A model generated the notes under the pieces. The model was not told the origin of the DNA. It did no database searches and saw nothing but the letters and a program-made list of their open reading frames with translations. The position numbers and the translations under genes were made by a program. Positions 1 to 64,000 of a stretch of DNA of 64,000 nucleotides are shown here, piece after piece (the first letter of the stretch is position 1; each line of letters opens with the position of its first letter). The stretch is from Eudorina sp. 2006-703-Eu-15 (Eukaryota; Chlorophyta; Chlorophyceae; Chlamydomonadales; Volvocaceae). The stretch lies in assembly GCA_003117195.1 (NCBI GenBank), contig BDSI01000085.1, positions 276,001 to 340,000 on the forward strand, read 5' to 3'.

Positions 1-3000
1 CGTCTTATTGCTTGCAGGCGCGGTGGCTGCTGTTGCGGATCGATTGGCAAGGTGCGATGGTAAGTCCGCGCCTACAAGGTGATGAGTCAGCCGCTTCGTG
101 ATTGGGAATCGGCCCCTTGCTCATGGCACGAGCTGACTCGCTTGGTGGTTACTTCTTATTGCTTGCAGGCGCGGTGGCTGCTGTTGCGGATCGATTGGCC
201 AGGTGCGGTGGTAAGTCCGCGCCTACATGTTGGCGAGTCAGCCGCTTCGTGATCGATTGGGAATCGGCCCCTTGCTCATAGCACGAGCTGACTCCCTTGG
301 TGGTTCTTATTGCTTGCAGGCACGGTGGCTGCTGTTGCGGATCGATTGGCCAGGTGCGGTGGTAAGTCCGCGCCTACATGTTGGCGAGTCAGCCGCTTCG
401 TGATCGCTTCGTTCAGCGGCGGGAGGGATCATGCGCGGGGCCGTTCGTGGGGTCGAGTGGCGGTAGGGATCATGCGCGGGGCCGTTCCTGGGGTTGAGCG
501 GCGGGAGGGATCATGCGAGGGGTGATTGCGAATCGGCCCCTTGCTCATGGCACGAGGTGACTCCCTTGGTCGTTACTTCTTATTGCTTACTTGCAGGCGC
601 GGTGGCTGCTGTTGCGGATCGATTGGCCAGGTGCGGTGGTAAGTCCGCGCCTACATGTTGACGAGTCAGCCACTTCGTGATCGATTGGGAATCGGCCACT
701 TGCTCATGGCACGAGCTGACTCCCTTGGTGGTTACTTCTTATTGCTTGCAGGCACGGTGGCTGCTGTTGCGGATCGATTGGCCAGGTGCGGTGGTAAGTC
801 CGCGCCTACATGTTGACGAGTCAGCCGCTTCGTGATCGATTGGGAATCGGCCCCTTGCTCATGGCACGAGGTGACTCCCTTGGTCGTTACTTCTTATTGC
901 TTGCAGGCACGGTGGCTGCTGTTGCGGATCGATTGGCCAGGTGCGGTGGTAAGTCCGCGCCTACATGTTGACGAGTCAGCCGCTTCGTGATCGATTGGGA
1001 ATCGGCCCCTTGCTCATAGCACGAGCTGACTCCCTTGGTGTTTACTTCTTATTGCTTACTTGCAGGCGCGGTGGCTGCTGTTGCGGATCGATTGGCAAGG
1101 TGCGGTGGTAAGTCCGCGCCTACATGTTGACGAGTCAGCCACTTCGTGATCGATTGGGAATCGGCCCCTTGCTCATAGCACGAGCTGACTCCCTTGGTGG
1201 TTACTTCTTATTGCTTGCAGGCACGGTGGCTGCTGTTGCGGATCGATTGGCAAGGTGCGATGGTAAGTCCGCGCCTACAAGGTGATGAGTCAGCCGCTTC
1301 GTGATTGGGAATCGGCCCCTTGCTCATGGCATGAGCTGACTCGCTTGGTGGTTACTTCTTATTGCTTGCAGGCGCGGTGGCTGCTGTTGCGGATCGATTG
1401 GCCAGGTGCGGTGGTAAGTCCGCGCCTACATGTTGACGAGTCAGCCGCTTCGTGATCGATTGGGAATCGGCCCCTTGCTCATAGCACGAGCTGACTCCCT
1501 TGGTGGTTACTTCTTATTGCTTGCAGGCACGGTGGCTGCTGTTGCGGATCGATTGGCCAGGTGCGGTGGTAAGTCCGCGCCTACATGTTGACGAGTCCGC
1601 CACTTCGTGATCGATTGGGAATCGGCCACTTGCTCATGGCACGAGCTGACTCCCTTGGTGGTTACGTCTTATTGCTTGCAGGCGCGGTGGCTGCTGTTGC
1701 GGATCGATTGGCAAGGTGCGATGGTAAGTCCGCGCCTACAAGGTGATGAGTCAGCCGCTTCGTGATTGGGAATCGGCCCCTTGCTCATGGCACGAGCTGA
1801 CTCGCTTGGTGGTTACTTCTTATTGCTTGCAGGCGCGGTGGCTGCTGTTGCGGATCGATTGGCCAGGTGCGGTGGTAAGTCCGCGCCTACATGTTGGCGA
1901 GTCAGCCGCTTCGTGATCGATTGGGAATCGGCCCCTTGCTCATAGCACGAGCTGACTCCCTTGGTGGTTCTTATTGCTTGCAGGCACGGTGGCTGCTGTT
2001 GCGGATCGATTGGCCAGGTGCGGTGGTAAGTCCGCGCCTACATGTTGGCGAGTCAGCCGCTTCGTGATCGCTTCGTTCAGCGGCGGGAGGGATCATGCGC
2101 GGGGCCGTTCGTGGGGTCGAGTGGCGGTAGGGATCATGCGCGGGGCCGTTCCTGGGGTTGAGCGGCGGGAGGGATCATGCGAGGGGTGATTGCGAATCGG
2201 CCCCTTGCTCATGGCACGAGGTGACTCCCTTGGTCGTTACTTCTTATTGCTTACTTGCAGGCGCGGTGGCTGCTGTTGCGGATCGATTGGCCAGGTGCGG
2301 TGGTAAGTCCGCGCCTACATGTTGACGAGTCAGCCACTTCGTGATCGATTGGGAATCGGCCACTTGCTCATGGCACGAGCTGACTCCCTTGGTGGTTACT
2401 TCTTATTGCTTGCAGGCACGGTGGCTGCTGTTGCGGATCGATTGGCCAGGTGCGGTGGTAAGTCCGCGCCTACATGTTGACGAGTCAGCCGCTTCGTGAT
2501 CGATTGGGAATCGGCCCCTTGCTCATGGCACGAGGTGACTCCCTTGGTCGTTACTTCTTATTGCTTGCAGGCACGGTGGCTGCTGTTGCGGATCGATTGG
2601 CCAGGTGCGGTGGTAAGTCCGCGCCTACATGTTGACGAGTCAGCCGCTTCGTGATCGATTGGGAATCGGCCCCTTGCTCATAGCACGAGCTGACTCCCTT
2701 GGTGTTTACTTCTTATTGCTTACTTGCAGGCGCGGTGGCTGCTGTTGCGGATCGATTGGCAAGGTGCGGTGGTAAGTCCGCGCCTACATGTTGACGAGTC
2801 AGCCACTTCGTGATCGATTGGGAATCGGCCCCTTGCTCATAGCACGAGCTGACTCCCTTGGTGGTTACTTCTTATTGCTTGCAGGCACGGTGGCTGCTGT
2901 TGCGGATCGATTGGCAAGGTGCGATGGTAAGTCCGCGCCTACAAGGTGATGAGTCAGCCGCTTCGTGATTGGGAATCGGCCCCTTGCTCATGGCATGAGC

Positions 3001-3173
3001 TGACTCGCTTGGTGGTTACTTCTTATTGCTTGCAGGCACGGTGGCTGCTGTTGCGGATCGATTGGCCAGGTGCGGTGGTAAGTCCGCGCCTACATGTTGA
3101 CGAGTCCGCCACTTCGTAAGCGATTGGGAATCGGCCCCTTGCTCATGGCACGAGCTGACTCCCTTGGTGGTTA
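1..3173 (+). repeat. Higher-order repeat, 1664 bp then 1509 bp
   Basis: The first bases of the window recur at 1665 and again at 3174, marked by the rare variant GTTACGTCTTATTG. The first higher-order copy is 1664 bp. The second is 1509 bp because one 155-bp unit is missing near its right end. Both copies share a 4-bp deletion in the T-rich tract (around 298 and 1966) that the matching place in array 2 (around 23266) does not have, so this copy pair formed after the two arrays separated, or was homogenised locally. Confidence 0.85.
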
Positions 3174-4929
3174 CGTCTTATTGCTTGCAGGCGCGGTGGC
3201 TGCTGTTGCGGATCGATTGGCAAGGTGCGATGGTAAGTCCGCGCCTACAAGGTGATGAGTCAGCCGCTTCGTGATTGGGAATCGGCCCCTTGCTCATGGC
3301 ACGAGCTGACTCGCTTGGTGGTTACTTCTTATTGCTTGCAGGCGCGGTGGCTGCTGTTGCGGATCGATTGGCCAGGTGCGGTGGTAAGTCCGCGCCTACA
3401 TGTTGGCGAGTCAGCCGCTTCGTGATCGATTGGGAATCGGCCCCTTGCTCATGGCACGAGGTGACTCCCTTGGTCGTTACTTCTTATTGCTTGCAGGCGC
3501 GGTGGCTGCTGTTGCGGATCGATTGGCCAGGTGCGGTGGTAAGTCCGCGCCTACATGTTGACGAGTCAGCCGCTTCGTGATCGATTGGGAATCGGCCCCT
3601 TGCTCATAGCACGAGCTGACTCCCTTGGTGGTTACTTCTTATTGCTTACTTGCAGGCGCGGTGGCTGCTGTTGCGGATCGATTGGCAAGGTGCGGTGGTA
3701 AGTCCGCGCCTACATGTTGACGAGTCAGCCACTTCGTGATCGATTGGGAATCGGCCCCTTGCTCATAGCACGAGCTGACTCCCTTGGTGGTTACTTCTTA
3801 TTGCTTGCAGGCACGGTGGCTGCTGTTGCGGATCGATTGGCAAGGTGCGATGGTAAGTCCGCGCCTACAAGGTGATGAGTCAGCCGCTTCGTGATTGGGA
3901 ATCGGCCCCTTGCTCATGGCATGAGCTGACTCCCTTGGTGGTTACTTCTTATTGCTTGCAGGCACGGTGGCTGCTGTTGCGGATCGATTGGCAAGGTGCG
4001 ATGGTAAGTCCGCGCCTACAAGGTGATGAGTCAGCCGCTTCGTAAGCGATTGGGAATCGGCCCCTTGCTCATGGCATGAGCTGACTCGCTTGGTGGTTAC
4101 TTCTTATTGCTTGCAGGCACGGTGGCTGCTGTTGCGGATCGATTGGCCAGGTGCGGTGGTAAGTCCGCGCCTACATGTTGACGAGTCCGCCACTTCGTAA
4201 GCGATTGGGAATCGGCCCCTTGCTCATGGCACGAGGTGACTCCCTTGGTGGTTACTTCTTATTGCTTGCAGGCGCGGTGGCTGCTGTTGCGGATCGATTG
4301 GCCAGGTGCGGTGGTAAGTCCGCGCCTACAAGGTGATGAGTCAGCCGCTTCGTGATTGGGAATCGGCCCCTTGCTCATGGCACGAGCTGACTCGCTTGGT
4401 GGTTACTTCTTATTGCTTGCAGGCGCGGTGGCTGCTGTTGCGGATCGATTGGCCAGGTGCGGTGGTAAGTCCGCGCCTACATGTTGGCGAGTCAGCCGCT
4501 TCGTGATCGATTGGGAATCGGCCCCTTGCTCATAGCACGAGGTGACTCCCTTGGTCGTTACTTCTTATTGCTTGCAGGCGCGGTGGCTGCTGTTGCGGAT
4601 CGATTGGCCAGGTGCGGTGGTAAGTCCGCGCCTACATGTTGACGAGTCAGCCACTTCGTGATCGATTGGGAATCGGCCACTTGCTCATGGCACGAGCTGA
4701 CTCCCTTGGTGGTTACTTCTTATTGCTTGCAGGCGCGGTGGCTGCTGTTGCGGATCGATTGGCCAGGTGCGGTGGTAAGTCCGCGCCTACATGTTGGCGA
4801 GTCAGCCGCTTCGTGATCGATTGCGGATCGGCCCCTTGCTCATGGCACGAGGTGACTCCCTTGGTCGTTACTTCTTATTGTTTGCAGGCGCGGTGGCTGC
4901 TGTTGCGGATCGATTGGCCAGGTGCGATG

Positions 4930-5084
4930 GTAAGTCCGCGCCTACATGTTGACGAGTCAGCCACTTCGTGATCGATTGGGAATCGGCCACTTGCTCATGG
5001 CACGAGCTGACTCCCTTGGTGGTTACTTCTTATTGCTTGCAGGCGCGGTGGCTGCTGTTGCGGATCGATTGGCCAGGTGCGGTG
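4930..5084 (+). repeat. Representative 155-bp cassette: 113-bp intron-like part plus 42-bp micro-exon-like part
   Basis: This unit shows the cassette plan. A GTAAGT donor starts at 4930. A CTGAC branch-point-like motif is at 5007-5011, its A lying 32 nt before the end of the intron-like part. A T-rich tract and TTGCAG acceptor end at 5042. Bases 5043-5084 form a 42-nt exon-like part, followed by the next GTAAGT at 5085. The intron-like part contains an 8-bp inverted repeat, GAGTCAGC at 4954-4961 and GCTGACTC at 5006-5013, and inside it a 5-bp hairpin, CGATT/AATCG, at 4973-4985. Read in the first frame the 42 nt encode ARWLLLRIDWPGAV. The signals are seen directly; splicing itself is an inference. 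Confidence 0.85.
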
Positions 5085-8000
5085 GTAAGTCCGCGCCTAC
5101 ATGTTGGCGAGTCAGCCGCTTCGTGATCGATTGCGGATCGGCCCCTTGCTCATAGCACGAGGTGACTCCCTTGGTGGTTACTTCTTATTGCTTGCAGGCA
5201 CGGTGGCTGCTGTTGCGGATCTATTGGCCAGGTGCGGTGGTAAGTCCGCGCCTACATGTTGACGAGTCAGCCACTTCGTGATCGATTGGGAATCGGCCAC
5301 TTGCTCATGGCACGAGCTGACTCCCTTGGTGGTTACTTCTTATTGCTTGCAGGCGCGGTGGCTGCTGTTGCGGATCGATTGGCAAGGTGCGATGGTAAGT
5401 CCGCGCCTACAAGGTGATGAGTCAGCCACTTCGTGATCGATTGGGGATCGGCCCCTTGCGCATGGCACGAGCTGACTCCTTTGGTGGTTACTTCTTATTG
5501 CTTGCAGGCGCAGTGGCTGCTGTTGCGGATCGATTGGCCAGGTGCGATGGTAAGTCCGCGCCTACAAGGTGATGAGTCAGCCACTTCGTGATCGCTTCGT
5601 TCAGCGGCGGGAGGGATCATGCGCGGGGCCGTTCGTGGGTCGAGTGGCGGTAGGGATCATGCGCGGGGCCGTTCGTGGGGTTGAGCGGCGGGAGGGATCA
5701 TGCGAGGGGTGATTGCGAATCGGCCCCTTGCTCATAGCACGAGGTGACTCCCTTGGTCGTTACTTCTTATTGCTTGCAGGCGCGGTGGCTGCTGTTGCGG
5801 ATCGATTGGCCAGGTGCGGTGGTAAGTCCGCGCCTACATGTTGACGAGTCAGCCACTTCGTGATCGATTGCGGATCGGCCCCTTGCTCATGGCACGAGGT
5901 GACTCCCTTGGTCGTTACTTCTTATTGTTTGCAGGCGCGGTGGCTGCTGTTGCGGATCGATTGGCCAGGTGCGGTTATAAGTCCGCGCCTACATGTTGAC
6001 GAGTCAGCCACTTCGTGATCGATTGGGAATCGGCCCCTTGCGCATGGCACGAGGTGACTCCCTTGGTGGTTACTTCTTATTGCTTGCAGGCGCGGTGGCT
6101 GCTGTTGCGGATCGATTGGCCAGGTGCGGTGGTAAGTCCGCGCCTACAAGGTGATGAGTCAGCCACTTCGTGATCGATTGCGGATCGGCCCCTTGCTCAT
6201 GGCACGAGGTGACTCCCTTGGTGGTTACTTCTTATTGCTTGCAGGCGCGGTGGCTGCTGTTGCGGATCGGTTGGCCAGGTGCGGTGGTAAGTCCGCGCCT
6301 ACATGTTGGCGAGTCAGCCACTTCGTGATCGATTGCGGATCGGCCCCTTGCTCATGGCACGAGCTGACTCCCTTGGTGGTTACTTCTTATTGTTTGCAGG
6401 CGCGGTGGCTGCTGTTGCGGATCGATTGGCCAGGTGCGGTGGTAAGTCCGCGCCTACATGTTGGCGAGTCAGCCGCTTCGTGATCGATTGCGAATCGGCC
6501 CCTTGCTCATGGCACGAGCTGATTCCCTTGGTGGTTACTTCTTATTGCTTGCAGGCGCGGTGGCTGCTGTTGCGGATCGATTGGCCAGGTGCGGTGGTAA
6601 GTCCGCGCCTACATGTTGGCGAGTCAGCCACTTCGTGATCGATTGCGGATCGGCCCCTTGCTCATGGCACGAGGTGACTCCCTTGGTCGTTACTTCTTAT
6701 TGTTTGCAGGCGCGGTGGCTGCTGTTGCGGATCGATTGGCCAGGTGCGGTTATAAGTCCGCGCCTACATGTTGACGAGTCAGCCACTTCGTGATCGATTG
6801 GGAATCGGCCCCTTGCGCATGGCACGAGGTGACTCCCTTGGTGGTTACTTCTTATTGCTTGCAGGCGCGGTGGCTGCTGTTGCGGATCGATTGGCCAGGT
6901 GCGGTGGTAAGTCCGCGCCTACAAGGTGATGAGTCAGCCACTTCGTGATCGATTGCGGATCGGCCCCTTGCTCATGGCACGAGGTGACTCCCTTGGTGGT
7001 TACTTCTTATTGCTTGCAGGCGCGGTGGCTGCTGTTGCGGATCGATTGGCCAGGTGCGGTGGTAAGTCCGCGCCTACATGTTGGCGAGTCAGCCACTTCG
7101 TGATCGATTGCGGATCGGCCCCTTGCTCATGGCACGAGGTGACTCCCTTGGTCGTTACTTCTTATTGTTTGCAGGCGCGGTGGCTGCTGTTGCGGATCTA
7201 TTGGCCAGGTGCGGTGGTAAGTCCGCGCCTACAAGGTGATGAGTCAGCCGCTTCGTGATTGGGAATCGGCCCCTTGCTCATGGCACGAGCTGACTCGCTT
7301 GGTGGTTACTTCTTATTGCTTGCAGGCGCGGTGGCTGCTGTTGCGGATCGATTGGCCAGGTGCGATGGTAAGTCCGCGCCTACAAGGTGATGAGTCAGCC
7401 ACTTCGTGATCGCTTCGTTCAGCGGCGGGAGGGATCATGCGCGGGCCGTTCGTGGGGTCGAGTGGCGGTAGGGATCATGCGCGGGCCGTTCGTGGGGTTG
7501 AGCGGCGGGAGGTATCATGCAGGGGGCCGTTCCTGGGGTTGAGCGGCGGGAGGGATCATGCGAGGGGTGATTGCGAATCGGCCCCTTGCTCATGGCACGA
7601 GGTGACTCCCTTGGTCGTTACTTCTTATTGCTTGCAGGCACGGTGGCTGCTGTTGCGGATCGATTGGCAAGGTGCGGTGGTAAGTCCGCGCCTACATGTT
7701 GACGAGTCAGCCACTTCGTGATCGATTGGGAATCGGCCACTTGCTCATGGCACGAGCTGACTCCCTTGGTGGTTACTTCTTATTGCTTGCAGGCGCGGTG
7801 GCTGCTGTTGCGGATCGATTGGCCAGGTGCGGTGGTAAGTCCGCGCCTACATGTTGGCGAGTCAGCCGCTTCGTGATAGATTGCGGATCGGCCCCTTGCT
7901 CATAGCACGAGGTGACTCCCTTGGTGGTTACTTCTTATTGCTTGCAGGCACGGTGGCTGCTGTTGCGGATCTATTGGCCAGGTGCGGTGGTAAGTCCGCG

Positions 8001-11000
8001 CCTACATGTTGACGAGTCAGCCACTTCGTGATCGATTGGGAATCGGCCACTTGCTCATGGCACGAGCTGACTCCCTTGGTGGTTACTTCTTATTGCTTGC
8101 AGGCGCGGTGGCTGCTGTTGCGGATCGATTGGCAAGGTGCGATGGTAAGTCCGCGCCTACAAGGTGATGAGTCAGCCACTTCGTGATCGATTGGGAATCG
8201 GCCCCTTGCGCATGGCACGAGCTGACTCCTTTGGTGGTTACTTCTTATTGCTTGCAGGCGCGGTGGCTGCTGTTGCGGATCGATTGGCAAGGTGCGATGG
8301 TAAGTCCGCGCCTACAAGGTGATGAGTCAGCCACTTCGTGATCGCTTCGTTCAGCGGCGGGAGGGATCATGCGCGGGGCCGTTCGTGGGGTCGAGTGGCG
8401 GTAGGGATCATGCGCGGGGCCGTTCGTGGGGTTGAGCGGCGGGAGGTATCATGCAGGGGGCCGTTCCTGGGGTTGAGCGGCGGGAGGGATCATGCGAGGG
8501 GTGATTGCGAATCGGCCCCTTGCTCATGGCACGAGGTGACTCCCTTGGTCGTTACTTCTTATTGCTTGCAGGCGCGGTGGCTGCTGTTGCGGATCGATTG
8601 GCAAGGTGCGATGGTAAGTCCGCGCCTACAAGGTGATGAGTCAGCCACTTCGTGATCGATTGGGAATCGGCCCCTTGCGCATGGCACGAGCTGACTCCTT
8701 TGGTGGTTACTTCTTATTGCTTGCAGGCGCGGTGGCTGCTGTTGCGGATCGATTGGCCAGGTGCGGTGGTAAGTCCGCGCCTACAAGGTGATGAGTCAGC
8801 CACTTCGTGATCGCTTCGTTCAGCGGCGGGAGGGATCATGCGCGGGGCCGTTCGTGGGGTCGAGTGGCGGTAGGGATCATGCGCGGGGCCGTTCGTGGGT
8901 TGAGCGGCGGGAGGTATCATGCAGGGGGCCGTTCCTGGGGTTGAGCGGCGGGAGGGATCATGCGAGGGGTGATTGCGAATCGGCCCCTTGCTCATGGCAC
9001 GAGGTGACTCCCTTGGTCGTTACTTCTTATTGCTTGCAGGCACGGTGGCTGCTGTTGCGGATCGATTGGCAAGGTGCGGTGGTAAGTCCGCGCCTACATG
9101 TTGACGAGTCAGCCACTTCGTGATCGATTGGGAATCGGCCACTTGCTCATGGCACGAGCTGACTCCCTTGGTGGTTACTTCTTATTGCTTGCAGGCGCGG
9201 TGGCTGCTGTTGCGGATCGATTGGCCAGGTGCGGTGGTAAGTCCGCGCCTACATGTTGACGAGTCAGCCACTTCGTGATCGATTGGGAATCGGCCACTTG
9301 CTCATGGCACGAGCTGACTCCCTTGGTGGTTACTTCTTATTGCTTGCAGGCGCGGTGGCTGCTGTTGCGGATCGATTGGCAAGGTGCGATGGTAAGTCCG
9401 CGCCTACAAGGTGATGAGTCAGCCACTTCGTGATCGCTTCGTTCAGCGGCGGGAGGGATCATGCGCGGGGCCGTTCGTGGGGTCGAGTGGCGGTAGGGAT
9501 CATGCGCGGGGCCGTTCGTGGGGTTGAGCGGCGGGAGGGATCATGCAGGGGGCCGTTCCTGGGGTTCTGCGGAGGGAGGGATCATGCGAGGGGTGATTGC
9601 GAATCGGCCCTTGCTCATGGCACGAGGTGACTCCCTTGGTCGTTACTTCTTATTGCTTGCAGGCGCGGTGGCTGCTGTTGCGGATCGATTGGCAAGGTGC
9701 GGTGGTAAGTCCGCGCCTACATGTTGGCGAGTCAGCCGCTTCGTGATCGCTTCGTTCAGCGGCGGGAGGGATCATGCGCGGGGCCGTTCGTGGGGTCGAG
9801 TGGCGGTAGGGATCATGCGCGGGGCCGTTCGTGGGGTTGAGCGGCGGGAGGGATCATGCGAGGGGTTATTGCGAATCGGCCCCTTGCTCATAGCACGAGG
9901 TGACTCCCTTGGTCGTTACTTCTTATTGCTTGCAGGCGCGGTGGCTGCTGTTGCGGATCGATTGGCCAGGTGCGGTGGTAAGTCCGCGCCTACATGTTGA
10001 CGAGTCAGCCACTTCGTGATCGATTGGGAATCGGCCACTTGCTCATGGCACGAGGTGACTCCCTTGGTGGTTACTTCTTATTGCTTGCAGGCGCGGTGGC
10101 TGCTGTTGCGGATCGATTGGCCAGGTGCGGTGGTAAGTCCGCGCCTACATGTTGGCGAGTCAGCCGCTTCGTGATCGCTGCGAATCGGCCCCTTGCTCAT
10201 GGCACGAGCTGATTCCCTTGGTGGTTACTTCTTATTGCTTGCAGGCGCGGTGGCTGCTGTTGCGGATCGATTGGCCAGGTGCGGTGGTAAGTCCGCGCCT
10301 ACATGTTGGCGAGTCAGCCACTTCGTGATCGATTGCGGATCGGCCCCTTGCTCATGGCACGAGGTGACTCCCTTGGTGGTTACTTCTTATTGCTTGCAGG
10401 CATGGTGGCTGCTGTTGCGGATCGATTGGCCAGGTGCGGTGGTAAGTCCGCGCCTACAAGGTGATGAGTCAGCCACTTCGTGATCGCTTCGTTCAGCGGC
10501 GGGAGGGATCATGCGCGGGGCCGTTCGTGGGGTCGAGTGGCGGTAGGGATCATGCGCGGGGCCGTTCGTGGGGTTGAGCGGCGGGAGGGATCATGCAGGG
10601 GGCCGTTCCTGGGGTTGAGCGGAGGGAGGGATCATGCGAGGGGTGATTGCGAATCGGCCCCTTGCTCATGGCACGAGGTGACTCCCTTGGTCGTTACTTC
10701 TTATTGCTTGCAGGCGCGGTGGCTGCTGTTGCGGATCGATTGGCAAGGTGCGGTGGTAAGTCCGCGCCTACATGTTGACGAGTCAGCCACTTCGTGATCG
10801 ATTGGGAATCGGCCACTTGCTCATGGCACGAGCTGACTCCCTTGGTGGTTACTTCTTATTGCTTGCAGGCGCGGTGGCTGCTGTTGCGGATCGATTGGCC
10901 AGGTGCGGTGGCAAGTCCGCGCCTACATGTTGGCGAGTCAGCCGCTTCGTGATCGATTGCGGATCGGCCCCTTGCTCATGGCACGAGGTGACTCCCTTGG

Positions 11001-12584
11001 TGGTTACTTCTTATTGCTTGCAGGCATGGTGGCTGCTGTTGCGGATCGATTGGCCAGGTGCGGTGGTAAGTCCGCGCCTACATGTTGACGAGTCAGCCAC
11101 TTCGTGATCGATTGCGAATCGGCCCTTGCTCATGGCACGAGGTGACTCCCTTGGTGGTTACTTCTTATTGCTTGCAGGCACGGTGGCTGCTGTTGCGGAT
11201 CGATTGGCAAGGTGCGGTGGTAAGTCCGCGCCTACATGTTGACGAGTCAGCCACTTCGTGATCGATTGCGGATCGGCCCCTTGCTCATGGCACGAGCTGA
11301 CTCCCTTGGTGGTTACTTCTTATTGCTTGCAGGCGCGGTGGCTGCTGTTGCGGATCGATTGGCCAGGTGCGGTGGCAAGTCCGCGCCTACATGTTGACGA
11401 GTCAGCCACTTCGTGATCGATTGCGGATCGGCCCTTGCTCATGGCACGAGGTGACTCCCTTGGTGGTTACTTCTTATTGCTTGCAGGCGCGGTGGCTGCT
11501 GTTGCGGATCGATTGGCCAGGTGCGATGGTAAGTCCGCGCCTACAAGGTGATGAGTCAGCCACTTCGTGATCGCGTCGTTCAGCGGCGGGAGGGATCATG
11601 CGCGGGGCCGTTCGTGGGGTCGAGTGGCGGTAGGGATCATGCGCGGGGCCGTTCGTGGGGTTGAGCGGCGGGAGGGATCATGCAGGGGGCCGTTCCTGGG
11701 GTTGAGCGGCGGGAGGGATCATGCGAGGGGTGATTGCGAATCGGCCCCTTGCTCATGGCACGAGGTGACTCCCTTGGTCGTTACTTCTTATTGCTTGCAG
11801 GCGCGGTGGCTGCTGTTGCGGATCGATTGGCAAGGTGCGGTGGTAAGTCCGCGCCTACATGTTGACGAGTCAGCCACTTCGTGATCGATTGGGAATCGGC
11901 CACTTGCTCATGGCATGAGCTGACTCCCTTGGTGGTTACTTCTTATTGCTTGCAGGCACGGTGGCTGCTGTTGCGGATCGATTGGCCAGGTGCGGTGGTA
12001 AGTCCGCGCCTACATGTTGACGAGTCAGCCACTTCGTGATCGATTGCGGATCGGCCCCTTGCTCATGGCACGAGGTGACTCCCTTGGTGGTTACTTCTTA
12101 TTGCTTGCAGGCACGGTGGCTGCTGTTGCGGATCGATTGGCCAGGTGCGGTGGTAAGTCCGCGCCTACATGTTGACGAGTCAGCCACTTCGTGATCGATT
12201 GCGAATCGGCCCCTTGCTCATGGCACGAGGTGACTCCCTTGGTGGTTACTTCTTATTGCTTGCAGGCACGGTGGCTGCTGTTGCGGATCGATTGGCAAGG
12301 TGCGGTGGTAAGTCCGCGCCTACATGTTGACGAGTCAGCCACTTCGTGATCGATTGCGGATCGGCCCCTTGCTCATGGCACGAGCTGACTCCCTTGGTCG
12401 TTACTTCTTATTGTTTGCAGGCGCGGTGGCTGCTGTTGCGGATCGATTGGCCAGGTGCGGTGGCAAGTCCGCGCCTACATGTTGACGAGTCAGCCACTTC
12501 GTGATCGATTGCGGATCGGCCCCTTGCTCATGGCACGAGGTGACTCCCTTGGTGGTTACTTCTTATTGCTTGCAGGCGCGGTGG

Positions 12585-12952
12585 TAGCCCATCCAGGTGT
12601 TGTTAAGATGGTAGGTAAGTTTTGCTTCGCCAGCTTTCCACGTCAGCTTTCCACACACGATACACGCCCTCGCGTCGCTGCTTGCAGGATCGCTCATCGG
12701 AAGGAGTGCTTCGTCGGGTTTGCCTACACGTTCACTCACCGCCTGACGCATCCCCCTGCATTCCCAAGACCAAAGCCCATGCTGTGCACCTTAACGAGAT
12801 CCCGCATCCGGTAGGTGACGATAGTGCTGGGCTCGGGATCATGTGCCGGGTCGCTCGTTGTTGGGTCGGGCCCAGGGAGGGATCGGGTAACTGGGTCGGG
12901 CCCGGGGAATCATCATTTGCATGCTCCTGATCTTGCAGCACAGCCCTTGCTT
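12585..12952 (+). other. Array 1 exit segment, no confident gene
   Basis: The satellite breaks off in its exon-like part and continues into unique sequence with further donor-like and acceptor-like motifs: TGGTAGGTAAGT at 12609-12620, and TTGCAG before 12680 and before 12940. This suggests that the sequence the satellite grew from once continued into more exons. Open frames are short and not recognisable. The 30-bp sequence at 12794-12823, listed separately, also occurs at the far end of the block. Confidence 0.4.
12794..12823 (+). repeat. 30-bp sequence present at both ends of the block (left copy)
   Basis: The stretch from ACGAGATCCC to GGTGACGATA is identical to 20879-20908. Similarity extends on both sides: GTGCACCTT upstream in both places, and CTCGGGATCATG downstream, where the right copy runs directly into the 41-bp repeat. 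It contains a possible splice donor, GTAGGTGA, at 12811. The block is therefore flanked by two diverged copies of one sequence about 8.1 kb apart. The equivalent left copy in block A' is 33642-33671. Confidence 0.8.
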
Positions 12953-13092
12953 CAGCTCCGCGCCGCAGCCACCTCAGCCAAGCCGTTCAGCTTCGCGCCG
13001 CAGCCACCTCAGCCAAGCCGTTCAGCTCCGCGCCGGAGCCACCTCAGCCAAGCCGTTTAGCTCCGCGAAGCAGCCACCTCAGCCAAGCCGCT
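12953..13092 (+). repeat. 35-bp tandem repeat, four copies
   Basis: Four consecutive 35-bp units start at 12953, 12988, 13023 and 13058, with a core of CCACCTCAGCCAAGCCG. Units differ by one to a few bases. The same four units occur in block A' at 33801-33940. The reading frame through them is open and rich in Pro, Ser and Gln, but there is no recognisable protein, so it is annotated as a minisatellite. Confidence 0.9.
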
Positions 13093-13330
13093 CAGCACAG
13101 CGCAGCGCAGCCTTTGCACAAGCATTCACTTTGTACACTATTGATTTGGTACAATGCCGTAGACCCGTGAGCTTTGATCCCGTCACTCTTCTCCCCCCCC
13201 ATCCCTTATGCGCTGCGATGCCCCTCGCGAGATGGAGCGTATTTACGTGCAGGACCGCTCATGATGATAGGTGATAGGCCTGGTCGGTGTTGTATGTGGC
13301 TGTGCGATAATACGAATCTGCCCGCGCGTT

Positions 13331-13577
13331 ATGGCACGAGCTGACTCCCTTGGTCGTTACTTCTTATTGCTTGCAGGCGCGGTGGCTGCTGTTGCGGATC
13401 GATTGGCCAGGTGCGGTGGTAAGTCCGCGCCTACAAGGTGATGAGTCAGCCGCTTCGTGATCGATTGCGAATCGGCCCCTTGCTTAGGGCACGAGCTGAC
13501 TCCCTTGGTCGTTACTTCTTTTTGCTTGCAGGCGCGGTGGCTGCTGTTGCGGATCGATTGGCCAGGTGCGGTGGTAA
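13331..13577 (+). repeat. Two-unit island of the 155-bp satellite inside the block
   Basis: Two satellite units sit isolated in unique sequence. The first is ordinary. The second is diverged: CTTAGGGCACGAG replaces CTCATGGCACGAG, the T tract is longer, and the exon-like part runs into GTGGTAACTTGCAG instead of GTAAGTCC. The island enters and leaves unique sequence abruptly. It could be a remnant of the seed from which the satellite expanded, or a late insertion. The equivalent in block A' is 34179-34425, and the second unit recurs near 36259-36353 because of the 1928-bp duplication. Confidence 0.88.
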
Positions 13578-15410
13578 CTTGCAGACACGCCTTGGCCATC
13601 AGGACCGAGTGAGTGGTGTGAGACGGGGCGATCCAACCGCTGGGGGAGCGTAGGTGCAGCTCCACAGTTGTGCGGCTTACATCAGCGCGTCCCGTCCTTG
13701 CTTGGTCCATGGCCTCTCGTGCGGGCCGTGTTTGTGTTTAAGGCTTTGCGCCCCTGCACGGACCCTGGCCCCGGGGTCCAGGGGTCCGTACCCTCCCGCA
13801 GTCTGGATTGAGGGGCTTGCTTAACTCTGACAATGCGCCCCTGGGGCCTCGGCCGCCAGCGGCTGACCCGCTCACGGATGAGCAGGGTAGTGGAGATGCC
13901 GCCTCACCGGACGGGTTGCCCACGAGTGCTGGCTTTGGCGTCGATATGGCTCCTGCTGTCGTGCCGGTCGTGCACGTTTATCAGTTGGGTCGTCAGCCTC
14001 CATTGCACTGCCTCTTGCTGAAGTGCAGGCGAGTGCAGCTGTCCCACATAACACCGAGGTTCGATGAGCTAGTCATCATGGTTTGGTATGAGCTCGGCGT
14101 CCGGTCATGCAGCGGTTACAGTTGGGAGTTGTCGAGTTCAAGTGCGCGTCCCGCTCGGCTTTCATGAACGATGCCAAACATCATTCTTTGAATAACAAGA
14201 CCAAACACTTCAGATACTTATAACCAGGCGCGGAAGGATTATTGCAGAATCTGCCAGGCCATGCCCGGCAAGCAGCAATTTATTATGTTAATGTTCTCCG
14301 CTTTCTTAGCTTATCTTGTATTTGACGGCGACATTAGAATGTGGCTGAGGCCAACACAACCATAGCATTTTTGTGTTCTGAACAGCGACCTCTTACAAAT
14401 TGGTGGCCTCACCAACTACATCATAATTTCGTTTTGTCCTGGATAGCATCCCCTGGGCTGTGGTGGCCAGCAGAACCGCAATCGGCACGACGCGCTCGCT
14501 TTCAGGTGGTCCGCCTCGGGGTCTGCGTGCGACAGCAACTGACCCTGGCGGGCCGTGGCGATTACCCCGGGCTACCACGCAGGCAAGATTCTCCCGGGGG
14601 CGCCGCCCATGCCAGCTGGGGGCCCAGCGGGGGCAAGGGAAGGAGGCGGCAGAGCCACGGCGGGCACCCTGCGGCGCTGCCACTCGCCCATCATATGGAA
14701 CTTGGATGGCAGCCCAAGGTTCTCTGGGGCAGGTGCGGTGGCGTGATGCAGTGCGGATCCGTTCAGGAGGTGGCGCGGCGAGTCATGCCCCTACTCCCGG
14801 TGGGAGGGCCAGGTCGTCGTGCGATGTGAGGTGGCGGTGGCGGTGCGGTGTGATGTAATGTGATGCGGGATCCTGGGATCCGGGCTAGCGGGTGGCAAGG
14901 GTGCTGTGGCGTGGTTTAGAAGGGGGAGATGGCTCGGTCACGGAGGAAGGGTTCCGGGAGCGAAGGGGGCCTTTACCTGAGTCAGATGGCTAGTGTCTTC
15001 CCTGGTTGTGTCCCTAAGACTCCGTTGTTTGCCAGGACGGGTCGGCTCACAACCCCTCGGTCGTCCCATTGCCTTTGCCGCATGCGTCCAGGTCGGACCG
15101 GCGGCGTTGAGGACGGTGGCGGCGGTATGCTCGACGGCCGGCCGCCGCCGGCGAGGCGCCACGCGCCCATATCGGCGGTGGACTGGCCGGCTGATGAGTT
15201 GATGGCGTTCCGGCGGCAGCAAGCGAAGGCGGCGGCGGCGGCGGCGGCGCTGGGGCACGACCCCGATGGTCCGCCGGCAATGACGTCCTCCCCGTCAGCG
15301 TCCGAGTCGGAGGAAGGTACGGCTGCCCGTCGTTGCGGGGACGGGACTCGCGACGAACAGGGCGCACTCCGCACTGCCCTACTAACCCAGCCCGCCACCA
15401 CAGTCATTTG
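13578..15410. other. Unique block sequence without a confident gene
   Basis: Many overlapping GC-driven open frames occur on both strands and none matches a family I recognise. The best candidate for former coding sequence is plus-strand 15130-15408, with acidic Ser/Glu-rich sequence after an alanine run encoded by GGC/GCG repeats at 15228-15250, but the opposite strand is also open. The AT-richer part 14165-14340 looks non-coding. An imperfect palindrome centred on CCCCGGGG lies at 13760-13787, with one bulged base between its arms. The stretch 13483-15410 is the segment duplicated in tandem in block A'. Confidence 0.35.
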
Positions 15411-15422
15411 ATCGGTCCTTCG

Positions 15423-15452
15423 GCTTGGTGTCAGACCTAGGAGACACCAAGC
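15423..15452. other. Perfect hairpin, 10-bp stem and 10-nt loop
   Basis: GCTTGGTGTC at 15423-15432 and GACACCAAGC at 15443-15452 are exact reverse complements around a 10-nt loop. The copy in block A' is at 38199-38228. It lies only 12 bp to the right of the point where the 1928-bp duplication ends. It could be an RNA stem-loop or the remains of an element end; neither is established. Confidence 0.75.
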
Positions 15453-17417
15453 CCAAGAGAAGGGTCCCGATGGGTGTGCATTGGCTACCTATGCCTACGG
15501 GTCCACACCGCCACGGTGTTCGCTGCCGCGGCATATAGCCACCCGCCGGGTTCCGTCAGCAAGGGTTACAGCTCGCCGCTGTGCAGCTTCCGGTCGAAGG
15601 GCTTTCGATCAAGTGGGGCCGTCGCGGCAGATGGGTGGCTTCGTGCTTGCTTGCTGGGGCCTCTCCTAATTGGCGCCAACGACCCCTTCCCGAGCTTCTC
15701 TGTAATATTCAGTCGTACAGCAGCCAATCATACGAGCAGCGGGTGAAAAGCCCGTGGGGCCCCTCCTCCCTCGTTCGCGTTCCTACTGCATTGGCCGCCT
15801 CTGCCGGTCCGGCCGCAGGCGACATCAGCGGCCACCGCAGCATCGCGGGGTTCACAGCGCCGGAGCGGGGCGGGCGTGGAGGGCCGAAGGCGTGGTGGTT
15901 GCGGCGGACCGGACCCGGGCCGCGATCGCGACCGGGCGAGGGAGGAGGACCCGGGCCGCGAGCGGTACCGGGCCGCAGTGCTGACGGAATGGAGGAATGT
16001 CCCCCATGTCCCTCGCATCCCTTGTGTCCCCCTTGTCCCTCGGGTCCCTCGGGTCCCCCGTGTCACTCGGGTCTCTCGTGGTGTCCGACAAGATCCGTGC
16101 GTGCGGCACATTGGTTACCGCCAGCCTCGGCGGGTCGCATGGCTATCGGCTCCGGGGACGACGTGGCAAGCTCCTCCGCAGGGCCTGCATCCCAACTCGC
16201 CCCGTTTTAGCATGTGATACTTCCCGTACGTGTCTGTCTCCTAACACGCTTTGTCCCCCTTTTCATGAGATGCTTTCGTGTGGTCTACTGCCGGCACAGG
16301 GACGTCGCCCAGTCCCCGGCAGGCGTCTCAGTCGGCGCAGAGACCTTGTCGGGGCGCCCCGGCGGGGGCCGGGGCGGGGCCCCAGCGGGGCCGCCGTAGC
16401 AGGAGGAGCAGCAGGCGGGCGCGGTAGCTCCAGCGCGCAGGGCTCACCGGACAAGGAGGAGGGAGCGGAGGGCCGGGGCACGGCCACCGGGGCGCGGACG
16501 GAGGCGGCGGCGAGCAGCTCATCAGTAAGTAAGTGTACGGATGTACGGAATAGTCGGCAACTGGGAAAATGAACGATTCTGGTAGACAGTCATCGCCTGG
16601 GGTGCCCAACCTTGCGTACGATGGGCGGGCTGGACCCCGGCTGGTTTTGGGCTTATCAACAATATCGATCCTGGGTGAATGATGTCGCTTTCTCCCTGGG
16701 CTGGTGTGCCGCGGAACATGACTCGGCACCAACATGGTCCCGCTTGTGTCGTCACCTGTCGCGCTTCCTGTGTCTCCGCAGCCAAATCAAGAAGATGGCG
16801 GAGTGCCGGTCCGTGGACGGTTACGAGCGGCTACACAGAGTCAGTGAAGGCACGGTGAGTAGGCGGAGCTGGAGGAGGCGGAAGGGGGAGGTTGCGCGGT
16901 GCCGGTGGTGCCGCTCTTGGCCATAGGTGCCTTTGGAAAGCAAACAGTGGCGCCTCCGTCCGGGGCGGCCGCAGCCTCCCACAGCGCCCAGGCGTCGGCT
17001 ACGGCCTGGTGTTGCAACTGTGGTGGCGGGCAGTGGCAGTGGCGCAGCAGTCCCAGTCGGCCTACCTGGCCGCTTCACGGGCCGGCGTCGGCACCTCCGC
17101 GGCGCCTAGCCGCCGCTGATCCGCGACCGCACTGCCTCTCCTGTGTGGCTCCACTGCGGTGTCCTCCGCATTCAAACAGGCCCCGGTGGGCCTTTCACGG
17201 ATTCGGGTACGGTCCGCGTCCCTGGTGTTCGGCGGCACGACGGCGGGCGGTGGGGCTGCCGGGTCTGCCTCGGGCGGCGAACCCGACTGGGCACGTGGAC
17301 AGACCGGTCCACCCACCTGGCCCCGCTGGTGGAGCCGCTGGTGGAGCCGCCTGCTGGAGCCCGCCGAGGCCAGGGGAGGCTCAGGAGGTTAAGCAGGTTG
17401 GGTTGGATGAGGACAAT
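15453..17417. other. Unique block sequence with a 9-bp-periodic Ser/Leu/Gly stretch; no confident gene
   Basis: The interval is GC-rich and full of overlapping open frames. From 15999 to 16084 short steps of the type TCCCTCGGG repeat with a roughly 9-bp period and encode Ser-Leu-Gly/Ser-Pro in one frame, probably a minisatellite. Plus-strand 16621-16830 reads as a compact protein-like stretch rich in Trp, Cys and Arg, with a GTGAGT donor-like site at 16855; it may be a decayed exon of the same element as the recombinase downstream, but I cannot name it. Copy A' (38229-40175) differs here by several indels of 1-10 bp, some of which break frames. Confidence 0.3.
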
Positions 17418-17569
17418 GCGTGGCCGGGCTGGGGCGGCTTGGGGAGCAAGGCTATGCGTGACAGGGTTGGGGCGGGCTAGGGAGGACGGCTGTGCGTGGC
17501 CGATTTGGAGATGGCTGGGGAGGAGCCCTATGCGCGGCTGGGTAGGGGCGGGCTGGGGAGGATGGAGGC
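17418..17569 (+). repeat. 38-bp imperfect tandem repeat, four copies
   Basis: Four G-rich units start at 17418, 17456, 17494 and 17532 with an exact 38-bp step, each starting GCGTGG, GCGTGA or GCGCGG and containing GCTGGGGAGG-like cores. Units have diverged by substitution but not in length, so this minisatellite is older than the near-identical 155-bp arrays. The copy in block A' is at 40176-40327. Confidence 0.85.
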
Positions 17570-17818
17570 ATCCCACCGAGTAGCACTTCAGAAACAGAGC
17601 TCTGAGCACTTACCGGGAGGGAAGGAGATTCGTCATCTTTGATTCGCGTGATTGCTGCCCCGCGTGGTTGTGGACTGCTTGTCGAACATCGCTTGGCGCG
17701 CGTATGTTGCCTCCGCCATCCCACCATAAGTGCTGCTTGGGACCCGCGAAGGTGCAGGGGTCCTGGTCAGCTGGAGGGCGCAGCTTACGCGCGCTTCACT
17801 CGGCCGGAGCTGCCCGAT

Positions 17819-18279
17819 GTGCTATGCTGCGCAGCGCCCGAAGGACGACGGGTCCTCGTCCCGATGTGGCAACAGGGAGGGCTCCGCAGCCCTCAACCAC
17901 GGATCCACGCAGCTGCATCAGAGAGGCGCCCCAACGCAGCTGACAGTCCGCAACCCTCTCCAGGTCCCGTCAGCAATAGGCGCCTACGAGCTATCTGGGC
18001 CCGATGGAACACCCGGTCCCGGTGGAAAGGCGCCGAAATTGTTGTTTACGAGCACGGATACGCGGGGGTGCGGCAGACCCGTGGGCCAGGTGCGGCGGTG
18101 GAGGCGGGAGGCCTGCGCACCTCGCCCTTGAACTGCCTGCGGGCGTGCTGGCTGAGGGGCAAGGGAGTGATGCGGCAGAGAGAGCTGGCGCTATTGTGCT
18201 GGGCGGTGTGCAGGCCTCTTTGTGGGACTCGCCTCGGCCTGTGCCGATCATCAAGGTTGTGCGGCCGCATTTTGCTAGG
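17819..18279 (+). pseudogene. Candidate exon of unknown protein, copy A (frameshifted)
   Basis: The frame that in block A' reads through to a GTGAGT donor is interrupted here by a 1-bp deletion around 18130 (TTGAACTG against TTGCAGCTG in A'). After it the sequence continues to the same donor, with the exon-like end at 18279. The encoded segment contains IVVYEHGY and VPIIKVVRPHFAR. I do not recognise the family. It lies about 0.45 kb upstream of the tyrosine recombinase domain and may belong to the same mobile element. Confidence 0.35.
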
Positions 18280-18711
18280 GTGAGTGTCAGAGCTGTGGAC
18301 TGGCAGGCTGGATGGGCGTCAGTGCTCAACCGGTGGTTTTCACCACCACAAACAGCGTGGACTAGACGGGGACACGCGCTATCATCGCCGTGCACTGTTT
18401 GCACAACCCTTTTCCAGACCCACTTTAACCCCTTCGGTCGCTCCCTTCCAAGAGGTCAGGCCTCGCCACATTGGCCGTACCTGCAGTCAGTGTCGCAGAC
18501 ACCGTTTGGCCATCAGGACGCAACTCGCTCAACCCCACCCAAGGGGGCCCCTGGCGGATCTGCGCTACGGCCCCTACCTTGCACAGCCCTCTCGCCCCTT
18601 CCTACAGCGCCAGATGAGGCGGTGAGGCCAGGTAGGGAGAGGTAAAGACGGGGAGATGCGTGGGGCCGGTAGGGAGCCTGCTCCTCCCCCCCCAACCCGC
18701 CCCAGTATTAC
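18280..18711. other. Possible intron or spacer before the recombinase domain
   Basis: The interval starts with GTGAGT and contains several possible acceptors. The last is CCCCAG, just before TATTACGTG at about 18704. In block A' this last acceptor reads CCCCAA, so it is lost there. A stretch around 18497-18520 (CAGACAC, then TTGGCCATCAGGAC) resembles the sequence right after the satellite island at 13575-13598. No gene is recognised. Confidence 0.3.
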
Positions 18712-19014
18712 GTGCTTTGGGGGTGTGGCCTGGGGCAAAGCGGATTCCACCCGACGTCTGCGGCTATGCCTGTCGGAGCTGCACGCGGCGGTCCTGGGGT
18801 ATTGAGGTCGACGGACCTACAACGCTTTTCCTCGCACAGTCTGCGGAAGGGCGGTGCCACGGCCGCTGCTTACGCCGGCGCCAGCAAGGACGACATTCAA
18901 CAGCATGGCCGCTGGCGTTCCATGCAGTGTTTTCACATGTTCGCTGTCGGCGGTGTAGGCTCGTTTCCGGGTGGTCGAAGCCATATAGCGGGAAGCGTGA
19001 GCGGGACTGGGTGA
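18712..19014 (+). pseudogene. Tyrosine recombinase catalytic C-terminal fragment, Tyr replaced by Phe
   Basis: The frame contains the box HSLRKGGAT (His codon 18835-18837, Arg codon 18844-18846), then HGRW (Trp codon 18913-18915). In tyrosine recombinases the nucleophilic tyrosine lies about nine residues after this Trp/His, as in Cre. At that place this copy has TTC (Phe) at 18940-18942, while the copy in block A' has TAC (Tyr). The family cuts and rejoins DNA through this tyrosine, so this copy should be catalytically dead. The box style suits DIRS/Kangaroo-type retroelements or Cryptons. The N-terminal arginine box was not found. The frame ends with a TGA soon after the Tyr position. Confidence 0.72.
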
Positions 19015-20159
19015 GGGGGTGTGTCGCGCCTTCCGGCGTTCCGGGTCCCGGGGAGGGACCCGAGGGGATCGGACCGCGGGACGACCTACCCTCGTGGGAC
19101 TGGGCGAGCGGGAGAGGGCGCTGCGCTTTGGGCCTAGGAGGGGCGAGAACTTCCGCGTCGCGCGCAGGCTCCTTTGGAGTCTCGGACGTTTTCCCCCACA
19201 TCCTGTTCACCTTCCGGGTTGTCGCGATGGCGATTGCTGGTGGCGTGGCGTGCTGGGTAGTTTACCTTCCTGGGAGGAGGGGAAGGCGCTGGCTACCGTA
19301 GCAGGTTAGTTCGCGCTTTTGGTAGTTGTGTAGTCGGCGTAGTGGGCTTTCAGTAGCACTGCGCAGTTATTTGACAGGTGGCCAGCTGGTGTTTGTAGAG
19401 TTGGTGAGCAGGCTTCGAACTTGTGTGTCGTGGCAGTGTAGGGGACCGCCCCTCCCTGCCCCTCTCAGTGTGGGAGGTGCGGGGTTGTACCCGCGCGGCG
19501 TCGGACGACCAGTTAGAGTAGCCTAGTTTATTTGTAAGACGCGCGCGGAGGCGCCGCGCTGTGCTGTGTCCCGGCCCATTGTGACAATGCGGCCCAAACG
19601 TATGCAGCATGTGACACCTCGACACAAATTCGCCCAAATGAACTCCGGATTCCACAGAAAGATTCTCTTACGACCTTGTCTGGGCATTCGAAGTTCGCGA
19701 AATGCCATTCACCTAGCGGCGGCTTGCATGCCCGACACCATCGTCGATCCCACCGCGGATGGGTGCCATGAAAGGCTCACAGCGCATATTGCACGGATGT
19801 AGCGATGCAACTGAAATATGATACGAACATATCTTCGGTAGTCGACAGGGCTGGTAGAGCGCTTTGCAGCAATTGCAGCCACTACCTCCAGCCGAGCTTC
19901 GCAAACTTCTCGCGCAATGTGACTGAACGTCATCATAATGAGAATCAGAACTGGCTGGCCACGACCGAGGCGTCGCTCGGAACTTTTCTTCGGTTTTAGG
20001 GACCATGGAAATCGCCCAGCCAGCTGGTCCTTGTCACGATACCTTTCGCCGTCTGAGATCAGCGCCGCCTCATGCTTGTGCACAAAATCCAATGCCTGAA
20101 GCATGTACGAAGCAGCAGTAGTGAAATTGCCATATTGTACGACTTATAGGCCAGAATTC
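19015..20159. other. Block sequence downstream of the recombinase; no confident gene
   Basis: From about 19530 the sequence becomes less GC-rich. On the minus strand an open frame of 131 codons (20104-19709) starts with a protein-like segment, ALDFVHKHEAALISDGERYR, and is also open in block A' (42854-42459). The differences I compared between the copies change amino acids, which does not suggest selection. A single TTTTAGGG at 19993 is not a telomere tract. Confidence 0.25.
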
Positions 20160-20167
20160 TATATAAA
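20160..20167 (+). promoter_or_regulatory. TATA-box-like site
   Basis: TATATAAA lies in a locally AT-rich stretch and is conserved in block A' at 42910-42917. If used on the plus strand it would start transcription near 20190-20200, toward array 2. No coding frame follows, so the transcript would be non-coding or would run into the satellite. A TGTAA, the usual chlorophycean poly(A) signal, occurs at 20533-20537. Assignment as a promoter is inference only. Confidence 0.3.
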
Positions 20168-20441
20168 CCGGCAATTCACCTTCTTCTCACCAAGCAGCTG
20201 TATCAGGAACAGCTTACATGAAGCTCTCTTACAGCACCCGCGCTGAAGCTTAGGAGTCCTTTCACTGTCCCGGAAGCCCTGCTAACTCGGTCGCAGCCGA
20301 ACAGCCTCAACGTCCAAGGGGAGCTCACGATGTTTAATCGCCTGCAAGAGGCGTTTGCTGGTCGCCAGTGCTTACGGTACAGTCCAAGGTCGATGCTCCC
20401 TTGCCATGCCGGAATCGCCGTTCCTTTAGATTCTTTAGATT

Positions 20442-20496
20442 CTTGACTATACATTTATTATTTGTTGCTGTTGAAATGTCACAAAGAATAGTCAAG
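20442..20496. other. Inverted repeat with 9-bp arms
   Basis: CTTGACTAT at 20442-20450 and ATAGTCAAG at 20488-20496 are exact reverse complements separated by 37 AT-rich bases. It is preceded by a doubled 10-bp sequence (TTTAGATTC). The arms are conserved in block A' at about 43192-43246. Function unknown. Confidence 0.5.
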
Positions 20497-20878
20497 GTCA
20501 GGTTCCGGTCGACAGCGAAGTCGCAAGCGCCGTTGTAAGCCTTACGTGAGTGCTGGCTTGTGGATTACGTGCTATTGGACTGTTACTTGAAGCTCGTTTC
20601 GGTTCAATAACGGGGCGTGACCATTGTGACAACGTGCGTCCGACCGCAACATGCTTGGCATGCCTGCTGACTGTATTGATGTTTCTGGGCGTGGAAACGG
20701 TTTGCGCACTGATCTGGGATCACATTAACATTGCGCTTCGTAGTACCTCTTATTGTCAACCTCTTATCCCGCCGCGTTTTTCCTTCCCCGCACATACAGA
20801 CCCGAGGACCAGCTAAGCTTGCTCAACAAGAACCGTGCAAATGTGTCGAAGACCGCCGCCGAGTGCACCTTTGCCGTC

Positions 20879-20908
20879 ACGAGATCCCGCATCCGGTAGG
20901 TGACGATA
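20879..20908 (+). repeat. 30-bp sequence present at both ends of the block (right copy)
   Basis: Identical to 12794-12823. It lies immediately before the first 41-bp repeat of array 2, so it marks the block-to-array border. The equivalent in block A' is 43629-43658, in front of array 3. Sequence between 20500 and this site shows no gene. Confidence 0.8.
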
Positions 20909-20921
20909 TGGCTCTGCTCCC

Positions 20922-21100
20922 TCGGGATCATGCGCGGGCCGTTCGTGGGGTTGAGCGGCGGTAGGGATCATGCGCGGGGCCGTTCGTGGGGTCGAGTGGC
21001 GGTAGGGATCATGCGCGGGGCCGTTCGTGGGGTTAAGCGGCGGGAGGGATCATGCAGGGGGCCGTTCCTGGGGTTGAGCGGCGGGAGGGATCATGCAAGG
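20922..21100 (+). repeat. 41-bp G-rich repeat block (example at array 2 border)
   Basis: Consecutive units of about 41 bp carry GGGATCATGCGCGGGGCCG followed by TTCGTGGGGTTGAGCGGCG. Variants have TCGAGTGGCGGTA, a 1-bp shorter GCGGGCC, or CAGGGGGCCGTTCCTG in the last full unit. Blocks usually begin after CGCTTCGTTCAGC and end with GCGAGGGGTGATTGCGAATCGG, which re-enters the 155-bp unit in its intron-like part. G runs of three or more recur on the plus strand, so G-quadruplex formation is possible. The same block layout recurs throughout all three arrays. Confidence 0.93.
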
Positions 21101-21586
21101 GGTGATTGCGAATCGGCCCCTTGCTCATGGCACGAGGTGACTCCCTTGGTCGTTACTTCTTATTGCTTGCAGGCACGGTGGCTGCTGTTGCGGATCGATT
21201 GGCAAGGTGCGGTGGTAAGTCCGCGCCTACATGTTGGCGAGTCAGTCGCTTCGTGATCGCTTCGTTCAGCGGCGGGAGGGATCATGCGCGGGCCGTTCGT
21301 GGGGTCGAGTGGCGGTAGGGATCATGCGCGGGGCCGTTCCTGGGGTTGAGCGGCGGGAGGGATCATGCGAGGGGTGATTGCGAATCGGCCCCTTGCTCAT
21401 GGCACGAGGTGACTCCCTTGGTCGTTACTTCTTATTGCTTACTTGCAGGCGCGGTGGCTGCTGTTGCGGATCGATTGGCAAGGTGCGGTGGTAAGTCCGC
21501 GCCTACATGTTGACGAGTCAGCCACTTCGTGATCGATTGGGAATCGGCCACTTGCTCATGGCACGAGCTGACTCCCTTGGTGGTTA

Positions 21587-22969
21587 CTTCTTATTGCTTG
21601 CAGGCACGGTGGCTGCTGTTGCGGATCGATTGGCAAGGTGCGATGGTAAGTCCGCGCCTACAAGGTGATGAGTCAGCCGCTTCGTGATTGGGAATCGGCC
21701 CCTTGCTCATGGCATGAGCTGACTCGCTTGGTGGTTACTTCTTATTGCTTGCAGGCGCGGTGGCTGCTGTTGCGGATCGATTGGCCAGGTGCGGTGGTAA
21801 GTCCGCGCCTACATGTTGACGAGTCAGCCGCTTCGTGATCGATTGGGAATCGGCCCCTTGCTCATAGCACGAGCTGACTCCCTTGGTGGTTACTTCTTAT
21901 TGCTTGCAGGCACGGTGGCTGCTGTTGCGGATCGATTGGCCAGGTGCGGTGGTAAGTCCGCGCCTACATGTTGACGAGTCCGCCACTTCGTGATCGATTG
22001 GGAATCGGCCACTTGCTCATGGCACGAGCTGACTCCCTTGGTGGTTACGTCTTATTGCTTGCAGGCGCGGTGGCTGCTGTTGCGGATCGATTGGCAAGGT
22101 GCGATGGTAAGTCCGCGCCTACAAGGTGATGAGTCAGCCGCTTCGTGATTGGGAATCGGCCCCTTGCTCATGGCATGAGCTGACTCGCTTGGTGGTTACT
22201 TCTTATTGCTTGCAGGCGCGGTGGCTGCTGTTGCGGATCGATTGGCCAGGTGCGGTGGTAAGTCCGCGCCTACATGTTGACGAGTCAGCCGCTTCGTGAT
22301 CGATTGGGAATCGGCCCCTTGCTCATAGCACGAGCTGACTCCCTTGGTGGTTACTTCTTATTGCTTGCAGGCACGGTGGCTGCTGTTGCGGATCGATTGG
22401 CCAGGTGCGGTGGTAAGTCCGCGCCTACATGTTGACGAGTCCGCCACTTCGTGATCGATTGGGAATCGGCCACTTGCTCATGGCACGAGCTGACTCCCTT
22501 GGTGGTTACGTCTTATTGCTTGCAGGCGCGGTGGCTGCTGTTGCGGATCGATTGGCAAGGTGCGATGGTAAGTCCGCGCCTACAAGGTGATGAGTCAGCC
22601 GCTTCGTGATTGGGAATCGGCCCCTTGCTCATGGCATGAGCTGACTCGCTTGGTGGTTACTTCTTATTGCTTGCAGGCGCGGTGGCTGCTGTTGCGGATC
22701 GATTGGCCAGGTGCGGTGGTAAGTCCGCGCCTACATGTTGACGAGTCAGCCGCTTCGTGATCGATTGGGAATCGGCCCCTTGCTCATAGCACGAGCTGAC
22801 TCCCTTGGTGGTTACTTCTTATTGCTTGCAGGCACGGTGGCTGCTGTTGCGGATCGATTGGCCAGGTGCGGTGGTAAGTCCGCGCCTACATGTTGACGAG
22901 TCCGCCACTTCGTGATCGATTGGGAATCGGCCACTTGCTCATGGCACGAGCTGACTCCCTTGGTGGTTA
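21587..22969 (+). repeat. Higher-order repeat of 461 bp, three copies
   Basis: The three-unit group (155 + 155 + 151 bp) repeats at 21587, 22048 and 22509, with the next start at 22970. The last two steps are marked by the GTTACGTCTTATTG variant and all by the GAGTCCGCCACTTCG variant at their right ends. It is a local expansion found in array 2 only. Array 1 has the same trio within its 1664-bp higher-order unit. Confidence 0.85.
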
Positions 22970-25900
22970 CGTCTTATTGCTTGCAGGCGCGGTGGCTGCT
23001 GTTGCGGATCGATTGGCAAGGTGCGATGGTAAGTCCGCGCCTACAAGGTGATGAGTCAGCCGCTTCGTGATTGGGAATCGGCCCCTTGCTCATGGCACGA
23101 GCTGACTCGCTTGGTGGTTACTTCTTATTGCTTGCAGGCGCGGTGGCTGCTGTTGCGGATCGATTGGCCAGGTGCGGTGGTAAGTCCGCGCCTACATGTT
23201 GGCGAGTCAGCCGCTTCGTGATCGATTGGGAATCGGCCCCTTGCTCATAGCACGAGCTGACTCCCTTGGTGGTTACTTCTTATTGCTTGCAGGCACGGTG
23301 GCTGCTGTTGCGGATCGATTGGCCAGGTGCGGTGGTAAGTCCGCGCCTACATGTTGGCGAGTCAGCCGCTTCGTGATCGCTTCGTTCAGCGGCGGGAGGG
23401 ATCATGCGCGGGGCCGTTCGTGGGGTCGAGTGGCGGTAGGGATCATGCGCGGGGCCGTTCCTGGGGTTGAGCGGCGGGAGGGATCATGCGAGGGGTGATT
23501 GCGAATCGGCCCCTTGCTCATGGCACGAGGTGACTCCCTTGGTCGTTACTTCTTATTGCTTACTTGCAGGCGCGGTGGCTGCTGTTGCGGATCGATTGGC
23601 CAGGTGCGGTGGTAAGTCCGCGCCTACATGTTGACGAGTCAGCCACTTCGTGATCGATTGGGAATCGGCCACTTGCTCATGGCACGAGCTGACTCCCTTG
23701 GTGGTTACTTCTTATTGCTTGCAGGCACGGTGGCTGCTGTTGCGGATCGATTGGCCAGGTGCGGTGGTAAGTCCGCGCCTACATGTTGACGAGTCAGCCG
23801 CTTCGTGATCGATTGGGAATCGGCCCCTTGCTCATGGCACGAGGTGACTCCCTTGGTCGTTACTTCTTATTGCTTGCAGGCACGGTGGCTGCTGTTGCGG
23901 ATCGATTGGCCAGGTGCGGTGGTAAGTCCGCGCCTACATGTTGACGAGTCAGCCGCTTCGTGATCGATTGGGAATCGGCCCCTTGCTCATAGCACGAGCT
24001 GACTCCCTTGGTGTTTACTTCTTATTGCTTACTTGCAGGCGCGGTGGCTGCTGTTGCGGATCGATTGGCAAGGTGCGGTGGTAAGTCCGCGCCTACATGT
24101 TGACGAGTCAGCCACTTCGTGATCGATTGGGAATCGGCCCCTTGCTCATAGCACGAGCTGACTCCCTTGGTGGTTACTTCTTATTGCTTGCAGGCACGGT
24201 GGCTGCTGTTGCGGATCGATTGGCAAGGTGCGATGGTAAGTCCGCGCCTACAAGGTGATGAGTCAGCCGCTTCGTGATTGGGAATCGGCCCCTTGCTCAT
24301 GGCATGAGCTGACTCGCTTGGTGGTTACTTCTTATTGCTTGCAGGCACGGTGGCTGCTGTTGCGGATCGATTGGCCAGGTGCGGTGGTAAGTCCGCGCCT
24401 ACATGTTGACGAGTCCGCCACTTCGTAAGCGATTGGGAATCGGCCCCTTGCTCATGGCACGAGCTGACTCCCTTGGTGGTTACGTCTTATTGCTTGCAGG
24501 CGCGGTGGCTGCTGTTGCGGATCGATTGGCAAGGTGCGATGGTAAGTCCGCGCCTACAAGGTGATGAGTCAGCCGCTTCGTGATTGGGAATCGGCCCCTT
24601 GCTCATGGCACGAGCTGACTCGCTTGGTGGTTACTTCTTATTGCTTGCAGGCGCGGTGGCTGCTGTTGCGGATCGATTGGCCAGGTGCGGTGGTAAGTCC
24701 GCGCCTACATGTTGGCGAGTCAGCCGCTTCGTGATCGATTGGGAATCGGCCCCTTGCTCATGGCACGAGGTGACTCCCTTGGTCGTTACTTCTTATTGCT
24801 TGCAGGCGCGGTGGCTGCTGTTGCGGATCGATTGGCCAGGTGCGGTGGTAAGTCCGCGCCTACATGTTGACGAGTCAGCCACTTCGTGATCGATTGGGAA
24901 TCGGCCCCTTGCTCATAGCACGAGCTGACTCCCTTGGTGGTTACTTCTTATTGCTTGCAGGCACGGTGGCTGCTGTTGCGGATCGATTGGCAAGGTGCGA
25001 TGGTAAGTCCGCGCCTACAAGGTGATGAGTCAGCCGCTTCGTGATTGGGAATCGGCCCCTTGCTCATGGCATGAGCTGACTCCCTTGGTGGTTACTTCTT
25101 ATTGCTTGCAGGCACGGTGGCTGCTGTTGCGGATCGATTGGCAAGGTGCGATGGTAAGTCCGCGCCTACAAGGTGATGAGTCAGCCGCTTCGTAAGCGAT
25201 TGGGAATCGGCCCCTTGCTCATGGCATGAGCTGACTCGCTTGGTGGTTACTTCTTATTGCTTGCAGGCACGGTGGCTGCTGTTGCGGATCGATTGGCCAG
25301 GTGCGGTGGTAAGTCCGCGCCTACATGTTGACGAGTCCGCCACTTCGTAAGCGATTGGGAATCGGCCCCTTGCTCATGGCACGAGGTGACTCCCTTGGTG
25401 GTTACTTCTTATTGCTTGCAGGCGCGGTGGCTGCTGTTGCGGATCGATTGGCCAGGTGCGGTGGTAAGTCCGCGCCTACAAGGTGATGAGTCAGCCGCTT
25501 CGTGATTGGGAATCGGCCCCTTGCTCATGGCACGAGCTGACTCGCTTGGTGGTTACTTCTTATTGCTTGCAGGCGCGGTGGCTGCTGTTGCGGATCGATT
25601 GGCCAGGTGCGGTGGTAAGTCCGCGCCTACATGTTGGCGAGTCAGCCGCTTCGTGATCGATTGGGAATCGGCCCCTTGCTCATAGCACGAGGTGACTCCC
25701 TTGGTCGTTACTTCTTATTGCTTGCAGGCGCGGTGGCTGCTGTTGCGGATCGATTGGCCAGGTGCGGTGGTAAGTCCGCGCCTACATGTTGGCGAGTCAG
25801 CCGCTTCGTGATCGATTGCGGATCGGCCCCTTGCTCATGGCACGAGGTGACTCCCTTGGTCGTTACTTCTTATTGTTTGCAGGCGCGGTGGCTGCTGTTG

Positions 25901-28900
25901 CGGATCGATTGGCCAGGTGCGATGGTAAGTCCGCGCCTACATGTTGACGAGTCAGCCACTTCGTGATCGATTGGGAATCGGCCACTTGCTCATGGCACGA
26001 GCTGACTCCCTTGGTGGTTACTTCTTATTGCTTGCAGGCGCGGTGGCTGCTGTTGCGGATCGATTGGCCAGGTGCGGTGGTAAGTCCGCGCCTACATGTT
26101 GGCGAGTCAGCCGCTTCGTGATCGATTGCGGATCGGCCCCTTGCTCATAGCACGAGGTGACTCCCTTGGTGGTTACTTCTTATTGCTTGCAGGCACGGTG
26201 GCTGCTGTTGCGGATCTATTGGCCAGGTGCGGTGGTAAGTCCGCGCCTACATGTTGACGAGTCAGCCACTTCGTGATCGATTGGGAATCGGCCACTTGCT
26301 CATGGCACGAGCTGACTCCCTTGGTGGTTACTTCTTATTGCTTGCAGGCGCGGTGGCTGCTGTTGCGGATCGATTGGCAAGGTGCGATGGTAAGTCCGCG
26401 CCTACAAGGTGATGAGTCAGCCACTTCGTGATCGATTGGGGATCGGCCCCTTGCGCATGGCACGAGCTGACTCCTTTGGTGGTTACTTCTTATTGCTTGC
26501 AGGCGCAGTGGCTGCTGTTGCGGATCGATTGGCCAGGTGCGATGGTAAGTCCGCGCCTACAAGGTGATGAGTCAGCCACTTCGTGATCGCTTCGTTCAGC
26601 GGCGGGAGGGATCATGCGCGGGGCCGTTCGTGGGGTCGAGTGGCGGTAGGGATCATGCGCGGGGCCGTTCGTGGGGTTGAGCGGCGGGAGGGATCATGCG
26701 AGGGGTGATTGCGAATCGGCCCCTTGCTCATAGCACGAGGTGACTCCCTTGGTCGTTACTTCTTATTGCTTGCAGGCGCGGTGGCTGCTGTTGCGGATCG
26801 ATTGGCCAGGTGCGGTGGTAAGTCCGCGCCTACATGTTGACGAGTCAGCCACTTCGTGATCGATTGCGGATCGGCCCCTTGCTCATGGCACGAGGTGACT
26901 CCCTTGGTCGTTACTTCTTATTGTTTGCAGGCGCGGTGGCTGCTGTTGCGGATCGATTGGCCAGGTGCGGTTATAAGTCCGCGCCTACATGTTGACGAGT
27001 CAGCCACTTCGTGATCGATTGGGAATCGGCCCCTTGCTCATGGCACGAGCTGACTCCCTTGGTGGTTACTTCTTATTGCTTGCAGGCGCGGTGGCTGCTG
27101 TTGCGGATCGATTGGCCAGGTGCGGTGGTAAGTCCGCACCTACATGTTGGCGAGTCAGCCACTTCGTGATCGATTGCGGATCGGCCCCTTGCTCATGGCA
27201 CGAGCTGACTCCCTTGGTGGTTACTTCTTATTGTTTGCAGGCGCGGTGGCTGCTGTTGCGGATCGATTGGCCAGGTGCGGTGGTAAGTCCGCGCCTACAT
27301 GTTGGCGAGTCAGCCGCTTCGTGATCGATTGCGAATCGGCCCCTTGCTCATGGCACGAGCTGATTCCCTTGGTGGTTACTTCTTATTGCTTGCAGGCGCG
27401 GTGGCTGCTGTTGCGGATCGATTGGCCAGGTGCGGTGGTAAGTCCGCGCCTACATGTTGGCGAGTCAGCCACTTCGTGATCGATTGCGGATCGGCCCCTT
27501 GCTCATGGCACGAGGTGACTCCCTTGGTCGTTACTTCTTATTGTTTGCAGGCGCGGTGGCTGCTGTTGCGGATCGATTGGCCAGGTGCGGTTATAAGTCC
27601 GCGCCTACATGTTGACGAGTCAGCCACTTCGTGATCGATTGGGAATCGGCCCCTTGCGCATGGCACGAGGTGACTCCCTTGGTGGTTACTTCTTATTGCT
27701 TGCAGGCGCGGTGGCTGCTGTTGCGGATCGATTGGCCAGGTGCGGTGGTAAGTCCGCGCCTACAAGGTGATGAGTCAGCCACTTCGTGATCGATTGCGGA
27801 TCGGCCCCTTGCTCATGGCACGAGGTGACTCCCTTGGTGGTTACTTCTTATTGCTTGCAGGCGCGGTGGCTGCTGTTGCGGATCGATTGGCCAGGTGCGG
27901 TGGTAAGTCCGCGCCTACATGTTGGCGAGTCAGCCACTTCGTGATCGATTGCGGATCGGCCCCTTGCTCATGGCACGAGGTGACTCCCTTGGTCGTTACT
28001 TCTTATTGTTTGCAGGCGCGGTGGCTGCTGTTGCGGATCTATTGGCCAGGTGCGGTGGTAAGTCCGCGCCTACAAGGTGATGAGTCAGCCGCTTCGTGAT
28101 TGGGAATCGGCCCCTTGCTCATGGCACGAGCTGACTCGCTTGGTGGTTACTTCTTATTGCTTGCAGGCGCGGTGGCTGCTGTTGCGGATCGATTGGCCAG
28201 GTGCGATGGTAAGTCCGCGCCTACAAGGTGATGAGTCAGCCACTTCGTGATCGCTTCGTTCAGCGGCGGGAGGGATCATGCGCGGGGCCGTTCGTGGGGT
28301 CGAGTGGCGGTAGGGATCATGCGCGGGGCCGTTCGTGGGGTTGAGCGGCGGGAGGTATCATGCAGGGGGCCGTTCCTGGGGTTGAGCGGCGGGAGGGATC
28401 ATGCGAGGGGTGATTGCGAATCGGCCCCTTGCTCATGGCACGAGGTGACTCCCTTGGTCGTTACTTCTTATTGCTTGCAGGCACGGTGGCTGCTGTTGCG
28501 GATCGATTGGCAAGGTGCGGTGGTAAGTCCGCGCCTACATGTTGACGAGTCAGCCACTTCGTGATCGATTGGGAATCGGCCACTTGCTCATGGCACGAGC
28601 TGACTCCCTTGGTGGTTACTTCTTATTGCTTGCAGGCGCGGTGGCTGCTGTTGCGGATCGATTGGCCAGGTGCGGTGGTAAGTCCGCGCCTACATGTTGG
28701 CGAGTCAGCCGCTTCGTGATAGATTGCGGATCGGCCCCTTGCTCATAGCACGAGGTGACTCCCTTGGTGGTTACTTCTTATTGCTTGCAGGCACGGTGGC
28801 TGCTGTTGCGGATCTATTGGCCAGGTGCGGTGGTAAGTCCGCGCCTACATGTTGACGAGTCAGCCACTTCGTGATCGATTGGGAATCGGCCACTTGCTCA

Positions 28901-31900
28901 TGGCACGAGCTGACTCCCTTGGTGGTTACTTCTTATTGCTTGCAGGCGCGGTGGCTGCTGTTGCGGATCGATTGGCAAGGTGCGATGGTAAGTCCGCGCC
29001 TACAAGGTGATGAGTCAGCCACTTCGTGATCGATTGGGAATCGGCCCCTTGCGCATGGCACGAGCTGACTCCTTTGGTGGTTACTTCTTATTGCTTGCAG
29101 GCGCGGTGGCTGCTGTTGCGGATCGATTGGCAAGGTGCGATGGTAAGTCCGCGCCTACAAGGTGATGAGTCAGCCACTTCGTGATCGCTTCGTTCAGCGG
29201 CGGGAGGGATCATGCGCGGGGCCGTTCGTGGGGTCGAGTGGCGGTAGGGATCATGCGCGGGGCCGTTCGTGGGGTTGAGCGGCGGGAGGTATCATGCAGG
29301 GGGCCGTTCCTGGGGTTGAGCGGCGGGAGGGATCATGCGAGGGGTGATTGCGAATCGGCCCCTTGCTCATGGCACGAGGTGACTCCCTTGGTCGTTACTT
29401 CTTATTGCTTGCAGGCGCGGTGGCTGCTGTTGCGGATCGATTGGCAAGGTGCGATGGTAAGTCCGCGCCTACAAGGTGATGAGTCAGCCACTTCGTGATC
29501 GATTGGGAATCGGCCCCTTGCGCATGGCACGAGCTGACTCCTTTGGTGGTTACTTCTTATTGCTTGCAGGCGCGGTGGCTGCTGTTGCGGATCGATTGGC
29601 AAGGTGCGATGGTAAGTCCGCGCCTACAAGGTGATGAGTCAGCCACTTCGTGATCGCTTCGTTCAGCGGCGGGAGGGATCATGCGCGGGGCCGTTCGTGG
29701 GGTCGAGTGGCGGTAGGGATCATGCGCGGGGCCGTTCGTGGGGTTGAGCGGCGGGAGGTATCATGCAGGGGGCCGTTCCTGGGGTTGAGCGGCGGGAGGG
29801 ATCATGCGAGGGGTGATTGCGAATCGGCCCCTTGCTCATGGCACGAGGTGACTCCCTTGGTCGTTACTTCTTATTGCTTGCAGGCACGGTGGCTGCTGTT
29901 GCGGATCGATTGGCAAGGTGCGGTGGTAAGTCCGCGCCTACATGTTGACGAGTCAGCCACTTCGTGATCGATTGGGAATCGGCCACTTGCTCATGGCACG
30001 AGCTGACTCCCTTGGTGGTTACTTCTTATTGCTTGCAGGCGCGGTGGCTGCTGTTGCGGATCGATTGGCCAGGTGCGGTGGTAAGTCCGCGCCTACATGT
30101 TGACGAGTCAGCCACTTCGTGATCGATTGGGAATCGGCCACTTGCTCATGGCACGAGCTGACTCCCTTGGTGGTTACTTCTTATTGCTTGCAGGCGCGGT
30201 GGCTGCTGTTGCGGATCGATTGGCAAGGTGCGATGGTAAGTCCGCGCCTACAAGGTGATGAGTCAGCCACTTCGTGATCGCTTCGTTCAGCGGCGGGAGG
30301 GATCATGCGCGGGGCCGTTCGTGGGGTCGAGTGGCGGTAGGGATCATGCGCGGGGCCGTTCGTGGGGTTGAGCGGCGGGAGGGATCATGCAGGGGGCCGT
30401 TCCTGGGGTTCTGCGGAGGGAGGGATCATGCGAGGGGTGATTGCGAATCGGCCCCTTGCTCATGGCACGAGGTGACTCCCTTGGTCGTTACTTCTTATTG
30501 CTTGCAGGCGCGGTGGCTGCTGTTGCGGATCGATTGGCAAGGTGCGGTGGTAAGTCCGCGCCTACATGTTGGCGAGTCAGCCGCTTCGTGATCGCTTCGT
30601 TCAGCGGCGGGAGGGATCATGCGCGGGGCCGTTCGTGGGGTCGAGTGGCGGTAGGGATCATGCGCGGGGCCGTTCGTGGGGTTGAGCGGCGGGAGGGATC
30701 ATGCGAGGGGTTATTGCGAATCGGCCCCTTGCTCATAGCACGAGGTGACTCCCTTGGTCGTTACTTCTTATTGCTTGCAGGCGCGGTGGCTGCTGTTGCG
30801 GATCGATTGGCCAGGTGCGGTGGTAAGTCCGCGCCTACATGTTGACGAGTCAGCCACTTCGTGATCGATTGGGAATCGGCCACTTGCTCATGGCACGAGG
30901 TGACTCCCTTGGTGGTTACTTCTTATTGCTTGCAGGCGCGGTGGCTGCTGTTGCGGATCGATTGGCCAGGTGCGGTGGTAAGTCCGCGCCTACATGTTGG
31001 CGAGTCAGCCGCTTCGTGATCGATTGCGAATCGGCCCCTTGCTCATGGCACGAGCTGATTCCCTTGGTGGTTACTTCTTATTGCTTGCAGGCGCGGTGGC
31101 TGCTGTTGCGGATCGATTGGCCAGGTGCGGTGGTAAGTCCGCGCCTACATGTTGGCGAGTCAGCCACTTCGTGATCGATTGCGGATCGGCCCCTTGCTCA
31201 TGGCACGAGGTGACTCCCTTGGTGGTTACTTCTTATTGCTTGCAGGCATGGTGGCTGCTGTTGCGGATCGATTGGCCAGGTGCGGTGGTAAGTCCGCGCC
31301 TACAAGGTGATGAGTCAGCCACTTCGTGATCGCTTCGTTCAGCGGCGGGAGGGATCATGCGCGGGGCCGTTCGTGGGGTCGAGTGGCGGTAGGGATCATG
31401 CGCGGGGCCGTTCGTGGGGTTGAGCGGCGGGAGGGATCATGCAGGGGGCCGTTCCTGGGGTTGAGCGGAGGGAGGGATCATGCGAGGGGTGATTGCGAAT
31501 CGGCCCCTTGCTCATGGCACGAGGTGACTCCCTTGGTCGTTACTTCTTATTGCTTGCAGGCGCGGTGGCTGCTGTTGCGGATCGATTGGCAAGGTGCGGT
31601 GGTAAGTCCGCGCCTACATGTTGACGAGTCAGCCACTTCGTGATCGATTGGGAATCGGCCACTTGCTCATGGCACGAGCTGACTCCCTTGGTGGTTACTT
31701 CTTATTGCTTGCAGGCGCGGTGGCTGCTGTTGCGGATCGATTGGCCAGGTGCGGTGGCAAGTCCGCGCCTACATGTTGGCGAGTCAGCCGCTTCGTGATC
31801 GATTGCGGATCGGCCCCTTGCTCATGGCACGAGGTGACTCCCTTGGTGGTTACTTCTTATTGCTTGCAGGCATGGTGGCTGCTGTTGCGGATCGATTGGC

Positions 31901-34330
31901 CAGGTGCGGTGGTAAGTCCGCGCCTACATGTTGACGAGTCAGCCACTTCGTGATCGATTGCGAATCGGCCCCTTGCTCATGGCACGAGGTGACTCCCTTG
32001 GTGGTTACTTCTTATTGCTTGCAGGCACGGTGGCTGCTGTTGCGGATCGATTGGCAAGGTGCGGTGGTAAGTCCGCGCCTACATGTTGACGAGTCAGCCA
32101 CTTCGTGATCGATTGCGGATCGGCCCCTTGCTCATGGCACGAGCTGACTCCCTTGGTGGTTACTTCTTATTGCTTGCAGGCGCGGTGGCTGCTGTTGCGG
32201 ATCGATTGGCCAGGTGCGGTGGCAAGTCCGCGCCTACATGTTGACGAGTCAGCCACTTCGTGAACGATTGCGGATCGGCCCCTTGCTCATGGCACGAGGT
32301 GACTCCCTTGGTGGTTACTTCTTATTGCTTGCAGGCGCGGTGGCTGCTGTTGCGGATCGATTGGCCAGGTGCGATGGTAAGTCCGCGCCTACAAGGTGAT
32401 GAGTCAGCCACTTCGTGATCGCGTCGTTCAGCGGCGGGAGGGATCATGCGCGGGGCCGTTCGTGGGGTCGAGTGGCGGTAGGGATCATGCGCGGGGCCGT
32501 TCGTGGGGTTGAGCGGCGGGAGGGATCATGCAGGGGGCCGTTCCTGGGGTTGAGCGGCGGGAGGGATCATGCGAGGGGTGATTGCGAATCGGCCCCTTGC
32601 TCATGGCACGAGGTGACTCCCTTGGTCGTTACTTCTTATTGCTTGCAGGCGCGGTGGCTGCTGTTGCGGATCGATTGGCAAGGTGCGGTGGTAAGTCCGC
32701 GCCTACATGTTGACGAGTCAGCCACTTCGTGATCGATTGGGAATCGGCCACTTGCTCATGGCATGAGCTGACTCCCTTGGTGGTTACTTCTTATTGCTTG
32801 CAGGCACGGTGGCTGCTGTTGCGGATCGATTGGCCAGGTGCGGTGGTAAGTCCGCGCCTACATGTTGACGAGTCAGCCACTTCGTGATCGATTGCGGATC
32901 GGCCCCTTGCTCATGGCACGAGGTGACTCCCTTGGTGGTTACTTCTTATTGCTTGCAGGCACGGTGGCTGCTGTTGCGGATCGATTGGCCAGGTGCGGTG
33001 GTAAGTCCGCGCCTACATGTTGACGAGTCAGCCACTTCGTGATCGATTGCGAATCGGCCCCTTGCTCATGGCACGAGGTGACTCCCTTGGTGGTTACTTC
33101 TTATTGCTTGCAGGCACGGTGGCTGCTGTTGCGGATCGATTGGCAAGGTGCGGTGGTAAGTCCGCGCCTACATGTTGACGAGTCAGCCACTTCGTGATCG
33201 ATTGCGGATCGGCCCCTTGCTCATGGCACGAGCTGACTCCCTTGGTCGTTACTTCTTATTGTTTGCAGGCGCGGTGGCTGCTGTTGCGGATCGATTGGCC
33301 AGGTGCGGTGGCAAGTCCGCGCCTACATGTTGACGAGTCAGCCACTTCGTGATCGATTGCGGATCGGCCCCTTGCTCATGGCACGAGGTGACTCCCTTGG
33401 TGGTTACTTCTTATTGCTTGCAGGCGCGGTGGTAGCCCATCCAGGTGTTGTTAAGATGGTAGGTAAGTTTTGCTTCGCCAGCTTTCCACGTCAGCTTTCC
33501 ACACACGATACACGCCCTCGCGTCGCTGCTTGCAGGATCGCTCATCGGAAGGAGTGCTTCGTCGGGTTTGCCTACACGTTCACTCACCGCCTGACGCATC
33601 CCCCTGCATTCCCAAGACCAAAGCCCATGCTGTGCACCTTAACGAGATCCCGCATCCGGTAGGTGACGATAGTGCTGGGCTCGGGATCATGTGCCGGGTC
33701 GCTCGTTGTTGGGTCGGGCCCAGGGAGGGATCGGGTAACTGGGTCGGGCCCGGGGAATCATCATTTGCATGCTCCTGATCTTGCAGCACAGCCCTTGCTT
33801 CAGCTCCGCGCCGCAGCCACCTCAGCCAAGCCGTTCAGCTTCGCGCCGCAGCCACCTCAGCCAAGCCGTTCAGCTCCGCGCCGGAGCCACCTCAGCCAAG
33901 CCGTTTAGCTCCGCGAAGCAGCCACCTCAGCCAAGCCGCTCAGCACAGCGCAGCGCAGCCTTTGCACAAGCATTCACTTTGTACACTATTGATTTGGTAC
34001 AATGCCGTAGACCCGTGAGCTTTGATCCCGTCACTCTTCTCCCCCCCCATCCCTTATGCGCTGCGATGCCCCTCGCGAGATGGAGCGTATTTACGTGCAG
34101 GACCGCTCATGATGATAGGTGATAGGCCTGGTCGGTGTTGTATGTGGCTGTGCGATAATACGAATCTGCCCGCGCGTTATGGCACGAGCTGACTCCCTTG
34201 GTCGTTACTTCTTATTGCTTGCAGGCGCGGTGGCTGCTGTTGCGGATCGATTGGCCAGGTGCGGTGGTAAGTCCGCGCCTACAAGGTGATGAGTCAGCCG
34301 CTTCGTGATCGATTGCGAATCGGCCCCTTG

Positions 34331-36258
34331 CTTAGGGCACGAGCTGACTCCCTTGGTCGTTACTTCTTTTTGCTTGCAGGCGCGGTGGCTGCTGTTGCGG
34401 ATCGATTGGCCAGGTGCGGTGGTAACTTGCAGACACGCCTTGGCCATCAGGACCGAGTGAGTGGTGTGAGACGGGGCGATCCAACCGCTGGGGGAGCGTA
34501 GGTGCAGCTCCACAGTTGTGCGGCTTACATCAGCGCGTCCCGTCCTTGCTTGGTCCATGGCCTCTCGTGCGGGCCGTGTTTGTGTTTAAGGCTTTGCGCC
34601 CCTGCACGGACCCTGGCCCCGGGGTCCAGGGGTCCGTACCCTCCCGCAGTCTGGATTGAGGGGCTTGCTTAACTCTGACAATGCGCCCCTGGGGCCTCGG
34701 CCGCCAGCGGCTGACCCGCTCACGGATGAGCAGGGTAGTGGAGATGCCGCCTCACCGGACGGGTTGCCCACGAGTGCTGGCTTTGGCGTCGATATGGCTC
34801 CTGCTGTCGTGCCGGTCGTGCACGTTTATCAGTTGGGTCGTCAGCCTCCATTGCACTGCCTCTTGCTGAAGTGCAGGCGAGTGCAGCTGTCCCACATAAC
34901 ACCGAGGTTCGATGAGCTAGTCATCATGGTTTGGTATGAGCTCGGCGTCCGGTCATGCAGCGGTTACAGTTGGGAGTTGTCGAGTTCAAGTGCGCGTCCC
35001 GCTCGGCTTTCATGAACGATGCCAAACATCATTCTTTGAATAACAAGACCAAACACTTCAGATACTTATAACCAGGCGCGGAAGGATTATTGCAGAATCT
35101 GCCAGGCCATGCCCGGCAAGCAGCAATTTATTATGTTAATGTTCTCCGCTTTCTTAGCTTATCTTGTATTTGACGGCGACATTAGAATGTGGCTGAGGCC
35201 AACACAACCATAGCATTTTTGTGTTCTGAACAGCGACCTCTTACAAATTGGTGGCCTCACCAACTACATCATAATTTCGTTTTGTCCTGGATAGCATCCC
35301 CTGGGCTGTGGTGGCCAGCAGAACCGCAATCGGCACGACGCGCTCGCTTTCAGGTGGTCCGCCTCGGGGTCTGCGTGCGACAGCAACTGACCCTGGCGGG
35401 CCGTGGCGATTACCCCGGGCTACCACGCAGGCAAGATTCTCCCGGGGGCGCCGCCCATGCCAGCTGGGGGCCCAGCGGGGGCAAGGGAAGGAGGCGGCAG
35501 AGCCACGGCGGGCACCCTGCGGCGCTGCCACTCGCCCATCATATGGAACTTGGATGGCAGCCCAAGGTTCTCTGGGGCAGGTGCGGTGGCGTGATGCAGT
35601 GCGGATCCGTTCAGGAGGTGGCGCGGCGAGTCATGCCCCTACTCCCGGTGGGAGGGCCAGGTCGTCGTGCGATGTGAGGTGGCGGTGGCGGTGCGGTGTG
35701 ATGTAATGTGATGCGGGATCCTGGGATCCGGGCTAGCGGGTGGCAAGGGTGCTGTGGCGTGGTTTAGAAGGGGGAGATGGCTCGGTCACGGAGGAAGGGT
35801 TCCGGGAGCGAAGGGGGCCTTTACCTGAGTCAGATGGCTAGTGTCTTCCCTGGTTGTGTCCCTAAGACTCCGTTGTTTGCCAGGACGGGTCGGCTCACAA
35901 CCCCTCGGTCGTCCCATTGCCTTTGCCGCATGCGTCCAGGTCGGACCGGCGGCGTTGAGGACGGTGGCGGCGGTATGCTCGACGGCCGGCCGCCGCCGGC
36001 GAGGCGCCACGCGCCCATATCGGCGGTGGACTGGCCGGCTGATGAGTTGATGGCGTTCCGGCGGCAGCAAGCGAAGGCGGCGGCGGCGGCGGCGGCGCTG
36101 GGGCACGACCCCGATGGTCCGCCGGCAATGACGTCCTCCCCGTCAGCGTCCGAGTCGGAGGAAGGTACGGCTGCCCGTCGTTGCGGGGACGGGACTCGCG
36201 ACGAACAGGGCGCACTCCGCACTGCCCTACTAACCCAGCCCGCCACCACAGTCATTTG
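34331..36258 (+). repeat. 1928-bp tandem duplication, first copy
   Basis: Together with 36259-38186 this forms an exact-looking tandem duplication. It corresponds to 13483-15410 of block A, which is single there. Its left border lies inside the diverged unit of the satellite island (CTTAGGGCACGAG), and its right border is CAGTCATTTG just before the hairpin. The two borders share TTG, so the junction at 36258/36259 shows 3 bp of microhomology. Confidence 0.93.
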
Positions 36259-38186
36259 CTTAGGGCACGAGCTGACTCCCTTGGTCGTTACTTCTTTTTG
36301 CTTGCAGGCGCGGTGGCTGCTGTTGCGGATCGATTGGCCAGGTGCGGTGGTAACTTGCAGACACGCCTTGGCCATCAGGACCGAGTGAGTGGTGTGAGAC
36401 GGGGCGATCCAACCGCTGGGGGAGCGTAGGTGCAGCTCCACAGTTGTGCGGCTTACATCAGCGCGTCCCGTCCTTGCTTGGTCCATGGCCTCTCGTGCGG
36501 GCCGTGTTTGTGTTTAAGGCTTTGCGCCCCTGCACGGACCCTGGCCCCGGGGTCCAGGGGTCCGTACCCTCCCGCAGTCTGGATTGAGGGGCTTGCTTAA
36601 CTCTGACAATGCGCCCCTGGGGCCTCGGCCGCCAGCGGCTGACCCGCTCACGGATGAGCAGGGTAGTGGAGATGCCGCCTCACCGGACGGGTTGCCCACG
36701 AGTGCTGGCTTTGGCGTCGATATGGCTCCTGCTGTCGTGCCGGTCGTGCACGTTTATCAGTTGGGTCGTCAGCCTCCATTGCACTGCCTCTTGCTGAAGT
36801 GCAGGCGAGTGCAGCTGTCCCACATAACACCGAGGTTCGATGAGCTAGTCATCATGGTTTGGTATGAGCTCGGCGTCCGGTCATGCAGCGGTTACAGTTG
36901 GGAGTTGTCGAGTTCAAGTGCGCGTCCCGCTCGGCTTTCATGAACGATGCCAAACATCATTCTTTGAATAACAAGACCAAACACTTCAGATACTTATAAC
37001 CAGGCGCGGAAGGATTATTGCAGAATCTGCCAGGCCATGCCCGGCAAGCAGCAATTTATTATGTTAATGTTCTCCGCTTTCTTAGCTTATCTTGTATTTG
37101 ACGGCGACATTAGAATGTGGCTGAGGCCAACACAACCATAGCATTTTTGTGTTCTGAACAGCGACCTCTTACAAATTGGTGGCCTCACCAACTACATCAT
37201 AATTTCGTTTTGTCCTGGATAGCATCCCCTGGGCTGTGGTGGCCAGCAGAACCGCAATCGGCACGACGCGCTCGCTTTCAGGTGGTCCGCCTCGGGGTCT
37301 GCGTGCGACAGCAACTGACCCTGGCGGGCCGTGGCGATTACCCCGGGCTACCACGCAGGCAAGATTCTCCCGGGGGCGCCGCCCATGCCAGCTGGGGGCC
37401 CAGCGGGGGCAAGGGAAGGAGGCGGCAGAGCCACGGCGGGCACCCTGCGGCGCTGCCACTCGCCCATCATATGGAACTTGGATGGCAGCCCAAGGTTCTC
37501 TGGGGCAGGTGCGGTGGCGTGATGCAGTGCGGATCCGTTCAGGAGGTGGCGCGGCGAGTCATGCCCCTACTCCCGGTGGGAGGGCCAGGTCGTCGTGCGA
37601 TGTGAGGTGGCGGTGGCGGTGCGGTGTGATGTAATGTGATGCGGGATCCTGGGATCCGGGCTAGCGGGTGGCAAGGGTGCTGTGGCGTGGTTTAGAAGGG
37701 GGAGATGGCTCGGTCACGGAGGAAGGGTTCCGGGAGCGAAGGGGGCCTTTACCTGAGTCAGATGGCTAGTGTCTTCCCTGGTTGTGTCCCTAAGACTCCG
37801 TTGTTTGCCAGGACGGGTCGGCTCACAACCCCTCGGTCGTCCCATTGCCTTTGCCGCATGCGTCCAGGTCGGACCGGCGGCGTTGAGGACGGTGGCGGCG
37901 GTATGCTCGACGGCCGGCCGCCGCCGGCGAGGCGCCACGCGCCCATATCGGCGGTGGACTGGCCGGCTGATGAGTTGATGGCGTTCCGGCGGCAGCAAGC
38001 GAAGGCGGCGGCGGCGGCGGCGGCGCTGGGGCACGACCCCGATGGTCCGCCGGCAATGACGTCCTCCCCGTCAGCGTCCGAGTCGGAGGAAGGTACGGCT
38101 GCCCGTCGTTGCGGGGACGGGACTCGCGACGAACAGGGCGCACTCCGCACTGCCCTACTAACCCAGCCCGCCACCACAGTCATTTG
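36259..38186 (+). repeat. 1928-bp tandem duplication, second copy
   Basis: I saw no difference from the first copy in the frames compared. It fuses the plus-strand frame ending in TQPATTVI to a satellite exon-like segment at the junction, making a chance 203-codon open frame (35777-36388), and on the minus strand a 218-codon frame. Both are products of the duplication and not evidence for genes. Confidence 0.92.
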
Positions 38187-40574
38187 ATCGGTCCTTCGGC
38201 TTGGTGTCAGACCTAGGAGACACCAAGCCCAAGAGAAGGGTCCCGATGGGTGTGCATTGGCTACCTATGCCTACGGGTCCACACCGCCACGGTGTTCGCT
38301 GCCGCGGCATATAGCCACCCGCCGGGTTCCGTCAGCAAGGGTTACAGCTCGCCGCTGTGCAGCTTCCGGTCGAAGGGCTTTCGATCAAGTGGGGCCGTCG
38401 CGGCAGATGGGTGGCTTCGTGCTTGCTTGCTGGGGCCTCTCCTAATTGGCGCCAACGACCCCTTCCCGAGCTTCTCTGTAATATTCAGTCGTACAGCAGC
38501 CAATCATACGAGCAGCGGGTGAAAAGCCCGTGGGGCCCCTCCTCCCTCGTTCGCGTTCCTACTGCATTGGCCGCCTCTGCCGGTCCGGCCGCAGGCGACA
38601 TCAGCGGCCACCGCAGCATCGCGGGGTTCACAGCGCCGGAGCGGGGCGGGCGTGGAGGGCCGAAGGCGTGGTGGTTGCGGCGGACCGGACCCGGGCCGCG
38701 ATCGCGACCGGGCGAGGGAGGAGGACCCGGGCCGCGAGCGGTACCGGGCCGCAGTGCTGACGGAATGGAGGAATGTCCCCCATGTCCCTCGCATCCCTTG
38801 TGTCCCCCTTGTCCCTCGGGTCCCTCGGGTCCCCCGTGTCACTCGGGTCTCTCGTGGTGTCCGACGAGATCCGTGCGTGCGGCACATTGGTTACCGGCAG
38901 CATCGGCGGGTCGCATGGCTATCGGCTCCGGGGACGACGTGGCAAGCTCCTCCGCAGGGCCTAACTCGCCCCGTTTTAGCATGTGATACTTCCCGTACGT
39001 GTCTGTCTCCTAACACGCTTTGTCCCCCTTTTCATGAGATGCTTTCGTGTGGTCTACTGCCGGCACAGGGACGTCCCCGACAGGCGTCTCAGTCGGCGCA
39101 GAGACCTTGTCGGGGCGCCCCGGCGGGGGCCGGGGCGGGGCCCCAGCGGGGCCGCAGTAGCAGGAGGAGCAGCAGGCGGGCGCGGTAGCTCCAGCGCGCA
39201 GGGCTCACCGGACAAGGAGGAGGAGCGGAGGGCCGGGGCACGGCCATCGGGGCGCGGACGGAGGCGGCGGCGAGCAGCTCATCAGTAAGTAAGTGTACGG
39301 ATGTACGGAATAGTCGGCAGCTGGGAAAATGAACGATTCTGGTAGGCAGTCATCGCCTGGGGTGCCCAACCTTGCGTACCATGGGCGGGCTGGACCCCGG
39401 CTGGTTTTGGGCTTATCAACAATATCGATCCTGGGTGAATGATGTCGCTTTCTCCCTGGGCTGGTGTGCCGCGGAACATGACTCGGCACCAACATGGCCC
39501 CGCTTGTGTCGCCACCTGTCGCGCTTCCTGTGTCTCCGCAGCCAGATCAAGAAGATGGCGGAGTGCCGGTCCGTGGACGAGTACGAGCGGCTACAGAGTC
39601 AGTGAAGGCACGGTGAGTAGGCGGAGCTGGAGGAGGCGGAAGGGGGAGGTTGCGCGGTGCCGGTGGTGCCGCTCTTGGCCATAGGTGCCTTTGGAAAGCA
39701 AACAGTGGCGCCTCCGTCCGGGGCGGCCGCAGCCTCCCACAGCGCCCAGGCGTCGGCTACGGCCTGGTGTTGCAACTGTGGTGGCGGGCAGTGGCAGTGG
39801 CGCAGGAGTCCCAGTCGGCCTACCTGGCCGCTTCACGGGCCGGCGTCGGCACCTCCGCGGCGCCTAGCCGCCGCTGATCCGCGACCGCACTGCCTCTCCT
39901 GTGTGGCTCCACTGCGGTGTCCTCCGCATTCAAACAGGCCCCGGTGGGCCTTTCGCGGATTCGGGTACGGTCCGCGTCCCTGGTGTTCGGCGGCGCGACG
40001 GCGGGCGGTGGGGCTGCCGGGTCTGCCTCGGGCGGCGAACCCGACTGGGCACGTGGACAGACCGGTCCACCCACCTGGCCCCGCTGGTGGAGCCGCTGGT
40101 GGAACCGCCTGCTGGAGCCCGCCGAGGCCAGGGGAGGCTCAGGAGGTTAAGCATGTTGGGTTGGATGAGGACAATGCGTGGCCGGGCTGGGGCGGCTTGG
40201 GGAGCAAGGCTATGCGTGACAGGGTTGGGGCGGGCTAGGGAGGACGGCTGTGCGTGGCCGATTTGGAGATGGCTGGGGAGGAGCCCTATGCGCGGCTGGG
40301 TAGGGGCGGGCTGGGGAGGATGGAGGCATCCCACCGAGTAGCACTTCAGAAACAGAGCTCTGAGCACTTACCGGGAGGGAAGGAGATTCGTCATCTTTGT
40401 TTCGCGTGATTGCTGCCCCGCGTGGTTGTGGACTGCTTGTCGAACATCGCTTGGCGCGCGTATGTTGCCTCCGCCATCCCGCCATAACTGCTGCTTGGGA
40501 CCCGCGAAGGTGCAGGGGTCCTGGTCAGCTGGACGGCGCAGCTTACGCGCGCTTCACTCGGCCGGAGCTGCCCG

Positions 40575-41039
40575 ATGTGCTGCGCTGCGCAGCGCCCGAA
40601 GGACGACGGGTCCTCGTCCCGATGTGGCAACAGGGAGGGCTCCGCAGCCCTCAGCCACGGATCCACGCAGCTGCATCAGAGAGGCGCCCCAACGCAGCTG
40701 GGCAGTCCACAACCCTCTCCAGGTCCCGTCAGCAATAGGCGCCTACGGGCTATCTGGGCCCGTTGGAACACCCGGTCCCGGTGGAAAGGCGCCGAAATTG
40801 TTGTTTACGAGCACGGATATGCGAGGGTGCGGCAGACCCGTGGGCCAGGTGCCGCGGTGGAGGCGGGAGGCCTGCGCACCTCGCCCTTGCAGCTGCCTGC
40901 GGGCGTGCTGGCTGAGGGGCAAGGGAGTGATGCGGCAGAGAGAGCTGGCGCTTTTGTGCTGGGCGGTATACAGGCCTCTTTGCGGGACTCGCCTCGGCCT
41001 GTGCCGATCATCAAGGTTGTGCGGCCGCATTTTGCTAGG
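40575..41039 (+). CDS. Candidate exon of unknown protein, copy A' (open)
   Basis: The frame stays open to AGG at 41037-41039 and is followed directly by GTGAGT at 41040, a good phase-0 donor. It contains IVVYEHGY, an Ala/Gly-rich stretch, and PVPIIKVVRPHFAR. The matching frame in block A carries a 1-bp deletion. No family is recognised. Position upstream of the recombinase domain and in the same direction suggests a mobile-element protein, possibly an upstream exon of the recombinase, but no joining acceptor could be fixed. Confidence 0.35.
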
Positions 41040-41482
41040 GTGAGTGTCAGAGCTGTGGACTGGCAGGCTGGATGGGTGTCAGTGCTCAACCGGTGGTTTT
41101 CACCACCACAAACAGCGTGGACTAGACGGGGACACGCGCTATCATCGCCGTGCACTGTTTGCACAACCCTTTTCCAGACCCACTTTGACCCCTTCGGTCG
41201 CTCCCTTCCAAGAGGTCAGGCCTCGCCACATTGGCCGTACCCGCAGTCAGTGTCGCAGACACCCCTTGGCCATCAGGACGCAACTCGCTCAACCCCACCC
41301 AAGGGGGCCCCTGGCGGATCTGCGCTACGGCCCCTACCCTGCACAGCCCTCTCGCCCCTCTCCCGGGCTTCCTACAGCGCCAGATGAGGCGGTGAGGCCA
41401 GGTAGGGTGAGGTAAAGACGGGGAGATGCGTGGTTCCGGTAGGGAGCCTGCTCCTGCCCCCCCCAACCCGCCCCAATATTAC

Positions 41483-41785
41483 GTGCTTTGGGGGTGTGGC
41501 CTGGGGCAAAGCGGATTCCACCCGACGTCTGCGGCTATGCCTGTCGGAGCTGCACGCGGCGGTCCTGGGGTATTGAGGTCGACGGACCTACAACGCTTTT
41601 CCTCGCACAGTCTGCGGAAGGGCGGTGTCACGGCCGCTGCTTACGCCGGCGCCAGCAAGGACGACATTCAACAGCATGGCCGCTGGCGTTCCATGCAGTG
41701 TTTTCACATGTACGCTGTCGGCGGTGTAGGCTCGTTTCCGGGTGGTCGAAGCCATATAGCGGGAAGCGTGAGCGGGACTGGGTGA
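41483..41785 (+). CDS. Tyrosine recombinase catalytic C-terminal fragment with intact Tyr
   Basis: Same domain as at 18712-19014. It has HSLRKGG, then VTAAAYAGASKDDIQQ, then HGRW, and a tyrosine codon TAC at 41711-41713, nine residues after the Trp. So the His-x-x-Arg box, the Trp/His position and the nucleophile are all present. The upstream arginine box and N-terminal domain are not identified, and the acceptor-like CCCCAG present in copy A reads CCCCAA here. The upstream frame is open in this copy to 41426. It is likely part of a DIRS/Kangaroo- or Crypton-like element; whether a full protein can be made is unknown. Confidence 0.65.
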   Translation: MLWGCGLGQSGFHPTSAAMPVGAARGGPGVLRSTDLQRFSSHSLRKGGVTAAAYAGASKDDIQQHGRWRSMQCFHMYAVGGVGSFPGGRSHIAGSVSGTG

Positions 41786-44623
41786 GGGGGTGTGTCGCGC
41801 CTTCCGGGTCCCGGGGAGGGACCCGAGGGGATCGGACCGCGGGACGACCTACCCTCGTGGGACTGGGCGAGCGGGAGAGGGCGCTGCGCTTTGGGCCTAG
41901 GAGGGGCGAGAACTTCCGCGTCGCGCGCAGTCGGACGTTTTCCCCCACATCCTGTTCACCTTCCGGGTTGTCGCGATGGCGATTGCTGGTGGCGTGGCGT
42001 GCTGGGTAGTTTACCTTCCTGGGGAGGAGGGGAAGGCGCTGGCTACCGTAGCAGGTTAGTTCGCGCTTTTGGTAGTTGTGTAGTCGGCGTAGTGGGCTTT
42101 CAGTAGCACTGCGCAGTTATTTGACAGGTGTCCAGCTGGTGTTTGTAGAGTTGGTGAGCAGGCTTCGAACTTGTGTGTCGTGGCAGTGTAGGGGACCGCC
42201 CCTCCCTGCCCCTCTCAGTGTGGGAGGTGCGGGGTTGTACCCGCGCGGCGTCGGACGACCAGTTAGAGTAGCCTAGTTTATTTGTAAGACGCGCGCGGAG
42301 GCGCCGCGCTGTGCTGTGTCCCGGCCCATTGTGACAATGCGGCCCAAACGTATGCAGCATGTGACACCTCGACACAAATTCGCCAAAATGAACTCCGGAT
42401 TCCACAGAAAGATTCTCTTACGACCTTGTCTGGGCATTCAAAGTTCGCGAAATGCCATTCACCTAGCGGCGGCTTGCATGCCCGACACCATCGTCGATCC
42501 CACCGCGGAAGGGTGCCATGAAAGGCTCACAGCGCATAGTGCACGGATGTAGCGATGCAACTGAAATATGATACGGACATAACTTCGGTAGTCGACAGGG
42601 CTGGTAGAGCGCTTTGCAGTAATTGCAGCCACTACCTCCAGCCGAGCTTCGCAAACTTCTCGCGCAATGTGACTGAACGTCATCATAATGAGAATCAGAA
42701 CTGTCTGGCCACGACCGAGGCGTCGCTCGGAACTTTTCTTCGGTTTTAGGGACCATGGAAATCGCCCAGCCAGCTGGTCCTTGTCACGATACCTTTCGCC
42801 GTCTGAGATCAGCGCCGCCTCATGCTTGTGCACAAAATCCAATGCCTGAAGCATGTACGAAGCAGCAGTAGTGAAATTGCCATATTGTACGACTTATAGG
42901 CCAGAATTCTATATAAACCGGCAATTCACCTTCTTCTCACCAAGCAGCTGTATCAGGAACAGCTTACATGAAGCTCTCTTACAGCACCCGCGCTGAAGCT
43001 TAGGAGTCCTTTCACTGTCCCGGAAGCCCTGCTAACTCGGTCGCAGCCGAACAGCCTCAACGTCCAAGGGGAGCTCACGATGTTTAATCGCCTGCAAGAG
43101 GCGTTTGCTGGTCGCCAGTGCTTACGGTACAGTCCAAGGTCGATGCTCCCTTGCCATGCCGGAATCGCCGTTCCTTTAGATTCTTTAGATTCTTGACTAT
43201 AAATTTATTATTTGTTGCTGTTGAAATGTCACAAAGAATAGTCAAGGTCAGGTTCCGGTCGACAGCGAAGTCGCAAGCGCCGTTGTAAACCTTACGTGAG
43301 TGCTGGCTTGTGGATTACGTGCTATTGGACTGTTACTTGAAGCTCGTTTCGGTGCAATAACGGGGCGTGACCATTGTGACAACGTTCGTCCGACTGCAAC
43401 ATGCTTGGCATGCCTGCTGACTGTATTGATGTTTCTGGGCGTGGAAACGGTTTGCGCACTGATCTGGGATCACATTAACATTGCGCTTCGTAGTACCTCT
43501 TATTGTCAACCTCTTATCCCGCCGCTTTTTTCCTTCCCCGCACATACAGACCCGAGGACCAGCTAAGCTTGCTCAACAAGAACCGTGCAAATATGTCGAA
43601 GACCGCCGCCGAGTGCACCTTTGCCGTCACGAGATCCCGCATCCGGTAGGTGACGATATGGCTCTGCTCCCTCGGGATCATGCGCGGGGCCGTTCCTGGG
43701 GTTGAGCGGCGGGGGGGATCATGCGCGGGGCCGTTCGTGGGGTTGAGCGGCGGGAGGTATCATGCGCGGGGCCGTTCGTGGGGTTGAGCTGCGGGAGGGA
43801 TCATGCAGGGGGCCGTTCCTGGGGTTGAGCGGCGGGAGGGATCATGCAAGGGGTGATTGCGAATCGGCCCCTTGCGGCACGAGGTGACTCCCTTGGTCGT
43901 TACTTCTTATTGCTTACTTGCAGGCGCGGTGGCTGCTGTTGCGGATCGATTGGCCAGGTGCGGTGGTAAGTCCGCGCCTACATGTTGGCGAGTCAGCCGC
44001 TTCGTGATCGATTGCGAATCGGCCCCTTGCTCATGGCACGAGCTGATTCCCTTGGTGGTTACTTCTTATTGCTTGCAGGCGCGGTGGCTGCTGTTGCGGA
44101 TCGATTGGCCAGGTGCGGTGGTAAGTCCGCGCCTACATGTTGACGAGTCAGCCACTTCGTGATTGGGAATCGGCCCCTTGCTCATGGCACGAGCTGACTC
44201 CCTTGGTGGTTACTTCTTATTGCTTGCAGGCGCGGTGGCTGCTGTTGCGGATCGATTGGCCAGGTGCGGTGGTAAGTCCGCGCCTACATGTTGGCGAGTC
44301 AGCCGCTTCGTGATCGATTGCGGATCGGCCCCTTTCTCATGGCACGAGGTGACTCCCTTGGTCGTTACTTCTTATTGCTTGCAGGCGCGGTGGCTGCTGT
44401 TGCGGATCGATTGGCCAGGTGCGGTGGTAAGTCCGCGCCTACATGTTGGCGAGTCAGCCGCTTCGTGATCGATTGCGAATCGGCTCCTTGCTCATGGCAC
44501 GAGCTGATTCCCTTGGTGGTTACTTCTTATTGCTTGCAGGCGCGGTGGCTGCTGTTGCGGATCGATTGGCCAGGTGCGATGGTAAGTCCGCGCCTACAAG
44601 GTGATGAGTCAGCCGCTTCGTGA

Positions 44624-47119
44624 TTGGGAATCGGCCCCTTGCTCATAGCACGAGGTGACTCCCTTGGTCGTTACTTCTTATTGCTTGCAGGCGCGGTGGC
44701 TGCTGTTGCGGATCGATTGGCCAGGTGCGGTGGTAAGTCCGCGCCTACATGTTGGCGAGTCAGCCGCTTCGTGATCGATTGCGAATCGGCCCCTTGCTCA
44801 TGGCACGAGCTGACTCCCTTGGTGGTTACTTCTTATTGCTTGCAGGCGCGGTGGCTGCTGTTGCGGATCGATTGGCCAGGTGCGGTTATAAGTCCGCGCC
44901 TACATGTTGGCGAGTCAGCCGCTTCGTGATCGCTTCGTTCAGCGGCGGGAGGGATCATGCGCGGGGCCGTTCGTGGGGTCGAGTGGCGGTAGGGATCATG
45001 CGCGGGGCCGTTCGTGGGGTTGAGCGGCGGGAGGGATCATGCGCGGGGCCGTTCGTGGGGTTGAGCGGCGGGAGGGATCATGCAGGGGGCCGTTCCTGGG
45101 GTTGAGCGGCGGGAGGGATCATGCGAGGGGTGATTGCGAATCGGCTCCTTGCTCATGGCACGAGGTGACTCCCTTGGTCGTTACTTCTTATTGCTTGCAG
45201 GCGCGGTGGCTGCTGTTGCGGATCGATTGGCCAGGTGCGGTGGTAAGTCCGCGCCTACATGTTGACGAGTCAGCCACTTCGTGATCGATTGGGAATCGGC
45301 CCCTTGCTCATGGCACGAGCTGACTCCCTTGGTGGTTACTTCTTAATGCTTGCAGGCGCGGTGGCTGCTGTTGCGGATCGATTGGCAAGGTGCGATGGTA
45401 AGTCCGCGCCTACAAGGTGATGAGTCAGCCGCTTCGTGATCGCTTCGTTCAGCGGCGGGAGGGATCATGCGCGGGGCCGTTCGTGGGGTCGAGTGGCGGT
45501 AGGGATAATGCGCGGGGCCGTTCGTGGGGTTGAGCGGCGGGAGGGATCATGCGCGGGGCCGTTCGTGGGGTTGAGCGGCGGGAGGGATCATGCAGGGGGC
45601 CGTTCCTGGGGTTGAGCGGCGGGAGTGATCATGCGAGGGGTGATTGCGAATCGGCTCCTTGCTCATGGCACGAGGTGACTCCCTTGGTCGTTACTTCTTA
45701 TTGCTTGCAGGCTCGGTGGCTGCTGTTGCGGATCGATTGGCCAGGTGCGGTGGTAAGTCCGCGCCTACATGTTGGCGAGTCAGCCGCTTCGTGATCGATT
45801 GCGAATCGGCTCCTTGCTCATGGCACGAGCTGATTCCCTTGGTGGTTACTTCTTATTGCTTGCAGGCGCGGTGGCTGCTGTTGCGGATCGATTGGCCAGG
45901 TGCGATGGTAAGTCCGCGCCTACAAGGTGATGAGTCAGCCGCTTCGTGATTGGGAATCGGCCCCTTGCTCATAGCACGAGGTGACTCCCTTGGTCGTTAC
46001 TTCTTATTGCTTGCAGGCGCGGTGGCTGCTGTTGCGGATCGATTGGCCAGGTGCGGTGGTAAGTCCGCGCCTACATGTTGGCGAGTCAGCCGCTTCGTGA
46101 TCGATTGCGAATCGGCCCCTTGCTCATGGCACGAGCTGACTCCCTTGGTGGTTACTTCTTATTGCTTGCAGGCGCGGTGGCTGCTGTTGCGGATCGATTG
46201 GCCAGGTGCGGTTATAAGTCCGCGCCTACATGTTGGCGAGTCAGCCGCTTCGTGATCGCTTCGTTCAGCGGCGGGAGGGATCATGCGCGGGGCCGTTCGT
46301 GGGGTCGAGTGGCGGTAGGGATCATGCGCGGGGCCGTTCGTGGGGTTGAGCGGCGGGAGGGATCATGCGCGGGGCCGTTCGTGGGGTTGAGCGGCGGGAG
46401 GGATCATGCAGGGGGCCGTTCCTGGGGTTGAGCGGCGGGAGGGATCATGCGAGGGGTGATTGCGAATCGGCTCCTTGCTCATGGCACGAGGTGACTCCCT
46501 TGGTCGTTACTTCTTATTGCTTGCAGGCGCGGTGGCTGCTGTTGCGGATCGATTGGCCAGGTGCGGTGGTAAGTCCGCGCCTACATGTTGACGAGTCAGC
46601 CACTTCGTGATCGATTGGGAATCGGCCCCTTGCTCATGGCACGAGCTGACTCCCTTGGTGGTTACTTCTTAATGCTTGCAGGCGCGGTGGCTGCTGTTGC
46701 GGATCGATTGGCAAGGTGCGATGGTAAGTCCGCGCCTACAAGGTGATGAGTCAGCCGCTTCGTGATCGCTTCGTTCAGCGGCGGGAGGGATCATGCGCGG
46801 GGCCGTTCGTGGGGTCGAGTGGCGGTAGGGATCATGCGCGGGGCCGTTCGTGGGGTTGAGCGGCGGGAGGGATCATGCGCGGGGCCGTTCGTGGGGTTGA
46901 GCGGCGGGAGGGATCATGCAGGGGGCCGTTCCTGGGGTTGAGCGGCGGGAGTGATCATGCGAGGGGTGATTGCGAATCGGCTCCTTGCTCATGGCACGAG
47001 GTGACTCCCTTGGTCGTTACTTCTTATTGCTTGCAGGCTCGGTGGCTGCTGTTGCGGATCGATTGGCCAGGTGCGGTGGTAAGTCCGCGCCTACATGTTG
47101 GCGAGTCAGCCGCTTCGTG
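44624..47119 (+). repeat. Higher-order repeat of 1326 bp, two copies
   Basis: 44624-45949 recurs from 45950. One base difference was noticed (GGGATAATGC near 45505 against GGGATCATGC near 46831). The second copy departs after about 47119, where a 41-bp block replaces the 155-bp unit. Such near-identity points to very recent duplication or ongoing homogenisation. Confidence 0.88.
44941..45127 (+). repeat. 41-bp repeat block typical of array 3
   Basis: GATCATG recurs at 44953, 44994 and 45035, an exact 41-bp step. The block has four to five units in fixed order: GTCGAGTGGCGGTA, GTTGAGCGG, GTTGAGCGG, then CAGGGGGCCGTTCCTG. The same ordered block recurs many times through array 3, for example near 45450, 46265, 47130, 48240, 49250, 51250, 53150, 55560, 57240 and 58030, so it behaves as part of the higher-order unit. 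Confidence 0.9.
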
Positions 47120-50100
47120 ATCGCTTCGTTCAGCGGCGGGAGGGATCATGCGCGGGGCCGTTCGTGGGGTCGAGTGGCGGTAGGGATCATGCGCGGGGCC
47201 GTTCGTGGGGTTGAGCGGCGGGAGGGATCATGCGCGGGGCCGTTCGTGGGGTTGAGCGGCGGGAGTGATCATGCGAGGAGTGATTGCGAATCGGCTCCTT
47301 GCTCATGGCACGAGGTGACTCCCTTGGTCGTTACTTCTTATTGCTTGCAGGCGCGGTGGCTGCTGTTGCGGATCGATTGGCCAGGTGCGGTGGTAAGTCC
47401 GCGCCTACATGTTGACGAGGCGGTAGGGATCATGCGCGGGGCCGTTCGTGGGGTTGAGCGGCGGGAGGGATCATGCGCGGGGCCGTTCGTGGGGTTGAGC
47501 GGCGGGAGGGATCATGCAGGGGGCCGTTCCTGGGGTTGAGCGGCGGGAGGGATCATGCGAGGGGTGATTGCGAATCGGCTCCTTGCTCATGGCACGAGGT
47601 GACTCCCTTGGTCGTTACTTCTTATTGCTTGCAGGCGCGGTGGCTGCTGTTGCGGATCGATTGGCCAGGTGCGGTGGTAAGTCCGCGCCTACATGTTGAC
47701 GAGTCAGCCACTTCGTGATCGATTGGGAATCGGCCCCTTGCTCATGGCACGAGCTGACTCCCTTGGTGGTTACTTCTTAATGCTTGCAGGCGCGGTGGCT
47801 GCTGTTGCGGATCGATTGGCAAGGTGCGATGGTAAGTCCGCGCCTACAAGGTGATGAGTCAGCCGCTTCGTGATCGCTTCGTTCAGCGGCGGGAGGGATC
47901 ATGCGCGGGGCCGTTCGTGGGGTCGAGTGGCGGTAGGGATCATGCGCGGGGCCGTTCGTGGGGTTGAGCGGCGGGAGGGATCATGCGCGGGGCCGTTCGT
48001 GGGGTTGAGCGGCGGGAGGGATCATGCAGGGGGCCGTTCCTGGGGTTGAGCGGCGGGAGTGATCATGCGAGGGGTGATTGCGAATCGGCTCCTTGCTCAT
48101 GGCACGAGGTGACTCCCTTGGTCGTTACTTCTTATTGCTTGCAGGCTCGGTGGCTGCTGTTGCGGATCGATTGGCCAGGTGCGGTGGTAAGTCCGCGCCT
48201 ACATGTTGGCGAGTCAGCCGCTTCGTGATCGCTTCGTTCAGCGGCGGGAGGGATCATGCGCGGGGCCGTTCGTGGGGTCGAGTGGCGGTAGGGATCATGC
48301 GCGGGGCCGTTCGTGGGGTTGAGCGGCGGGAGGGATCATGCGCGGGGCCGTTCGTGGGGTTGAGCGGCGGGAGGGATCATGCAGGGGGCCGTTCCTGGGG
48401 TTGAGCGGCGGGAGGGATCATGCGAGGGGTGATTGCGAATCGGCTCCTTGCTCATGGCACGAGGTGACTCCCTTGGTCGTTACTTCTTATTGCTTGCAGG
48501 CGCGGTGGCTGCTGTTGCGGATCGATTGGCCAGGTGCGGTGGTAAGTCCGCGCCTACATGTTGACGAGTCAGCCACTTCGTGATCGATTGGGAATCGGCC
48601 CCTTGCTCATGGCACGAGCTGACTCCCTTGGTGGTTACTTCTTAATGCTTGCAGGCGCGGTGGCTGCTGTTGCGGATCGATTGGCAAGGTGCGATGGTAA
48701 GTCCGCGCCTACAAGGTGATGAGTCAGCCGCTTCGTGATCGCTTCGTTCAGCGGCGGGAGGGATCATGCGCGGGGCCGTTCGTGGGGTCGAGTGGCGGTA
48801 GGGATCATGCGCGGGGCCGTTCGTGGGGTTGAGCGGCGGGAGGGATCATGCGCGGGGCCGTTCGTGGGGTTGAGCGGCGGGAGGGATCATGCAGGGGGCC
48901 GTTCCTGGGGTTGAGCGGCGGGAGTGATCATGCGAGGGGTGATTGCGAATCGGCTCCTTGCTCATGGCACGAGGTGACTCCCTTGGTCGTTACTTCTTAT
49001 TGCTTGCAGGCTCGGTGGCTGCTGTTGCGGATCGATTGGCCAGGTGCGGTGGTAAGTCCGCGCCTACATGTTGGCGAGTCAGCCGCTTCGTGATCGATTG
49101 CGGATCGGCCCCTTGCTCATGGCACGAGCTGACTCCCTTGGTGGTTACTTCTTATTGCTTGCAGGCGCGGTGGCTGCTGTTGCGGATCGATTGGCAAGGT
49201 GCGATGGTAAGTCCGCGCCTACAAGGTGATGAGTCAGCCGCTTCGTGATCGCTTCGTTCAGCGGCGGGAGGGATCATGCGCGGGGCCGTTCGTGGGGTCG
49301 AGTGGCGGTAGGGATCATGCGCGGGGCCGTTCGTGGGGTTGAGCGGCGGGAGGGATCATGCGCGGGGCCGTTCGTGGGGTTGAGCGGCGGGAGGGATCAT
49401 GCAGGGGGCCGTTCCTGGGGTTGAGCGGCGGGAGTGATCATGCGAGGGGTGATTGCGAATCGGCTCCTTGCTCATGGCACGAGGTGACTCCCTTGGTCGT
49501 TACTTCTTATTGCTTGCAGGCACGGTGGCTGCTGTTGCGGATCGATTGGCCAGGTGCGGTGTAAGTCCGCGCCTACATGTTGGCGAGTCAGCCGCTTCGT
49601 GATCGATTGCGGATCGGCCCCTTGCTCATGGCACGAGCTGACTCCCTTGGTGGTTACTTCTTATTGCTTGCAGGCGCGGTGGCTGCTGTTGCGGATCGAT
49701 TGGCCAGGTGCGGTGGTAAGTCCGCGCCTACATGTTGACGAGTCAGCCACTTCGTGATCGATTGGGAATCGGCCCCTTGCTCATGGCACGAGCTGACTCC
49801 CTTGGTGGTTACTTCTTAATGCTTGCAGGCGCGGTGGCTGCTGTTGCGGATCGATTGGCAAGGTGCGATGGTAAGTCCGCGCCTACAAGGTGATGAGTCA
49901 GCCGCTTCGTGATCGCTTCGTTCAGCGGCGGGAGGGATCATGCGCGGGGCCGTTCGTGGGGTCGAGTGGCGGTAGGGATCATGCGCGGGGCCGTTCGTGG
50001 GGTTGAGCGGCGGGAGGGATCATGCGCGGGGCCGTTCGTGGGGTTGAGCGGCGGGAGGGATCATGCAGGGGGCCGTTCCTGGGGTTGAGCGGCGGGAGTG

Positions 50101-53100
50101 ATCATGCGAGGGGTGATTGCGAATCGGCTCCTTGCTCATGGCACGAGGTGACTCCCTTGGTCGTTACTTCTTATTGCTTGCAGGCTCGGTGGCTGCTGTT
50201 GCGGATCGATTGGCCAGGTGCGGTGGTAAGTCCGCGCCTACATGTTGGCGAGTCAGCCGCTTCGTGATCGATTGCGGATCGGCCCCTTGCTCATGGCACG
50301 AGCTGACTCCCTTGGTGGTTACTTCTTATTGCTTGCAGGCGCGGTGGCTGCTGTTGCGGATCGATTGGCCAGGTGCGGTGGTAAGTCCGCGCCTACATGT
50401 TGACGAGTCAGCCACTTCGTGATCGATTGGGAATCGGCCCCTTGCTCATGGCACGAGCTGACTCCCTTGGTGGTTACTTCTTATTGCTTGCAGGCGCGGT
50501 GGCTGCTGTTGCGGATCGATTGGCCAGGTGCGATGGTAAGTCCGCGCCTACAAGGTGATGAGTCAGCCGCTTCGTGATCGATTGGGAATCGGCCCCTTGC
50601 TCATGGCACGAGCTGACTCCCTTGGTGGTTACTTCTTAATGCTTGCAGGCGCGGTGGCTGATGTTGCGGATCGATTGGCAAGGTGCGATGGTAAGTCCGC
50701 GCCTACAAGGTGATGAGTCAGCCGCTTCGTGATCGCTTCGTTCAGCGGCGGGAGGGATCATGCGCGGGGCCGTTCGTGGGGTCGAGTGGCGGTAGGGATC
50801 ATGCGCGGGGCCGTTCGTGGGGTTGAGCGGCGGGAGGGATCATGCGCGGGGCCGTTCGTGGGGTTGAGCGGCGGGAGGGATCATGCAGGGGGCCGTTCCT
50901 GGGGTTGAGCGGCGGGAGTGATCATGCGAGGGGTGATTGCGAATCGGCTCCTTGCTCATGGCACGAGGTGACTCCCTTGGTCGTTACTTCTTATTGCTTG
51001 CAGGCTCGGTGGCTGCTGTTGCGGATCGATTGGCCAGGTGCGGTGGTAAGTCCGCGCCTACATGTTGGCGAGTCAGCCGCTTCGTGATCGATTGCGGATC
51101 GGCCCCTTGCTCATGGCACGAGCTGACTCCCTTGGTGGTTACTTCTTATTGCTTGCAGGCGCGGTGGCTGCTGTTGCGGATCGATTGGCAAGGTGCGATG
51201 GTAAGTCCGCGCCTACAAGGTGATGAGTCAGCCGCTTCGTGATCGCTTCGTTCAGCGGCGGGAGGGATCATGCGCGGGGCCGTTCGTGGGGTCGAGTGGC
51301 GGTAGGGATCATGCGCGGGGCCGTTCGTGGGGTTGAGCGGCGGGAGGGATCATGCGCGGGGCCGTTCGTGGGGTTGAGCGGCGGGAGGGATCATGCAGGG
51401 GGCCGTTCCTGGGGTTGAGCGGCGGGAGGGATCATGCGAGGGGTGATTGCGAATCGGCTCCTTGCTCATGGCACGAGGTGACTCCCTTGGTCGTTACTTC
51501 TTATTGCTTGCAGGCGCGGTGGCTGCTGTTGCGGATCGATTGGCCAGGTGCGGTGGTAAGTCCGCGCCTACATGTTGACGAGGCGGTAGGGATCATGCGC
51601 GGGGCCGTTTGTGGGGTTGAGCGGCGGGAGGGATCATGCGCGGGCCGTTCGTGGGGTTGAGCGGCGGGAGGGATCATGCAGGGGGCCGTTCATGGGGTTG
51701 AGCGGCGGGAGGGATCATGCGAGGGGTGATTGCGAATCGGCTCCTTGCTCATGGCACGAGGTGACTCCCTTGGTCGTTACTTCTTATTGCTTGCAGGCGC
51801 GGTGGCTGCTGTTGCGGATCGATTGGCCAGGTGCGGTGGTAAGTCCGCGCCTACATGTTGGCGAGTCAGCCGCTTCGTGATCGATTGCGGATCGGCCCCT
51901 TGCTCATGGCACGAGCTGACTCCCTTGGTGGTTACTTCTTATTGCTTGCAGGCGCGGTGGCTGCTGTTGCGGATCGATTGGCCAGGTGCGGTGGTAAGTC
52001 CGCGCCTACATGTTGACGAGTCAGCCACTTCGTGATCGATTGGGAATCGGCCCCTTGCTCATGGCACGAGCTGACTCCCTTGGTGGTTACTTCTTAATGC
52101 TTGCAGGCGCGGTGGCTGCTGTTGCGGATCGATTGGCAAGGTGCGATGGTAAGTCCGCGCCTACAAGGTGATGAGTCAGCCGCTTCGTGATCGCTTCGTT
52201 CAGCGGCGGGAGGGATCATGCGCGGGGCCGTTCGTGGGGTCGAGTGGCGGTAGGGATCATGCGCGGGGCCGTTCGTGGGGTTGAGCGGCGGGAGGGATCA
52301 TGCGCGGGGCCGTTCGTGGGGTTGAGCGGCGGGAGGGATCATGCAGGGGGCCGTTCCTGGGGTTGAGCGGCGGGAGGGATCATGCGAGGGGTGATTTCGA
52401 ATCGGCTCCTTGCTCATGGCACGAGGTGACTCCCTTGGTCGTTACTTCTTATTGCTTGCAGGCGCGGTGGCTGCTGTTGCGGATCGATTGGCCAGGTGCG
52501 GTGGTAAGTCCGCGCCTACATGTTGACGAGGCGGTAGGGATCATGCGCGGGGCCGTTTGTGGGGTTGAGCGGCGGGAGGGATCATGCGCGGGGCCGTTCG
52601 TGGGGTTGAGCGGCGGGAGGGATCATGCAGGGGGCCGTTCCTGGGGTTGAGCGGCGGGAGGGATCATGCGAGGGGTGATTGCGAATCGGCTCCTTGCTCA
52701 TGGCACGAGCTGACTCCCTTGGTCGTTACTTCTTATTGCTTGCAGGCGCGGTGGCTGCTGTTGCGGATCGATTGGCCAGGTGCGGTGGTAAGTCCGCGCC
52801 TACATGTTGGCGAGTCAGCCGCTTCGTGATCGATTGCGGATCGGCCCCTTGCTCATGGCACGAGCTGACTCCCTTGGTGGTTACTTCTTATTGCTTGCAG
52901 GCGCGGTGGCTGCTGTTGCGGATCGATTGGCCAGGTGCGGTGGTAAGTCCGCGCCTACATGTTGACGAGTCAGCCACTTCGTGATCGATTGGGAATCGGC
53001 CCCTTGCTCATGGCACGAGCTGACTCCCTTGGTGGTTACTTCTTAATGCTTGCAGGCGCGGTGGCTGCTGTTGCGGATCGATTGGCAAGGTGCGATGGTA

Positions 53101-56100
53101 AGTCCGCGCCTACAAGGTGATGAGTCAGCCGCTTCGTGATCGCTTCGTTCAGCGGCGGGAGGGATCATGCGCGGGGCCGTTCGTGGGGTCGAGTGGCGGT
53201 AGGGATCATGCGCGGGGCCGTTCGTGGGGTTGAGCGGCGGGAGGGATCATGCGCGGGGCCGTTCGTGGGGTTGAGCGGCGGGAGGGATCATGCAGGGGGC
53301 CGTTCCTGGGGTTGAGCGGCGGGAGTGATCATGCGAGGGGTGATTGCGAATCGGCTCCTTGCTCATGGCACGAGGTGACTCCCTTGGTCGTTACTTCTTA
53401 TTGCTTGCAGGCTCGGTGGCTGCTGTTGCGGATCGATTGGCCAGGTGCGGTGGTAAGTCCGCGCCTACATGTTGGCGAGTCAGCCGCTTCGTGATCGATT
53501 GCGGATCGGCCCCTTGCTCATGGCACGAGCTGACTCCCTTGGTGGTTACTTCTTATTGCTTGCAGGCGCGGTGGCTGCTGTTGCGGATCGATTGGCAAGG
53601 TGCGATGGTAAGTCCGCGCCTACAAGGTGATGAGTCAGCCGCTTCGTGATCGCTTCGTTCAGCGGCGGGAGGGATCATGCGCGGGGCCGTTCGTGGGGTC
53701 GAGTGGCGGTAGGGATCATGCGCGGGGCCGTTCGTGGGTTGAGCGGCGGGAGGGATCATGCGCGGGGCCGTTCGTGGGGTTGAGCGGCGGGAGGGATCAT
53801 GCAGGGGGCCGTTCCTGGGGTTGAGCGGCGGGAGGGATCATGCGAGGGGTGATTGCGAATCGGCTCCTTGCTCATGGCACGAGGTGACTCCCTTGGTCGT
53901 TACTTCTTATTGCTTGCAGGCGCGGTGGCTGCTGTTGCGGATCGATTGGCCAGGTGCGGTGGTAAGTCCGCGCCTACATGTTGACGAGGCGGTAGGGATC
54001 ATGCGCGGGGCCGTTTGTGGGGTTGAGCGGCGGGAGGGATCATGCGCGGGCCGTTCGTGGGGTTGAGCGGCGGGAGGGATCATGCAGGGGGCCGTTCCTG
54101 GGGTTGAGCGGCGGGAGGGATCATGCGAGGGGTGATTGCGAATCGGCTCCTTGCTCATGGCACGAGGTGACTCCCTTGGTCGTTACTTCTTATTGCTTGC
54201 AGGCGCGGTGGCTGCTGTTGCGGATCGATTGGCCAGGTGCGGTGGTAAGTCCGCGCCTACATGTTGGCGAGTCAGCCGCTTCGTGATCGATTGCGGATCG
54301 GCCCCTTGCTCATGGCACGAGCTGACTCCCTTGGTGGTTACTTCTTATTGCTTGCAGGCGCGGTGGCTGCTGTTGCGGATCGATTGGCCAGGTGCGGTGG
54401 TAAGTCCGCGCCTACATGTTGACGAGTCAGCCACTTCGTGATCGATTGGGAATCGGCCCCTTGCTCATGGCACGAGCTGACTCCCTTGGTGGTTACTTCT
54501 TAATGCTTGCAGGCGCGGTGGCTGCTGTTGCGGATCGATTGGCAAGGTGCGATGGTAAGTCCGCGCCTACAAGGTGATGAGTCAGCCGCTTCGTGATCGC
54601 TTCGTTCAGCGGCGGGAGGGATCATGCGCGGGGCCGTTCGTGGGGTCGAGTGGCGGTAGGGATCATGCGCGGGGCCGTTCGTGGGGTTGAGCGGCGGGAG
54701 GGATCATGCGCGGGGCCGTTCGTGGGGTTGAGCGGCGGGAGGGATCATGCAGGGGGCCGTTCCTGGGGTTGAGCGGCGGGAGGGATCATGCGAGGGGTGA
54801 TTTCGAATCGGCTCCTTGCTCATGGCACGAGGTGACTCCCTTGGTCGTTACTTCTTATTGCTTGCAGGCGCGGTGGCTGCTGTTGCGGATCGATTGGCCA
54901 GGTGCGGTGGTAAGTCCGCGCCTACATGTTGACGAGGCGGTAGGGATCATGCGCGGGGCCGTTTGTGGGGTTGAGCGGCGGGAGGGATCATGCGCGGGGC
55001 CGTTCGTGGGTTGAGCGGCGGGAGGGATCATGCAGGGGGCCGTTCCTGGGGTTGAGCGGCGGGAGGGATCATGCGAGGGGTGATTGCGAATCGGCTCCTT
55101 GCTCATGGCACGAGGTGACTCCCTTGGTCGTTACTTCTTATTGCTTGCAGGCGCGGTGGCTGCTGTTGCGGATCGATTGGCCAGGTGCGGTGGTAAGTCC
55201 GCGCCTACATGTTGGCGAGTCAGCCGCTTCGTGATCGATTGCGGATCGGCCCCTTGCTCATGGCACGAGCTGACTCCCTTGGTGGTTACTTCTTATTGCT
55301 TGCAGGCGCGGTGGCTGCTGTTGCGGATCGATTGGCCAGGTGCGGTGGTAAGTCCGCGCCTACATGTTGACGAGTCAGCCACTTCGTGATCGATTGGGAA
55401 TCGGCCCCTTGCTCATGGCACGAGCTGACTCCCTTGGTGGTTACTTCTTAATGCTTGCAGGCGCGGTGGCTGCTGTTGCGGATCGATTGGCAAGGTGCGA
55501 TGGTAAGTCCGCGCCTACAAGGTGATGAGTCAGCCGCTTCGTGATCGCTTCGTTCAGCGGCGGGAGGGATCATGCGCGGGGCCGTTCGTGGGGTCGAGTG
55601 GCGGTAGGGATCATGCGCGGGGCCGTTCGTGGGGTTGAGCGGCGGGAGGGATCATGCGCGGGGCCGTTCGTGGGGTTGAGCGGCGGGAGGGATCATGCAG
55701 GGGGCCGTTCCTGGGGTTGAGCGGCGGGAGTGATCATGCGAGGGGTGATTGCGAATCGGCTCCTTGCTCATGGCACGAGGTGACTCCCTTGGTCGTTACT
55801 TCTTATTGCTTGCAGGCTCGGTGGCTGCTGTTGCGGATCGATTGGCCAGGTGCGGTGGTAAGTCCGCGCCTACATGTTGGCGAGTCAGCCGCTTCGTGAT
55901 CGATTGCGGATCGGCCCCTTGCTCATGGCACGAGCTGACTCCCTTGGTGGTTACTTCTTATTGCTTGCAGGCGCGGTGGCTGCTGTTGCGGATCGATTGG
56001 CCAGGTGCGGTGGTAAGTCCGCGCCTACATGTTGACGAGTCAGCCACTTCGTGATCGATTGGGAATCGGCCCCTTGCTCATGGCACGAGCTGACTCCCTT

Positions 56101-59100
56101 GGTGGTTACTTCTTATTGCTTGCAGGCGCGGTGGCTGCTGTTGCGGATCGATTGGCAAGGTGCGATGGTAAGTCCGCGCCTACAAGGTGATGAGTCAGCC
56201 GCTTCGTGATCGCTTCGTTCAGCGGCGGGAGGGATCATGCGCGGGGCCGTTCGTGGGGTCGAGTGGCGGTAGGGATCATGCGCGGGGCCGTTCGTGGGGT
56301 TGAGCGGCGGGAGGGATCATGCGCGGGGCCGTTCGTGGGGTTGAGCGGCGGGAGGGATCATGCAGGGGGCCGTTCCTGGGGTTGAGCGGCGGGAGGGATC
56401 ATGCGAGGGGTGATTGCGAATCGGCTCCTTGCTCATGGCACGAGCTGACTCCCTTGGTGGTTACTTCTTATTGCTTGCAGGCTCGGTGGCTGCTGTTGCG
56501 GATCGATTGGCCAGGTGCGGTGGTAAGTCCGCGCCTACATGTTGACGAGTCAGCCACTTCGTGATCGATTGGGAATCGGCCCCTTGCTCATGGCACGAGC
56601 TGACTCCCTTGGTGGTTACTTCTTAATGCTTGCAGGCGCGGTGGCTGCTGTTGCGGATCGATTGGCAAGGTGCGATGGTAAGTCCGCGCCTACAAGGTGA
56701 TGAGTCAGCCGCTTCGTGATCGCTTCGTTCAGCGGCGGGAGGGATCATGCGCGGGGCCGTTCGTGGGGTCGAGTGGCGGTAGGGATCATGCTAGGGGCCG
56801 TTCGTGGGGTTGAGCGGCGGGAGGGATCATGCGCGGGGCCGTTCGTGGGGTTGAGCGGCGGGAGGGATCATGCAGGGGGCCGTTCCTGGGGTTGAGCGGC
56901 GGGAGTGATCATGCGAGGGGTGATTGCGAATCGGCTCCTTGCTCATGGCACGAGGTGACTCCCTTGGTCGTTACTTCTTATTGCTTGCAGGCTCGGTGGC
57001 TGCTGTTGCGGATCGATTGGCCAGGTGCGGTGGTAAGTCCGCGCCTACATGTTGGCGAGTCAGCCGCTTCGTGATCGATTGCGGATCGGCCCCTTGCTCA
57101 TGGCACGAGCTGACTCCCTTGGTGGTTACTTCTTATTGCTTGCAGGCGCGGTGGCTGCTGTTGCGGATCGATTGGCAAGGTGCGATGGTAAGTCCGCGCC
57201 TACAAGGTGATGAGTCAGCCGCTTCGTGATCGCTTCGTTCAGCGGCGGGAGGGATCATGCGCGGGGCCGTTCGTGGGGTCGAGTGGCGGTAGGGATCATG
57301 CGCGGGGCCGTTCGTGGGGTTGAGCGGCGGGAGGGATCATGCGCGGGGCCGTTCGTGGGGTTGAGCGGCGGGAGGGATCATGCAGGGGGCCGTTCCTGGG
57401 GTTGAGCGGCGGGAGGGATCATGCGAGGGGTGATTGCGAATCGGCTCCTTGCTCATGGCACGAGGTGACTCCCTTGGTCGTTACTTCTTATTGCTTGCAG
57501 GCGCGGTGGCTGCTGTTGCGGATCGATTGGCCAGGTGCGGTGGTAAGTCCGCGCCTACATGTTGTAGAGGCGGTAGGGATCATGCGCGGGGCCGTTTGTG
57601 GGGTTGAGCGGCGGGAGGGATCATGCGCGGGGCCGTTCGTGGGGTTGAGCGGCGGGAGGGATCATGCAGGGGGCCGTTCCTGGGGTTGAGCGGCGGGAGG
57701 GATCATGCGAGGGGTGATTGCGAATCGGCTCCTTGCTCATGGCACGAGGTGACTCCCTTGGTCGTTACTTCTTATTGCTTGCAGGCGCGGTGGCTGCTGT
57801 TGCGGATCGATTGGCCAGGTGCGGTGGTAAGTCCGCGCCTACATGTTGACGAGTCAGCCACTTCGTGATCGATTGGGAATCGGCCCCTTGCTCATGGCAC
57901 GAGCTGACTCCCTTGGTGGTTACTTCTTAATGCTTGCAGGCGCGGTGGCTGCTGTTGCGGATCGATTGGCAAGGTGCGATGGTAAGTCCGCGCCTACAAG
58001 GTGATGAGTCAGCCGCTTCGTGATCGCTTCGTTCAGCGGCGGGAGGGATCATGCGCGGGGCCGTTCGTGGGGTCGAGTGGCGGTAGGGATCATGCGCGGG
58101 GCCGTTCGTGGGGTTGAGCGGCGGGAGGGATCATGCGCGGGGCCGTTCGTGGGGTTGAGCGGCGGGAGGGATCATGCAGGGGGCCGTTCCTGGGGTTGAG
58201 CGGCGGGAGTGATCATGCGAGGGGTGATTGCGAATCGGCTCCTTGCTCATGGCACGAGGTGACTCCCTTGGTCGTTACTTCTTATTGCTTGCAGGCACGG
58301 TGGCTGCTGTTGCGGATCGATTGGCCAGGTGCGGTGGTAAGTCCGCGCCTACATGTTGGCGAGTCAGCCGCTTCGTGATCGATTGCGGATCGGCCCCTTG
58401 CTCATGGCACGAGCTGACTCCCTTGGTGGTTACTTCTTATTGCTTGCAGGCGCGGTGGCTGCTGTTGCGGATCGATTGGCCAGGTGCGGTGGTAAGTCCG
58501 CGCCTACATGTTGACGAGTCAGCCACTTCGTGATCGATTGGGAATCGGCCCCTTGCTCATGGCACGAGCTGACTCCCTTGGTGGTTACTTCTTAATGCTT
58601 GCAGGCGCGGTGGCTGCTTCCCCTCCCCCCCACTCCTACTGGGACCCCGGGAACATGGCGCGACCATCCACTACATGCCCGTGCCTTCGTGGCTGTATAT
58701 CCCCAAAGCCCGGCCGGTGGGCCGTCATTTGGCCGGTCGCCCTCGGTGTGCCGTGGTGATGTCAACCGGATTTCCCCGCCCATTCCAGATCGACAGGCAA
58801 CCCGTACTGCCATTGCAGGTAGGTCACTTGGTAGGTAAGTATCATGGGCCTGGGGGGGTCGGTCGCAGACATCGACTCCGTCGAGCTGTCCTAACTTTCG
58901 CCCATACTTCCACGCACCTTGATTGCCAATAACTTGAATAACATCCGGAGCCTACCACCCAGAAGTACATCCAAAAGGCGTCAATGTCAGCAGGAAACCC
59001 TAAACCCCCATTCCTGTCGAATGCGAAGTTGCCGATCCGCCAGCCAGCCAGCTAGCTAGCTATGCTATCCACTGCGAAATGTATTGCCAAGACCACAAAA

Positions 59101-59103
59101 ATG

Positions 59104-59121
59104 CATTTTACGCGTAAAATG
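59104..59121. other. Perfect 18-bp palindrome
   Basis: CATTTTACGCGTAAAATG is self-complementary over its whole length. It could be a binding site for a dimeric protein or a small cruciform. It occurs once in the window. No neighbouring gene start suggests a role. Confidence 0.6.
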
Positions 59122-60121
59122 GAACTCGGGATGGAAGGGGGACGGGTACACGGTAAGCTCTGATTCGTTCATCATTCATCAAAGCACGCACACCGAGACT
59201 CGATGGAGACTCGATGTGCGATCAGGAATACCCAATGGGCCCCAATGCACCCGCCATCCGGATGCCACCACAATCACTCACTGTTCAGGCCATCCAGGAT
59301 CTACGACAATCACTCGACAGGCCAGATGGATCCCTCCCCTTTGCTTGCAGTGTACGGCATCCATGTACGGCAAATGAAATGCGGACGGTACACATCATCT
59401 TCTGTGCGCGGGTGGTCGATCGTCGCCTGTGTGGGTCGACATGCACTGCACTTCACGGTACCTACTTGAATTTCAACTCCCCGTGATATGTACGGCATCC
59501 GTCCCGCGGGGACCCCCAACCCCATTCGGGAAAGGATGCACCCAAGACAACAACAGCGCCGTTCTCGGCCGCATCCCTGCTCCGTGAGGCATCCCGCTCC
59601 TCATCTCAGCTTAGCCCAGCTCAGCCACACGGACGCCCGTCATCGCCTCTTGCAGTGGTGCGGTTCGTGATTTCAGTCGGCCGGCAGGGTACTGTCATAT
59701 TCATAACTCCTGTCTGCAAGTACTACCCCTCCCCATGTGCACCACAGGTACCATCAGTCAGCCAAGTGTCAGTCAGCCAGCCAGTGCCAGTCAGTCATTC
59801 TGTCAGGCTCCTGCTTGCTTTCCAACTCCCCGGTCCCTATCCGCACCACACTCCGGCCGATATAATACCTAGGACGCCTCTGACTCCGGCCGACTGCTGC
59901 AGAACGGGCGATCCTGCGCTCCCCGAAGCAACTCAAGGTACACAGGTGCACCACAGCATGTGTGCATCTGCGCAGCGGCGCCTGCCGAGGTCGCGTCCAA
60001 CACCGCCTCCGCACCCCCCGGCTCCCTCGTCAAAGATCCAGCCTGGACGGCTGCCGCCTGCAGCCGCCAGACAGGCCTCCACGACACGCCCAAGCGCTCT
60101 ACCCAGCACTAACCCCGCACC

Positions 60122-60126
60122 TTACA
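60122..60126 (-). terminator. Candidate poly(A) signal TGTAA
   Basis: TTACA on the plus strand reads TGTAA on the minus strand, about 55 nt after the stop codon of the minus-strand gene. TGTAA is the usual poly(A) signal in Chlamydomonas-type algae. It would give an unusually short 3' untranslated region. I found no other TGTAA on this strand between here and the satellite. Confidence 0.3.
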
Positions 60127-60180
60127 TCTTCTCGGACGTTCGACCGACGGCCAAGAGACTGGCCGCCAACGAGGGTGCTG

Positions 60181-63100
60181 TCAAGGACGCGGGCTACGGC
60201 CTCGGCCGCGTCCCCGGCCACGGCCCCCACCGCCGCGGCCCCCACCGCCACGGCCCCGCCCGCCGCCAAAGCGGCCTCCGCCCCCGCCCCGACCACGGCC
60301 TCCGCCCCCGGCGCCTCCTCGACCACGGCCTCGACCGAAACCCCGCCCGCGCGCCCCGCGGCCCCCGCCCCGGCCAGGTGAGCCCCCAGGGCCCCTCTGC
60401 GAGTCGCTGCGCCAGCCCTCCGACGCGGCCCGCTGGAATACGTTGGAGCCGCTGCGGAGAAGGGAGCCGCGGGCGCCGTCGCCCCCGTCACCGTCGCCGT
60501 CGTCCTCCCCGTCCCGCTGCCGACCCCGAACCTTCTTCGTACGACCCTTGTCGTACTCCTGGTCCCATTCATCGTACTCGCGGCCGCCGACCGGCATGCG
60601 GCGCTCCTGACCCGCGGTCGCGCGTTTCAGCTGCGACGCCTGTCGCCGGAGGTCCGCGGCCGCCCCGTCGTCAGCGTCCCAGCCGTCATCACCGTCCGCC
60701 GTGTCTTGCCGTACGTACTGCCGCCGGTGTACGGACCTGCCTCCGCCTCCGCCGCCAGACAGGAACGCCAAGGCCTCCTCCCGCGTGACCTCTTCAGGTG
60801 CAGCCCCTCGCGATCCGGAAGGCTCCGCGTCATCCTGGCCCCGTCGCTTCGGCGTCGGCGCAACCGACCCAGGCCGGGTCTTATCACCAGGGCGGGCGCC
60901 GGCACCGCGGTCAGCTTCGCCGCCGCCATCTGTGCTGGGCACGGAGTCTCCTTTTTGACCGCGTGCGCGCTTCGCTAGCTGCACCGGCGTCCCGCCGTCG
61001 TCGTCGTCATCATCGTGGGTTAGCTGTGGCAGCGACTGCAGCGACGGCTGTTGCTGCTGCTGCCGCCTTGGCTGGTTTTCCACCCCCCTCTCATCCGACC
61101 CAGCGCCGCCGTGGCCGTTCGCCATGTCGCCGTCTGGCACCGGTCGCCTCCGCTTCGGCGCCGCCAGTGTCGCCGTACCCGCGCGCGTCGACGCCGCCTC
61201 GTCGCGCTGCCCACCCCCTCCCTCTTCCCCGCCGTCGTCGATGCGGTCAGCCCGACGCCGCTGCTCCTGGCCTCCGCCTCCACCGCCCATGAGCCCGAGC
61301 TCCGCATCCTCCACCTCCGCGCTAAAATTGCCAAGCATCCGTCCAAGGCGTCCGAGGCGCTTGCGCTCCGAAACCACCGCGGCCGCCTGGGCGGCGGCAG
61401 CTTCCTGCCCTTGATGCGGCCGCCCGGAGGTTGAGGGACCGAGGCCCGCCGGGTCCTCCTGCGCGTGCTGCGAAGCAGGGCCTCGGCCCGGCTTCGCCGG
61501 CCGCTCCAAAACTGGCCGCTCCGAAACCGCGTGTGTGCCGTTGGCCGCGTCGAACACCAAGCCCCGTTTCACGCGCGGACCTCCATTTGCAGCGACTGGC
61601 TCATGCGTGGTAGGGCTGGGAGCACGCAACCCTGTGGTGGTTGAAGCGCCGCCGCCGCCGTTGCGCGTAGCGCTGACGTCGGTTGGACGCGTTCCTGGAT
61701 GCTTCGGCGGCCGGCCGCCGCCGCCGCCAGCTGCGACCCCGCCGTCGCCGTTGGCTGCTGCCGGTTTTGCCTGCGGGTTCGCCAAGCCGGTTGCGCGGAG
61801 CGCGGTCTGGCTCGGCGTTGCCGCCGCCGCCGCGGATCCGTTCCCCGCGGCGGCAGCGAGGGGCGTGCTGGCGGCTGCGGCGTGGCGCAGCTGCCCCATG
61901 GCCGCGTACCACATGCTGCTGTGGGGCCGCACGCCGATGGGTGAGCCCCGCATCAGCCTCAGCACAGAGGCGGCCCTGCGAGGAGGGCGCGAGAGTGATG
62001 GGGTTGACGAGGTTGCGTGCGTGTCGAGGCGGCGCGGGGGGGGGACTGCGGACCGCGGAGAGGGACGTAACGCGCCTAGTCAGCGGCTTCCTGTCTCGCG
62101 GCCGGCAAAACATCCACACACACAGCGCACAGCGACCAACGGCCTAAGACTCAACATGGTGCCGAGTGTGTTCCGGGGGCAGCCTTAGCGTGAACCGCGG
62201 TTCAGGCTTCAGGCTTCAGGCGGCCACATTCGTGTGGGTCGCGGGGCTCCTATCAGCTCCCGACTCCCGACTCCACCTATGGCCTTGCTATGGAGGCACG
62301 CTGATACCGCTGTTTAGTGGGGGCGGGCCCGCAGGGTCAGATAACGGGGTTTCTGAGGCCCCTAGGGCAGTATCCATCAGTGCTGGATCAGTGCCCAGTG
62401 CGTTTCATCACTCCCTGTCAGCCGCCGGATGTGCCGTCCCTGAGCTCGTCAAGGGGGGCAGCAACGGCCAAACTGAGCGCGTCTCAGGTTTGCACCCATG
62501 GACCCGGAGGGACCCTTCGGAACCCTCTGTTGTTTCCCTTCCCACTCCTCCCCGCTGCCAGGCTCCATCCCGCCCAAAAAAATCACAGTGTGCTGGTCCG
62601 ACCCATGGGTCATCCGTGGTCGCGTCGCGGGTCCGGGGGCGCCGCAGTCCACTGGCACTAACGCACATACACGCACACGCACACACGCGCTTCCACGTGC
62701 TGCATATGATCGGTGGTGTAATGACATGTTTAACACGCAGGCCGAGGCGTGGGACGGCGTATGATTCAGGAGGGGGTCAGATATCGGGGTTTCTGAGGCC
62801 CCTAGAGCAATATCCATCACTGGTGGATCAGTGCCCAGTGCGTTTCATCACTCCCCACCCGCCGTTCGCACATGTAATCCTTCACCGCTCAGCGCGCGGC
62901 AATTCCCAGAGCAGCGCCTAAGACTCCTGCATACCCCTCAGAACTCTGCCAGTCGGGACCCGGATTGCTTCCGTTGACCCCCTCCCCCTTGTAGTTACCC
63001 TTACTTCCCACTCCCGCCCGCTGCCCGCCTCCCTCCCGCCCTGAAAATCATAGCGTGCTGGTCCGACCCATGGGTCATCCGGTACGTCGTCATCCCAGCC

Positions 63101-64000
63101 TGGGTTGCACCAAGGTAATCCGTGAACCCAGGCCGGGAGGTGCACCAGTGCGTTGGTACACACAGACATACACACACGCGCGGGCTTCTTCGCTACACAC
63201 GCGCTTTCATGCGCGACATCATCATCAGTGCAATGATCCGTTTTCACGCAAGGCGGCGACGTTGGGGCGTATGATTCAGGAGGGTCAGATATCGGGGTTT
63301 CTGAGGCCCCTAGAGCAGTATCCATCACTGTTGGATCAGTGCCCAGTGCGTTTCATCACTCCCTCCTTGCCTGCCCCATTCGCGCCGGCGCTCGCGCTGC
63401 GGTGCCGGTGCGTCACACGCCACGTCACACGCATGCAGCTGCCGTTTGTTCACTTTTGCCGCTCAACTCCTTCTTCAATATAATCACTTTAAAGTTACCA
63501 TGACACGGCACCCAAACCCTACCTTTGAAACCCGTTGGGATGCTTCTGCCCGTTGGGAGCATGAGACTGCGGAGGCTCCTGAGGCTGCGGCTCCAGCTGC
63601 GCCCCATCCCGCCCCTCCTCCGACGCCGCCGGATTCTGCTGCTGCTGCTGCCGCCGCAGCGCCGCCCGGCCCGCGCCCGAATCCACCTCGCCCGCGGCCG
63701 CACCGTTAGGCATCGCCAACGGCGGCGTCGCCGCCGGCGCAGCCGCTGCGGTATCCATCCCGGCGCCCTGCTGCGCCGTACCTGGCGCCTCGTCGTGCCC
63801 TGGCGGCGCCCCAGCTGCGCCGCTATGCGGCGCAGCAGCGCCCTCGGGCTGCGGCTGCGGCGGCGGCGGGGCCGCCCTCGCTTTCATCTTGGGCGGTACC
63901 ACCGCGCCGAGCTCAACCCGCTTGTGCTGCTTGTTTTCCTGCAGGTTCGCCAACATCAGGGAGAGCGCCGGACCGGAGGGCCCCGCCACCGCACTCGGCT
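60181..64000 (-). CDS. 3' part of a USP36/UBP23-like ubiquitin protease gene, two exons
   Basis: Exon 1 runs from the right edge to 63523 and exon 2 from 61975 to the TGA at 60181. The donor GTAGGG (intron starts 63522) and acceptor CGCAG (intron ends 61976) join in phase: AG plus G gives Arg, and both sides stay open. Exon 2 encodes about 598 residues: low-complexity Ala/Gly/Pro sequence, a glutamine run and a DDDDDD run, basic nuclear-signal-like patches, then DEWDQEYDKGRTKKVR (codons near 60573-60526), a GSNVFQ motif, and a glycine/arginine-rich tail of about 75 residues ending SPRP. The WDEEFDRGK-type motif followed by NAFQ is known from the C terminus of USP36 and its plant relatives, nucleolar deubiquitinases. 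The catalytic domain is not in the window and should lie beyond 64000. Alternatively it is another RG-rich nuclear protein. Confidence 0.65.
62334..62416. repeat. Intronic repeat, copy a
   Basis: Runs from GGGTCAGATA to TTTCATCACTCCCT. It recurs at 62774-62855 and 63282-63364, with a handful of substitutions among copies, spaced 440 and 508 bp. Copies b and c are closer to each other and share the lead-in ATGATTCAGGAGG. Intervening pieces are also related: GTGCTGGTCCGACCCATGGG occurs near 62591 and 63055. The intron therefore contains an old tandem triplication of a unit of about 0.45-0.5 kb. Confidence 0.88.
62774..62855. repeat. Intronic repeat, copy b
   Basis: Middle copy of the intronic triplication. 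It differs from copy c at a few bases, for example CAATATCC against CAGTATCC. Confidence 0.88.
63282..63364. repeat. Intronic repeat, copy c
   Basis: Right copy of the intronic triplication, about 160 bp from the donor of the minus-strand intron. Contains the partial palindrome ATATCGGGGTTTCTGAGGCC only in imperfect form; no other structure is seen. Confidence 0.88.

What the first reader, a model, noticed from the sequence alone, without database searches (positions are those of the whole stretch)
4930..5084. The 155-bp satellite unit has the full layout of a spliceosomal intron plus a 42-nt micro-exon
Seen: GTAAGT donor, CTGAC with its A 32 nt before the acceptor, T-rich tract, TTGCAG acceptor, then 42 nt to the next GTAAGT, repeated roughly 70 times per array in three arrays and always in one direction. 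Known: these match donor, branch-point and acceptor consensus of algal introns. Inferred: the satellite expanded from an intron-containing gene segment, or transcripts of it can be spliced many times. It recalls introner elements (introns that multiply), but here intron and exon amplify together in tandem.
Basis: partly seen in the sequence, partly recalled or inferred. Interest (0 to 1): 0.9.

Follow-up and report, generated by a model that had tools for sequence, protein, structure and literature searches.

The report
Satellite made of intron–exon units
In an unnamed, probably algal genome, hundreds of tandem 155-letter repeats each carry donor-, branch-point- and acceptor-like intron motifs around a 42-letter segment, in arrays that mostly follow a conserved promoter-like leader, so they are likely copied into one long RNA and would be spliced dozens of times into a non-coding product.

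Summary
The window holds 210 copies of the 42-nt segment; TTGCAG precedes all 210, and 197 are followed by GT (194 GTAAGT). Arrays 2 and 3 follow a ~1.4-kb leader that has ~40 related places in the genome. At other loci the unit sits inside 0.9–1.4 kb multi-exon-like repeats. Related leaders also head a second array family (38-nt exon, 91-nt intron) whose exon does not align with the first beyond chance; the longest words the families share are the acceptor (13), branch (10) and, tied with one unrelated word, donor (8) blocks. A splice model from 11 host introns scores units far above reverse strand and shuffles, but prefers a donor 8 nt inside the 42-nt segment. Family-1 exons vary three-fold less than introns; family 2 shows no such contrast. 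Exon changes show no coding bias. Best reading: a dispersed family of promoter-led non-coding transcription units whose exon–intron unit amplifies in tandem and is probably spliced. No RNA evidence was reachable. A silent satellite grown from a gene fragment remains the main rival.

The parts
4930..5042 (+). predicted intron of one 155-bp unit: GTAAGT donor at 4930, branch-like CTGAC with A at 5010, TTGCTTGCAG acceptor ending 5042
   Evidence: sequence read; counts over 210 copies
5043..5084 (+). predicted 42-nt exon of the unit (34 nt if the alternative donor CAG|GTGCGG is used)
   Evidence: exon columns vary 3-fold less than intron columns across 142 unique unit types
1..13573 (+). array 1: 74 exon copies with 41-bp minisatellite blocks inside some introns; runs in from the left window edge (its leader lies at C85:272991-274421, left of the window)
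12580..13335 (+). tail of array 1: further donor- and acceptor-like words, exon-like stretch ending ..CGCATCCG|GTAGGTGACG, 35-bp repeat at 12951-13112
19500..20895 (+). leader of array 2; TATATAAA at 20160; predicted first exon ends ..CGCATCCG at 20895, donor GTAGGT at 20896
   Evidence: 49 matched pieces, about 40 places; sequence; alignment
21173..34421 (+). array 2: 72 exon copies, with tail at 33428-34183
42250..43645 (+). leader of array 3; TATATAAA at 42910
43924..58618 (+). array 3: 63 full exon copies; ends inside an exon at about 58618, no tail
45447..45640 (+). example of the 41-bp minisatellite inside an intron of the array

Best explanation
The arrays are tandem copies of a predicted exon-intron unit, most of them downstream of a conserved promoter-like leader, and are likely transcribed from it as one long RNA whose many introns would be removed, leaving a non-coding RNA built of repeated short exons. 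Shown: the leader-array order and common orientation, the constant acceptor, the second family with the same splice words but other exons, and the lack of coding bias. Inferred: transcription from the TATA-like box, splicing of each unit, the exact donor, and the idea that unequal exchange can lengthen the array at little cost because all but 42 nt of each added unit would be spliced out, which would keep splice words while exon and intron bodies drift between families.
For: Window counts. Leader: 49 matched pieces, by my count 40 separate places, a lower bound. Of 31 leader copies whose downstream side I looked at, 12 are followed by 155-bp units, 6 by arrays of the 129-bp family, 2 by a single degenerate unit of it (L036, L058), 5 by a 38-bp and 2 by a 41-bp minisatellite, 4 by neither; the non-array cases were seen over only about 1-3 kb downstream. 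All 18 arrays run in the leader's direction; no exon of either family was found on the reverse strand of the 20 loci scanned for that. Second family: 49 exon matches, CAG before 48, GTAAGT after 41. Longest exact words shared by the two consensuses: TTGCTTGCAGGCG 13, GAGCTGACTC 10, then GGTAAGTC and ATGGCACG 8 each (in 300 Markov controls 13 was never reached, 10 or more in 10). Exons do not align above chance (78 of 500 shuffles as good), intron interiors weakly (20 of 500). Splice model from 11 host introns. Predicted donor GT in 345 of 360 exon copies over 11 loci, varying mainly at +3/+4 (GTAAGT 233, GTCAGT 57, GTATGT 37). Family 1: variant fraction 0.017 in exon against 0.053 in intron; 1 of 20000 random column sets as quiet. 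No synonymous bias in 33 exon substitutions in any frame.
Against: No RNA, EST or annotated transcript could be reached. Family 2 shows no exon/intron contrast (0.060 exon, 0.047 intron). Within family 1 the five core columns (GT, branch A, AG) are not significantly quieter than other intron columns (0.147 of random sets), and the exon block ranks 10th of 155 rotations. The small host model prefers a donor 8 nt inside the segment in 117 of 142 family-1 types and a donor inside the exon in 20 of 34 family-2 types; only 1 of the 11 host donors is GTAAGT. Family-2 scores are less distinct: 3.5% of shuffles reach the unit median. Shared words may reflect common descent only. No exon-exon junction copies in the genome at up to 3 mismatches. 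C1 arrays have no leader in the 6 kb upstream that I fetched. A TGTAA word (algal poly(A) signal, recalled) lies at 20534 between TATA box and array 2.
Confidence: 0.5

Rival explanations
1. A plain satellite that grew from a fragment of an old multi-exon gene: the splice-like words are inherited and the arrays are silent.
For: Strong homogenisation (142 unique unit types among 299 extracted); core splice columns not quieter than other intron columns within family 1; no exon/intron contrast in family 2; arrays end at arbitrary points of the unit, e.g. about 58618; C1 arrays without a leader in the 6 kb fetched; no transcript evidence.
Against: The two families have drifted apart in exons and largely in intron interiors but keep the splice words in order; family-1 exon quieter than intron; 18 arrays follow a related leader in one direction.
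Confidence: 0.3
2. The leader plus array is the non-coding part of a transposable element, and the repeats matter for its movement rather than for a host RNA.
For: Dispersed copies on many contigs and both strands; a tyrosine-recombinase-like stretch at 18673-19014 (Pfam E 0.029, below cut-off); a transposon-like ORF downstream of the C52 leader.
Against: That ORF belongs to a high-copy family (154 matches) most of whose listed places are not leader places; no Pfam domain at E<=0.5 in six frames of 13.6-20.9 kb; leader upstream boundaries differ between the three copies compared. Target-site duplications were not searched for.
Confidence: 0.13
3. The introns carry guide RNAs (box C/D snoRNAs) and the arrays are an intronic snoRNA cluster as known from Chlamydomonas (recalled).
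For: RTGATGA near the intron start together with CTGA near the end in 92 of 240 simple family-1 introns.
Against: RTGATGA is in 33 of 157 window introns and in none of 34 family-2 unit types; no Rfam match at E<=1 in window 19500-21900 or in L032, none at gathering score in the window.
Confidence: 0.03
4. The exons code a repeat protein (14 codons each).
For: 42 nt is a multiple of 3 and one frame is free of stops in all 360 exon copies scanned.
Against: 33 exon substitutions: 7 synonymous in that frame where about 9 are expected; the family-2 exon is mostly 38 nt, so the frame would shift at each unit; no match at E<=1 among the 7998 scored candidates.
Confidence: 0.02

Closest known systems
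Firre lncRNA with its repeating RNA domain (mammals; passages of PMC4820808 seen)
   Same: A non-coding transcript many of whose exons are copies of one local repeat (7 of 13 exons in human, 11 of 23 in mouse, per that paper).
   Different: The paper defines local repeats as discontinuous within one locus; here a 42-nt exon and a ~113-nt intron form one tandem unit, 63-74 per array, at many loci behind related leaders, and no RNA is shown.
Introner elements (recalled; papers only seen in search listings)
   Same: Multiplying intron sequences with good splice signals.
   Different: Introners insert singly into host genes; here intron and exon multiply together head to tail.
Tandem exon duplication in coding genes (recalled)
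   Same: Exon plus flanking intron duplicated, presumably by unequal exchange.
   Different: Much higher copy number, 42-nt exon, no coding bias.
Satellites of Chlamydomonas and other volvocine algae (recalled; passages of PMC8226300 seen)
   Same: Homogenised tandem repeats with higher-order units.
   Different: Complete intron-like layout and a leader; no repeat library could be searched, so a described repeat of this sequence is not excluded.

Membership tests
spliceosomal intron | GT donor and AG acceptor in proper spacing | tested here: met
   GT in 345 of 360 and AG in 359 of 360 exon copies over 11 loci
spliceosomal intron | sites score like host introns, above shuffles | tested here: met
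   family 1: 17.3 bits against host mean 12.7, reverse 6.8, shuffles 8.4; donor position ambiguous by 8 nt; family 2: 14.6 against 8.0 and 9.2
spliceosomal intron | removed from a transcript | not testable with these tools
   no RNA data reachable
introner element | similar introns inserted singly in many unrelated host genes | tested here: inconclusive
non-coding RNA with repeated exons (Firre-like) | exons are copies of one repeat | tested here: inconclusive
   sequence fits; exon status is predicted only
non-coding RNA with repeated exons (Firre-like) | no protein-coding constraint | tested here: met
intronic box C/D snoRNA cluster | boxes C and D conserved in every intron | tested here: not met
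   both in 92 of 240 family-1 introns; box C in 0 of 34 family-2 unit types
satellite DNA | long homogenised tandem arrays | tested here: met
transposable element | own enzyme | tested here: inconclusive
   no Pfam domain in six frames of 13.6-20.9 kb; weak recombinase relic
transposable element | fixed ends with target-site duplications | not tested
   upstream boundaries of three copies differ; duplications not searched

The most novel reading that the evidence does not exclude
A 'splice-neutral satellite': a family of promoter-led non-coding loci in which tandem repeats expand as whole exon-intron units, so that the spliceosome removes about three quarters of every added copy; splicing itself is what lets the satellite grow inside a live transcription unit, and selection on that keeps the splice words while everything else drifts.
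Probability: 0.3. Interest if true: 0.8.

Novelty: new variant of a known kind. Interest (0 to 1): 0.6.

Why it matters
If spliced, one pre-RNA would carry 60–74 near-identical introns: a natural test of how the spliceosome pairs donors and acceptors when the choices are nearly equal, and of whether splicing shields a genome from repeat expansion. It would also show a route by which exon and intron multiply together, distinct from introners.

Tried and rejected
Coding repeat: no synonymous bias, no protein match for the three joined frames among 7998 scored candidates. Minus-strand ORF in the leader (19709-20143): changes about equal over codon positions, with stops in three of four relatives compared, so not coding. 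Known RNA: no Rfam match. snoRNA cluster: box C not general. Processed copies: exon–exon junctions of both families absent from the assembly at up to 3 mismatches; this speaks against retrocopies, not against splicing. Structured intron: family-2 consensus intron folds better than shuffles (z -3.6), family-1 consensus weakly (z -1.7), the window unit not (z -0.2), a tail intron not (z +0.6), so no common structure is claimed. A rotation test of splice columns on a first unit set was not significant (0.55 and 0.41). Transposon: the ORF downstream of the C52 leader is a high-copy family. A protein near the window's right end gave no relatives among the candidates scored. Plasmid collection: no match. 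Ten paper searches listed no title or abstract start that describes such arrays; they cover only the held open-access library, and I read passages of two papers.

Full report
What is there. The window is bases 276001–340000 of contig C85 of a 181-Mb assembly in 3033 contigs. It holds three long arrays of a 155-bp unit with 74, 72 and 63 exon copies, plus one stray copy at 36308. In the given unit the predicted intron is 4930–5042 and the predicted exon 5043–5084. Over the 210 copies TTGCAG always precedes the 42-nt segment; the donor words are GTAAGT 194, ATAAGT 6, GCAAGT 6, GTAACT 3, TAAGTC 1, so GT follows in 197 and GC in 6. Intron length varies because a 41-bp minisatellite sits in some introns. 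That scan used ungapped matching and so cannot find exons with indels; a scan anchored in the intron 3' end gave 212 sites in the window, and alignment of 142 unique unit types from 11 loci (299 units of 135–175 bp) shows few exon indels.

Other copies in the genome. The unit recurs on contigs C1, C25, C146, C195, C286, C1695 and C181. There 1–4 units sit inside a 0.9–1.4 kb higher-order tandem repeat together with a roughly 0.7-kb tail that has its own donor- and acceptor-like words. The same tail follows arrays 1 and 2 in the window (12580–13335 and 33428–34183); array 3 breaks off inside an exon at about 58618.

The leader. Upstream of arrays 2 and 3 lies a leader (19500–20895, 42250–43645); that of array 1 lies left of the window (C85:272991–274421). 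A search with 19500–20930 gave 49 matched pieces at 70–100% identity, which I count as 40 places, a lower bound. TATATAAA stands at 20160 and 42910; the only other TATAAA on the window's + strand, at 43198, is also in a leader. The first predicted exon ends ..CGAGATCCCGCATCCG before GTAGGTGACG. I looked downstream of 31 leader copies: 12 carry the 155-bp family, 6 arrays of the 129-bp family, 2 a single degenerate unit of it (L036, L058), 5 a 38-bp and 2 a 41-bp minisatellite, and 4 neither. The copies without arrays were seen over about 1–3 kb only. All 18 arrays run in the leader's direction. The C1 arrays have no leader in the 6 kb upstream that I fetched. The leader's longest minus-strand frame is not coding.

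The second family is the main comparative evidence. L028 and relatives (leader 70–75% identical) carry a 129-bp unit: 38-nt exon and 91-nt intron, with some units of 127–133 bp. The family consensuses share as longest exact words the acceptor block TTGCTTGCAGGCG (13), the branch block GAGCTGACTC (10) and the donor block GGTAAGTC (8), in the same order; one further 8-mer (ATGGCACG) is not a splice word. In 300 first-order Markov controls the longest shared word was 12 once, 11 once, 10 eight times and 8 or 9 in 89. So the acceptor word is clearly above chance, the branch word marginal alone, the donor word not; their order and place carry the rest. Exons do not align beyond chance (78 of 500 shuffles as good); intron interiors weakly (20 of 500).

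Splice model. From profile coordinates of host chaperonin (PF00118) genes I placed introns between exon pairs; 11 of 14 pairs gave one, 3 gave none. GT/GC and AG were required and a general donor/acceptor preference chose among candidates, so the model leans on common consensus. The introns are 113–911 nt. Family 1: 142 unit types mean 17.3 bits, reverse strand 6.8, shuffles 8.4; host introns left out one at a time 12.7 (4.5–18.5). Family 2: 34 types mean 14.6, reverse 8.0, shuffles 9.2, 3.5% of shuffles at the unit median. The best acceptor is the predicted one in at least 139 of 142 family-1 types. The best donor is CAG|GTGCGG, 8 nt inside the 42-nt segment, in 117 of 142, and in family 2 a site inside the exon in 20 of 34. 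The family-1 alternative GT is present in 331 of 360 exon copies; CAGGT is in 9 of 34 family-2 types. I keep GTAAGT as the likelier donor because it matches the general consensus and is shared by both families, but this is not settled.

Selection. In family 1 exon columns vary less than intron columns (0.0174 against 0.0530; loci with a variant 0.86 against 1.90; 1 of 20000 random column sets as quiet). Among contiguous blocks the exon ranks 10th of 155 rotations, the best starting 11 nt upstream, that is acceptor plus most of the exon. In family 2 there is no contrast (0.060 against 0.047). The five core splice columns of family 1 are not significantly quieter than other intron columns (0.147), and a rotation test on a first unit set was negative too. 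T, G and A of the branch motif do not vary in 142 types. Donors vary mainly at +3 and +4 (GTAAGT, GTCAGT, GTATGT, GTAGGT), which a donor tolerates (general knowledge). Exon changes: 33 distinct, 7 to 9 synonymous by frame where 8 to 10 are expected, so not coding.

Reading. The parts fit a dispersed family of non-coding transcription units in which exon and intron amplify together. Transcription and splicing remain inferred. The strongest rival is a silent satellite from a gene fragment, which the within-family data do not exclude; the between-family pattern argues against it. A transposon frame is not excluded either: transposon-like pieces lie nearby.

Known relatives. Firre is the nearest concept: 7 of 13 human and 11 of 23 mouse exons are copies of one repeat (passages of PMC4820808). 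Introners multiply introns alone (recalled). Ten searches of the open-access library listed no paper whose title or abstract start describes tandem exon–intron satellites in algae; passages were seen only of PMC4820808 and PMC8226300.

Noticed in passing
window 5866-44010: Arrays 1 and 2 with the 8 kb between are a recent segmental duplication (5866-15410 matches 26707-36258 at 99.7%; 13480-21259 matches 36256-44010 at 98.2%).
   Followed up: partly
window 18673-19014: Tyrosine-recombinase-like stretch (Pfam PF00589, E 0.029, below cut-off) between the arrays.
   Followed up: partly
window 17396-17566; L031, L038, L052, L054, L057: A 38-bp minisatellite related to that in the window's spacer (aligned for L031 and L038; by eye for the others) fills the place behind several other leaders.
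   Followed up: no
L036, L038, L058: Runs of GGGTCGGTC a few hundred bases behind leader copies.
   Followed up: no
C85 near 267530 (L024); window about 58990; L027; L035: Short telomere-like words (CCCTAAACCC, CTAGGGTTTA) near array or leader edges.
   Followed up: no
whole assembly G000: Size, contig number and G+C resemble what I take, from recall of the column order, to be the Eudorina column of Table 1 of PMC8226300 (3180 contigs, 61.4% G+C); species not tested.
   Followed up: no
L025 (C85:340001-350000): Adenosine-deaminase (editase) domain gene on + and ubiquitin hydrolase gene on - just right of the window.
   Followed up: no
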